64,000 bases of DNA from Isoetes taiwanensis (Eukaryota > Streptophyta > Lycopodiopsida > Isoetales > Isoetaceae). The notes beneath the pieces were generated by a model. The model was not told the DNA's origin, did not search any database, and saw only the letters and a list, made by a program, of their open reading frames with translations. A program made the position numbers and the translations under genes. The DNA lies in NCBI GenBank assembly GCA_021234155.1, contig JAJEKV010000084.1, positions 1,426,001 through 1,490,000 of the forward strand, written 5' to 3'. Below are positions 1 through 64,000 of this stretch, in pieces; position 1 is the stretch's first letter; every line of letters starts with the position of its first letter.

Positions 1-790
1 AAACTTTTGGTTTTGCAAAAGTAGAGTTATTATTGTGAATGAGATACTGAAAATTCACTAGATTTGTGTTGATATGTGAAACCAGAATCAAGCATTATTT
101 CACAGATCTGGAGCTTTGCAAAATCAGAGGTAAAATGTTTTGTTATTTAGATGGTAGGGTTCAGTTTCTGTTATGGTCTTTTCTCTCTCTCTCTTCTCAA
201 TTCTTCACGTGGTATATTTAGATGCACAATAGGAGGTAGCAAGAAGCCATTTATTTGGTCTCCTGATCCAAACTTATTAGGTTGTATTCTTGATGAATTT
301 GCTTTGGCTTGCTCAGCGCTAAGTTTTATATGATGCATGTGTTGGTGATTTTGTGTTCCATGTTCTTATATTCGACACATAGAACAGGCTCACATGGGTC
401 TTCATTAAGCTGTTGTAGCAGATTTTCCCACCATTTTGCAGTTTTATTAATAAATATCCTTGCCTTTGGAGCCATAACCATCATGAGCGCTTTTCTTAGT
501 AGTTTTTGTAAGATCTTGAATCCTGTATCAAGTCCCGATGTAGGGTTTTTGTGTGTGGGCTTCAAGGCAGTATAGATGACTTCAATTAAGACTTGATAGC
601 ATGTTTAGAAAGAGCGTCCAGTATGGGAACTATTCCTATAGCCGTCCATGATATAGTTAACAAATTTTTGAGTAGGGATAGTCATCTGTGTGCTACGAAA
701 CTCATGGTCTATAGAGCTTTCAAATGGAGAATGTACGACAAATCTCCATGTAGTATCCACATCTATGCATATAGTTTCTTATGAAGAAGG

Positions 791-919
791 TATTATGATG
801 CTCCGAACATGGATGCAGATTATTCATTTGTACTCAATGAGTAGAAAGACCCTTTATTACTTATCTATTATGATGCTCCGAACATTGATGCATACTATTC
901 CTTTGTACTCAGTGGGTAC
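791..919. repeat. two-copy tandem duplication, 75-bp unit
   Basis: A block beginning TATTATGATGCTCCGAACAT at 791 recurs at 866 with scattered substitutions through the GTACTCA(A/G)TG(A/G)GTA end of the unit. The period is 75 bp. The copies have diverged, so the duplication is not recent. Confidence 0.8.
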
Positions 920-1230
920 AGTTGCTTTTGAAGCTAGAGACAGATGGCTTCTGTAGTTATAGATTCATCGATACACATTCATATGGATTTTACTGTATTG
1001 GAAGTGCTTCCCCCTTTTTTTTTGGTGATCCAAAAAGCAAGGATATGCCCAACGCAAGGGGTTATTACAAGTAGATTCCATATCCCTTTGTTTTGCCACT
1101 TTTGTGTCATGCTGTTTGTGATTTTGTTCCAATTACACGTAAAGATGATGATCTTGGGCTTTTTTGGATTGTGTTGTAACAGGGCCCTTTGTATCTGCCA
1201 TCAATTCATCCCTTACTGTGATGGTCAGAT

Positions 1231-1362
1231 TTCCTTCCTATGAGGCTACTATAGAAAAGAATTTATATTTCACATCATTAAGGTTAGCAATGGAAAATTG
1301 TAGTCATGGTTTTCTTCCTGTCAGGCCACTATAGGAAAGCAGTTATTCACATCATAAAGGTT
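1231..1362. repeat. diverged tandem duplication, about 80-bp unit
   Basis: The pattern TTCCT-(A/G)T-AGGC(T/C)ACTATAG-AAAG followed by TTCACATCAT-AAGGTT occurs at about 1231 and again at about 1311, with small indels. It is similar in style to the duplication at 791-919 but is unrelated in sequence. Confidence 0.6.
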
Positions 1363-3126
1363 TCATAAAAGTATTCTAGCACACCAGCTATTGGCTATTG
1401 TATGACACATTGATCATAGCAAAACTTCACGGTTATATGCTTTATCATGTCTAGAGAATCATGAACTACCTATTGTGCAGAGAAATATAAACTATTGCTG
1501 CAAAAACTGCCAAACATGAATCAAACTCTCTAGGGGTCTTTGCAGCCCTCTGTATCTCATTTGACATCATGTTAAATTGATCATAATTTGAACACTAAAT
1601 GATCACAGCTAGCATTGTAGTGGACTGTAGTTCTTGCTGGTGCTCTGTGTCTTTATTGTTGCCTTAAGGCATATGTTCAGAAGGTTGTGGAAGGGCAGCC
1701 TATATTGTAAAATTGCATCATATGGTTTCTAGGCTACACCTTATGTGATTGTGATGTGTAAAAGAGGGCTTCAACATTAACACTATTATATACAGTCTCC
1801 AGGTTGAAACTATGTTTCTCATACATAGACGTACAATGTGATCTAGATTTTAGGTTTCGGATTTAGCCATTGGTTGCACCATTTAGACTATCAATGTTTC
1901 TATGTAGCTTCTTCACTTTCACTTCCTTCCAGGTAATGTGGCTTTAGTTGTATAGTTTTATTTCATTTCGTTTCGTACTTGATGGTGTAGACATAAGGTC
2001 ATTTGCAACTTCTTACAACCAAACTTATGAAGGGGCATTGTAAATTGCAGGGTTGTAACTTCTCGCGGCCAAAGCTCATGTAAAATGTGTTAGCGATCTG
2101 TTAAACTGATAAGTATATTTCATAGGTCTTTATGAACTGCTATTGCTTAGAAAATATTTCAGTGATCTAGCATAGCTACTCAGTCCTTATTTTGTTGTTG
2201 GTAATTATTCTATAGGTTGTTTAATTGTCTGTGGAACTACATATGACTAATATTGTGCATATAAATGCCACTGTTCATGTCCACATTAATTGTTATAAAT
2301 ACTTTTCTCTTCATGTATTTTGTTTCTACTGTAACAGTGCCTCAACATATCTAACCGATAAAAGTTATTGCGGGGCCAGGGAAACAGTTCGCTGGTCCTA
2401 ACTCACTCCTCCTGCAAGTAGGGTGCATTATTAAAAATATGTAAATGCCACTTGGCTTACCTTTATGGATACGTGCAGGTAAAAGCTATTTATAGCTATA
2501 TGCTATTCATCCTTTGAGAATTTGAAAGTCATTGTATCTGATAAACTGATATGTGAAAACATATTAGAATCAAATGCTATTGCAGGATCACTTTTCTGTT
2601 TTCTATCCCCTATGATAGTGCTATTTTTGGTGCCCATTGCACTTTGTATTAAAGCCATAGGCAGAGTTGTCCCCAATACGTGCAAAGGTATATGGAACGT
2701 TAAGGTGGATTCAACATTCTGAATATGAGCAAATGGATTACATTCACATTGCAAATGTGTGCATATATAAAGAAAATATGCAAAGGAGTTCAGGTGGAAT
2801 AGAAGAGAAGACATACCAAGTTTGTTTACCTGCAGAAACCAAAAGCACGACACCACATATAGCACAATCCACCACATATAGCTCAATCCTGTATGACCTG
2901 ATGTGTTGATAGATTTAGATCAGCGGGCATATCTCAGCCATGATTGTCGCAAAATAGCAAGTTCAAGTCAATCCCTATCTCCCTGCACCAATCCATGAAG
3001 GCAAAGCCATGAATATTTTCTTTCTTGAGTTCTTATTTGATCAGAAGTTGCAGAAGTTGCAGATATTAATGTTGCATTAGACATATTAAATATTATCGAC
3101 TTAAGAATCCATGTTCTTTCCAGCTG

Positions 3127-3243
3127 TGTTGTCACATTGCACTTTAAGCGTTTCAATTGTGACGTTTCCTATATTAGTGCCAATGTTGTGTTGTCCCATT
3201 GCACTTAAGGCTTTCAATTGCGGCATTTCTAATATTAGTGCTG
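3127..3243. repeat. diverged tandem duplication, about 62-bp unit
   Basis: A block containing TTGTCACATTGCACTTTAAG, a TTTCAATTG core and a (C/A)TATTAGTGC end is repeated at about 3190 with substitutions. No coding role is visible. Confidence 0.7.
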
Positions 3244-3992
3244 ATATTATCCGATTGGTTGACATTATCAAATTGGTTTCTGCATAGTAGCATGTCAAAA
3301 TGTTCAAATAAACACTACAATACAACTTCACCTTTCCAAAAACTAAACCTTAGAACATGACCAACATTTTAACGCATTGCTAGCGTTGCTTTCTTATATT
3401 GTCGACTAATTTCCTACAAACAACTATCACTTCAAAACTACATCATAAAATGCTAAGAACACACAAGTTCTTGCATTTCATCATTCACTTATTTCAAAAC
3501 TTGAGAACTATGGTCACTATCTGGCAAATTTAAATGCATAAATTGGCTCATGCTATTAGCTCCTTCTTGATCACATAATGTCCATTTCAATATTCCTATC
3601 CCAACGGCATTAACAATTTCATCAGCTAAGATTATTAGTGCAAAGATCCTATTATTCCACTTATCATTGTGCTCACCATTTCCCTTCATATATAGCAATT
3701 AGCACCATTTGTGAAACAATATGAATATTACCCCCATACTTATAGATTGTTTTCAGAATGAGCAATCGTACAGTAGCTTAACCACAAATCAACAAATCAT
3801 ATCCTCACAAATTTGAATTCTAATTCATCTCAACTACTTGCATATCAAAACACAACAAAATGTGAGTATTTGTACGTAGTCCAACAGAATACCACATACA
3901 CAAAATTAATGAATCACCCTTGCCCCTCCCCCCCAACCGACATTGATTGTTCTACCCAACCATCACACTACCATCTCTTCAAATGTTGAAAA

Positions 3993-4020
3993 GCCCGGCA
4001 ACGCCGGGCACCATAACTAG
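3993..4020 (+). mobile_element. Helitron 3' terminus
   Basis: A perfect 7-bp stem (GCCCGGC / GCCGGGC) with an AAC loop occupies 3993-4009. It is followed 11 nt later by CTAG ending at 4020, and the next base is T. A short GC-rich hairpin before CTRR, inserted next to T, is the diagnostic Helitron 3' end. A near-identical end lies at 58086-58112. I could not locate the 5' TC end, so the length of the element is unknown. Upstream sequence shows no Rep or helicase remnant, so it is probably non-autonomous. Confidence 0.75.
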
Positions 4021-4283
4021 TATTGTTTTATTTTGCTTGCTATTATGTTGGCAATCACAAGGATTTTTTTGCGATAGAGCAATTACTAATGGACCCGATA
4101 CGACTATCAGAGCCAGAACAGTAAGCTGTGCAATAACTTCCAAATTCATTCCTGTTTAACCTCTCTATTTCCAATTTGATTTCATAGAATCGATGAATTC
4201 TTCTTTTTTTTTCTATCAATGAAGAAAAAATAAATATATTTTTTCAAATGATATATTATCGTAAATAACACGCTATTGCATCC

Positions 4284-6096
4284 TTGCTTGATCCTTATCT
4301 TGTGCCTTGCAATCACATTCAACGTGTTGACATCCGGCTAGATATTGACACCCCTACAGGCATTGCTTATGTTGCTGCTGTCAACAGCCTTTATTCTTTT
4401 CTACTCAAAGTGTTGACCCCCTGGTGTTGTTACAACCACCTGCTCATACCGTCACAGACATGGAGGTAATTCCGCATATTCAGACTCCGAAAGTTGAAGT
4501 CATTGATTTAGGAGACAACCAACCCATCTGGTTGGCTGCCAATCTTCCTCAAACCTGTAAAGCTCAAGCACTCAGTCTCTTCAAAAAATTCAAGCACATA
4601 TTTATGAACATCAGCTGCAACAGGCAATTCAGTCTGCTGATGATGCTCATCATCAGCATGAGACCTACATCTCCTTGGTTGTCCACATTCAGGATGATTT
4701 TCCAAAACCCACGAGCTATTTAGATTATGTTCAATCTCGAAGACATCTCTTTCTGCTCAAGTGGTTCACTGCTAATGGCACTCTTCACGGCTCTCTCATC
4801 AGTAAGGATCTGCTCACTATCTGGCCCAATCTTTCCATTGAAGACAAAGGCCTTCTTTGTGCTCTTTTGTGCTCTTCTTACATTTCAGCTTATTTTTTGT
4901 GAAGATCAAGAATTCTTTATTCTTCGCCTTGTTCAATCAATGGCGTATGTCATGCACGATTTTTATCTGGCTGACACACAGGATAAGTTTGATGACAGTC
5001 CGCATCGTGCCTTTCAAGGTAATCCAGATGCCAAATTGCTGTTATGGCAGAAAAATAAATATCTTCAAGATCAGTCAGGGGTCAATGCTCTTACGGCGGA
5101 GTACATGCCCGAGCTTGTTCGCCACTTGCCCCTTTGGATTGCAGAAACTTTGCAGCAAGTCCGCAAGAACTTGCATGAAGAAATAGAGATTCAACTTGCT
5201 CAGATCTACATATGGCACTTAGGTGGTCTTAACAGTCTTCGTGCCTATCTTGACGGCGAGATCATTCCTGTTGACTGGGTTCCTCCCCTTGTCAAACATT
5301 TCTTTCCTGTTTCGACTAGAAACGACGGTGTCAAACTCTGGATGCTGATCTCCTACAAGAGTTCCGTGATCAAGCTCAACAGCCTATGATGCAAGCTCCT
5401 CCTCAGGATGATATTCTTTATGCGTCCTTAGGAGCACCTCCACGCCGTTAGTTTCTCACTTCAGACTGGCGCTCCTCCTTTTGGACAAAGGCTCTGGCTG
5501 GTCGCGCTAATTGGACCCCGGCACATATCTCCACAGATGGGATCCATGCTTCTGTGCTGTAATGTTTGGCAGGAAGGAGAAACCTTGGATCACAATCGCA
5601 ATTGGATCTACATTCCTAATGAAAGAGGTTGGCAACTCCCAGCTCATGCCGTCTGGAGACTTACCCAATTCTTGGAGCGAGCTGCCACGTCCCCTGATCC
5701 GTCAGTACACCGTCAAGCTAGTTTTTGTGCTACTCTAAAGTGCCTTCTCACATGTTCCATTGCTCGCTGACATCCTATATATTATTATAATCCCAATGCC
5801 AGTGCTAGTGCTTTTGGTCTCCAGACTTGTCTGCTCATTGAATGTCAGTATGTTCCCGCAGAGGGACACCGTGCTTTTGAAGGCATGGCGTAGTCTGGTT
5901 TTTTTATAGATGCGTCACCTTCCATTGGGGTACACACTTCGGATGCTTTGAAAGAAAGGCAAGATCTCATCCAGAAATATCACTCTGAGGCTCGTCCTTA
6001 TAGCCGGTAGAATGATTTTGACAAAGTTCCTGGTTTTCCCCCTCCTGAATCTGTGTCTGCTTTTCTCTCCTCCGAGTGTTCTTTGGTGGGGGGGAG
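4284..6096 (+). mobile_element. degenerate LTR retroelement internal region
   Basis: Several frames each hold pieces of one decayed coding region. Around 4500-4610 the translation resembles the linker before reverse transcriptase of Ty3/gypsy polyproteins (a QPIWLAANLP-type segment followed by a helical FKKFKHIF stretch). From 4727 to 5389 one frame stays open for 220 codons but has no domain I can name. More open pieces in other frames run to about 6050. I see no reverse transcriptase YxDD box, so the polymerase core seems deleted. Immediately after it come a G-rich polypurine tract (6087-6096) and an LTR-like TGTTAG start, which gives the orientation. The element is 5'-truncated: no 5' LTR is visible. 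Confidence 0.55.
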
Positions 6097-6650
6097 TGTT
6101 AGTTCAGTGCAGCCAGGCACTGGACTATTCCTGAACACCATGCAGGTCAGAGGCAAGGGACTAGGTCAAGTGTCAGATAGCAAAACCATGCCCCGCCGAA
6201 AACCACACAGAAGTCCACACCCCCGTCAAAGAAGAGAGCCAGACAAGACAAATGACTGCCTCCGGGGAGTTCGGCCTTAAATTAGCAGGATTCCAGGCAC
6301 TAATGACGGCATGCAGAGATTCCCTTAAATCAAGCATATGATCCAAAAGCTGGTGACCAAGATCACAAAGGTGCTGCCAAATGTCTATTCTGGGCGCCAT
6401 TGTACTATATATATCAGTAGAGTTAGACCTCACGTTTTTAGATGAGACTTACAATTGTCTTGTTTCAGTCTTCTCGTCTTTGTGAGAAGTTCAAGTATTC
6501 TTTTTTATATTCAAGGAGCCTTATCTTGGCATATAGTCTCTTTGCTTTTCTGTTCTGTTCCATTCTTTCTGTTCTGATTTCTTTGCAAAATCTCACATGA
6601 CACTTTATTAGGATTTGTCTGCTTGATCCAAGGGTCCTCACAGAGGGTTG
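6097..6650 (+). repeat. probable 3' LTR of the 4.3-6.1 kb retroelement
   Basis: The sequence begins TGTTAG directly after a GGTGGGGGGGAG polypurine tract, the expected junction of a 3' LTR. A TATATATA box lies near 6412. The 3' limit (a CA near 6650) is a guess because no second LTR and no target-site duplication could be found for comparison. Confidence 0.45.
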
Positions 6651-6659
6651 TCTTGCAGA

Positions 6660-7600
6660 TAATCCCAAACCATGACCCTAAACACTTCCACCTTCAATGT
6701 CTGCCCTAGAACAAACATGCAGATTGCTGTATATTTGCAAAATGATAGCATTTAGCAGCTATATAAGAATAACAGGTTTGAATTTAGCTTCCAGATCTGA
6801 TATAATGGCATTGCTCTATGAAATTATTAATGCCCCATTATTTTGTCTGTAGATTGAATCAATTATGTCCATATAGTTTTGTTAATCTAGGGCATATATA
6901 TGTCCACTTATCCATATCCAGCATATTGAAGAACAACCAATGTAAAAAAGTACAAGGGGCCTCGTACCTTGGTATCCAACATTGTGATCGAGCTGGCTTC
7001 GCACAAAGCCAACTTTGTAGCTTTGTTATGAATCCTTTACGTTAACATGACTCTAAATTCTGAATTGCACATTCTTTGTAGCTTTCATGCATATGCATTT
7101 TTTAAAATCTTTCTCGGTGAGCATGGGCGCAACCATTTCCATAAGTTCTGCAGCGCTAGAGAATGTATCATCATACAGTTTTCTCTTGACCGACTACAAT
7201 AATGGAATGGAACGGAAATACATCCATTCGATTCTAATATGCAATAAGCACTATCTTGGTTGCAGAATATCTAGAATCATCCCTATGACTGCATCTAAGA
7301 TACTTCCTGAACAAAAGGGCAGTAAATCAGAAAAAGTAATAAGAAGAAAAGTTGTTACATCACATAAGTAGTAAGAAGAGAAAGGTTTTAAGCAACATCA
7401 CCACGAATATTGCAGGCATAGAGCAAAGACCTGAATGTTGTAACTTCACAAGCAAATGGCATATGGTAAAAGAAATTTTCTGCTTCATCTAGTTGTCATA
7501 TACATCCTAGCAAGTGTACTATAGAATGGTAATCCTAGCAAGTCTACTATAAAATGGTAATAATCCAATATTAAAGTGATTCTATGTTGCTTGGCCGAAG
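6660..7600. other. no gene recognised
   Basis: AT-rich sequence with short frames only. A small local duplication near 7505-7560 (CCTAGCAAGT(G/C)TACTATA(G/A)AATGGTAAT) is the only structure I noticed. Confidence 0.5.
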
Positions 7601-7609
7601 AAATAAAGT

Positions 7610-10418
7610 ATTGGAATTTATGCTGCAATTGACTCGGCAATCTCTAGTGTTGCTTGGGAGCAACTTGGTGCTCCAATGTCTGAGCTCCATGCACTTAGAT
7701 CACAGATGAGCCTTGCCAGATCTTTGGTCTCTAAAGTTGATCATCCTAGCAATCTTCATGATTGGAGGCCTATCTCTTTAACCAATATTGCCTATAAGCT
7801 CTATGCCAAGATCATTGCTTCTAGACTTACAAATTTTCTGCAGAGAAACATCAGCCTAAATTAGTTTGCCTTTCTTTCTAAAAGATATATTCTGGATATT
7901 TATGTGGTTGCTATAGAGGGTCTCCACTGGAACAAGCTGAGATATAAATATTGAGTTCTTCCTTAAAATTCTAAAGCAATTTTCTGCTGCTTCTGGTATT
8001 CAATTAAATATTGATAAAAGTTTGATAGTTGGAGGCTCTACTCATCAAAGTCTGACAGGTATTAAAGTTCTTTCCCCTCTACAAGCTCCAAAATTGCTGG
8101 GTATGCCTCTATCTCTAAATCATAATATCAAAGGCCTGTGGGATCCTATCTTATCTAGAATCAAAGAAGCTTAATAATTACAGGACTACTCTATCCCTTG
8201 CTGGTAGAACTATAATTGCAAACTCAGTCCTGGCGAGTTCTCATGTTTATTTCTCCACTGCTTTGGTGGCTCCTAAGCTGATTTATCATGATATTGAGAA
8301 AGTTATAAGAGGCTTCATCTGGAACGGTAAACATCTTGTGAACTGGGATTCTATTTGCAGATCCAAAGCTTTGGGGGAGGGGGGGCTGGGTTGCAAGAAC
8401 ATATTTCTTCAAGCACAATCCTTGGCAGGCAAGTTCGTCTGGAAGGCCATTCATGGTAATCAATCTCCTGTCTCTAAGTTCATTAGATACTGGATTCGTC
8501 TAAGTCATCCGTATGGACACCCTACAATTCAACATCTGCTACCTTACTCTGCCTTTGTTAATCTCAAGCCTGCTCCCAATATCTCTCCCTTGATGTGCAA
8601 TCTCATTAAAGCCTGGAACTCCATCTCCCCAAATTATGCTTTTGTTTCAAAGGACAAACTTCATGGTGAAATGCCCATTTTCTGCAATCCAATTCTAGCT
8701 GATCATGACACTACTATGCTTGCTATTAGGCATCTAAGGATCTGCAAGATATGGTCTGATGCAGGTTTTATTTATATTAAAGATCTTTTCTCCAGTAACA
8801 GGCTCATCTCTTGGACTAAGCTAAAAGAGGTCATAAGGGGCACTTCTTCGGATAAAAAGATCTTCTTCCATATTAAATATCTGGTGTGTAACCTTTCTAC
8901 CACAATTCCAGGGAATGGAGATTGGTGTATTGGTGGTAAGGTGGGATATAAAGTGAAGACTGTGTACAATGCCCTTTCTTATAATGATGTTCCCTGTAAA
9001 GCCATGACTAAGTGGCCAATCAATGCTGATCAACTTAAGGCTTTATTCTCTAATGTTTGGAATTCTTATTGTCCTCTCAAGATCTCTTATTTCATCTGGC
9101 TTATTGCTCATGGCAGTTTGAATAATCTCTAATCCTAACATTTATGTCGGTTGCCCTATGCTCTGTGGTAATGATGAAACTATGAGTCATATCTTCTTTT
9201 GCAACAAGCTAAATGGTTTTCGGTCTTGGATAAGTGATAAATTTGGCATCTCTCATAATCAGGATCTTCTGTCTCTTATTCAATCCAATGACAAATTTCT
9301 AAATACTATTATTCATTCTGCTCTCTGGAATATCTGGAAGTCAAGAAATTGTGTTCTGTATGGGAATAAAAATCTTTCTATTTTTTTGGTTTAAGCTGCA
9401 TTTTCAATTTGATTTTGGAACTCTTGCTACTGCTCATAAGAAGAGATATGGTACTAACTATGACAGGAAATGGGATTCATATGGAGAGTGCAGGGATTGT
9501 TTTGATATGTTTGCTTCACATCTACATGTGGTGGATTCTAATATTTTCTTCTCTGATGATCCTAGAGGAGAAGGGAAAAGCAAGTTTGACAAACAGTCTC
9601 CTTTTTGTGAACCTACTATTGATGGCTTGTTTGAGAATAATTTGGCAACTCCAATGGAATCAAATATGATGAGGGTTGGCTTGGCTCTTTATGATAAGGA
9701 TAGAGAAGATTTATGGGCTGCCCTTTTCTGCAGAGAGGTTATCCAGGTTCACTGTTTATGGTAGTTCGTAATCAACACCCAATTCAGCTTAATAGCAAGG
9801 CAGCTCTCAAGATATAGATTGATGTATTACAACCATAAGCAACTTGCAGATGTCTACGGATCACTTCTCTAACTCTTGGGAGATGTGATACATTTCGTCT
9901 CTTTTACAATAACAGTTGGCCTGCCAAATCCTATACATTTGGAACAAATGATCCTTTTAATGCTTACTTCAATTCTATCTTCTTCGGTGAGCCATACAAC
10001 TCTGATTTGCCCATGGAGCCTCCTTTAGATGACCTACACTCCGGATTTTTCCCTTAATGGTGTGCTCTAATATAAATGTTTATCTTGCTTCACTATTTTG
10101 GTTGGATTGTACTATGAACAGGAATTGAAAACAACGGTTGACAATTCTACTGATATTATAAGTTTCTATAAGCCAGTGAGACAACATTGAGGTGTTGCTC
10201 TGAATGCTGAGGGCTTTTTTGCTATACACTTTAGTCATCATTCTACTCTATTTTTGGATATAACTGGAATATAGTATCTATTTAGGCTCTGATAGTGGTT
10301 TCACACTATACTTTCTTTCATCATGCCTTGTCTACAAGCATGCATGTTGCTTTGTATTTGAATTGTTATAATTAATGATAAAACCAACTCTTACACTTAT
10401 TTAAAAAAAAAAAAAAAA
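7610..10418 (+). mobile_element. 5'-truncated plant L1-type LINE, decayed
   Basis: The region begins in the reverse transcriptase domain: near 7740-7850 is the typical plant L1 motif DHP-(x)n-WRPISLTN-YKL-AKI-ASRL. Reverse transcriptase downstream is broken by stops and frameshifts. From 8263 to 9132 a 289-codon frame carries the connection region (VIRGFIWNGK, GGLGCKN) and a zf-RVT-like end (CPLKISYFIW), followed after a stop by CGNDETMSHIFFCN, the usual Cys-His knuckle. A further open stretch to 9764 is probably more ORF2 C-terminus. The element ends in a pure A tract at 10403-10418. The 5' end is missing, and I found no clear target-site duplication. Confidence 0.85.
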
Positions 10419-10419
10419 C

Positions 10420-11500
10420 TAGTCAAAAGCACGTTTGATTACTTTTTATAGAAATTACATGTTTAGATAATGTTCTCTACAACATTGAACCTTCGTCTAA
10501 AGTAGTTTAATTGTTAAATATTAGGTATTTTTATGGTGGATGTATATTAGCCACTATAGATTGTATATTTAAAAGCAAGCTTGTTTTGCATTGGAGTATC
10601 AATTGTCCTTTAAGCTAAAATTTCAATTATTGCAGGAAGAGCATTAGCAAGCTGGGAAAAATGATGACCAACACACAAATCTTTTTGCTGCATGTTTGGT
10701 TTAGGGCAATTGAAAGATTTTGTAATACACGGAAGGCCTATTCTTGTGAAACCAAGCACATTGGATGTATTATTCCTTATATTATTGCATCTTTATTGAC
10801 TTTCTGGTAGTATTTAAAGTTATAAGCGCTTTTTGCTCAATAATCACAATTGCAGACACACTTTGGTAGTTTTCCCTTATTGGTAGAAATAATTGTTTAA
10901 ACATTCAATTCCTTTTTTCAAACTAGAAAACCTGTAAATGCAGAAGGTCTACCTCTCTTACAATTCACGGTAGTACTAAGATAGTGTTTTATGTTGATTG
11001 AAACAAACAACTCGTTAGCGCTTGATGTTGATTTGAGCAAACAATTCCAAATAGAACTTGAAACAGTAAAAATTGGCAAGATTCGAATTTATCTGTTATA
11101 GTAGAAGAACTGCATATCTAAAGCATGAAGTGGGATGTCCGATGAGTACCTTTACAAAAGATCACCATGCACTTGTATTGTGCAACTCTTGATGATGGGA
11201 TTTGTATCCTATACAGTCGTGGTTTTCAATACCATGGGAAGAAGCAGATCACGGCATGGATAAACTGCAAAAGATCTTTCAAGCTTTGTACTTGGAAAAA
11301 AATGAATTGAACTAATTTTCAGCAGAATTACAGAATGGTGGATGGAAAGCTGAAGCAAGTTGAGGACGACACCACATGCCACGGCATATGTCATAAGCAT
11401 GCTGTCATTGCACCCATTCAAATAGCTGCTAAAAATACACTAAAGCAGCCACTGGCCTAGGCTTTTGTTTCTATTTAGTTTTACTCTGTGGACGGTACCA
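10420..11500. other. no gene recognised
   Basis: AT-rich DNA after the LINE poly(A). A 70-codon minus-strand frame at 11209-11421 has no recognisable motif. Confidence 0.45.
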
Positions 11501-13400
11501 AGAAAAAACACCAGAATCAACATTGATAGCAGTTGTCACTCACCCATTATAGGCAGAACAAAGATCTTGTGGTTTTGTCATCTCTTCCCAAAGCACATTC
11601 TGCTTCGATAAAAAAAACCAGCACAAAGCTTCATTTGCAGACCCTCCAATAGCCTCTGGTGAATTGGAGACCCGTCTGCTCAAAACACTCCGAGGTTGAT
11701 CAGTTTGATCATGCTGGTCTTTCCACGAGGAAATGGGCTTTTGAAAGGCTTTGTTGGCTCTCTGGGCCTGTACTGATGCTAAGATGATAAAGCGCAGGAA
11801 GGATCTTGCATTGACACCACTAGCATTACTGGCATGACATTGAACTAATGCATTATGTGACAAATAAGTCAAGATTCAGAAGATGGGTAAAAACCATTCT
11901 GCTGCTGCAATAACAAAAATTTACATTAGAATATGCGCCAGTGGCCAAAATAGCCAGAAGATTAGAGGTTTGCACTTTAAAGGTCAAATTGAACACAAGT
12001 TCCCATTGAACCTGCAAAGCTCCAAAATACATGTATAAGCATTGTGGACATGGATAGCAATTGAAGTGTAATGCATTTGACTATGTAGATCAGAGTTCAA
12101 TACATGTATAAGCATTGTTGACATGGATAGCCATTGAAGTATAATGCATTTGACTATGTAGATCAGAGTTCTCTTGTTCCAGCAAATCAAGCAAGTTTGA
12201 GAACATTTCATTTATGGATAGCCATTGAAGTGTAATGCATCTGACTATGTAGATCAGAGTTCTCTTGTTCTAGCAAATCAAGCAAGTTCAAGAACATTTC
12301 ATTTATTAGGACTCAGATGAGATAATGGAAGGATGAATTTGAATTCCTGCAAGATAACGCCAAGGGAAGGATGAGTTTGAAATACTGCAAATACCACGCC
12401 TTAAGTTAATCTAAGGCTCGAACTGTGTATGCTAAGGTCATCCTAAAGGCATAAATAAAATCTTGAAGATCAGATGTTTGTAACCCTAAAACCATAACGA
12501 TGAAGCATCATTTGAAAATGATGCCGCTCTAAGTATCCTGCACCAGCCAGTATTCCTGCTGCCTATTCTCAGAATCTTCTACCAGTTTCGGCTCCAGCCA
12601 TGGCCGCTTCAGCTTCAGATCCTCTAGAGCGATATCTCTGCAACACGTGAGAGAGTCTATACCCCTTACAAAGTAGTAAAAGAAATTATTAAGTTGCGAA
12701 GAATAAAAGCTCCTATGATCAAGTGAGTAGATGTTAGTCTCCAATAAAGGGTATAATTGAAGACCACCTTGTCGTAAGTTGCATCCAGGTTTATTAACAC
12801 TATTCAAGTTCCGTGCTCACAAATTTCCTGACCTTTGCAACTACAATCAACATGTTATTAACATTTCCAGATTCCCTTCTTACCTTTATTTACATTAAAA
12901 AGGGATAACGAAAAGGACATTTTGGCTTCACTGCTCGGCACCTTCTCCAACTGCAGTACCAACTAATAACAACATATCAACTACAACCTTCAAACGCACA
13001 GACCCAACTCATTCTGGGGGAATAACGACGAGCAAACCATACAAAGGCAAAAACAAAAGCTTCATGCTCAAAGGTCCAATATATGACGCCATCTATTGCT
13101 GGAATGCCAGCATGATTTGTCAGCTGATACTTTTGAGTGCGATATTCTCCATCTTCTACAAATTGTATGCTCTTGGATTTGAAAGCCAGAATTAGAGAGC
13201 TCCCAACCTTTTTTATTATAGTCCCAATTAAAGTGCGTTTAATGGCCCTGTGGGCTGGCTTATCGAATTGGTTCCATAGTATAGCCAAGCTCTTAAACAT
13301 GTCAAGTCTTGGGTTCTCCATATTCTACAAACTTTATGCTCTTGGATGGCTTTTTTTTTTCACATGACATTGCATGGTACAACAGGGATTATTTACAAAT
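11500..13400 (-). other. exon-like minus-strand pieces, unassigned
   Basis: Several minus-strand frames (11540-11872, 12529-12807, 12977-13321) have amino-acid composition better than random. The last two share the pattern F/L-VED-x-E-x-R-x-Q-x-Y-x-L (around 12580 and 13150), and a nucleotide block TTCTCCAT(C/A)TTCTACAAA recurs at about 13145 and 13315. They lie just downstream of the phosphomevalonate kinase relic but match no part of that protein that I know. They could be remnants of a repeated element or another gene. Confidence 0.3.
12028..12310. repeat. nested tandem duplication, three copies
   Basis: A block with ACATGTATAAGCATTGT, TGGATAGC(A/C)ATTGAAGT and TGACTATGTAGATCAGAGTT starts at 12028 and again at 12101 (period 73). 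The second half recurs once more from 12215, this time together with a CTCTTGTTC-AGCAAATCAAGC block that is itself present twice (about 12171 and 12261; period 91). This implies two successive duplications with different breakpoints. Confidence 0.85.
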
Positions 13401-13536
13401 CAAATAAATGGAAGAAGGCATTTGGGGCATGTGTGGTATGAAATGGAAAAAGAATCAAATAACGAATAATAAACGTTTATAAGGCGACTGCTGAAAGTCG
13501 TTAGCACAACTAATGCTATATTCTGAGAAAATTTAC

Positions 13537-15707
13537 CTTGTGGGTCTTCTCTTACAGGAAGAGCCAACACACCTCTCAGACTCCACTCTTTCTCCACAGA
13601 AGCCAGAGCCATGGACCCAATGGACCCAATAGTAATGGCAAAGACAGCATCAAAACCTCCAGCTCCAGGAATGCCAGCAAATATCACTCCATTCAGGTCC
13701 ATAGTCGCATCCAATAATCTGCAGGAAGCATATCCCAAAAATGTCATATCAAATAACAAAGACATTGAGTTTATTACTTCATGGGTGCACATACCGGTAC
13801 ACCTGCATCTTCACCCACTTGCCTTAACATGCACCTAACCTTTTCAAAGGCATGCCTGAGTTCAATCAATCTTCTGACAACATCCTTCTCAGAGCTCGAG
13901 TTCCACTTTTGACCTTCCCACTGCACAGATACATCTTAAGGGTTATCACGTCATAAAGAAAGCGAACCAGTAAGAGCATGTCCCATTTCCTGAAGTTTTG
14001 AGACTTAGAATATCATCCCGTAAAAGTAATGGCCCACACCTGCTTGGCTGGGCATGTACTGCACTTCTCCAGAACAGCAACATAAGCACTATTTGCCACC
14101 AATGATAACTGTTTTAATTGAGAATGAATATATTTCTTGTATATACAATGTAATAAACAAAGTACTAAAGAAAAGGGTATGCTCGTTATCGAGAGTACTC
14201 AATAAACTGCATCAAAGCAACTAAACATCAATGGCATCATAGAAGCACAACAATACAGACCATTAAACCAAATGCGGAAAAAGAACCAATCAGTTTTAGA
14301 CGATGAGAATTCTCACCAAGTGAACAGATGGTGGAAGTGCATATTCTTTTTTCTCATGGTCACAGTTCCCAGTTAGTATCAAGGGCACACCTTCAACCGG
14401 AGGCAACAAATTTCCTAAAGCCTACATCACAGCAGAAGAGAAAAGCATAACAATAGCTCTAGACAACCTAGGAAAATAACAGCTGTGGAAATAGAGCATT
14501 AACATTTCGTGGATTTATAACTAGCATTATGCGAAAAGGTCATACCTGAATAGTAAACTGAAACACAAATAGTTGCCAGAACTCCCATCATACATAGGAA
14601 AAGACACAGTCGTCCAATGGCATTTTTGCCAGCCACTCTTCCTCAACAACAAAGAACTTTCACTTGGGCTGTGATGCTCTCAGTCAAATGTGCCTGCATA
14701 AAGCAACAAGTTCAATGGCCAGAAGAGTTGAAAGAAATTATGCAAATATACAGACTCATGATATATCTAGTGCAAGATAATTTGTGAGCTGGTCAATCAT
14801 AAGAATTCAGTTTCAACTAAACAGAGGTTCCATGTGGCACTTTGCAACAGAAGCAAGAATTGATTTGCGGCGAGTTAAATTCTGCCTTTAATTTTTTATA
14901 TTCTTCAGCATTAAACTGCAATTATTTCTGAAAAATGGGACACAACTTGATCTCCTTCACATCATTTGTTCATTACAAACTGTCCCATGGTTGTGTTTAG
15001 CATTATTTGCGAACAAAGCTCAATCAAATTGTTCCCAGCCACATAAGCATGCACTCACCACATGTGTGCATGTCGACATGCATAATTGAAATTGAAACTA
15101 GCATTTTGAACATATAAAACCTATTTGTAAATAGGCAGTAGGCTGCACCATTGTATGAACGAAGGAGAGAGAGTTAACCTTCCAAAACTTCTTCCACGAC
15201 CAGGGACTTCAAAAGTGATGCAATCTGGCCATCCATGTCTGCAATCAAACAAATATGCAAGTATAGCTTAGATATGTGCTTAGATATATGCATGCCATCT
15301 TGTGTGTTCCCTTGCAACGAATAACAAAAGATCAAAATTTTCTAAACTGCAAAGTAAGAATATGAAACTAGATTCTCACAGGCTTTCACTTACAATGGGT
15401 AGAATCTTATTATTAAGTCATAGAGCGGAATCTATTACGGCCATTGCAAAAATGTAGGGCAAAACAAGGTCATACAAATTGCAAGGCGGAGCCACCAGAG
15501 CAAAAGTTCACTTCCCACCAGAGGATACAAATAAATGCAAAATTTCCAGGATTCAAACCGTAGATTTGAAGATAAACATGAATGCCAAGAGATTTCAGAA
15601 ATCTTACCTTGTCATTTGATTCTTGCACAGAAGCATTCCCAGGAGCTAAGGCCCAAGCCCGAGCTTGGAAGAAAGAAACCTCCGCTGCAATAATGTGTCG
15701 CTTAAGC
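13537..15707 (-). pseudogene. PMK: phosphomevalonate kinase relic, several exons missing
   Basis: Phosphomevalonate kinase is a GHMP-family enzyme that converts 5-phosphomevalonate to 5-diphosphomevalonate in the mevalonate pathway. Exons with splice signals are visible on the minus strand. 14421-14317 carries DHEKKEYALPPSVHL. 14108-14040 encodes LSLVANSAYVAVLEKCSTC. 13920-13795 starts WEGQKW and ends RQVGEDAGVP. About 13721-13537 carries LLDATMDLNGV, the hallmark GIPGAGGFDAVFA, and VREDP. These align in order with plant PMK. A weaker candidate lies at 15685-15607. I cannot find the N-terminus, the GLGSSA ATP loop, the GEPG-GGSSTPSM segment expected between 14317 and 14108, or the C-terminal tail. 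The last visible junction does not keep phase. It is therefore probably a pseudogene, although every visible exon is still open. Confidence 0.75.
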
Positions 15708-16750
15708 CAGACCCCTAGCAACCTCGATGGAGCTGGACGAGATGGGTTTGCATGCAACAAAAATATGTACCAAGGTCTATACCAAGGATTTTCTCAAGAT
15801 GTCATTGCAATCGTTCAGGTATCAATAATGGACTTGTATCAATAAAAAATAATTCCATGTTGCTGTCACAAGGCCCTGAATAAGAAACGAAGTGGTTAGC
15901 ATTGATAAGTAACTCAATTGGGACAAAAAACTCTAGCTTGGTTGATAATTCTAGACTTAAAGAGAAAAATGATGATTCATCAACAATGATAAAAAAGTTA
16001 GAGAAAAATATCACTGTGGGAAGGCCACTGCCCAAAAAAAAATATCGAGGAATGAGAATCCACAAACAAAATACCCGGCCTGACTCTGAAACCTGATGTC
16101 AACAGCGCTAACACTCAAGGACCTGCGCTAACAGGGGGAAAAGAAAAGATGATGGGCTACTCTGTAAGCAACCCCTTCACTTCCATCAAACTCAAACCAA
16201 TAAAAACGAATTCCTCCACTGTCACAAGAAAAAGCAGACTGACAGCAAAGGGCCCAACCACCGATTATGAGAGCAACCAGAGTTGGAGAGGAAAATCAAA
16301 ACATTAGAGCCCGAGAAGACTTGCAAAAGGAAAAAACCCCTTTTGTGCCAATGACTCAAGCAGCAGAGAGCATGTGTGGGCAGAATCCGGCAACACAAGG
16401 CAACGAGGGTGGGATGGCAATGGAATGAATAAGGCAGAAGAAGCCACAGAAAAATGTGCACAGACCTGAGTCGGAATGTTGCCAACGGAGAAAGGAAAAT
16501 TAGCAAAGAGGCCAACCGAGCAAGGAAAACCCAGCAAGCACAACCTGCACCACTCCGCCAAGCCTGCACTGCTCTGATCCGGAAGGGCGACAGAAGAAAA
16601 ATTCAGCAGAAGCAAACTCACAAGAAAACTGCCACGCAAGCCAAATGTTTAAAATGCTAGTTGGCATTTCGAAAATGGAGCGCTTCGTCGGGCCTTTTTT
16701 CTCTCCAGATTACAATTGCACATCCGTCGTCGGACTAGCCGGGCACAAGT
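14560..16750. other. unassigned sequence beside the PMK relic
   Basis: Minus-strand stretches with splice-like borders occur near 14690-14548 and 15240-15183, but their frames do not match PMK and one contains stops. From 15760 to 16750 I see no recognisable gene; short frames on both strands lack motifs. Confidence 0.3.
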
Positions 16751-16814
16751 TGAAGGTTTGCTATGGCTTTGTGACCCTTGAATTTAGCTTAGTAATCTAA
16801 AATTCATGTATATA

Positions 16815-18700
16815 GATGCCATTATGGAGTTGCAAAACAAGCTGGAAGCTTACACCGGAGCACATGAAGGCAATGAAATGTCGGACTTGCTTGCAGCAGA
16901 AGATTTGTTAAACGCAGTTAAGGAATGTTGATCTTAGTATTTCTGTGGATTCAGCATGTTTACTTATAGAGCCTTTAACGCAGCTTTACAGTGAAAGAAC
17001 GCTTTTCACTTCGATCCAACCATTGGCTTATGTTAAGATCCTTCGTTTGCTGTGGGAATTTGAGGAGCAGGGATATTTTCCTCACAGGCAAGTCATCTGG
17101 CTGATTGTCCTGATAGATTTTCTCTGAAGCAGTTCACTCATTAATGGCCTTGTAGTAAAAGCTTTGGTAGAAGCGTGCTATGGTTGCAGCAATTTCAGCC
17201 TTGCAAAACATGTTCATAACCTCAAATCCAGAAGATAAAAGAATTCTTGGTAGTTTCTTACACAATATAATGTCTCGACTAATAACCTGGATACGTATGC
17301 ATTAAATGGCTTAGCATTTAGGATTGGGAAACTTTGAAGGACTTACTTGACTCTTCTCATGTTTATTGCCTTGATCAGTATGTGCACTGATTCACACATT
17401 ATATGCAGATTATTCTGATTCAATCATAGAGGCATGGGAAGTAAGTATAATTCAAGGGATTGGTGAGTCTGCCATGCGTATGGATATTGTAGAGTCCGTA
17501 ATCATCGAGCAAGTGCGACTTCTTAACTCAAGCTTGGTAACATTATAAAAATATTTGCATTACGGTGCAGTGGTTTCTTCATGCAGGTTTCAAATCCATG
17601 TTGCATTAATGGAAACAATAGCAGGGTGCTGATTACATGCATAAGGTCGGTGATGAATTCAAGGTACCCTACCTAAGAAGCTAGATTGTTTGACAGGCAT
17701 AATGGCTAGTCAATGACACTGAACTGCAACAAACAAAGGCTATTCAATCATGGACATTTAAGGGAGGCAATTTGGGAGAAGTTTCTGGATTCTGAAGGAA
17801 CTGAGGCAGTCGCTTATCTTAGGTTGATTTTGAGGTTTTTTGCATCTATTGAAAGCAATTTTATTAAGTCAAGTTGGATAACTCACAGGGTCTTTTGTGC
17901 TATTGCTGAACTGGATGAGGCCAATTCTTTCCATTATCTTAAAGCTTGTAAGAAAGTTCTCAAGGGTATGGGGGCTAAATATATTCTCTTGTCTCAACGA
18001 TATCTTTTTCTTGATTTAATGTTTTTAGTGACATTGTTTTTGAGAAGTACAAAACGAGTTCCTAGAATGGAATTGCAGTACCCTATCTATGATGCAATTG
18101 ACAGTTTGAAATTGAAGATAGGGGAGAGTATCTACAAAGTATTCCGTCATATACTCTTATTTTGTACTTTTAACCTTTAGTATCTATCCTTAACGCTTTG
18201 CTGTTTGCATGCAGGAGTCATTTTTTGCAACATTTTCTAAAATAGATCCACAGCGCAAAAGTTGAGAATTTGTTGTTCCTTCCATGTGGTTAACTAGTTC
18301 ATCCGCAGGCTTAGTTGCAAGTTGAAATGTCAAATTTTTCACCAATACAAAAAATATGGCAACAAAATTGCCGTTCCTTGGGTTTTGTGGGATTTTATCC
18401 TGCAGGTCATGGGAACTATTAAACAGGGAAGACCACATCCCATCATCAACCCAGCCACAACTCTTGATGATAATATAAACCTTATACCGCATTTTGGTTA
18501 GCAATATAAAGCAAAATCTCCACTACTTTAATGGCTGAGTACTAGTTTAAGTTTGGAAGATTGAAATTGTATTTCAACTGTAATTGAGGCGCATCATCCC
18601 ATGGAGGAGACCAAAAAACCTGTAGAATCAGGTAAATGCAGATTGCAGACCTGCAATTTACCAGCTTCTGATATTGGTTCCACGATGCTGGTCCATGGGT
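16815..18700 (+). pseudogene. unrecognised multi-exon protein locus, probably decayed
   Basis: Three plus-strand segments look like helical repeat protein. About 16815-16920 carries ELQNKLEAYTGAHEGNEM and continues in a shifted frame at 16927-17100 (SACLLIEPLTQLYSERTLF, LAYVKILRLLWEFEEQGYF). About 17412-17545 carries DSIIEAWEVSIIQGIGESA. 17713-18180 is a 155-codon frame with EGTEAVAYLRLILRFFASIE and FHYLKACKKVLKG. Later pieces near 18410-18480 and 18597-18640 may continue it. I do not recognise the family; the composition suggests an armadillo/HEAT-type scaffold. The shift near 16920 and stops near 18240 suggest decay, but unrecognised introns could explain part of this. Confidence 0.4.
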
Positions 18701-18948
18701 GTGGGGCCATCCGCATTTTTGTTATGTTCTCTTAGCCACAAGGGAAAATGCTTCTATTGTTCTGATATTTTTATGGATTCGTTAATCCACAGAAACTACT
18801 TTCTAATAGATTGGCAAATCCATACAGAACCAAACTTTTTGTGCAGCATTTGGTGCTCACATTAGCAGATTAGTGTCTGCGTCTTCGGTCCTTTTAAGTA
18901 TGAACAACTTGATTCCTAAGCGGTTTGGAGCCGTCTGATTTGTTTGCT

Positions 18949-20853
18949 TCACAGAATATTGTATATACTGGCAGTTGAATAGATATTCGACATGGGAACA
19001 TATGTTGCGTCACAGCTGGAATCCAAATGCATTACTACTTCAGAACAATGCCTCCCTAGCTTCACATTGTCATGCACTCGACAGGCACCAAGCAAAGCTG
19101 TCCATCCGAAAATATTGGGTTCCAATGCATCTTGCATCAGATGTTCAGCTTCTCTAAAACATCCACCATGTCCCAAAAGGTCCACCATGCAAGTAATGTG
19201 ATGCACATTTGGTTCTAAACCCGAATTGAAATATTGATGACCTTCATCTACCAATCCAACACAGCTGCATGCACTTAGCAGGCCAATAAAAGTTATACTA
19301 TCTGGAGCTATATCACTGGATAGCATGCTCGCAAAACACAGCACGGCTAAACACGCATTTCCATGCTGAGCATATCCTCCAATCATTGCATTCCATAATA
19401 CCACATCCCTACTTGGCAATGTCTCAAATATGTTCCATGCCTTGTTTATGTTTCCACATTTGGCATACATATCAATAAGGGCATTTGCAACTAGAAGATC
19501 AGTTTGTAGGTTATACTTAATGATCTGTTCATGGATGGATTTACCATGTTTTATGGAACCCATGTCGTTGCATACTTTTAAAATGCTTATAAATGTTACT
19601 TTCCCTGGATTTATTCCTTGACTTTGCATCTCATGAAAACAATCTAAAGCCAGGAGGCCTTTGCCACACTGAACATATCCTGTGATCAGAACATTCCATG
19701 GCACTACATTGCTTGTTGGCAACCTCTCAAAGACTTTGCGTCTTTGCTTCCAAGTATCCACATTTGGCGTACATGCTAATAAGGTCGCTACCAATAACAA
19801 CATTAAACCGCGGCCCAATTTGTAAAACGCTCATGGATGCATTTACCATATTCTATGGCACCAATACCACCACATGCTTTTAAGATGCTCACGAAGATGA
19901 TCTCTTGGGGTTTTGTCCCCGACTTTGCATCTTTTCAAAACATTCTAAGGCATGAAAACCTTCATTATGCTTTGCACATAACCCCGCAATCATTGCTCCC
20001 CAAGTAATCTGCGTCCACGAGTTGGCATTCTCACAAAATTGCCCGAGCTACTTTCGTCCCCACATTTGGCATACATGCTAACCAAAGGTGCTTCCCACCA
20101 CAACATCAAACCGCAATCCCTTTTCTATGATCCACTCATGGATGTATTTGCCCTTGTCTATAGCACCAATGTCGCCACAAGCATTCAAAATGCTCGCAAA
20201 TGTTACCTTATCGATGTATTCCCGCATTTTGCATCTTTTCAAAACAATCTAAGGCGAAAATCCCTTGCCACAATCGAACATATCCCGAAATCATAGCACT
20301 CCATGACACCACTTCAAGATTTGGCAACAAAGTTAAGGACCCCGTATGCTTCATCTAAATTTCCGTGATTTAACATACATATTAACCAAGGCACTTCCTA
20401 ACTTAATGTCGACCGAGATCGGTTTGGGTGATCTCACGATGTATATGCTTTCCATGTTCTATGTTAGAGCATGCTTTCAAGATGCCCGTAAACGTGAATT
20501 TGTTGGGCTTACTACACGCGCATGTCTTGCATTCTCTCGCATAAATTTGAGTGCAAGGTCACGGTTTCCATGCTTGGCATGAGTTGATATGATTGCATTC
20601 CAAGTATATGGGGTTGGTTCGCAACTTTTGCAAAAGCCCGGCTTGCTTCAACAAGACTTCTACAGGTAGCAAAGAGCCTAACGAGATTATCGCAAAAGTA
20701 TGCAACCCGATTCAAGTCCGGGCCGTGGAGCATACCGGATCGAAGAAACCTACCGATTCGCATCCTTCCATTTGAAACATTCTGTGGCGCGAAACACAAG
20801 GTCTCTTGACAAAATGCCATCTTTCCTAGGCTCTGATTTCTGTGGACAGCCAA
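18949..20853 (-). pseudogene. PLS-type pentatricopeptide repeat protein, decayed
   Basis: PPR proteins of this class bind organelle RNA and act in editing, splicing or stabilisation in plastids and mitochondria. The 3' part (19818-18949) is open for 289 codons and shows consecutive motifs: NVVPWNVLITGYVQCGKG, VTFISILKVCNDMGSIKHGK, LIDMYAKCGNINKAWNIF, VVLWNAMIGGYAQHGN and then an E-domain start (GWTALLGACRVHDNVKLGRH). It stops inside the E domain, and no DYW deaminase follows. Upstream (19830-20853) the same repeats continue in all three frames with many stops and indels, including a start-like segment with LVRLFATCRSLVEASRAF. It is clearly a pseudogene. The motif style is abundant in ferns and lycophytes. 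Confidence 0.88.
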
Positions 20854-20859
20854 TCTGGT

Positions 20860-21650
20860 TTAGCTGAGGACTAGAACGCCTTTGAAATGAAAAACAGCAG
20901 CATACAAGGTATCTGCCCCGCTATAAATTATCCGGAGTGCAGCAAAAATACTTAAAAAGACTATTAAAAAATCATCTTGCCACCAAGGTTCCAACCCAAG
21001 CACTATCACCTTCATCTGCAAAAGCGGGTGAGTGTTGACAAGGGGAACTCAGAATTACTGGAGGAGACTAATTCAAGCCAAGGACATATTCAGCCCCAAG
21101 TGCCCTGCTGCCGAATCTGCAGAAGAAAGAAAGAACATGAAGAAACAAAACTCTGTCCTATCCGCCAAACCCTATATCTGTCCGCCATAACTGTGCTTCC
21201 ACCATCTGCAAAAAACTCCAAGGAAATCTAAGAGTGCCATAGATCTGCCTATTTCCATAGCCACTTGTTCCATCCTCTGTTCGTCATAGCCTATTTGCCC
21301 AAGTCGCTGAACTGCCACGCACAGAAAAGAGAGAAAAATTAACAGGATGGAATTTCCATCAATTTCCCTCACTCTCTCGATGAAATCCCGACTGAGGGAG
21401 AAGAAAGTCGAACAGAAACATGGATGGGAGAAGCAGTCGATCCTCAACAGAAACATGGATGGGAGAAGCAGTCGATCCTCAAGCGCTTCTAACTGCCATG
21501 AACACTTAGAATTTCCATGATTTTCCACAGCCATAGATGAAATCCAACCACGGAAACATCAGCCACCTGCACAAAAATCCCACCTGGCAGCAACGTGGAC
21601 ACTCCGAAATTGCTTCAAAGTGTCCACTTGCGTTTGTGCAAACGTGCTAA
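20860..21650. other. no gene recognised; ends in an A tract
   Basis: Apart from a 35-bp tandem duplication (listed separately) I see only short frames. A pure A run near 21649-21664 could mark the end of a retroposed sequence, but there is no recognisable LINE coding upstream. Confidence 0.4.
21413..21482. repeat. perfect 35-bp tandem duplication
   Basis: Units 21413-21447 and 21448-21482 are identical and begin CAGAAACATGGATGGGAGAA. Perfect identity implies a recent duplication. Confidence 0.95.
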
Positions 21651-21664
21651 AAAAAAAAAAAAAA

Positions 21665-23350
21665 CCCTTAAGCCTGTTTAGATACTAAACAAGACTTTTT
21701 TCCCTATTAGTATATAAGACAACCAATTTGCATCCCTGAATACTGTTAGGTGCCCTCAGCATTCAGGCCTTGGTTTGAGCTTTAAAATATCAAGAACATA
21801 AAAACCATTTGTAACTTTGTTATATAAGCTACAGTATTTTCATCTATTATAGTATTTAGTCATGGTGTAAAAGTTACATTACATTAATTGTACACTGATT
21901 TGGACAAGCATAAACTTCAAATAGACAATAGTTCAAAATGAGACAACAAGTCATTTTTAAACGTAAGCAAAACTTAATATCACAACGCGCATAATCTGTA
22001 GAAGAGGAACCTCATACTGAGAATAACTCCAAAATGGAATACACCAGCTATAACTGTTATAGTGCACAGTGTGAAAATAGAGAGAATGCCGCCTTTCAGA
22101 AACCAGATATATGCATAAAGATATTGAGCATATAACATCTCATAATATTTAGATGGAACACATTAAAGCAATGTGCAAAAACTAAACTTATTGTTTATCA
22201 ACAAAAAACTTGCATAAACAGAAATCATATAATACTCAGGGTATTTCAAAAAACACCAGCATGTCTTCATAATATCCCAGCATCTTTTTGTGTTCAATAA
22301 ACATCCACGTGGAGGAAAAGAACCGGTTACCTGCATTAAAACCATACGCAAGTTAGCCTTGAAAAAGGGTAAATGCCTAAGCTAAAGCAGGTAAGCAATG
22401 GTTCATTTCGGCTTAATGCCCTTTACCATTATACAACATAAGAAAGAGAAATTTGCAATCATATTTGTTGTCTTCACAATAGCCTATGTCAGTACACTTA
22501 AACATTAAGATATTAATCTGTTAAGCGCATTCATTCCATGTATTTCTTCCTGCTTCAGCACTATTTAGATCTCCTCACCCAATTCATATGCATTCACCCA
22601 ACGTGAATGATCATTGCAAATTAATCAGTGCTAACCTCATGAGTTCATTTCTAGAAATACTAGCCTCGTTTTGCATCTTGTTTTATTCAAATATATTCTA
22701 TTATTATCACAGCATGCTAAGGATTTAACCCGTTATTAGTTAGCAATCGTATAAGAAAATTCGTCTGCCATACTTCCCCTTTATTTCCAGTGCACATACC
22801 TACATAAAATTCGATGTTCAACAGTGTTCTATCACCTCTTTTCTGCATGCAAAGTACTTAATAGTGGACATTACACAAGAATATTTGTCTGCACCACTCA
22901 CAGTGTACAGCCTATCTCATTCATGGTGCATATATCTGCAACTTTACATGATTTCTGGCATATTATAACTATTATCTTATTACAATATCTATAACGGTTG
23001 CACTTACAGCAAGGCCATGATCCTTTTAATCTGCATATTAATCTGTGTTGTCGTGAGTAATTTAAGATATTAGTAACCTGTGTATATTCCATAAGAATAT
23101 TCATATGCGTTACTGACTGTGCTAAGGATTTGACTAGACATGCTAAACTGAAACCTATCGTATCTCTCAGCTAAAAATATGGCCTACAAAAATCAAGTCT
23201 ATGTCATTTATGGCTCCCTGATTTATTTTTCTCTACTGGTCTGTTATAATTTGAGGCGAGCTCCTACAAATCGAAAGGAAAATAGTTGTAGTCCTATGTT
23301 ATTTTGAGAATATATTTCCACGTCTTTTAAGTAGATCTAAATATCTCAAA
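21665..23350. other. AT-rich intergenic DNA
   Basis: No coding region or element recognised. Frames are short and lack motifs. Confidence 0.5.
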
Positions 23351-23359
23351 CCTGATTAT

Positions 23360-23875
23360 TCAGTGCAGTATTGGTGTTATCAGGATCATGCTCCATATTG
23401 CACCTCTGTCATCAGTCAATGGGATGGACGAATCTCCAACAGTTTCTTCCTGATTTTCCAGTGTAAGCTGCTTATATTGTGCAGGCTGCTTATCTTGTGC
23501 AAGCTGACTAGGTTCTAGAACTGTGCCGATGGCTGCCTTGCTGCTACTACCAGCATCATTACGAACAGGTTTGTGATAGTCATACATCTTCTTCCTCTTT
23601 GCATCAGAAGCCTTCTGCTCGGCCATTCTGGCAAGGGTTTTTTGTTAAACCGCCCTTTCGGCCTACCCATCTACAAATCGATGTATATCAGCAAACATCA
23701 AGGTTACAGGTTGCCCTAATCGCCAGTAATGGATACTTCCATATTGATCAGTAACCCTAGCATCGATTCCATCCAACCACCCGGGCTGTAAGCACTCATG
23801 GGTCTCCGTCGATCTGTAACCGACTCGGCCGCATTTAGGGTTTGCTTCCACAATTTTGCCTAAGGTTTTTTCCAC
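23360..23875 (-). pseudogene. unrecognised ORF with an AT-hook-like N-terminus
   Basis: On the minus strand a frame beginning at 23673 reads MGRPKGRFNKK, an AT-hook-like start. It continues, after a one-base shift in an A6 run near 23640, into a basic, charged region (23626-23360: MAEQKASDAKRKKMYDYHKP, then Gln/Glu-rich). An upstream frame at 23875-23663 (GWLDGIDARVTDQYGSIHYW) is in the same frame as the downstream one but separated from it by stops. I do not know the family. A DNA-binding or transposon-derived protein is possible. Confidence 0.35.
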
Positions 23876-23899
23876 ATTTGCTACATTCCACTATTTTTT

Positions 23900-24600
23900 A
23901 TAAAGGCTAAACCATTGACAATCTATATTCAGCAAAGTTATTCTATGGTGGTCAATAACGCCATCCTATTGCAATGTAGCTAGATATTAGGAACTCTATG
24001 ATGTGTAAATATATCATCCACCTATGTTGTTTGCCAACTATAATTTTTAACAGCATAGGAATAGAGATAGTCTTAATGTCTGTCCATACGTAAGTAAATG
24101 CACAGATATCTAAGTGGTCTTACCACTCATAATATATTAAAAAAAAAAAGAGAGAGAGAGAGAGAGAGAGTCGCAAAATCGAGAAAAGATCCATTCCATT
24201 GATCATTTTAGTTACAAAGATTAGAACAACATAATTTAATCAATAACATCATAAAGTGATTCGAATGCGACATAAAGGAAAAAAATGCAAAAACAAATAA
24301 AGTTAGCTGATTTATAAGGTGCTTTCCAGAAATACCTAACTAAAGTGAATACACCAATAGTGTCCCATTGATATAGGCAATTCTAGACTATGAAGCCAGG
24401 ATATCTCCAGCCTGTAGAGTGGCCTTGTAATGCCCATTCAGTTGCCACAAGTAGGTTCATGAAGAAGACTGACCTTGCAATTGACGAAAAAGGAAATAGA
24501 TAGCCAGGAGAACACATGGAAGAAGTAGACCTTATTGCTTAACTTTTGAAAACAACTACCTCATTTTAAGCTGATAGGAAGCCTCCACAGCTTCTAGAAA
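23900..24600. other. spacer downstream of the kinase gene, with (GA)n
   Basis: Apart from a simple-sequence run at 24141-24170 (ten A then (GA)9 or so) I see no feature. This would contain the 3' untranslated region of isopentenyl phosphate kinase, whose stop codon is at 24604-24606. Confidence 0.6.
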
Positions 24601-24603
24601 TGA

Positions 24604-27600
24604 TCATTTGCTGGAGGAGCTGTGCCTTACAATAGTTCCAACCCAGTTTTCGTTACAGCTCCCAACAAAGCCAGATAGTGCATGCAAAGCATAAGTTGTT
24701 CCAGCCTAAAAAAGGGATCATGGAAGCTAAATGTAAGAGATTAAAAAAAGGGAAAGAAAAGAAAAGAAATATAAGTAACTGATACCTCTACGATGTAAAC
24801 ATCAATTCCCATGACAGCAATCAAAGCTGCTTCCCCTATTTTGCTTGCCATTCCTCCAGTTGTGTCATGGGGGGATATGCTCATGACTATCAGAGGACAA
24901 AAGATAATTAGTTATATTAAAAAAGCCCCTGGCGCTAAATCTCCTCGTTCTAATCAGTAAAGAAATTAATATAAACAGACCTTGACCATCCAACTTGTAT
25001 TTGGACGAGAACTGTTTAAGGTTATAATGTAAACAGACCTTGACCATCCAACTTGTATTTCGATGAGAACTGATCAAGGTCAGCTTCCTGCTACATCCTC
25101 TACCCAAATAATTTGAAGTTAAAAAGGAGGGACCAACCTGGACTGTCATCATTCTTCATTATTGGATCTGAAACAACCCACTGCCCATTATCCGTCACAA
25201 CTGCATGTATGGATATCATGAGCGTTGCTGGTTGCTAAGAAAAGGATATTTTTGTAGACATATAGTACTATACCAATTTCTTTCAGCAAAACAGCTCCGG
25301 GTTCTGATGGGGGCCTATCAAACACTCCTTGAACATTAGTCTAACATGACGTCAAGGCATAGAGCTAAAAGATAGCATCTTCAAATATCAAATTTGTTAA
25401 TGAGATTAGCCTATGACACCACATAGGATACAAGGAACACCACATAGTTGGGATGAATCTCTTTAGCAAGGCAGCGGATTATGGTGTCTCCGCTTAAAAT
25501 AGAACACCCCTATTTAATCCGAATGCAAGAATAGGTACATATATCAGTACTTTTACAAACTATTCATGTGCAAATACATTTCACAAAAGTAGATAAAATA
25601 GTCTTATAAGGTCATCCTTTCAATCAACAAACTCTGAATTAAAACGCTGACAAGCTACGTGGAAAGAACATGTAGGTAATATTTAATGTTCATTGACACA
25701 CTCCCTATAAGGTCCCACTCGAAGGTCCTACTTAAGGCCTTACTCAAGATTGAGTTTATACAATTGTCTGTGGAACTTCCTACGAGCATGACAAGCCCCC
25801 TCAAGCCCCGTCTGACCTGATTTTATTCCCACTGCATAAAGTAGGGAATGGAATATCAATACCCAGTTAAAACAAAAGAACTAAGAGAATGGGCTGCTTA
25901 TCATTCTTGCCTTTCCAATGTAGGCTTTAATATTATACGTTGCTACAGATAGACCTTTATCTTTTCTTCTTGTACTTGTAGTGCATCTTATTTCATCTTG
26001 CTACTCTTCAATTTCTCCTTTCACTTGAACTATGTGTCGTATGACGTAAAAATATCTATCTATCTATCCATCCATCCATCCATCCATCCATCCATCCATC
26101 CATCCATCCAGAGATACGCACTTTTGATCACAAAGTCTGCTTATATTGCCTGGCCCATAAGTCCCCTTGTCATACACTAGACTGGAAGTGCCCCTCAGAT
26201 TCAACCGCATAAATATTTTTTTTCAGCTATTTAACGGGGTGTACACAGTGAAGCCATATAATTTAGTTGAGTAGAAAAAGTCTTTATAAGATTTCTTCCA
26301 AAAAACAGCTTGTTAATGTGGAGTATCCATATGTTTAATTAAGATGCAGGGCTCTATGTCTGCATGATAATTTCTTGCTAAGTCAAGTAAATTCACATAC
26401 ATTTCTAGAAGGATTCTCACTACAACATGCCTGCCCTCTTGCTATTCCAAATTCGCATGCATTGCATCACGGAAAACTGGAGTACCATTTGCTTCATGCT
26501 CACCGCTTCTTTCTTTACCTTTTTCCTATTCTCTTCTTCCATATAATAACAATTTGCATATTTCCTTGTTTCTCACTATTGTCACCTGTTCTTATCTCCG
26601 CAATGAATTCTTGCATTAATTAATTTAAAAATTCCTGCATAAACGGTTTTCTAGATTCTGCCATTATCTCTTTCAATCTGGCATATTTCCATGTAAACAA
26701 GCCAAACCACAGCATCAATCAGTTTAACGCGTAAATTGGTATCAATATGGAACTGACAAGCTGGTGCAAAATTTCCACAATGAGAGATCCTTTCTTAGCA
26801 TCTGAATGTAGGGCTACAAAAGTCTTCTTGGGGGATTACAATTTTTTTTGCAGATGCATCTCTAAGATTCAGCAGAGCGCCCAGTCAGGCCAAAGTAAGT
26901 GTTGAAATGGATTGAATTTTTCAAAACGACCTAGACCTGGCCAACTTATCCTAAACCTGATCTTGCTTTCATAAAAGCCCTGAACAAGACAAAATTCCTT
27001 TCACCCAAATTTTCTAGACCCTGCCTTATCACTTTGACGGAAACCAAATGAAAGCATTAGTTATCAGGAAGTCTCTGATGGTCCATTTGAGCTTAAGTTT
27101 GCACCAAACTGGACAGACAGTGATCAATCAGAGAAGGGTCCTTTTGCTCAAATTATGGATCAGACCATACCATACGGACCAGGGCTGCAGCTAACTCTTG
27201 ATTCAGCTCTGTTAGTTGGAGCTCTGTTATACCTCATAATACTTGCTCCGATCTTGTATGTGCAGTGGGTGTCCTTACAAGGCTATGCAACATCCAAAAC
27301 CACCTCACTGAAAAGCAGCTATGAGGGTTCTTCACTACTTACAGGGTACTAAAGCAGAGGGCATTCACTACAGACATACACCTGACCAACATTGATCTTG
27401 TTTGCAGATTCTGAAAATCAATCACCGTCTATGTTTGTTCTTTGCTGGAAGTGCAGTTGGAGGTCAAAGAAACAGACAACAGTAAGTATTGTACTGCTGA
27501 AGCTGAGTCAAAAGCCCTCTGCACTACAGTTTGGTTGGCTCATTTATATGAAGATTTAATAAGTCCATGCTCAACCTGCCTATCCTTATTGTGATAATAG

Positions 27601-30428
27601 TGGAGCCATATATCATGCTACAAACGGCATCATCTAACAAAGCATCATATTGATATTAAGGTGTGTTTTATTCGAGAACAACCCACAATACTTTACTGTC
27701 CAACCAAGGATTAGGCAGCAGATGGCTTCACGAAGTCAATTACAGGCAGCAATTCTACTAGTATGAAACAGATATTACATGCTCCTCACACTTCTTTTAG
27801 CAGTTTTGATCCTGGGGGTGGTGGTTAGAATGGTATGTCCATATTGATGGCTCACACTGCAGAGACATCAGATTGCTGTTGATATGATCTTTCTAATAAA
27901 AGCACAGTCTTGCATCCATACTAGTTACTTGATTTCACCTGAGAGAGGTATCCTCTCCTTAGGTACCTACAAGCAATATACTACCGTTCTTCACTATAGA
28001 TGCCAGCTCAAGATCACACCAGATAAGCTGATTTATTACTTTTCTGAAGAGATATTGCGTTTGCGGCTGATATTGTTATGGGGGGCAGCTGTTTCAATTC
28101 TTCGTATCAAAGCCCCAATGAGGCAGCGCAATGTGAAGCTCTCGCATAATAGCATTTCTTTATGCCTTTGCCAAGTCTATTGAAGATTTGAGAGCCACCC
28201 AGAGAAGCCTTTGTCTCCCACGTTGAGAGTTTCCTAACTGATGCATCTTCTGGATAAGTGTTATTATTTGGAATGCCGTGTCTAGCAGCAAGAAAAGTTG
28301 CTAGGATGATTGGATGTGGTGCTGATGCCCTGCTCATGATCATCTTTGCCAAGAAATGTATTATTCGAGGCCTCTTTATTTGTGCCTAATCCTTCGCTGT
28401 CAAGTTAACTATACACAGGATTCATATAAAGCAGCTGCTTTACCAAAGACAGAGACATTCAAGCTTTAATTGCAAAATTGCAAACCTGAAAGCTATCAAA
28501 AACTGCATCCCCATGTAGCACCTGACATGAAAATGTAAATGCGTGAAACCAGTATCCATGACTTGCAGTTTGAAAACTGAATAGCCTAGTTAATTCAAAT
28601 CCTATTAAATCCCTGTGAGAGCGATTGTCAACTGTAGAATATGGGGATTAGAAGCCCAGTGTACATGCAAGAATTCAGATGGGAACAAAGGATGCACATA
28701 CAGGAACGAAACCAGCATCAACTGCTCGCCTTACTTCTGAGCTATTTTCAGTCTTGACCTGGGATGTTGAAAAACAAAACAAAGGATATAATTGAAATTC
28801 ATTTTCACTCTGAGACATTATAGTTGAAATAACCATATGTGCCTAAGTTTATTTACTGCTAGATTTTCCAAATCCATAAAGATGGGTGATGGAGAAGATA
28901 CTCAGACTTGGGGAGCATAACATTTATGTCCATCTCTATTTCAACGAGATTCAGCATTGAAAATTGATACCTTTCAGCAAAGCACGTAAAAACCGAATTC
29001 AACTGTGAAGAATCATGTCTTCGGATCTTACCATCCCTTTATGTGTGGTCCATCCAGCCGAGAAGGGAGACATGCTGACAGCTGGGATTCCCTCTGATCA
29101 GACACAAACATATAGCTGAGAAATGCATTTTAACAAGAGCGGAACGAGTAGAAGTATGGGTAAGATGTATGCTAATGGAATATGCTAATGGAATAACAAT
29201 ATTAAATCATCTATCTTTCAATGGGAGTTTATAGAAGAAACCTCCTCATCTACAAAGCCAATTGAGCTTTGTCCATTTGATTGATCATGGCTGAGAATAG
29301 TTGGAGCAAATTATCATTGAAAAGCAAGTATAAATAGATTTGAACTAAATGTAAATGATCTGGTATTCTTTATATTAGCATAATCATTAGCATATTTGAC
29401 ATCATTAAGGACAATAAACTAATGTTATCACCGAGCTGGGCATAGACAAAACATGAAAATTGTTACCGGCTGCAAACTTCTGCACAACCGCTTGATTGAG
29501 TTTTGTCACCTACAAAAGCCAGGTTGAGCAAAGCTTAAAAGTTTTGCCTATCAGGTATTGCCATGAAATCAAGTCCACAAAATTACTACTCAGCGAGATA
29601 AAACTAACCAAGCGCTTGAGAAATTAAGTCTCCAAAAAGTCTGCTCAAGTTCTACTCAGTCAGATAGAACTAACCAAGCATAAAGTTTGAGAAATACAGT
29701 TTTTAAATCAGCCCAAATTTCAAAATGTTTAATGAACTCATTTGTATACTTGCTTCCTATTGCTTCATAGAAATATAAGAACCGAAAGGGATCATATTAC
29801 AGATATTCGTGTTGCAACAAAACCAGCATTCACTAAAGGTACGCCTAAGCCTCCTTTGTTCACGCCAGAGGCACTAGCTTGAAAATGTCCGAATGACCCT
29901 GAAAGAGAGTCAAAATGTAAGCGAGATACAAATTTCTACAAGTGCATCGGGCTCACAACCTGCTCCATGGACAACTATAAACGCAGGAAGATCCGGCAGA
30001 TGAAATCTAGAGACCTTTGGTGGAACCCAATCTGATGGATGGTTCATTCTGCTCCAATCCATATTCATTGTATTGTCACGTAAAATCTCCATGCATTCCC
30101 TGATATCAGAAGCTGCAGCAGATAGTCGTCGCTCATCAATTGTCTCTAATTTATCTTTTACTGTAATCGCAGACCCACCTACAGCATAACAAGTCGCCAA
30201 AATGAAGTCATCAAAATGGCAGACAAAATGACAAGCTTAAAAACAATCATATTGCCTAGTTTTACGATGCACCGGACTGGACGAGAATCCATGGGAGATA
30301 GCCACAAAGACAAACATTATATTGCAAATAAGAGAATACAAACCAAAACACTGTTCAGACAAAGTGACAGGCTTAAAAACAATAAAATTGCCTAGTTTTA
30401 CGATGCACCGAACTGGACGAGAATCCAT
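24604..30428 (-). CDS. IPK: isopentenyl phosphate kinase, 12 exons, intact
   Basis: IPK phosphorylates isopentenyl phosphate to isopentenyl diphosphate with ATP, rescuing precursor for terpenoids in the cytosol. I rebuilt twelve minus-strand exons whose phases all agree: 30428-30392, 30178-29960, 29898-29801, 29509-29467, 29093-29032, 28758-28702, 28521-28486, 25509-25432, 25340-25274, 25200-25138, 24886-24786, 24705-24604. They total 963 nt, or 320 residues, close to the roughly 330 of plant IPK. Motifs in order: IVKLG/GSAIT (nucleotide loop), HGAG/SFGHFQAS with the substrate-binding His of the amino-acid-kinase family, EGIPAVSMSPFSAGW, VLHGDAVFD, GCSILSGDTIIR, YVVFL, GVFDRPPS, SPHDTTGGMASKIGEAA, and a C-terminal NWVGTIVR. 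Intron 1 uses a GC donor; the other eleven are GT-AG. Intron 7 (25510-28485) holds a copia relic. The gene looks functional. The exact start is uncertain because exon 1 is duplicated. Confidence 0.95.
24972..25087. repeat. 58-bp tandem duplication in IPK intron 10
   Basis: TAAACAGACCTTGACCATCC starts at 24972 and again at 25030, followed by AACTTGTATTT-GA(C/T)GAGAACTG in both copies. It lies inside the intron between the exons at 25138-25200 and 24786-24886 and does not touch splice sites. Confidence 0.9.
26049..26110. repeat. (ATCT)n(ATCC)n microsatellite in IPK intron 7
   Basis: A short ATCT run is followed by about eleven ATCC (CCAT) repeats. It may be length-polymorphic. Confidence 0.95.
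27100..27775 (+). mobile_element. Ty1/copia 3' pol relic inside IPK intron 7
   Basis: Plus-strand translation in shifting frames shows LLVGALLYLI (the copia YRSLVGALLYL block at the end of reverse transcriptase), then a broken RNase H with a YCDNSGAI-type box near 27586 and a HHIDIK-like box near 27645. It is antisense to the host gene. Many stops and shifts mark it as old. LTRs were not found. The flanking parts of the intron (25510-27100 and 27775-28485) may contain more of it. Confidence 0.7.
27880..28400. other. short open frames in IPK intron 7, not assigned
   Basis: A plus-strand frame (27884-28183) and a minus-strand frame (28107-28352) overlap here. Neither aligns with IPK exons, which are accounted for on either side, and neither has a motif I recognise. 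They probably belong to the copia relic or are chance. Confidence 0.35.
30229..30428 (-). repeat. duplicated first exon of isopentenyl phosphate kinase
   Basis: A block of about 64 bp occurs at 30229-30292 and 30365-30428 (offset 136 bp). Each copy contains the same 37-nt start exon, ATG followed by codons for DSRPVRCIVKL and a split Gly codon, and the same GC donor with CAATTTTATTG/CAATATGATTG after it. Only the distal copy was used in the gene model. Either copy can splice in phase to exon 2, so the locus may have alternative first exons and two start sites. Confidence 0.85.
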
Positions 30429-30469
30429 CTGAAGTATCCACAACAAAAGAAACACTGTTAAGGAAAATA

Positions 30470-30540
30470 GGAGGCAACCGGGGTCGAACCGGTGACCTAT
30501 CGGACTGCAGCCGATTGCTCTACCACTGAGCTATACCTCC
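30470..30540 (-). tRNA. tRNA-Cys (GCA)
   Basis: The 71-nt minus-strand sequence folds as a cloverleaf. The acceptor GGAGGTA pairs with TGCCTCC (one G-T pair). The D arm contains TAGCTCAGTGGTAGAGC (A box). The anticodon stem ATCGG/CCGAT encloses loop CTGCAGT with anticodon GCA. The T arm contains GGTTCGACCCC (B box). It is a nuclear-type gene without intron and without encoded CCA. A TTTT run follows 3 nt after the 3' end as a Pol III terminator. It lies on the same strand as, and 41 nt upstream of, the IPK start codon. Confidence 0.95.
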
Positions 30541-31080
30541 AATGATGGAAAAAACAAAACATTTTAATCATTTAATAGCTTTCATTAAAGCTGCTTATAT
30601 TTTAACCATTTTAATTCGGCCACATAGGCAAATAAAAAACAAATGATTTTCTACTACTACAAGAAATTTATCGCGCCGCGAACATTTCTCTCCCCGACTT
30701 ACTCTGTGAAGACAGATTTGTATATCTTTTGAATGGTGCAGAACATGTTCTTGGGCTTAATAGTGAAGAATTTGTGTGGGAAGGTTGAGAACATAGGTTT
30801 TGTTCGAGAACGATGAGAAACAAACATATGCACATTTTCCACCTCATATATGCACCCCCCTCCCCCCACACAAACCCTTCTTCCCTTTTATATTTTCTCA
30901 TTGTCCTTGGTTTAATTGCGGAGCATTTTGGTAATAGGGATCTAATCATATATATATACAAGTTCTTGTACTATAAATGGGTCTATGAGCTATGGTCTAC
31001 AAATATCGGAGAGTAAAATTCAAGCTTAAAAAGATCGGTATCTAAAGTTGGGTGTCAAGAATTAAGTTAGAAGGACTCAT
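30541..31080. other. no gene recognised
   Basis: Would include the upstream region of the tRNA gene and possibly IPK promoter sequence. Short frames only; a C-rich run near 30854-30867. Confidence 0.45.
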
Positions 31081-31099
31081 AGTGGAAGTTGAATCGGTC

Positions 31100-31570
31100 G
31101 ACAAGATTTTACAAAGATTTCGTAGATTTTCAAAGATTATCCCGAGATTCCTCTAGATTCCTCAAGATACTATCTAGGCTCTTCTAGTTTCCATTAGATT
31201 CTATGAAGATTTTCCAAGATTCCATAAAGATTCCCCTAGATTCTCAAGGATTTTATAAAGATTACCTTATATACCTTTAGATTCACAAAGATTATTCCAA
31301 GATACCCATGGATTCTCTAAGATTCTATGTAGATTTTTCTAGATTCTATAAAGGTTTTACCAGATTCTCCAAGATTCTATCAAGATTCTCCTAGATTCTA
31401 TGTAAATTGTCCTGGATTCCCTTATATTCTATGAAGATTCCTCTAGATTCTTCAAGATTCCATCAAGATTCATTTAGATTCTCAAACATTTTATGAATAT
31501 TCCTTTGAATTCCTCTAGATTTGCGAAGATCCACTCAAGATTCGCATAGATTCCCCAAGATACTATACAT
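31100..31570. repeat. AGATTC minisatellite, block 1
   Basis: A degenerate short-period array built from units like AAGATTCC-(T/C)-TAGATTCT, with AGATTC recurring about every 11-19 bp. The units differ from one another by substitutions and by one or two bases of length, so the array is old. Two further blocks of the same family lie at 32790-33850 and 34790-35050. Confidence 0.85.
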
Positions 31571-31850
31571 GTATCTCAGACATGTAACCCCTACGATTTC
31601 AACAGATCCCAGCTTAACTGTGGCATTGGATATATTTGCACATAAATTTGATGTCTTGCATCCTACTTCAGAAAATATGGTAGAACGAATTTACCTAGCA
31701 CAAGCGTATCTGAAACCTTTCTCGCAATAGCTCCAGAATTCGATCCAGCATTAGTACCAGAATACCCACTCGGCACCTCTAGTTTCAAACGGCTTCAAAC
31801 AGCCTCATTCACGTCAGAAAAGGAAGATTCGACATGTATTTTAAAGCTGA

Positions 31851-31958
31851 GGCAGATCCCACATGCATTTTGTGGTTGCTTCCATTCCAGCGACCAAAAC
31901 ATCCGGCAGATCCGACATGCATTTTGTGGTTGCTTCCATTCCAGCGACCAAAACATCC
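31851..31958. repeat. 54-bp tandem duplication
   Basis: Units 31851-31904 and 31905-31958 begin GGCAGATCC(C/G)ACATGCATTT and differ at one base. They create a repeated peptide in an 86-codon minus-strand frame (32101-31841), which I do not consider a proven gene. Confidence 0.9.
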
Positions 31959-32277
31959 ATCAGGCAGCTATCCGACAGAACAATACCTTCTATTTTTGCC
32001 GTGATGCCTTGAACTGCCGGATGCTCCAAATTGGAAAGCAGAGGGGAAAAAAGGCTTATGCGACCGGCCCGACCAAGGCAAGGGAAAAAAATTGGGAGCA
32101 CGTTGCAAGAGATCCTTTTCCCTTTCCAGAAATTTCGGGAGCTTCCCTGGCTAAATCTCGACCATTGACAACAAATTCAACGCCTTAGATTAAAAGCCCC
32201 AAATAAGAGGGCTTTCAATCTTGGCCGCTCATTAAGCACATTCGACGGATGAGATTAATTTAAAACAAGCTGCCCCC

Positions 32278-32662
32278 TTTAGCAAATAACATACTCACCA
32301 CCCTAACATTGGTTTGTTGTGTGACTGTTGGGTCCTGCCTAATATCATTCATGGTACAATCACTCATAATGCGACTACTCATAGTACAAAAACTTGTATA
32401 TATATACAATTATATAAGCACCCCCCTTATTTCTAGAGATTTTGGTGTCCGTGAACCGTTGATCTCCAGATCACGGGCCGCTCACGCGGTGACACCAAAA
32501 TCTCTAGAAATAAGGGGGGTGCTTATATAATTGTATATATATACAAGTTTTTGTACTATGAGTAGTCGCATTATGAGTGATTGTACCATGAATGATATTA
32601 GGCAGGACCCAACAGTCACACAACAAAACAATGTTAGGGTGGTGAGTATGTTATTTGCTAAA
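32278..32662. repeat. near-perfect inverted repeat, 172-bp arms, 41-bp loop
   Basis: Arms 32278-32449 and 32491-32662 are reverse complements with a single mismatch that I can see (in the ATTG(G/T)TTTG segment). The arms include GCTTATATAATTGTATATAT and a run of six C/G. A transcript from either strand would fold into a hairpin of about 172 bp. The loop (32450-32490) has CCGTTGATCT and CCGCTCACGCGG. Loop and inner arm motifs recur in shorter, more diverged foldbacks at 34287-34400 and near 41100-41215, so this is a family of foldback or MITE-like elements. Near-identity of the arms means recent origin or ongoing homogenisation. Confidence 0.95.
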
Positions 32663-32789
32663 CCATCATCCCAGACTTACCAAATAGAATTAGACAATCT
32701 CTTTACACAAAGTAAGACCAAATAGTGTCGAGCTACAATAATCAGTAAATGAACGACTGAACTATTCATAAGGTTAAGTTAAAGAGGCC

Positions 32790-33850
32790 CACAAGATTCA
32801 TAAGGTTAAGTTAGAGATTTTATGATGATTCCACAAGATTCTATGAAGATTCCATCAAGATTCTTCTAGATTCTCGAAGATTCTAGAAAGAGTTCCTTAG
32901 ATTCCCCTAGATTCCCAAAGATTTTCTTAGACTCCCCTAGATTCCCTTAGATTCCCCAAGATTCTATCTAAATTCCCATAGATTCTTAAAAATTTTATGA
33001 CTCCCTAAGATTTTAAGATTCCCTTTAAATTCCCATAGATTTTAAGACTCCCTAAGATTCCCCTAGATTCCCAAGGATTATCCCATGATTCCTCTAGGTT
33101 CCCCAAGATTCTATGAAGATTCTCCTAAATTCCCCAAGATTCTATGAAGTTTCTCTTAGATTCTCCAAGATTCCATCAAGATTCCCCTAGATTCTCAAAA
33201 ATTTCAGGAGGATTCTCCTAGATTCCCAAAGATTCTCTTAAGATTCGCTTAGATTCTCCTAGATTCCCAAAGATTCTCTAAAATTCTTAAAGTTCTATAA
33301 ATATTCCCTAAATTCTTAAGATTCTACAAAGATTCCCCTAGATTTTATTAAGATTCTCCTAGATTCTCCAAGATTCCATCTAGATTCCCATGAATTCTTA
33401 AAGATTTTATGGAAATCCCTTTAGAATTCCTTAGATTCTAGAAGAATAGCCCAAGATTCCTCTAGATTCTCCAAGTTTTATGAAGATTCTCCTAGATTCT
33501 CCAAGATTCCATCAAAATTACTTTAAATTCTCAAAGATTTTAGGAATATTCTCCTAGATTTCCAAAGAATTACTTGAGATTCCTCTAGATTCTCTTAAGA
33601 TTCCTCTAGTTCCCATAGATTCTATGAAGATTCCCCCAGACCCCAAGATTCCTTCAAGTTTCCTCTAGGATCTTAAAGATTTTATCAAGAGTCCGTTACC
33701 TTCTCAAAGATGTTCTCTTGAGATTCCCATAGATTCTCCAACATTCTCATGATATCCCTCTAGATTCTCTAAGATTCTATAAAGATTCTCCCAGATTCCC
33801 TCAACTTACCATAGATTCCTTGAAACTCGAAGATTCCCAGAAGATTCTTC
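32790..33850. repeat. AGATTC minisatellite, block 2
   Basis: About 1 kb of the same degenerate array as block 1 (for example CCTAGATTCCCAAAGATTCT, AGATTCTCCAAGATTCCATC). It begins about 130 bp after the right arm of the 32.3-32.7 kb foldback. Confidence 0.9.
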
Positions 33851-34286
33851 GTACTCGATCATGTTGGCTCCAACAGCGAGAAAATAGTGCCAAAGCACCA
33901 CTCATTGGAAATCTCTCGACGAGAGCAATCCAATGGTGTGGGCCCCACCTTCATCCGATCTCTCTACTGCAAGCTACATGCCTTTGAAGGCGATTAAGCG
34001 GAGAGAAGCTTCCTAGAATGTCCATTCATAAATGCTTTGCCACCTCACTACTTTTTTTTATTAATGAGGGTGCCACCTCACCTCCTTAAAAAAAAAATTA
34101 ATTAATATTAAAAAGTTAATGGCTAGGATTTATGCTCACCTTTTGATCTAACGGTTAAGTTCTATTACACCAAATATTGCTGCCACCTCATCATGTGGCA
34201 TTGAATGCATTCAATACACGTGGCAACATCTGGGCCATTTATTTTGCAAATTTGCACATTCGACGGCCCAAATCAATTTGGCTTAA

Positions 34287-34400
34287 GCTGCCACCTTGTT
34301 GTTCCAATAGTTTGAGGTGTCGTCGCGTGGACCGTCGATCTCAGATCTGGATGGCTCACATGGCGACACCTCAAAGTACTGGAACAAGGGGGGTGCTTAT
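34287..34400. repeat. foldback element, about 36-bp arms
   Basis: AAGCTGCCACCTTGTTGTTC with TTTGAGGTGTCG on the left pairs with CGACACCTCAAA and GGAACAAGGGGGGTGCTT on the right. The centre carries GGACCGTCGATCTCAGATCT and GGCTCAC, matching the loop of the 32.3 kb foldback, and TATATAATTGTATATATATA follows on the right as it does there. It is an older member of the same family. Confidence 0.8.
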
Positions 34401-34789
34401 ATAATTGTATATATATACAAGTCTTTATATTATGAGGGAGTGTATCAAGTCGACTGGTAGCTTGCGAGGACCTCAAAGTCAATGTTGTACAAAGTCGACT
34501 GATTATTATAAAGGTTTTAAGTTAAAGTAAAATTCATAGTTATGGTGAACTCTCTGTCAGCACCTAGTCAAACGTTGCATCAATCTGTTACTTTACATCT
34601 TCTACTCTCTAGAGCCAACATATTACATGAATTTGACATGCGAGAAGCTGCCAAACTCAAACCTCTAGTCAAACTCTCAGTTAGAATGCCAGCCAAAGAC
34701 CAATCAAAGACTACATAATGTTCATTTAGACACGATATTTATTCACAACAGGATACGTATTATGAAAGGTTGTGCAAAGTTAACCTTGC

Positions 34790-35050
34790 AAGGTTCTTTA
34801 ATAGTCCTCTAGATTCTTTAGAATTTTCATAGATTCCTTGAATTCTCCTCGATCTGCTAAAGATCCCTTTACATTCCTCAAAATTCCACAAAGATTTGCC
34901 TATATTCCACAAAGATTCCCTTAAATCCCCAAGACCAAGTGAAGATTCCATTTGTTCTCCCAGATTTTGTTAAGATTCTCCTCAATTTCCTTTTAAATTC
35001 CCTAAGACTCCATATAAGTTCTCCTCGATACCCTTATCCAGACACACTTT
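34790..35050. repeat. AGATTC minisatellite, block 3
   Basis: A shorter, more diverged stretch of the same array (CTAGATTCTTTAGAATTTTC, TTCCACAAAGATTCCCTTAA). Confidence 0.75.
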
Positions 35051-35059
35051 GATGGCGAG

Positions 35060-35640
35060 TTAAAGATTCTTAGGTTTCTATGCATGTGAGTAGATGTAGG
35101 AATTTTTTCTTGGATATCATACTGTACGTAGTAATATTCCTCAACATTTATGATACAATATTTTGCTAAATAGAGCATAGTCGTGAATGTGTTGCATGTT
35201 CAAGATATAGAACGTAGCACTATGGCATTCCCTAAGAAAACCTTTGGTCAACCCACGATGTGGCGAGCGTCTTCACGCGTTTCTCGGGATAGAAGTGTAA
35301 GGATTTTAGAGAAAGTCTCATTCTACTTGAAAAATGCTTGCATTGTTCATGCATGTCAGTTGAAGTTCATTTCGCCCACACTCGCAAGAGCGCTTGAAAG
35401 TAGGTAGTGCAAATTCTTACACAAGCTGCTTGCTTATGGTTGTGAAAAGCTATTGTAGCTTCCTGCATGTGATTATGATAGTGATATTCTTATGATTGAA
35501 CTATGCATATTGTCTTTGTTCTTATGTTTTGAATTATATTTACTACACAAACGCTCTGATATCATAATCTAATTTGTTAATGTTCCTACACATAATCGAA
35601 TCTGTTAATCCTATTGGCTATAACCGTTATCCATTATAAT
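35060..35640. other. no gene recognised
   Basis: A 74-codon plus-strand frame at 35183-35407 has no motif that I know. The rest is AT-rich. Confidence 0.45.
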
Positions 35641-35645
35641 AGTTA

Positions 35646-36233
35646 TTACAATGAAGATGAAATAACATGAAGATGCATCCTTTGGTCAAACCTTAGGTCA
35701 GCAATTTCTTCATGGGCATCCTTCGTGGCTTCTGATTGCTCTTTTAAGAAAATTCCCACCAGCCTTATGACCAGATCAACATCATAAAGAGACTCGCCTC
35801 GTGAGGGATGCACAGGAACAGGAATATTATCTAAGGTGGCCATGTCTAACTGTGATCCAATCATTATTTCAAGCTGCTTCTTACATGTTTTGCCAGCATT
35901 TAGCACGATCGCTACCCTATACATGCTGAACAAAAATCTGCATGAGATTGAACTGCGTTCAAGTCCATACAGTAAAGCTACTACTGCCTCCAAGACTTCC
36001 TTCTGAACCTTCTCAGTGTAGCTATGCAAAATTTCTTCATCAACATTGCCCTTCTTTTTGGAACATACCCAGCTATATCCAAGCATTGGCAATGAGGACC
36101 TTAGATAATGGAGTAAGAACTTGGCAAGGACCTTGTTGTCCACATTATTTGACATTAGAGACTTTACAACTTTCTCCATTAGATAGATAGAAAGGCTTGA
36201 AATATCTGTGAACCACCACGTTCTAGAAAGCAT
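35646..36233 (-). pseudogene. NPH3-domain fragment (BTB/NPH3 phototropic response family)
   Basis: NPH3/RPT2-type proteins pair with phototropins and CUL3 at the plasma membrane in blue-light signalling. This 195-codon frame covers the N-terminal half of the NPH3 domain: TWWFTDISSLSIYLMEKVVK, then SSISCRFLFSMYRVAIVLNA, and QLDMATLDN followed by SLYDVDLVIRLVGIFL. These match the family blocks WW-EDVS-LS, FLFGLLR-A-ILNAS, QLD-ATLDDLLIP, LYDVD-VQR. No BTB domain is visible upstream, and the C-terminal half with the conserved Tyr region is missing. The family is usually about 600 residues, so this is a truncated copy or an isolated exon; no stop falls within it. Confidence 0.8.
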
Positions 36234-36239
36234 CCTTGA

Positions 36240-37930
36240 TGATATTTGTGAAACGAAGATGGCCTACGGAACTCATGAACCTATTGGCACTAGAATCGGG
36301 GAGGAAGAGAAGGGACTTAAATGCCTAAGCTAAGATATACTTTCGTGGCTATTGCATCTCGCACATCTCGACAATCTGTTTTTTCTCTGCAAGTGAAAGA
36401 ACTTCCTAACATCCCCTCAAAACAAGAAGAACATCTTCCCATCCCCATTGTGTAATATTTTTCAAATAAAGCTCGATCATCCGACCTCAGATCAAACCAA
36501 CAATCAACCCTTGACCAAAGCCATCATCATTGCCTCGGTCAAAACCTGCAAAAAATAGAGATTGACGAATGTCCTGGCTTGGTGTTGCCATGCACTTTGT
36601 ATTTATGTTGGTCAAACCATGCAATATTTGAAATGTTAAGTTGCAAGAAAAGATGCATATTCACAATATGGTCAACAATTTTTTTTACAAAATATCTACA
36701 TTTGCCGAAGACCATATAATTAGGCTTCACATTAATGTAATTGCCTTCACATTAATCTAATTGCCATTTTAGAAAATAATAATAATAATAATATGATTAA
36801 ATCGAGCTTCTTAGGACCCAAAAGGGCAAAAAAAAAAAAAAAAAAAAAATAATGAGACGCTTAATATGCACTTAAAAAAACGCAAAATGAATCGAGAAAA
36901 TTTATGGTGCCAAAATGCCAAGATAACCATGTGAAATTTTACTTTCATTTAGTAAGAATTTTTCTGTCTATTTCTTTTAACCTCACATCATCGACAAAAA
37001 TGCACCTTCTCTAATACCACACGTCTTAGGGCTCAACTGGTGCGAAACAACATTTTAAAATTTTCAAATCACAATGTGAACCATACATTTGAATGATATA
37101 TTAAATAGCTTTTGCTCTTGGGTGACAAAACGCCAAATGGATACATTGTTGGGATTACCAACAAAGCCATGATGATCACTCACTACTCTAATTAAGGATA
37201 ACAAACTCTAGCTCGCTTATTACTTGTAATCGGGGATAACAAAGAGGATTAGAGATTCTAATGTAATAGAAGTTGTTAGGGATAACAAAGAGAGTTAAGG
37301 ATTAACGTAACAGGAGTTGTTTCACAGTTGTTTCCAATCACAAAGAACAAAGACCTATATGAGCACTCTATCAATGCTTGCACTGCACTGCAACAGATGC
37401 TTCCCAAAAAATCAAGACTGGCTTAATATACCGTATGTGTTTCAAAGAGGCCGCCCATCACACAGTCCGAAGTGGACTCACCTGCTATGCTTATTTTCAA
37501 CAGAACGGGTTGTACATTCTGAGTACAACAGAGACAACAGAGACGAAAACGATATAAAAATCAAATAGAACAAAGTAAAAATGAAGACTAGCTTAACATT
37601 CCTACAGTAACTTGTCATAATTCTGTAAATTTAGTGTGGATAAGATGCCTGCAAGTGGAAACTCCACAGTTGTATATCAAAGGAGAAATAACACCATGCT
37701 TTATACCGACAAAGATGCACAAGGAGAAAAATTTACAACAAGTAATCGACAATCCCCATAGACTTGTGATGATATGTTGTGACTTGTCCGACTGAATCCC
37801 TGCTATTCGATTGGTCCTGGAATCACGAAGCAATGTTAATTTTTATTTCCACTAGAGAAAACCATAGACACTTATAGAAAGGTTATCGTAACTTCAGGAT
37901 ATCCACTGCATCGTTTCAACCTTACAATAG
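36240..37930. other. no gene recognised; possible solo LTR
   Basis: Contains an A-rich tract at 36828-36849 and an (AAT)n run near 36775-36792. A segment from TGTTGGGATTACCAAC (37147) to GCTTAACA (37601) has LTR-like ends, but I could not confirm a target-site duplication, so I do not call it. Frames are short. Confidence 0.4.
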
Positions 37931-37969
37931 TTAGAATCTGTTGAACCTTGCAAGCAACTCTTCTGATGT

Positions 37970-39105
37970 TCATCTATATGTTTTTCTGTCCAATGCTCCT
38001 ATTTCCAAAATGTGTTCTTCGGATTCGGATACCTCCGTAAGTACTTTACCAAGGTACTTTCGAGTTGGTTGTTCCACTATTTGTGAATCTTTGGGGCCGA
38101 AAATGCCAACAATTTCCTCACGACAGCCGGGATTGTTCAATATGGATTGTTGAGGCAAACAACACCATCCAAAGATTATAGTGCATCTTCATCTGCAAAG
38201 AAATGCCTTCTCTATTGGTATTAATATAGTTCAAGAAAGAAAAGGCTAAATCTAACTTGTGGTATTAACAATGCATAATGCTAAAAACGTATGAGGATTT
38301 CAACTTGAATTGTGGAATTAACAGTGCGTAAATGCCAAAACTGCAACAGTTTTCAAACATGTCACTTCTAACGCATAGTATTTACCTTTCTGTGGAAGGT
38401 CTCATGTGTGCCCATAAGGACAGCAAACATCACTTGCCATCCACTTGAGCCACTTATATATGCCCGTCGCGTCCACATAATTTGCACCATCCACCTGAAG
38501 TTTAACTCAAAGCAAGCATTTTGAGGAGGACTGAATCAAATTAGAGTCCTACCATCTGGGCATCTCTTGGTCCAAGAGTCTCCAACCATCAAAAGTTACT
38601 ACAACTGCCATTCCCTTGTAATGTTGTTTTGAGCTTCATGAAGAGTCAGAATTACAATATTAAGAGCATGGATGAATAAGTTGATTTGAATTCCTCCATT
38701 TGATACCTGGGATATCGAAGACGGCATAAGTTTCATCCCAGAACAACAGACATATGCTACACAAGAAAAGTTTGAAGGTATGCAAGCTGTCTGATTAAGT
38801 AATTTAGAAACGTTTTGACACCTTTTAATAAAACTCAGCCAAAAAGGATGGAAAAGAGGGCTCACTTTCATGAAATACTTGCCATCAGCACCCCATTCTA
38901 TAAGAAATTCATGTGGAAGCAACCAGTACTTCCAATAATTACTCTCCGTAATTTTTCGATCGTGGGTGTCGACCCTTCACCCAACAACTCCAAGGAAGTT
39001 TCCGGCAGAAGAGAATCTTGCTTTTACCACATCCATCACCCATCTGTATTCATCTTGAGAAACCTGAATGATAAGATTCTCTGCTCAATATATCGTCAAG
39101 TTTAA
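37970..39105 (-). other. exon-like minus-strand segments of an unrecognised gene
   Basis: Three segments have protein-like composition. At about 39067-38872 the frame reads SQDEYRWVMDVVKARFSSAG, one stop, then WKYWLLPHEFLIEWGADGKY ending at a GTGAGC donor. About 38497-38410 reads VDGANYVDATGIYKWLKWMA. 38158-37970 reads REEIVGIFGPKDSQIVEQPT. Their order and strand would suit one multi-exon gene, but I do not recognise the family and the first piece contains a stop, so it may be decayed. Confidence 0.35.
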
Positions 39106-39805
39106 CAACTTAGGTTAAGATCTTTCTTTATTACATATTTTTCAAATTTAAACTCAGCCATGGTGTACCCCTCATTAAGTGTTTTAAAATGCCCTTGAAA
39201 GGGGGAAACTTAAAATGTATGATGGCACAAGATAACACTTTCAACTTTGAACTATTAGCTTGAGCTTACTTAATAGGAAAAGCACAAGGGCAAAATGGAA
39301 CAATACTTTAAGGTACAGCCTACATGGTATGTTCTTATGGCAGAGATTTTTATATTATAAATAAAAATCTCACAAGCATCTGGGACTTCTCTCTAAAGGC
39401 AGGTAACTGCTCTTGATTGGATATTAACTCTTGCTTTCTACAATCCAAACGAAGATTACATTTTTCAAAAACTTCATCCCCCTTGATATATGAGCACTGT
39501 GCATCAAATTTGTCCTAGGCTTAGTGAAGAGCTAAATGAGCCTTCATTGAACTGATTGTGTTTGTAAACCATTGCAAAGTCTCGTGATTACCTAGCTTTA
39601 GCACTCAAACAAAAGTATGGATGCATAGAACGTTCTAAGATGCAGCATTTATAGAAGTTGCCATTATATGTTGATGCAGCCATACAATAATCTGAACCCA
39701 CAAAAACTGAACAATGCATACCTCAAATTCCTCAAAAGCCCGCAGTCTGATTGGAAGAAAAAATTGTTGGCAAGCAATCGGCATATGCTCTATAACTTCC
39801 AAGTA

Positions 39806-39840
39806 ATCTATTCTATTCTATTCTATTCTATTCTATTCAT
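39806..39840. repeat. (TTCTA)n microsatellite
   Basis: About six tandem ATTCT pentamers. Confidence 0.95.
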
Positions 39841-40360
39841 ACGCACCCCAGTAATGCTGTAATGTATCAAACCAAACTGGCTTTTCATCTAGTAAAAAGA
39901 ATGGATCAGCAAAATTGTGTTACGGCACAGAATAAGCGGATGGGCCACGGCTACGCCATCTTGTTTTGAATGGGGGCCTGTGAGACGTGAGCTGTTTTTG
40001 CAGTTGAAGTTCAACAGGCTTTTCCACCTCACACTAGAAATTGCGTGGGCTTCATATACTGCCACTTGCCTGCAAATGAAAAACGGATCTGAGGCTATCA
40101 AAAACAAATGCAAACAATAAAAATACAGACCGAAAAACATATGGCTAAGCTTGGCAACAATGCTCTGAGTGCCTTGAATCTTTTAGGCCCAAGAATGGAT
40201 GTCTCCTCATAGAGGTTTACCAATTTGGCACAATTCAATCAAAAGTAGAATAGTAGCAATCACCAAATCCCTGCTAGAAATTTATGATCCAGCTAGCAAT
40301 CTGCCCTTCCACGAACAATCTGTCGGACGAAACTTGCCGCCCTACACCTAAACTCCCACG

Positions 40361-40933
40361 TCAATAGCTTAAAAAACATTTTGCTTTTTTTTCCCGCATT
40401 CTAAAGCTCGCAGCTATGGCAAGGAGCTGGATTTGCCGGACTGAGTTACTAGTTGCTGTGTTAACAGCGGAAAATGAATGCGCATGACAAAAACTGAAAC
40501 CCCATGAGTGCCTCAATGAGAGCACTTTTTCCATCTGTCTGATGCCCCACAACCAAGATCGCGGCCATGCAAGAGCATGCAGATCATTATAAGCTTCATA
40601 CAGATTCTCATTACCAGAAGAAGGGTAAAGGCTGTCTGTGTCTCCACAAAAATTACTAGACAGATCCTTTGGCGAATCCTTTGCTGCTGCGAAATGCAAC
40701 CTGGCTAATGTCTTATGCGGGGAATGATAAGCGAAGAAACGAGAGGAAGCCGTAGGCAGAAGATAAATTTTCACCCATTTGCATTTGCCGATTACCAAAC
40801 GAATAAGGCGACGTGATCCCACTGCCGATTCAATAAGAAAAGGATGAAAAAACCTAAACAATACACTAAGCTTCGCCAACTGATGGCTTTCGCCGGAGCA
40901 GTAAGCTGCAAAGAAACCGAGATTCCATGCCAT
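40361..40933 (-). pseudogene. N-terminal fragment of a DRP5/ARC5-type dynamin
   Basis: DRP5 dynamins are GTPases that constrict dividing plastids and peroxisomes or act in cytokinesis. The 190-codon frame has a long N-terminal extension, then NENLYEAYNDLHALA, the family start. Directly after this the reading moves to another frame, where AILVVGHQTDGKSALIEALM and GFQF are seen; this contains the P-loop G-x4-GKS that binds GTP. In the family about ten residues lie between these two blocks, so roughly 30 bp seem deleted here, with a frameshift. The GGGTKTRRPI switch that normally follows GFQFNHV is absent. It is therefore a truncated pseudogene, or a damaged first exon; no other dynamin exon was found between 37.9 and 40.3 kb. 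Confidence 0.75.
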
Positions 40934-41083
40934 GGAAGGCCACGTACAGAGATTTTTTGTCTACCTCACAATAGCACCATTAATTTTTGCTGCAACCCAC
41001 TTTATGGCATTGATTGCAATTAATATGTATGCCTAAATCTCGACCATCGATCTTGCACATTCAACGGACGAAATCAAAAGCCC

Positions 41084-41215
41084 CAAATAAAGGGGTTGCT
41101 TGGGATCATGACGTGGCTTCCTCTGAGCCGTTGGATCTCACAATCTAGACCGTCCAGACGGCGACACCTCGGGTCGGAAACAAGGGGGCAGCTTATATAA
41201 TTGTATATATATAAC
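41084..41215. repeat. diverged relative of the 32.3 kb foldback
   Basis: AGCCGTTGGATCTCACAATC, GACGGCGACACC and AACAAGGGGGCAGCTTATAT with AATTGTATATATATA match the loop, inner arm and AT-rich segment of the 32.3 and 34.3 kb elements. Upstream, TCTCGACCAT-GA, CATTCAACGG and AAAGCCCCAAATAA also recur near 32155-32210. Pairing between the two halves is weak here. Confidence 0.65.
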
Positions 41216-41219
41216 AGAT

Positions 41220-42120
41220 ATAAGAGATAAGGGATATTTGTAAGTATACCACCATGGTTGCTCATTCACCATATTAGCTTAGCATTCTTACTCCCCTTAA
41301 CTTTTGTCATTAAAGTAATATCTTAATAATCAAGAGAACCAACCAATTGTTGAATATGGATAGCATACATGCTAATAAAAAAAAAAAACTGGCACAATAC
41401 ATTTAAATAGTCGAAAAAATTTATAAATAGTCAAAAAGATTTATATAGTCGTTTAAAGATATTATAAAGGTCTAAGTCATTAATAGATGGTCTAATTTGC
41501 TGAAATGCAAATTCATGTCTTTTGAAGGCTCCTGTGGAAGGTAGCATTCATAGAAGTTTTTTTAAGTGCAACCTTGAAAGCAAACGAAGGATTTATTTCT
41601 TACGCTTCAAGTCATGCTTTCTCGGGCATGTTTTCTCTAAATCACAGGTAGATTGAGTTTATCTAAAAACTGATGCAGTTTTTCGCTTGATGGAAACAGA
41701 TTTCGCATTTATATTCAACTCCAGAAGGAGTACAGAGATTTGGCATAATTTTTTCTTCTTGAACGGAAGTGCAGATTACTCCAGCCCTTGCATGAAGAAT
41801 GATACTGAAATCTGATATTGTTGTAGGCTAACAAAAGGGCTTCTGCCTGGACCTCTTGCAGGGTTAGAAATTTGCACCATGAGCACCTGACCTCTTTGCA
41901 ATCTGCAAGCCCTGCACAAATCCACAATACTTTGTTCAAAGGGCATATAGCCGGCCATCAGAACAAGATGCCATAAGACCGTAGATTAGCCTTGAGTCTG
42001 CCATATCTCTGCAAAACTTAAATTGCTACATAATTTGGGCTTCTGCAAGGACTGTCTGGACTGTCTGCTTTCTATTGTTGAGGCAAAGCATTGAGCCCAA
42101 CATAAAAAATCTGTAAGTTC
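41220..42120. other. no gene recognised
   Basis: An A tract at 41379-41389. A minus-strand frame at 41715-41939 (LTLQEVQAEALLLAYNNI) faintly resembles the RNase H acidic box of plant LINEs, but this is too weak to call. Confidence 0.35.
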
Positions 42121-42124
42121 CCCA

Positions 42125-42799
42125 TTAGGTTTGCACGCAGATATTTCTAGATTTGTTATCTCGATGGTACATCGTCACCCTGTTTGTCTCCAAAGATAAT
42201 CCTAACAACTTAATCAGATTTAGCTCTATTTCTGATGCCTTCAATCCGCTCATTGCAGAGCAGACTACATGTGTAATTTTATTTTTAGACTGCCCCCATT
42301 CGGCTATGGCTTTTAAAGCCGCCTCTTTTGCAAGCCTGGGCATCTCTACAAATGCAAAATCTTGCCTTACATCCAACAATCTCTCTCCAGCAGTGCAGAG
42401 CGACAGATTTGCCTTCAGAATCTCCTCCATCAAGGCAAATGCAATACAACGAATTGAGGACTTACATATGTGGCGAAATTTGTTCTTGAGCTCGATTTTG
42501 TGGTCAGAATTGGTGATGCCGAATAAGAAATCAGGATATTTAGTCTGTTCAATGACGGTAGGAGGATTGGCAGTGACCATAGCTAGGGTTGAGGCAGTGC
42601 CATTTGCTATCGTCTCTGCTCTGCAAAATTGGGCAGCCATAGCTAACAAATTGAAGCTTGTCAAAGCTTGTGCAACTTGCATAACACGATTTTGAAAATT
42701 GGCAGCCACATCTTCAACATCCCTAAAGAATGCAAACAAACAATGCAAACAAAATACAGATGGTTCCGAAAAAAAGCCAATGTTGCAAACCAACTGCAT
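42125..42799 (-). pseudogene. chalcone synthase-like (type III polyketide synthase) N-terminal fragment
   Basis: Chalcone synthase condenses p-coumaroyl-CoA with malonyl-CoA at the entry to flavonoids. From an internal Met (about 42649) the frame follows the family: AMVTANPPTVIEQTKYPDF, TNSDHKIELKNKFRHIC, LMEEILKANLSLC, LDVRQDFAFVEMPRLAKEAA, EWGQSKNKITHVVC, KLLGLSLETNRVTMY. It then diverges just before the catalytic Cys (family MYQQGCFAGG), so Cys164, Phe215, His303 and Asn336 are all lost. The intron that most seed-plant CHS genes have at the Cys of KRMC is absent: the reading runs straight through RHIC. About 224 codons stay open, so the truncation may be fairly recent. The first 50 codons of the frame are not CHS. 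Confidence 0.88.
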
Positions 42800-42899
42800 C
42801 TATCTCCCAAAAAAACTTAAGATCCAAAATGAAACACAGATGCTGGAACGAATCTTGGGATATGGCAAAAAGGCAACCGAGTTGATTTATTTGCAAAAG

Positions 42900-43716
42900 T
42901 GTTAGGATAAAAAATGAAACCAAGATGGTTTTCTTCCTGTCCTGGATTACCTAAACCGCAGCATCCACAAAAATGCATGGCCGCATTGGTCCACAGGAAT
43001 GCCTTGTGGACTGCAATGGCGCCGGAGTTTTGTATGCAGGGGCAAGCACAGGTCTGGCTATGGCGGATGTCAGAATAGTGGGGCAAGATTTACCAGGCAA
43101 ATCTTCAAGACCCATAAGCCTTGCAACCACATCTGGGGGTCTAATTTAAATTTCTGCCAGAGCAGCTATGACAGCTTTTGCATTGGACTTTTAGATCTTG
43201 AAGAGCTTCATTTTTCTGCTGGATTGGTTCTATGCTATCTAGAGAAAACCGTGAAAAATCTCTGTTTCTCTGTGACCCCCGCAAAATCCAGTTGGGTCAG
43301 CATCATGTGTATCCTGGTGCTTGGCCGCTCTTGCGGCAGCAAGCCTTGCATCTGTGCGTGGCTTGGTTGGTGTGGCTGATTTGGAAGTGGCGGCGGTTGT
43401 GGATCTTTCAGGGGATTCAAGCACCTCCGGCCTCTCACGATTCCTCGACTTCGGTACAAGCTATTTCAAAAGCTTTACGGTGTTCCCGGGAGTAGTAGAG
43501 CGGAAGTTTGCCATTTGGTGGGACTTCTTGGGTGTTGTAGATGGTGATGGTCGGTTTGTACAGCAGTAAAATTGCAGTTTTTCTGTGAGTTTGTTGTGGA
43601 GTGTCGAGGTATCGCTGTCTCTTTGGGGCAGTTCTCCTTCCTCCTCACTTGCTTTGTAACATTACCATTCTTTTAATATATTGATGACACAGTTCTTCAA
43701 AAAAAAAAAAAAAAAA
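42900..43716 (+). mobile_element. 3' end of a LINE (family L-A), 5'-truncated
   Basis: Plus-strand frames carry a decayed zf-RVT-type C-terminus, clearest at 43334-43420 (QALHLCVAWLVWLIWKWRRL). The 3' untranslated region from about 43594 (TTGTGGAGTGTCGAGGTATC ... ATTGATGACACAGTTCTTC) ends in a pure A tract (43699-43716). The same 3' end is found as a 110-bp insertion at 62661-62770, and a related protein at 62241-62501. Confidence 0.8.
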
Positions 43717-43719
43717 CGT

Positions 43720-46690
43720 CAACATCACAACTCACTAAGTATTAGAGTGCATTAATGGCCGCAATAAATGCAAAGTGCACACATGTCCTGTTTTGATAAT
43801 TTTTAAGGAACAAAATAAGCGAGAACAGAAATGGATACTGCATTACATAGGAAGGAAAAGTAAGACATATATCCTATTTTTGGGTAGGTTTGATTCCTTC
43901 TTTAAGGAGAATGGAATCTTAGGCCGAATTTCCATTAACGGCAGTGGGAGTACTCCTTAAAAATAGTAGCCAACAACAAATCCCCACGTCACATTTTGTC
44001 ATTCTTGCATCTTTCCATTAGTTGTGGTAACTGTATATGTGGCATTGTTTTTATTGTTGCCATTGAATTTTCATTAAAGGCAATAGGAAGAACTTTACCT
44101 AAAAATAGCTAAAAGTCTTTCTGCTGTTGCCGTTAATGGAAGGCTTCAAAGTAGAAAATGCCGGCAACTCCAAGTTTTTCGTTGTTACTGCCTAGAAGCT
44201 ACCACACCATGCCATTTCCAAACCTACCATTAGTGGAAATCTGGCCTTATTCTATACTAGGGGCTCGGTATAAAATAAGGCAATGTCATATATGATAATT
44301 AAATTATTGGAATAGGACGTGTCTCATTTTTTGATGGTTTTCCACTAGCATTTTGTTGGTGTTGCATTCTACGACACCTCGTAGTGGGAAAAAAAACTTC
44401 AATTTTGTGTCCTATTTTTTTGGTTTGGAGTTATGAAAGGGTGTCATATATCAACGTGAATGTCTTATTTTATGTTTGTATCATTTAGGAGCACCTACAA
44501 ACTCAGCATCCTCACCTATCACATCATCTTCACCTGCATCAATTTCAGCATCTGAACCTACTCCAGTAGGATCTTCTGTGGTCCTCAATATGCGTGTGGT
44601 TTCTCCAACACGTGCACCAATTCTACAGGAATTTGAACAAATTGACCCATTGAAACAGGTACTAGCTACTGTTCATGATAGAAAACCTTATGGAGCCATT
44701 TGACAGTAAGCTCCGGGTAGAGCAAACATAAAAACTAGGATCTGAAAAGGAAATCTTAGGGCTTAGAGCAGAAATGAAAGAGCTTACTTGACACTAAACA
44801 AGAAGAATTGATTCAGTTACGGTAAGGAGTTATGGCAGGTGATAATTAAGATTAAAACTGATATACAACAAGATTTTACATAATGGAAAGCACATATGGA
44901 AAATGAACAGGAAAACAAGGAAGAGGAAGTGGCTCTTGAAGCATAGGGTTCCTGCATCTTTAGCTCTACCCTATAGGGCTAGGGCGTAATGGCCATAGAG
45001 GATTGCCACGTGGCAATATAACTTATATTCACATGTTCCATAGATATGTCAGATCAACCGCAGCTTTCTAAGCTCTGGCAAAAGAGGGGCTTCAATCTGA
45101 GCCCGTCAAAGGTAGAATTTCGTGACTTATATGCTGCTTTGACCGTCTGGTGATGTCTATCACCAACGGCTTCATCGGAAGGGCACGTTTCTATATTGTC
45201 TGCTCAAACTGTCTATGACACAGAGGCAGCTATGAATGGAGCCATCTCTGTATTTTGGAAGTGCAAACCCAGTTTTCTCTGGCGGAGCTATGGTGCCTGG
45301 TATGGATTTGCTTTGCAAAAGTCAGTTCCGACAAATGATCTTGTTGGATATCCGCCTTTTTTCCAGGACGAGTTTCACTCTGTATCTTTTGGCCATGACA
45401 GAGCTACCGACTGCTCGCCAAAATCTTGGTTCAAATAACAATACTTTGATGCATCCTTCAGGTATGGTTTATTAAATCATCCACAAATGGTCAATTTTCT
45501 TTTTGAAATAGACATTTCTAAATTTGATCATAGCCCGTGCTTGAGTTGCATTTATTTAACACAGAATGATGGTTTTGCTGCCAGTGTTATTTGTTCATCC
45601 CAACAGCATCAGACATTTCTTTCTTGAAAAGGGTTCTTATTCTGGCTTTATATTTTGGTGATATGAAATAGAATATAACCTAAGTTTATCGTTTTAAATA
45701 TTATGCCACAAATATGAATCAACTTTTTTCTAGATGATTTTCAGATTTTTTTTGAAGCATTTAGTGCGTTCAGCAAAATCTGCTTTATGGCACCAGTGTC
45801 ATTTCGATGCTTATATGATCAAATATCATAAACCTCAATCAGATATTCAAAAGATATTACAAAACAACTGTAGAACTCAGCTTAATGGTGGAACTATTTT
45901 ATGCAGGACTTTTAGCTTAGAGACATGTATAGAACTGGAGTTCATCTCTCCTATCAATGCCAGCCCGCTAACACGAGGTCATCTTCCTATTATCGAGCTC
46001 TTAATGGTGAGCAAGAACTCGATGGGGAAGAGTAGACGTGTCATTCGTCCCGTCTCTTTCGGGATCTACCTAGAGATGCGGAAGCATATAAGCACATGGC
46101 ATCACATAAAATACATGTCCACCTCGAAGGTGGCTCACCATAACACAACATCTGAACAATAACGTCAATAGCATCAATAGAGAAGGAAAATCCCACCCAA
46201 GCTCAGACTCATGGGGATCGACTGACGACTTGGGATCTCCAGAAGTCAATGCAGACATAATTCAAGGCAAATGGATTTGGCTGGTATAAGAACATGACCG
46301 TTGGGTAGTCCACTCCATCCGCTCCTCCTGTGCATACTTTGCAGATAGGTTGAAGGGTATTGGGGATGTGACCATAGCCTGCTAGATGCATAGTACTCCT
46401 GGGTTGCATCTCCTCAGTCCCAATGAGGCAGAAGAAGATCACTCTCCAGAAGATCCACATGCGAGCTAGAGAGCCACTGCTTGTCTACGATTTGAACCCC
46501 ACTGAGGCGACGTATAACCTAGGAGATGTCAAGCCCATACCTTGCCCACACTCAGTGGCAAGATATTAGGCCTAGCCAACAACGTTCCCCAGATGTCTCT
46601 ACGCACTAGAGAGATCAACAGTAGCCGGACAAGCCTTCCTTATAAGCCGGTCTAACCCCGCCACCCACAGCCAGGCGGGCTCCTATGCAC
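43720..46690 (+). other. exon-like plus-strand stretches, unassigned
   Basis: 44486-44703 follows an AG acceptor and reads GAPTNSASSPITSSSPASIS and then LQEFEQIDPLKQVLATVHDR. 45236-45475 reads FSGGAMVPGMDLLCKSQFRQ and LYLLAMTELPTARQNLGSNN. 45734-46162 has a 142-codon frame. They could be exons of one decayed gene, but I recognise no family. The stretch 43950-44250 has poorly conserved local similarity within itself (GTTGCCGTTAATGGAA / GTTGCCATTGAATTTTC). Confidence 0.3.
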
Positions 46691-46706
46691 AAGCCGCAAT
46701 TATTAG

Positions 46707-48190
46707 GTGCTAATGAGGCTATCTAGGAGCATCGTCTACAAAGGCTCTGGGTCTCTACCCCCCTTCCCAATATACAAGAGTTGCGCACAGATCAATGCGA
46801 TATCACCCGCCCGACAATTCCAGCCCCGCAATCTCTTCGAGGAGTATGAGATGCCAACTCCAAAAGAAGAACTATCTCAGGTAAAGTCCGACATACATGA
46901 AATAAGGGCTTTGCTAGCAGAGCGGGCATCGAACACATCGGACTAAAATGTCTAGTTCCCTCAGGCACTGCCTCAGACCAAGGATAAAGGAAAAAAGATG
47001 AGCCTGAGAAGGAGATCTCCAGTACATACTCGTCAGATAGAAGCTCTGACTCGATTCAGAATCAGATGAGGAAGTGGAAGTTCAACACGATCGCCGGGGA
47101 GGTCTGAACAAAGATAGACCAGGGAAAGGGGCCGACTATCAAAAGAAAGTGGATTCAGCCTTGAGCAATGTGTGGAAAGCTCGAAAAATCGAGCAATTTT
47201 TGGGCAATAATAGATCAGGGATGGAAGCCGAGGCATGGATTGAAGAAATGAGAGAGTATGGCAACGCTTATGGAATGAAAGATAAGGACAAGGGCAGAGT
47301 TGCCAGTGCAAACCTTAAGGTGCTGCCAGAATATGGTGGTAAGGGTTATGCCAAAGCGCACGGGTTAAGCATAGACAGTTGTAGATTTAGAAAGTTTGTG
47401 AAGGTATTCAAACGCCATCATGTGCCTAAAGAACACAAGTTTTACATGATGTAACAGTTTTATAGGCTGGAATTCAGTACAAAACTACATCGAAGAGTTC
47501 ATGAGATTGAGGCTCTTTGTGCCGAAGCTAATTGAGCGACATGCTGTGGAGGGCTACATTGAGGTCCTTAATGATGAAATCAGAAAACTTGCTCGAGCAA
47601 TCAACCCGCGGACAGTAGTAGAAGCGGACTCCAAAGCAATAAGCTTGCAAGGGACAGGTCCCCAATTAAATAGTGGCCAGAAACAATATTTATATATATG
47701 ATAAGGGGAAGAGTTCGGGAGGCTATAATCTGAGAGCAGCAAGCCCGGCACCTGTTAGACCATCGTACAATGCAAAAAATGAAAAGCAGAATAAGAAGCA
47801 GGTCAGCTTCAAAGACAAGGGGCAAGCAGGAAGATCCAACTACTCCAAAGCAATGAAGCAGTCCTTGCAGTCCATCCCAACTGAAAAACGACAAGAATGT
47901 ATAGAAAAGCAGTTGTATTTCAGATGTTTCCAACCGGGACATCGGACGCACACTTGTCCATTCGTGATGAACGCGGCACTAGCAAAGCTGGGAGGATGAG
48001 AGACACCCCTGGAAGACGACGACAAAGAAGCTCGCGACTACATCCAGGGTGAGTGCCACATCCATGCAGCCATTGACATCGAGAATGTTGAGAGTCGGTA
48101 CCAAGTCATTTCGACAATAGGGAAAGTAAAAGCAAAATCCTTCATAATGTTGTTAGACATGAGAAGCAATAAAAGAATCTCAACAATTTA
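46707..48190 (+). mobile_element. chromovirus gag and protease remnants
   Basis: Consecutive frames give an acidic N-terminus (46707-46946), a helical gag core (47074-47454, 47501-47701 with FVPKLIERHAVEGYIEVLND) and a basic region ending in a zinc knuckle (47673-47999). The knuckle reads YFRCFQPGHRTHTC: the first Cys of C-x2-C-x4-H-x4-C is Tyr, a single TGT to TAT change. Near 48140 the protease active site D-(S/T)-G is replaced by D-M-R. Several frameshifts separate the pieces, so the element cannot be autonomous. Confidence 0.75.
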
Positions 48191-48720
48191 AACGACTGAA
48201 ACTAAAGTATTTGCTCTCCAATCTTTAGGAGAAATTAATCCACCCAACCGGGCTCAGGCTTTTCCAGCAAGAAACCGTTATCTTGCTGCAACAACCACAA
48301 TCAAGAACTCCAAACTCATAAGACAAACTAGACCAACACTGACTGCAAATAAGACATAAAGTTTCGCTAAGGACTCAGCCGAAAATTCTATGATAGGATA
48401 AAAGAAACAGTTGCATTTATAAGAGCAGATCAACCTATTTCCGAATTGGCCTTTTCTGATAAAAAATATCTATCAAAAAGGTCAATAATCCTAAATATCT
48501 AAGATTCGGCTAGAAATATCGAGGATTTAACTTTTTGCAGAGCCAGATCGGCCCTTTTTCCAAAATCCGGTAGCCTTTCTTTAGCTCTGTTATGATTTCG
48601 GGCAGTTTCGGCTGAAGGGTTCGCGACCCGTTATCAGCCACGACTTTAATATTTTATTTTTTAACTCCAATGGTTCATAGCTTAAAAATAAACTACCTTT
48701 GATAAGTATTTACTAGATTC
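48190..48720. other. deletion junction: reverse transcriptase and RNase H missing
   Basis: Between protease remnants and the integrase C-terminus there are only about 0.5 kb of unrelated AT-rich DNA instead of the roughly 2 kb that would encode reverse transcriptase, RNase H and the integrase core. Confidence 0.65.
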
Positions 48721-48729
48721 AGAAATATT

Positions 48730-49575
48730 GATTCCTGATGCATGGAGCCTGCCATGAGCACAACGTATCATCCTCAAATAGATGGGCAAATAGAGTGCAC
48801 CAATCGGATATTGGAAGACACGTTGAGAAACTATGTCTAGAACAAACAGTCGAAGTGGGATGACTACATCCATTTGTTGGAGTTTACATATAATAGCACC
48901 AAGCAGTCATCTCAAATGTCCCCATTTATGATCAATTATGGCTACCAATGCTTGATCCCGGATATATGGCACAACCCGGTGACCAAGGTAGAAGTTTTTC
49001 AACAGTCGCTAGCCGACATGCAACAGTTAGTTGATGAAGTCAGAGGATATCTCCTAGCAGCAAGAAGCCAGTTGAAGAGCATAGCAAACAAGCACAGAAC
49101 AGTAAGAGAGTTCCAAGTAGGGGACAATATTGGGCTGAAGATAAAGGTCGAATAAGTGAAACTCCACATCGGCAATTGCAAGAAGCTTGCTCCAAGGTGG
49201 GCTGGACCATTTAAGATAGTCGAAAGAGTAGGTAACCAATCCTACAAATTGGACTTACCAGTAATCCACAAAGTTTTCCACGTAAGTGTCATAGAGAGGC
49301 ACACTCCTAGTCCAGAAGAAGTATTGGACACCCCAGCATTACTGGAAATGACCGATGAACAACTTGAGATTGTTCCGAAAGTCCTTGACAGATCTTACAA
49401 GAAAACAAGAAGGTCACAATTCCTCCAATACTTAGTCAAGTGGAAGCACTTACCTGTGGAGGATGCGACGTGGGAACTACAATCAGATTTCAACAAGCAG
49501 TACCCACAATTCATGAAGCAATGCAAGGGACAACTGGTCACTGAAATAGTGGACACCGAACCGATATATAGGTGA
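48730..49575 (+). mobile_element. chromovirus integrase C-terminus and chromodomain
   Basis: The frame starts with STTYHPQIDGQIECTNRILE, the end of the integrase catalytic core, and continues with NYGYQCLIPD and the GPFKIVERVGNQSYKL/HKVFHVSV block of Ty3/gypsy integrase. At 49381-49500 a chromodomain follows (QYLVKWKHLPVEDATWE), which in chromoviruses targets integration to marked chromatin. There are two in-frame stops (TAG near 48840, TAA near 49153). Downstream are a (GATAA)n run at about 49667-49699 and about 570 bp of non-coding DNA before the polypurine tract. Confidence 0.9.
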
Positions 49576-50268
49576 GTGGAACATAGATTAAAGTCTACTC
49601 TCCGATGAGACGGAAGTAGACAAATATGAAAGATAAGATATCATATAGGACCATGTATGATAAGATAAAATAAGATAAGATAAGATAAGATAAGATAAGA
49701 AAGCACCTCTAGTCTATGGCCATTACGAGGAAGAAGCTATCCTCCATGCCAAGGGTGGTGAAAGGTGTAGGCATTAGAAATCGTATTAGGCATGATAGGA
49801 CGCTTGTCTCCACGACCACGTTGGAAGAAGCGTCCTCTTCCTATACCGGGACACAATGCTTGCATTCATTTAGTTAATTAATTGTAATTAAATGGGTGGT
49901 CCCCTAATAACTATCTTTACATAAAATATAATATGCTAATGTAGTGTGGACATGCAGGCCAATAGAACAACAAAGCGGCATGAGAGTTGCACTGTAGACC
50001 ACTAAAGCATGCTACAATAGAGGATGAAACTTTGAAACATTACAATATGCTTAAACTGTAAATGACATGTCTAAAGCAGGGCATTAACTAATTATATTGC
50101 TATAATTTTTGTAAAACTTTATTATTCAAATGATAAGAATCTCATTGTTACCTTAACATAATTCTTGTATTTGCATGCATTAAACGAGTCCGACAGGGAT
50201 CATGCAGGTTTCCAAGGTGGGGAAACTCGCGATGGGCTGCGGACAACATTAACTCAAGGTGGGAAGAA

Positions 50269-50959
50269 TGTGACGTTCCAACATAATATATAGTGTGAAT
50301 ACGTATATTATACTGTCCCATCACTAGTACATGTCAACCCCAACGACATGTACATGAAGTATAATCGTTGGAACCATTAACATGTCCCATTAACATGTGC
50401 ATATAACCCATTGCCACGTGGGATAGCCTAAGCAACCTTTTAGATTCCAACTCTAAAAGTGTCAACTTAAAAGGAGCCTGGAACCCTAAAAGTCTCCCTT
50501 TCAAATTCCAGTCTCCAGAGCTCGCATTGCTCAAGCAATAGATCCATTCCGACTTGCCAGCGACGGTGGAGCTTTCTTTTCCAAGCAGATCACCAACATT
50601 AGACCATCTCGAGCATCCCGACAGCATGGACACCGTCCAAGGACTTGGGGCAAGCCAAGGATCTGGTATGTGGTTGATCTGTTATACAATGCTAGCTTCC
50701 CAATCGACATTAGGCCGAGTTTGCATCTTTTCTTAGCCTTAGAAGATCTCTAGATCCCCAGATCTCAGCCTCTAACGAAGGAACCTAACCATGTATGTTT
50801 AGAGTAGATAGATTAGATCTTTACTCTGTTATTTCAGTTCATTGATGGTATTGCTCGGCGGTCCTGGATGTTCTAGCTGTACACATTGAATTATAATTCT
50901 TAATATGAGTATCTTTTGTGGTTGCATTCGTTGCTTAATGACATAATTGTTCGGACAAA
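50269..50959 (+). repeat. 3' LTR of the chromovirus
   Basis: TGTGACGTTCCAACATAATA begins directly after AAGGTGGGAAGAA, a typical gypsy polypurine tract. The 3' limit is set at a CA near 50959 and is approximate. The first 195 bp are repeated in inverse orientation at 55013-55203. No matching 5' LTR is recognisable upstream of 46.7 kb. Confidence 0.65.
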
Positions 50960-51082
50960 ATATATCAAGAGAGCATTTATAATGCAAGACAAAAGATCTT
51001 ATATTTTATTAATATTCGATGTATTATCGTAATACAAAAAATTATAATAACAATCGTATAATCACTGATAATCTGGGTGATC

Positions 51083-52556
51083 TTATAAAAATTTCTTTAC
51101 TTGGGCTGTACCAATCGTACATCCCAAGTTCTCGAGGATGTTTGCGGTCATTCCTCCTTGCATAACCGCTACAAGCTCTTCGACTATTCTGTCAGAGGTG
51201 TAGGTAGCAGTAACTGCTAGCCTGCCAGACTGTCGATAGGGGACTGCGAAGTCGAAGATGCTTAATGCTATTGATCTCTTGACTAGTATGCCATGTTTGA
51301 CACTTTATTGAAGTCTTGCATGTCTACCGAAGCCCGAGAGTGTAATTAGCATGAATACAACGTTTTCCCCCCACAAGCTGAACTGGTAGTAGATCACTGC
51401 TATCCTACCGTCGGTGAGGAGTGGCAGGTACTATCTAAGGGCCCTATCTTGTCTTGTTTGCGAGGCTTCTGTCTTTGTTTTCTTGTTTGTTCTGTGTCTG
51501 CCCGCATACTCGTCCTCCACTAGAACTGTGATCGATTCCCTATGATTTGCAAGTTGAGTTTTGAGGTGAGTTAGGTTGATGGCTCCTGCCCTGTAGCTGG
51601 GGGTGGGTGCCCTCGAGGAAGAGCTCAGTTGAAGTGCACCTGTTGTCTTCCTTCTGATACCCATTCATTCTTGTATCGCTATAAATTCTTTCTCTGCTGG
51701 TAGCTCTTGTTGGATCATTATCTGCCTGATCCTACCATAGGCCTGTAGGTCTGTGGTGGGTTGGCATGTGTATGACACCGACTCGCATACGTCAACTAGT
51801 CTTGCGTCTCTTGATTGATAAAGTCATCCAGGTTCGATTGCTGCCATAGAAAATGTAAGAACTCATCTATTTTGTATCCACGATCTCTACATTGGGGTAG
51901 ATTCTTGATATTGTGTAGGAGGAGATATTCTTCACCTCCCATGATGATAGGGGTCAGGCTTGTGATGCCTAGCCCGAGTGGTGGGGCTATCCAAGTTGTC
52001 TGCAAGTCTGCGTCGAAGCAGTGGATCTCTTGCTGATCCACTTCGATAATGTCCTCGACACCATCGTCCTCTTCACCTTCTTCCTCTTCTTCATTTAATC
52101 CTTTGTGTTACAGGAGTAGATGGTCTTTTCCTGTGGAGCTAAGAGGTTCTATACTCAAAGACTGAATGGAAGGTTCCCCTAATTGTGTCTGGGCTTGTGG
52201 AACAAGAATATGGCTAAAATAGTTGTGTAGGAGAAGTTTTCTGTTCACGGTCATGGTCATGTAGTATGTCATGCGAACATGTTTATTGTCCAGGTACTTA
52301 GCGATGTTTGGGACATGGCTTAAGGCTGCTTGGAGGGATGCCTTGGGTACAAAGAATCCTATGCATGGAGGCAGTTCCTGTAGTGTAGGACCTACTTTTG
52401 CTTGGAATTCTTGCATGACTTCCTAGTAGAAGGATGTGGTTGCTAATGTGGCTGATAGATCAAACTCGTATTGAAAAGCTGAGAAGACAGAGTTGACATC
52501 TACATCTGCTGCATGGGAGTAGCATTGTACCATTGCCTGAATGATGATGTAGCCAT
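51083..52556 (-). pseudogene. unrecognised protein of about 490 codons, second gene of the cassette
   Basis: One minus-strand frame runs from about 52530 to the TAA at 51083 and is interrupted only by five stops (TAG 52423, TAA 52108, TGA 51665, TAG 51431, TAA 51305); each is one C-to-T change from a Gln or Arg codon. ATG at 52556 has a strong context (AACCATGGC) and reads MATSSFRQWYNATPMQQ in a neighbouring frame, so one shift near 52500 is likely. Visible regions are FVPKASLQAALSHVPNIAKY, a strongly acidic stretch (NEEEEEGEEDDGVEDIIEVD), a basic patch (GRHRTNKKTK) and a C-terminus with VEELVAVMQGGMTANILENL. I know no matching family. A TATA box lies 110 nt before the ATG, and two shared palindromes are further upstream. 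The acidic tract beside an H3-like neighbour suggests a chromatin protein, but that is inference only. Confidence 0.6.
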
Positions 52557-52665
52557 GGTTCTGATGAAGCTGGGAATATTAAACAGATGTATAAGCACTC
52601 AGGAAGCTAGAAGATCGGCTTGGAGCGAGGAGCAAAGTTGCATGTTGCTAATGACGGGTACCCTT

Positions 52666-52673
52666 GTATTATA
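52666..52673 (-). promoter_or_regulatory. TATA box of the second cassette gene
   Basis: TATAATAC on the minus strand, 110 nt before the ATG at 52556. The spacing matches the 105 nt seen in the H3-like gene. Confidence 0.5.
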
Positions 52674-52851
52674 GACAAATTTTAACTGGGAATTTTTCTA
52701 GGATTTGGGAATTGTTATTATTTTTTAGAATGGTCGAATGTTTTCCAGGTAATTTGAAGTGATAAGCACGAATAAATTATCTAATGATCCTATTGTAATT
52801 TATTTCATCTAATTTGGAGGTGTTTTGGTCAGGTTGGAAAGGTAAGAGGTA

Positions 52852-52919
52852 ACTCACGCCATGTGCCATAGGCCGGAGTAAGATTCTTAGTTGTGCTCCT
52901 GGCGCATGGCGTGAGTACT
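52852..52919. promoter_or_regulatory. 68-bp palindromic element, copy A
   Basis: Arms ACTCACGCCATGTGCC and GGCGCATGGCGTGAGT are nearly perfect reverse complements (16 nt each) around a 36-bp centre containing GTAAGATTCTTAGTTGTGCT. It lies about 180 bp upstream of the TATA box of the second cassette gene. Confidence 0.85.
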
Positions 52920-53054
52920 GGCAACTTGTTTGGGTCCTAGATGTCGCCAAACTTCCAAAATGAGGGCATTTTCTTGTTGTACTTGATGAGTAGAGCCCGA
53001 AAACCCCTTGTTTGCTCAATTTGGGGTAGTTTTGGGGTAGATCAGGGGTCGACT

Positions 53055-53120
53055 ACTCACGCATGCGCCACATGCCCGAGAAGATTCTCAGTTGTGCTCC
53101 TGGTGCACGGCATGAGTACT
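53055..53120. promoter_or_regulatory. palindromic element, copy B
   Basis: ACTCACGCATGCGCC, AGAAGATTCTCAGTTGTGCT and TGCACGGCATGAGTACT in the same order and orientation as copy A, starting 203 bp away from it. Confidence 0.85.
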
Positions 53121-53258
53121 GGAGTCTTATTTGGTCATAACTTACCCAATTTAAGTAAAACAAAATATACACTCTGCTAATACTATTTGCTTAGGACTCA
53201 GATAACACTCTTATACTTATATTACTCAAACTTTATATTACAAAATGTTATAGAGATT

Positions 53259-54362
53259 CTAACAATCCTCTTTCTTAATGAATTTTGTTAAGCGCATGTC
53301 CTTGGGTATGCAGGTGACTCTTTTGGCGTGAAGTGCGCATGCCAAGGAATCTTCAAAGTGCTGGACAATCTTTTGCTCTGCGGCTTCTTGCAAGGCGAGG
53401 AGCATATCATCCATCACTCGTTTGGTCTTGTCGAACTCGTGTAGAATTTCATGAGTCAACTTGGCGAATGCTGCTCGGGGTATCAAAAGGTTGTAACTCT
53501 GCTTGAAATGCCTGATCTCCTTAGCTGCTCGTGAGAACAAAGAGTCCATATTCTGATTCATGTACTTATTGGGCGGTTGGGATTTCCCTGAGGGAGGTTT
53601 TTAGGGTATTCTCCTTCGTTGGCCTTCCTCCTTCCACATAGGCAACCATGTGCTCCTGATAGGACTTCGAATATGCATCGTACATTTTCATGTATGCCTT
53701 GTATTCTGCCAGTTTGCGCTTGTATTCCCTGTCCTTCTTCAGGGTGTACGATTCTCGAGCAGGCTTACCAGATGTCTTGGCATCGGGCTTAGGCCACCCT
53801 GGGTGCGATGGGGTTGCATTGGGCTCGTCTGTGTCCGCCTCTTCCCTTCTCGGTGCCAACGATGCTTCTCCTCTTATGTCTTGCTCTTGCTGGTTAGGCA
53901 ACTCCCAAGCATCGTCTGACTTGGCATCTGATGATGTTGATAGTTGATCTGGCTCTCTTTTAGTGATCTTGATCCATTTGTTAGGCATCTTCTTGCTCTT
54001 CCTTTTGGACGTCTTCTCTGGGAATGGATCCTTGTCTTTCTCTGCTCTCTGGCGTGCTAGTTCTTCCCTCTCTTCCATTCTTCTCTTCTTTTCTTCCCTT
54101 TTCCTCCTCTTGATTCTTCGGAGGTGAAGAGTTTCCTTCTTTGACGGTTCTTCGTCGTGATCCCACTCTACGTGCTCATTCCGTTCTTGTGTCTTGGGAT
54201 TCTATTCCTGATCCTTCTCTGTTTGTTTCTCCTCTTGTATCTTCCATTTCTTGGCCTCTCGTGCCTTTTATTTTGTAGTGAGGATTGTTTTGTAGTGAGG
54301 ACTTGGACACTCGTCGATCCGTCTCCCATTACTACCCTTGCCATTTGTTTGGTGCGAGCCAT
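53259..54362 (-). pseudogene. histone H3-like protein with a giant linker
   Basis: The ATG at 54362 (context AAACATGGC) starts MARTKQMARVVMGDG, matching seven of the first eight residues of mature H3. A highly charged linker of about 260 residues follows (Lys/Glu/Arg-rich, predicted coiled, RRIKRRKREEKKRR and similar). The last 100 codons (53561-53259) are a full H3 fold of canonical length: KEIRHFKQSYNLLI, LALQEAAEQKIVQHFED, ACALHAKRVTCIPKDMRL. Counterparts of H3 Arg83, Cys110, His113, Arg116 and Asp123 are present; the loop-1 length is that of H3, not of CENH3. It is broken by a 17-bp tandem duplication at 54271-54304 (frameshift), a TAG at 54202 and a one-base shift near 53570-53600. It is intronless and has its own TATA box and telo-box promoter. 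It could be a captured H3 gene in a mobile element. Confidence 0.85.
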
Positions 54363-54466
54363 GTTTGATATTGCCTCGATCGCCTCTCTGATGCCCTAAA
54401 ATCGGCTTGCAGGGTGGAGCTAGACAACTAAGAAGGAAGAATGCAAATGGCAAACCCTAAGGGGTC

Positions 54467-54530
54467 TATTTATAAGGTTGGAACTTTTTTAGGGTTTCCA
54501 CTAGGGAAATCATGTTATCTATCTAACTAC
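54467..54530 (-). promoter_or_regulatory. TATA box and telo-boxes of the H3-like gene
   Basis: TATAAATA (54467-54474) lies 105 nt before the ATG. Directly upstream is GTGGAAACCCTAAAAAAG with a telo-box (AAACCCTAA), and an inverted one (TTAGGGTTT) follows the TATA box. Telo-boxes are common in plant promoters of ribosomal protein and other S-phase or growth genes. Confidence 0.7.
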
Positions 54531-54593
54531 TTAGATCTTAAGTGTTTGGTAGCTTAGAATATCCGGTTCCCTTGGGACGTTTTTGTTCCAAAT

Positions 54594-54661
54594 ACTCACG
54601 GCGTGCGCCGGAGGGTTGACTGAGATTCTTAGTCGGGTGCTGGGCGCACGGCGTGAGTACT
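54594..54661. promoter_or_regulatory. palindromic element, copy C
   Basis: ACTCACGGCGTGCGCC and GGGCGCACGGCGTGAGTACT are arms around a centre with CTGAGATTCTTAGTC. It is 68 bp long, like copy A, and about 120 bp upstream of the TATA box of the H3-like gene. The arms pair better than in the other copies. Confidence 0.88.
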
Positions 54662-54789
54662 CATTCTTTGATTTATTTCTTCTGTTTGTTTTCTTAACAT
54701 TGTGATGGATGTTCCTAGCTTAGATTTTGATTTTAAGCTCACTTACCCTACTAGATTATTTGTTAAACTTTGGCCAGCTATGGTCGAGT

Positions 54790-54855
54790 ACTCACGGCAC
54801 GCCAGGAGGCCGAATGAGATTCTTAATATGGTCTTGGGCGCACGACGCAATTAAT
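54790..54855. promoter_or_regulatory. palindromic element, copy D, decayed
   Basis: ACTCACGGCACGCCAGGAGG, ATGAGATTCTTAATATGG and GGGCGCACGACGCAATTAAT. The left arm and centre match copies A-C; the right arm has lost its GTGAGT end. It starts 196 bp from copy C, like the A-B distance of 203 bp. Confidence 0.75.
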
Positions 54856-55012
54856 CACGTCCCTACTGGCAATTTTTTTTAAGTTTTACTACAAATAATG
54901 CACATAATTTCTACATAATTCTAACTAACCTTTTGTACTACAATGGAAAAAAAATCCCCATTATTCGAAGTTCATGCTTGGGATTTTGACTCCAAGGATG
55001 AATCTAACAGGT

Positions 55013-55203
55013 CACTTAGGCTATGCCACGTGGCAATGGATTATATGCACTTGTTAATGGGGACATGCTAATGGTTCCAATGGTTGTACTTCAGGGTACA
55101 ACCCTATAAGGTTGACGTGTACATGTCATTGGGGTTGACATGTACTAGTGACGGGGAAGTATAATATATGTATTCCCACCGTATATTATGTTGGAACGTC
55201 ACA
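55013..55203 (-). repeat. inverted copy of the chromovirus LTR 5' end
   Basis: Read on the minus strand from 55203 the sequence starts TGTGACGTTCCAACATAATA and follows 50269-50463 for about 195 bp, including CACTAGTACATGTCAACCCC and ATTGCCACGTGG(C/G)ATAGCCTAAG, then diverges. It could be the start of a 5' LTR for a minus-strand element containing the cassette, or the other terminal inverted repeat of a 4.9-kb unit. Confidence 0.75.
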
Positions 55204-55204
55204 A

Positions 55205-55287
55205 TAACTTAGAAGTGAAATACCATAGGATACATCCCATGTATAATCCTCCTGCAGTAACTTAGAAGTGAAATACCATAGGATATA
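55205..55287. repeat. 53-bp direct duplication next to the LTR-like end
   Basis: TAACTTAGAAGTGAAATACC at 55205 recurs at 55258 (followed by ATAGGATA in both). It begins 2 bp outside the LTR-like terminus. Confidence 0.85.
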
Positions 55288-55299
55288 TTTATCTATGGT

Positions 55300-58080
55300 T
55301 TGGCTATACTTGCTGGATCTGTAAGCAATAACCTTTGCCAGTAAAGATCCAGATCATGTCCTTAGTTAACTAAATATGATCTAACCCATTTTCCATGAAT
55401 ACCTTCTCCCTCAACGATTTAAGTAACCAAATAGGCTCCAATCTATTTTGCATGTCTCTTCTCTGAAACGTTGCTAATTTAAGTCCTGCTTTTGTAAGAT
55501 TATTGGTGCTTTAGAATTGAGAAAATGGTATGTAAGATTAGATGTCGATTCGATTTAGGTACCTAGCTTACATGCATTGTTGTCTGGTCATGATGGCTAC
55601 ATGAGTACCTGTTGTCCTACATATAACATTGTTGACCTGATGTCCGAGGTTGGTCATGACAACCGAAGTTTACTCGCCGCTGCACATGAAAATCTCAGGG
55701 TTAGTTTACAATGTAGAATTCTTCCATTCAATTATGTGGGCTATGTATTTAATTTTGGCAAGCTGACCATTGACGTATGTGCTACAAGAGTTGAAGTATG
55801 TTGTCGAGCCATGTTATGGTTTCTTAGCAATGTAAGTACTTCTCAATATATCTGTTGTACCATTTTAATTGGCACTAAAACTTGATGTCATTTGCTATGT
55901 TCATTGTGCTTTTGAATTCCATGTTAACCAATACAAATGTGATTTTGGGCATATACATGTTCATGTGCAATTATTGCTTCTTGCCTTGCAGCTTACACTT
56001 TTATTGAAAGGCTAGAAGTTCTGCAACAATTGTTTCCATTTTTTTCTATGATTATCCGTCTGAGTTTAAGTTGGAACCCAAGCAACAAGCAAGAATACTC
56101 TCTTTTATCTTTCTGAATGGAAGATTTCAGACAATTGTGTATTGAGTATTTTAGTTGCTCTCAGGCTGACCTCCATCTGTTGCACGTCACTCACAATGAG
56201 AGATCTCTCAGCGATATCTCTCAGATATGATGAGATAATTTGTGATGCATTGTGATGCAAATCCCTCTGATTAGTGACTACACAAGGTAAGGTTCCTTTA
56301 GATATGAAGTGATATAGAAAAGTCTAAATGGCGTTTGAGGGTTTAAATCCTAGATGTGAATATGTTGTAATTAAATTCTTGCAGCCAATCTGAACAATGT
56401 TGACACGTTCCATGTACAATGATGCTACCTTGCTGGTACGGTGTGTTGCATGTTGGGTCTTGCATATTGATGTTTTGTACATGTTAAAATTTTACATTTT
56501 AGAATGCTTCAAACAATTTGAAACTAACTCTTTGATATGTTTTCTAAATAGAAGACAAGTAGATCTAAGCACTGAAGATTGAATATGCCTTCAATATTTG
56601 AATAAAAGCAACACAAATAAGATTACAACTGTGGCTTCCACTATGGTATTAGATATGAAGGCATACTATAAAATAAAATATATCATGCACATCAGACCTC
56701 ACTATTGAAGGAAATCATGGCACCAAATACTAAAAATTTTAAATTTGTAACATTCCATTCTGCTTTTGGAACTATTCTCCTACTCCTATCTTGAAGAAAA
56801 TAACAATTTATGGAAATGGACCTATTCGATCACATTTTATGTGTTAAGCTTTTAAGAAAATGGAAAAAAAAAGCTTTTATTCTTGGAGTATTAATCAAAC
56901 TACGCCCAAGCTTTTCTCGAAATGAAAGGAAAAGATGCAAGCTTGGACTATATTGAATTTATATGTTTGCCCTATATTTTTGTCCAAATGATGGGGGAAG
57001 GAGATTAGCAGCTTCAATTATTGGTCAGTCACAATGAGAAATATGAAATTGACCACAATCTCGTATTATTTTATTGTGATTTACACATATATCTTCCACC
57101 ATAGTATTGAAGCACAACCTTTCTATTGCGCACACCTAAAGCACCATGTCTACCACTTCACTATCCTAAAATCGCTCAAACGTCTGAGCTTCATTTCGCT
57201 TCTTCCACTGGTACATGTGTACATGTTAGGCAATAAAAAATTGAACATTTCCAACAATGTTTTATGCTTTCTCTATGAGGTCCAAATTGCAAACGTGATG
57301 TAGACTTAGTACATGAAACTTGATGTTACATAACAAATGCTATAGCATATATTAAGGCATCTAAGTGATAATATGTGGCATCATGTGTAGCATAAATCGA
57401 TATCACATAATCTTTGAGTTGGAGCAAATATTAGTATATGGACACAATTAAGTGGAGAATGTATGAGAGAGATTTATATGCATTTGTTTATAGTTCAAAC
57501 AATTTGCTCATGCAGGATGATGTTAATGATGTTGAGCATTAGCTAGGAATCTTTCAACGAGAACATTCAAATACTGAATTATAGTAAAGGGAACATGGAC
57601 TATGATGGCATATATACAACTTGGAATTGTCGAATACAACCCAAACACTTGATTTATGCGTGTGGAAGATCCTCACTTATATGTAGACTCAATGGTTAGA
57701 AAGGCAACCATGAGCCCCGCACGACGTAACCATAAAAGGGATCATTGAAAAAGCGTGAGCTGTTATTGGAACATTATGAAGTTAGTGATTTCCACTAGGA
57801 ATCTGATGGCCAGGTTGTGCTGGTTCCGTACGAATCAATACGGGAAGGCGTGTACCCATTACTGCAGCAATGGCACCGAAAATACGATGTGGAGTATCTG
57901 TATCTTTGTGGTTCATGGAAAACGGCCATCTTTCCACAAAATTGCCTGTACATGCATTGCAATATAAATTATTCTTAGTCCACATGGTACCAAATCATTC
58001 TTTAGATTCCTTACTAGCTTTCATATTATTCTATTTCCTTCTCTTTGTTCATTCTTTTCATCTTTGTATAGATCCACTAA
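55300..58080. other. no gene recognised
   Basis: 55577-55720 (plus) reads LLSGHDGYMSTCCPTYNIVD and LAAAHENLR and may be an exon of an unknown gene. At 57790-57930 one plus frame reads [20 protein letters not shown], protein-like but unassigned. The rest is AT-rich and may be the interior of the Helitron that ends at 58112. Confidence 0.35.
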
Positions 58081-58085
58081 TAAAG

Positions 58086-58112
58086 CCCAGCAACGCCGGG
58101 CACCATTACTAA
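58086..58112 (+). mobile_element. Helitron 3' terminus, second copy
   Basis: GCCCAGC/GCCGGGC stem (one A-C mismatch) with AAC loop, then ACCATTACTAA with CTAA ending at 58112 and T next. It differs from the 3993-4020 end at only a few positions, so both are the same Helitron family. The 5' end is not found. Confidence 0.75.
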
Positions 58113-58119
58113 TTATCGT

Positions 58120-59030
58120 AGGGATGGGAATGTGTCATGACCACAATGCAAAATCACATACAAAAGCCACAAAGGTTTGGATCCCTATTTGAAATTAGTA
58201 CAACTTTTATTTGGAGAATTTCTTTGCTTAAACGCCTATTGGATTTGCGCAGGGAGTGTTCAAGGGAAACGCCATGCATTGTGGAAACAAATACCAATGA
58301 TATGGATTCTGGAAACAAATTCCAATATTATGCAGGTTGATTTTTCCATGTGTCCAGCTTGCTTTTATTTCATTCTTGCTACTTAGACTTTCTTTTGCTA
58401 TTTTACTTCTTACTGCAAGTTGTCATTTATGTCTTCAATTTGTAGCATTTCTTTTCATCCCTTTCATGGTTTGCCGTATTTCGAATTTAGTATTATGTTT
58501 GTTGCGTCATGCTTTTGGATTATATAAAATGCTTTGTGCATTTGTGAGGTAGTCATACAAACATTTGTGATGCTCATTGGTTTGCAGGCGTTGGTGACAA
58601 TTAGTCTCTGGATGCACTATGATAGAATATTTGGCCTTGTATTAATCTTGGCATTTAGAAATGGGCGTTTCAGCTTTTGTTCTTTCTGATACATTTCAAT
58701 TTTCGAGTGGAAATGCATTTTTTATACTATCCAGGGAACAGTGTAGAGCACGACCAAAGTAGAGAATATTGGTTCTAAATTGTCTTCAGCTGTAAACTCC
58801 CCATTCTTTGAACACTTTTTAGCCATCCACTGAAGCTTCCTTTCTTCTTTTTCATGCTAAAAGATCCGCCCTAAATTTCTATAGTTGCTGGTAAAAAAAG
58901 CCTCCCTTGTTTCTAAAACAGGTCAAAAGTTTTCAAAGCACAAATCTTGGGTGATTTAAAAGCAAAGCATTGCAGCAAGCTCGTAAATGGATCTGCAAGC
59001 ATGTTAAGAGCGCTAAAATTTCTATTTTAA
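58120..59030. other. no gene recognised
   Basis: T-rich short frames only, some rich in hydrophobic residues (58337-58552) as expected for T-rich DNA. Confidence 0.45.
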
Positions 59031-59033
59031 TTT

Positions 59034-60545
59034 AAGGAAGGAAGGAAGGAAGGAAGTATATTTTAACGTCCACGGAGGCCAACTGGCCTATGAGACGATT
59101 ATAGATATACAATATATCGGATACTATCCAAACACAAAAGAAAACTACAAAAGCCCTATACAATGTGTCTCTACCACTAGGACAAAAAAAACCCCCCATG
59201 TGGGAGGAAAAACCCTTGTAGTAGACGTTCAAATTCCCTATCTGGGCGCTCAAATTCCCTGTGTTGTAAGGGACTCTCTGACGGTGGAGATTTGCAGAAT
59301 GTAGGACGCGAGACGTGCAACCATTGGCGAAGCCAGCAGTTGATGAATTGCTATCTCAGAGCATTTGAGATCGGCATGAGCGGCTCGGATGTGTGCGTAT
59401 GCCGGACACTCCTGTAGAGCATGGTGTTCATCTTCTACTATCTGCATGTGACAGCACTGGCATAATCTCTCATGCCGGGGGATTCCCTGCCCTCCATCCG
59501 TACTCCAGCGGCCTGTCTCGATTCTGAGATGGTGGGACCCTGTTCTCATTGCAGCTATGGCTCTCTGTTTCTTGGTAGAGATGTGTGCCTTCAAATATTG
59601 GTGGGGGCCATGTTCAAGCGACGGATTAACCTGCGTGTGGTAGTGCCCTGTTTTGGGCTTTGCAAGGGCACATCCCACAGAGAGGCAGCAAAGCGCTCAT
59701 TCAAATGCAGCTCCTGTTCCGCGATATCCGACATATCCATAATCTGTTCATAGTCTATGGACCATCTTGCAAACCACCCCTTACAATGCTGCTGCCACTC
59801 TCTCTTCAGTCGTTGCGGCCCTTGTGCCAATAACAGAGCCCGAGGAGGGAGCCGTTATGCCTTATGGAAATACGCAAGGTGCCTGCGCATAGCAGAATGC
59901 TGCAGGGGCCAAAATCCAGTCTCATACAGCAAAATCGGATAAGGCACCGTGTCCTTGACGCCTAGGCTGTATGTCAGGATGGCCTTATGTACCCTCTCTA
60001 GCTTATCCCAAGTGCTCTTGCTAATCGCTGGCCCCCAGTCCTCCACCCCATACAGCAATACCGGTTCGACGAGTGCTCGGAATAAGTGTGCTCGAAACAG
60101 CTATTCTGCATTGCATACAGGGCTTTCCATCCCGCGCTGACCCTTCTTTCTACACAGTCATCCCATAGCATGTTAGCAGAAAAATCGATTCCCATATACT
60201 TAAAGGTCCTTACAACTTCCATCCTTTGTCCTCTGTAATCGAAGTTTGGGATATCATGCTGCGCAGACAAGATTGGCAACAACTTGGTTTTCTGCAGGTT
60301 GACGGTCATTCCTGCTATGTCACAGAATCGACTGAGAGCATCCAAATGTTCCTGCATACTCCTAGCTGTATGGGACAATAAGCCCAGATCGTCTGCATAG
60401 AGCAACTGTTTTATTGTATATGCCTCTGGCAACTGCGGCCCACCACCTCCATGTTCTTGCATCCAGGTCTCCAACTTGTCAATATAGAGTCCAAAAAGCG
60501 TTGGAGATAACGAAAGAGAAGACCATCTATGCCTAGGGGATTTGG
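59034..60545 (-). mobile_element. YADD-type non-LTR retrotransposon, 5'-truncated
   Basis: From 60545 downward the minus strand encodes LSLSPTLFGLYIDKLETWMQ and LLYADDLGLLSHTARSMQEH (catalytic YADD box), then FCDIAGMTVNLQKTKLL, the end of reverse transcriptase. Later frames give MLYGVEDWGPAISKSTWDKL, a thumb-like region, and a Cys-His cluster CQCCHMQIVEDEHHALQEC near 59450. Several frameshifts break it. The minus-strand 3' end is a (TTCC)n tract (59034-59056), not poly(A). The protein differs clearly from the L1-type copies at 7.6 and 62.2 kb, so this is another clade. Confidence 0.8.
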
Positions 60546-60549
60546 TAAG

Positions 60550-61500
60550 GATAGTACTGATCTGTAGGGTGTAAACGATTCAATGTCAACTCAATTAATT
60601 GACCGATGGACATAGATTTAATTCCAAATTAGAAAAGAACGTGCTTGAATAGGTCCAATGCATGAACAATGACATGCTTCTTGTCTGCTGTCTAGAAGAT
60701 GTGAAATATGTATTGCAGATAAGCAACCTCAAAAATGGTTTTCTTATTCAACAACTTATGCTTGATATTTGCCCCGTCTCACAAATATGTGGATGAAGAA
60801 AAAATGCAAAAGTGTTTCATGGTTTCATCAGCTTCCTGACCCCCTGTATTATATACAAATGTGATCTTTTCAATGAGAGGCCTCAAATATGTTGTGAAGC
60901 ACAGGTCGAGGGCTTTGATAGATCTAAATTTGAATCTAGCCAAGTAAATACTAATTTGGTATCGAGAATAAATTATAAGTTTTTACTCAAACAAGTTTAT
61001 GCAATAGAAGCTAAATTTTATAATTGGGCTTGCATAAATACGACAAAGATAGATAGGCTTCTCATTCATCTCCTCATATTTTCTACACTGGTGGATAATG
61101 GGTAGCTACACAGCTGCAGACCACCAACAAATATGAAAAATATAGGGAATATCCAATTATACAACCTGGACCCCAAAATATACAATGCTAATAAATGTTG
61201 ATTTGTATACCTGCTAAAAGCTCATCACCGGGATTAAAAAACCCCGCTCTTTTAGGTTTTCGAGGAAAAAACCCCAGCAATAAACCCTCAACAAGGGGTT
61301 TGGACAAACATAAGGCGGAGTAATCGCTCCCCAAAAAATCCTCGAATGAAGAAATAGAGGCTACTTGCTATCCTGTACCTGCACATCACCAACACTAGAA
61401 TATAACGTGAAAACTAAATTTGCGAACAACCTCTTCAAATAGAAGGGCTGGTCATGTGTGCTACATGAAATTACATTAAACAATAAAATAAAGTGGAGGG
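60550..61500. other. no gene recognised
   Basis: A 97-codon plus-strand frame (60812-61105) has no motif. CCCC/GGGG-rich short inverted segments occur near 61225-61300. Confidence 0.4.
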
Positions 61501-61995
61501 GTTTCAAAGAATGAAAATAAGTTACCGTTGAGAGAGATGAAGATGTGCCGACGAGACGTTGATGAAGAAAGTTGCCTTAAATAGTGATCTCCCAAACGAA
61601 CCAGAGGCCTAGAAAATCAGGCATGCGAGACATGCATGCTCGCCCATTCTAGAATCCCAATCCGATGGCTTGGATAAGACAAAGCTCCCGATAAGAAGAG
61701 AACTTCACTTTACCAAAATGAGATTGTTGGTCAAAGGAATTTGTCCAAAGAAGAGACAAGGTCGAAAAGCCACAACATGGAAACAAGCGCCAAAATGGTC
61801 AAGAAGCAGAAAGAAGCCCCTCCCTTGCATGGTTTCAAAGAATGAAAATAAAGTAGTGCCGAGAGAGATGAGGAAGCATCGATGAGACGGTGAAGAATCT
61901 TGCCTTAGGTAGCTCCCAAATGAACCAGAGCCCAGAAAATGCATGCATGCGAGAAATACATGCTCGCCCAATTCTAGAATCCTAATTCGATGGCT
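61501..61995. repeat. diverged direct duplication, about 330-bp offset
   Basis: GTTTCAAAGAATGAAAATAA at 61501 recurs at 61831. Both copies then carry GAGAGAGATGA, GACGAGACG/GATGAGACGG, TTGCCTTA, CCAGAG, ATGCATGC-type and CTCGCCCA-TTCTAGAATCC blocks over about 165 bp. Indels show that it is old. Confidence 0.8.
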
Positions 61996-62118
61996 CGAAT
62001 CGATGGCATTTTCTTTCAGATGATATAATTTCTTTATATGGACCTTTAAATTTCCAAAACTGTTTTTTCTTTCTTGTATAGGTCTATGTTAAGTCCAAGG
62101 ATGGCACAAAAATTCCCA

Positions 62119-62995
62119 TTTTTTTTTTTTTGAAGAATATAAGAATATATTAAACCACTAGAATGCGATCAAGTACAATGATAAGTGTGGTGCTAAGAAA
62201 TGTAGTGCCCATCACGATCCACAATCTGTAGGAATGTCGATCAAATTTCCCGCTTAACTGTGTCAGACAAGCTTGAGACTTGGTAAGCCTGCCACAACTT
62301 ATGCCTCAAGATCGAAACCAACCGAAAAGGGCTAAGCACTGCATTCTGAAAGACCTTCGCTCTCCGTCTTTTCCAAATCAGCCACAAAAGCCAAGCTCTG
62401 CATAAATGAAACGCCTGCCGCTTGGCCACTGCCCAACCGCTAGGAAAGACTCCCAAGAGAATCTTCTGACTGCACAGAGAAGACCCAAAGAGGGCTCTCA
62501 CCCAGGACCAAGCTTCCCCTACCTCTGTGCATAGGACAAAGCAGTGCTCAATGATCTCTCATCGCCTCCCACATAAAGGGCATGTTTCCGCTACCTGAGG
62601 CTTGAACATGTGGACTCGGACATTCATCCTGAGGCTACGGTGCAAGATCTGCCACAAAAGTTGTGGAGTGTCAAGGTATCGCTGTCTCTTTGGGGCAGTT
62701 CTCCTTCCTCCTCACTTGCTTTGTAACATTACCATTCTTTTAATATATTGATGACACAGTTCTTCAAAAAAAGATCTGCCATAAAAGGGTACGGATTTTA
62801 GGAGGAGGCAATGTATTCCACGCCCACTTCCACATGGCGGGCCACTTACTCCCTGGAAGCTTAAGCGACCACTTATCCGAAGGCGGCAACGTGTCCTGAA
62901 GCGCTAGAAGCCCATAAGCCGATGCTACAAACTGAGATGCATCAAGTCCACTATGCGACTTCATGTTTATTGTAAAAAGGAAGAACTGCATTCTT
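62119..62995 (-). mobile_element. LINE 3' fragment with zf-RVT domain, interrupted
   Basis: From 62991 the minus strand reads SDKWSLKLPGSKWPAMWKWA and PPPKIRTLLWQIFF, the plant zf-RVT core, then after the nested insertion VHMFKPQVAETCPLCGRR and AWLLWLIWKRRRAKVFQNAV (62400-62320). The 3' end is TAATATATTCTTATATTCTT followed by poly(A), seen as T13 at 62119-62131. The protein and 3' end resemble the 42.9-43.7 kb copy, so it belongs to the same or a sister family. Confidence 0.85.
62661..62770 (+). mobile_element. 110-bp 5'-truncated LINE L-A inserted in another LINE
   Basis: The segment matches 43594-43705 almost base for base (TTGTGGAGTGTC(A/G)AGGTATC through ACAGTTCTTC and an A tract). It is flanked by a 17-bp target-site duplication, AAGATCTGCCACAAAAG at 62644-62660 and AAGATCTGCCATAAAAG at 62771-62787, differing at one base. 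Confidence 0.95.
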
Positions 62996-62999
62996 GACT

Positions 63000-64000
63000 C
63001 AAGTCATCCTACCTTACTCTATAGTGATAGATGGTTTGTTGCAAGCATCACCCCATTTTTCAGTGCTAGCAAAATAGAGGTTTCTCACTTGTAGCGGTGA
63101 GAAGTTATGGTTTCGGTCATTTGTAATAAACAAGGTGTTGTGCACGGAGGGTTGCCCTCTATGGCCGGAGGGTGAAGTGGCTTAAATCATAGTTCAATAT
63201 CATATTTTGACAATCAATTCAAAACCATAACCCCCAACATTTAGAAACGAAATCCTCTGTAGCCAACGAACTACCTTTATCTTCCAAAATGCAGCTAAAG
63301 AGTTTAGCAACCTGTGAAATAAAGAGCACACGAATTTTAGAACTATAAAATATACGGGGCTATTTGGGAAAATATTTAAAATTTAAGGGCATTTTGGGAA
63401 TTTTAAAAATACGAAGGGCTTTTTGGGAATTAAGTCAAGGAAGGGAGCCCCTGAGAAATCGGTGCAACCTGCATAAGGCAACACTTGTTAAACACATTAT
63501 ACTTCCAAACAATGTTGTTTATTTGAAGAACCATGTACATAAGAGACTAGAGAATGCCAAACTTTTTAAAATGAGATATTGCAAGGAATGATAAGATTGG
63601 ACGCTCCAAAACGTTTAAGCTAAGAATAAGAACAGTAGCCAATATTGGCACACATTTAAGCAGCTGTCAGTACTTTATGCTGGTAATGATAGAGGTCCAA
63701 TGCATTTTGCTTAGCTTATGCATTCATGTTGTGAATAATAGCATATTCTTCAAGTACTATACTGGATGTACACTTCCAAAATCTAAATCGGTTGTGATCA
63801 CTCTAGAAGAGAAAAAGACATACAAAAATAAACTGCACAACAACCAAGTACCAAGGACCTTGATTTTATTTGATGCCTCAAAACCATCTACTTGACTCAA
63901 CAGCCCCAGCAGGTACATTGAACTCCACTGTCCCCATTCCCAATACCCGATTCTATATGGATGAGACAAATCCTATGGGTTACAAGACAAATTGAGCAAA
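63000..64000. other. no gene recognised
   Basis: Short frames only. Near 63360-63440 the phrase GGGCATTTTGGGAATTTTAA / GGGCTTTTTGGGAATTAAG is repeated once. No coding motif seen. Confidence 0.45.

Follow-up and report, generated by a model that had tools for sequence, protein, structure and literature searches.

A decayed open reading frame (ORF) on the minus strand of the window, which is the whole stretch of 64,000 nucleotides of Isoetes taiwanensis DNA that was analysed, is a defunct copy of the gene that comes first in an LTR retrotransposon with a chromodomain; the element was assigned to the Ty3/gypsy chromoviruses by its LTRs, its primer site, the order of its domains, which include reverse transcriptase (RT), and the chromodomain. 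The encoded protein combines the N-terminal residues of histone H3 with a long charged linker and an H3 fold, and this fold is under strong purifying selection in two types of the gene, A and B. The identity of the locus as a retrotransposon H3-fold gene, taken jointly with the purifying selection on the fold, is considered highly probable. The first-pass annotation had described an H3-like protein of unusual architecture; the present analysis goes beyond it in that the locus is one decayed member of a large retrotransposon family and not a host gene, and in that the fold is selectively maintained.

The H3-like ORF of the window and its surroundings

The mature H3 N-terminus that had been noted at the start of the locus is present, since the ATG gives MARTKQMAR (Table 1). 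The histone-fold profile search proposed in the first-pass annotation returned a strong match: the terminal ORF (53600-53259, 113 codons) matches Pfam Histone over residues 21-104 with an E-value of 5.5e-16 and H3 chains of the PDB with 7e-18. The fold has canonical length, as had been claimed, with a gapless alignment to H3 from about residue 47 and a C-terminus of equal length, and the alignment confirms the retention of R83, C110, H113, R116 and D123. In the window copy, tail, linker and fold do not all share one frame, and two stops are located in the linker frame upstream of 54201. The open stretch of 211 codons from 54201 to 53566 has a p-value of 0.0015-0.004 against first-order Markov controls. 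When neutral drift down to the identity of the window fold with H3 (39/87) was simulated 1500 times, a stop-free frame was combined with an equally good substitution score in 0.6% of the runs, whereas a frame without stops occurred in 7.4% and such a score in 2.1% when each was considered separately; thus, the window fold has probably diverged under constraint. A PDB search matched no solved structure to the linker, and no relatives were found in the viral contigs and prokaryote genomes searched. Structure prediction comprised two single-sequence AlphaFold models, both of poor quality.

Table 1. Features of the H3-carrying element and of its neighbourhood in the window.
Feature	Position	Strand	Remarks
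Decayed type-A H3-like ORF of the retrotransposon	53259..54362	-	tail, charged linker and H3 fold; frame changes and stops
H3 tail residues MARTKQMAR	54336..54362	-	ATG at 54362
17-bp tandem duplication	54267..54300	-	at the split of the tail and linker frames in the window copy
Charged linker frame	53566..54201	-	211 open codons, A-rich
H3-homologous segment	53262..53597	-	begins near H3 residue 30; region from alphaN through the C-terminus, 53262-53534
TATA box TATAAATA	54467..54474	-	105-112 bp 5' of the ATG; similar site at equal position in other copies
Two telo-box motifs AAACCCTAA	54452-54460; 54489-54497	+; -	flank the TATA box
Palindrome (hairpin) unit 5' of the H3 ORF	54594..54661	-	weaker, degenerate unit at about 54784-54850
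Two palindrome (hairpin) units 3' of the H3 ORF	52852-52919; 53053-53120	-	
Start of the 5' LTR (TGTGACGTTCC...) of the minus-strand element	55000..55203	-	LTR positions 1-106 match 55203-55095; remaining LTR mostly unrecognisable
ORF2 remnant, next gene of the H3-carrying element	51389..52598	-	tblastn with ORF2 of L009, E 2e-94, 47-59% identity
3' LTR remnant of the second element	50269..50847	+	LTR positions 1-82 and 583-675 match
Polypurine-tract-like stretch	directly before 50269	+	by reading; compare the C1049 copy
Integrase-chromodomain remnant, probably of the second element	48751-49554	+	tblastn E 3e-136
Gag remnant, probably of the second element	47062-48185	+	tblastn E 7e-135
Additional LTR piece of the family	46025..46772	-	

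The window copy is incomplete as an element, with the LTR start alone recognisable at its 5' end, and tblastn found no gag-pol belonging to this minus-strand copy inside the window. The plus-strand remnants of gag and of the integrase chromodomain, together with the polypurine-like stretch and the LTR at 50269, most plausibly form the 3' half of a second element. The arm 55203-55000 matches 50269-50447 as an inverted repeat because the LTR starts of the minus-strand and the plus-strand element face opposite ways. A terminal-inverted-repeat transposon bounded by 50269 and 55203 was therefore discarded, both ends being LTR starts in opposite orientation. Elsewhere, the window contains coding segments of NPH3, chalcone synthase and PPR proteins (35646-36263, 42125-42799 and 18949-19830, respectively), which identify it as plant nuclear DNA. 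An RT ORF is located at 59998-60579 on the minus strand, and two repeats of 113 bp (43593-43705 and 62660-62772) are 99% alike, one of them being followed by a long A run; these are perhaps the 3' ends of a LINE.

A family of chromodomain retrotransposons with an H3-fold ORF before gag

In the same 1.66-Gb genome, the window fold, which is of type A, has at least 150 relatives; all 150 matches scored, out of 7967 first-look candidates, were significant, which makes the copy number a lower bound, and their identity to the window fold is 66-82%, self-match aside. Twelve loci of 10 kb were fetched, and since 11 were chosen for long open frames, they are not a random sample. The fold lies within an open frame of 393-489 codons in 11 of the 12 and is broken in L020; the frame of L018 starts within the tail (TKQTAR), and those of L017 and L019 stop short of it. 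Eight uninterrupted copies encode proteins of 379-421 residues, which start with M-A-[R/C]-T-K-Q and continue in the same ORF through a linker of 253-296 residues, with a K+R+E+D content of 41-49%, to a complete H3 fold. The search of the same genome suggested in the first-pass annotation has thus recovered the order of tail, linker and fold in single uninterrupted ORFs, and its estimate of about 260 charged linker residues is borne out by these copies. Local duplications also occur: L014 and L022 (C1080) are tandem copies of a roughly 7.9-kb segment that includes the H3 ORF, with about 96-97% identity, and L015 (C952) has a second, partial copy immediately upstream.

A TATA box is found at a similar place upstream of the ORF in the type-A copies, with TATAAAT exact in the window and in four of eight copies and as variants in the other four, and telo-box motifs surround it in the window and in most copies. 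Telo-boxes mark cell-cycle promoters, and the TATA box and telo-boxes possibly represent a promoter of the H3-like ORF's own. Hairpin palindromes occur on both sides of the H3 ORF in units spaced by about 200 bp and could be an RNA signal. Three of the four in the window have fold energies of -34 to -36, and three palindromes folded from other copies (L009, L012 and L014) have another sequence at a similar place, with fold energies of -28 to -39; in L009, such units lie at 3516-3765 and 5397-5869 in element orientation.

Pfam searches of type A (L009 and the C1049 copy) revealed Histone (1.2e-21), Retrotrans_gag (1.5e-17), RVP_2, RVT_1 (1e-41), RNase H, integrase and Chromo (2.9e-10). Gag, zinc knuckle and protease are located on L009, and RT, RNase H, integrase and chromodomain on L032; the order gag-protease-RT-RNase H-integrase with a C-terminal chromodomain is found in type A (L009, L032) as well as in type C (L044). 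Two whole elements, one of type A (C1049) and one of type C (C1019), were traced, and both contain LTRs, 5-bp target duplications, a tRNA-type primer site, the H3 ORF, gag, pol and the chromodomain. The LTRs have TG..CA ends in both. Those of the C1049 copy (L013, L032) are 1.6 kb long (TGTGACG...GACGTCACA), are flanked by the duplication ACATC and differ at 76/1580 sites (K2P 0.050); those of the C1019 copy are flanked by CAATC and differ at 63/1654 sites (K2P 0.039). The primer site gTGGTATCAGAGC, which we take to be of the initiator-Met tRNA type, is common to both elements, and the polypurine tract before the 3' LTR reads aaggtggggagaa in type A and agaggagaaaa in type C. Thus, the LTR-flanked cassette of the first-pass annotation was right in substance, as the H3 ORF belongs to an LTR retrotransposon. 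Among the twelve type-A loci, which end at 10 kb, ORF2 follows 3' of the H3 ORF in 11 and gag in six, and nine show LTR similarity across 150 bp. Regarding the accessory domains, ORF2 separates the H3 ORF from gag in types A and B (L009:2480-3844 and L043:7290-8351, both on the minus strand, and the window remnant); it has no Pfam match, and the type-A version has no match in the PDB. The integrase chromodomain of L032 (433-2730, plus strand) seems to lack part of the HP1 aromatic cage and may therefore not read methyl-lysine.

When canonical H3 was used as the genome query, 15 host-type genes (96-98% identity) and 135 further matches (71-86%) made up the 150 matches scored of 9064 candidates. 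By fold identity, these should not overlap with the type-A matches since type-A folds share only about half of their residues with canonical H3. Eight of the 135 were read and all are H3-fold ORFs with other N-termini: six belong to type B, one to type C and one, which is partial, to type D. Type B starts with MA[I/N][T/I]K and its fold is 78-87% identical to canonical H3 over the aligned part; the values for types C and D are 81% and 87%. Types B and C match Pfam Histone with 4e-41 and 2e-43, respectively. The downstream DNA was followed for two of the 135 matches, one of type B and one of type C, and both precede gag-pol, with RT and integrase chromodomain recognised by Pfam; gag was recognised by Pfam in type C and by its likeness to type C in type B, where pol is broken. 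Type B carries an ORF2-like gene (E 2.6e-4 between ORF2 of A and B), and the single type-C copy read has none. The N-terminal 300 residues of L034 and L037 belong to a region without Pfam match that is common to the H3 ORFs of types B and C (B versus C, 42% over 470 columns).

Selection, conserved residues and affinities of the fold

In both type A and type B, strong purifying selection acts on the fold. The median dN/dS (NG86) is 0.067 for 15 type-A folds including that of the window, a value from the 28 of 105 pairs with unsaturated dS, and 0.029 for six type-B folds with all 15 pairs usable, compared with 0.021 for one pair of host H3 genes; NG86 is a crude method, dS is saturated for most type-A pairs, and pairs are non-independent. 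For the type-A set, the frame-broken L022 was dropped and L008 trimmed; inclusion of L022 leaves the median at 0.067, now from 47 of 120 pairs with values between 0.025 and 0.83, of which the top one belongs to the pair of L014 and L022. A breakdown of pN/pS by region in type A gives 0.074 in codons 1-9, 0.533 in the 15 codons that follow, 0.219 in a Tyr-rich stretch and 0.087-0.119 in the fold. The first two values are from eight copies, and that of the tail is biased because these copies were selected by the motif MA[RC]TKQ.

Fold positions, which we take to be contacts to H4, to the other H3 or to DNA, were tabulated in 22 copies (14 of type A and eight of types B, C and D). C110, H113, D123, L126 and I130, presumably H3-H3' residues, as well as K115, R116, R69, F67, L92 and A95 are kept in all 22, and R83 and F104 in 21. 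R63, which is assumed to contact DNA, and R129 are replaced in all 14 type-A copies and kept in all eight of the others. A full-length H3 tail, i.e., ARTKQT through K27 and K36 at normal length, is absent from types A, B, C and D. In type A, only H3 residues 1-8 are clear; ARTKQT is present in seven and ARTKQTAR in five of the eight tails, ARK[S/T] is absent, and KKP at the place of K36-K37 is kept in most copies. With K9 in only three of the eight tails, the idea that the chromodomain reads a K9-methylated tail of the element itself is disfavoured. In types B, C and D, a lysine near the place of K27 ([A/G]-K-[T/S]) is kept and K36 is changed to R in 8/8 copies; type B lacks an intact ARTKQT tail, and three of its six proteins have ARK[S/T] elsewhere, further upstream. 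Besides, the type-B proteins L033-L036, L038 and L039 contain a stretch that resembles ARK[S/T]G or AHK[S/A]G, is located some 70 residues N-terminal of the KPHR motif and is reminiscent of the surroundings of H3 K9. Judged from these alignments, the putative H4- and H3-pairing residues are kept and the tails rebuilt. It is doubtful that the rebuilt tails would be unable to carry repressive methylation, a reading that is weakened by the K27-like lysine in 8/8 copies of types B, C and D, by ARK[S/T] in half of the type-B proteins and by KK in most type-A copies; thus, silencing lysines are not simply missing from these tails.

In a tree of the folds, type A forms one clade (100/100), and little distance separates types B, C and D from host H3 and from one another. 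When human CENP-A is left out, type A and plant CENH3 reference sequences share a branch at 93/87 (not starred). The hypothesis that all types go back to a single capture is not rejected (p-AU 0.135). Of the 48 residues at which the window copy differs from H3, 11 match plant CENH3 (expected 3.5, p 2.7e-4). According to PMC7598501, CenH3 proteins are recognised by a longer loop 1 and the loss of Q, F and T at positions 69, 85 and 108. Q68, F84 and T107 are lost in all 14 type-A copies (to A, to V and to S or L, respectively), and loop 1 has the length of H3 and is not longer; all eight copies of types B, C and D retain Q68 and F84, with A at position 107. The type-A fold may descend from CENH3 or from H3.

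Possible roles and relation to known systems

Several explanations for the locus and its relatives make no use of a maintained retrotransposon gene. The window copy alone, with its parts in different frames, could suggest that two ordinary H3 pseudogenes were joined by chance via unrelated DNA; the same order in one ORF in the eight copies read argues against this, and the probability left to it is negligible. The same can be said of an intron-containing host gene whose apparent frameshifts result from ignored splicing: the splice donor with the highest score of this strand (53768), paired with a good acceptor (53588), would bridge the linker and fold frames, and 825 two-intron models but no one-intron model keep the frame in the window copy; however, the stretch between these sites codes in the linker frame by its codon periodicity, is not T-rich, and is crossed by other copies in one ORF. 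A host pseudogene of H3 or CENH3 was dropped, as the fold belongs to a large family that is dispersed in the genome and followed by gag-pol. H3 capture by transposons has been published for fungi (PMC6710886), and a host H3 might likewise have been swept up and multiplied without use. The low median dN/dS of 0.03-0.07 indicates that the histone is maintained and is not a passenger, and the long uninterrupted ORFs and the diverged types with an H3 ORF before gag-pol also speak against such hitchhiking, which is very improbable.

For a maintained histone, it is tentatively proposed that the protein pairs with H4, enters chromatin as a histone variant and alters how the host reads this chromatin. 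It would be made from a promoter inside the element, pair with host H4 and enter nucleosomes that sit on DNA of the element itself or surround its integration complex, where the rebuilt tail would alter the set of host chromatin proteins recruited; binders of the K4 end of H3 could recognise the ARTKQT end that type A has kept. Entry into nucleosomes and mimicry of the H3 tail, both raised in the first-pass annotation, are thus plausible readings. Put in evolutionary terms, and with the same reserve, a chromodomain retrotransposon lineage may have evolved its own nucleosomal H3 variant, which is deposited on the element with a tail differing per type. Such tails might let the element escape or redirect host silencing marks, and an arms race would then have left its mark in their diversity. 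The replacement of R63 and R129 in 14/14 type-A copies, however, counts against a chromatin variant. Two live rivals compete with it. The fold might act in the element particle, where linker and H3 fold would bind RNA or DNA as an accessory nucleocapsid for packing; the position of the H3 ORF upstream of gag, the highly charged linker and the loss of R63 and R129 in type A are compatible with this, but gag has its own zinc knuckle, and packing would require neither the ARTKQT end nor the H3-H3' residues kept in all copies tabulated, so that we regard a particle role as rather unlikely. Less likely still is a CENH3-derived or CENH3-like type-A histone that would direct the element to centromeres. 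The residues matching plant CENH3, the unstarred branch and the residue losses printed for CenH3 point in this direction, whereas the length of loop 1, the proximity of types B, C and D to host H3 and the single capture that is not rejected point away from it.

Plants silence transposons through histone marks. If the histone-variant reading is true, an element with its own H3, in which the fold is kept and the tail rebuilt, would interfere directly with silencing and would be a new source of histone variants. A retrotransposon H3 also allows one to ask which H3 features a genome parasite keeps or changes. No LTR retrotransposon carrying a histone was found in searches of an open-access literature library. 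Histones are also encoded by viruses, such as the bracovirus H4 with an extended tail and the histones of Marseilleviridae and Medusavirus. These resemble the present case in that a mobile or viral genome encodes a histone, in the bracovirus one with an added tail, but they concern other viruses, hosts and histones and no retrotransposons. CENH3/CENP-A shares with type A the diverged H3 fold, the long variable N-terminus and the loss of Q68, F84 and T107; here, in contrast, loop 1 has the length of H3, and many copies are carried by a retrotransposon.

Plant chromoviruses (PMC3350952) have the same LTRs, tRNA primer site, order of gag, protease, RT, RNase H and integrase and C-terminal chromodomain, whereas the elements described here place an H3-fold ORF ahead of gag and also carry ORF2 in types A and B. 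Plant LTR retrotransposons with additional ORFs (PMC7264820) and orchid elements with AlkB (PMC9289625) likewise keep an extra gene, and the authors of the latter study proposed that AlkB bears on host control. The word 'histone' is missing from the main text on the former; a mention of it in the latter study refers to the marks bound by chromodomains, and it is absent from PMC5408684 on rotifers. The nearest parallel for H3 multiplied by a mobile element is provided by the hAT transposons of Dothideomycetes, in which a captured H3 reached hundreds of copies (PMC6710886). These are DNA transposons with terminal inverted repeats; 90% of the H3-like sequences are truncated, and in P. fijiensis all H3 copies but the original are inactivated. 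Instead of the transposase, terminal inverted repeats and 8-bp duplications of hAT elements, the elements of I. taiwanensis have LTRs and 5-bp duplications. Thus, in contrast to the fungal case, H3 is carried here by an LTR retrotransposon, in long ORFs and under purifying selection.
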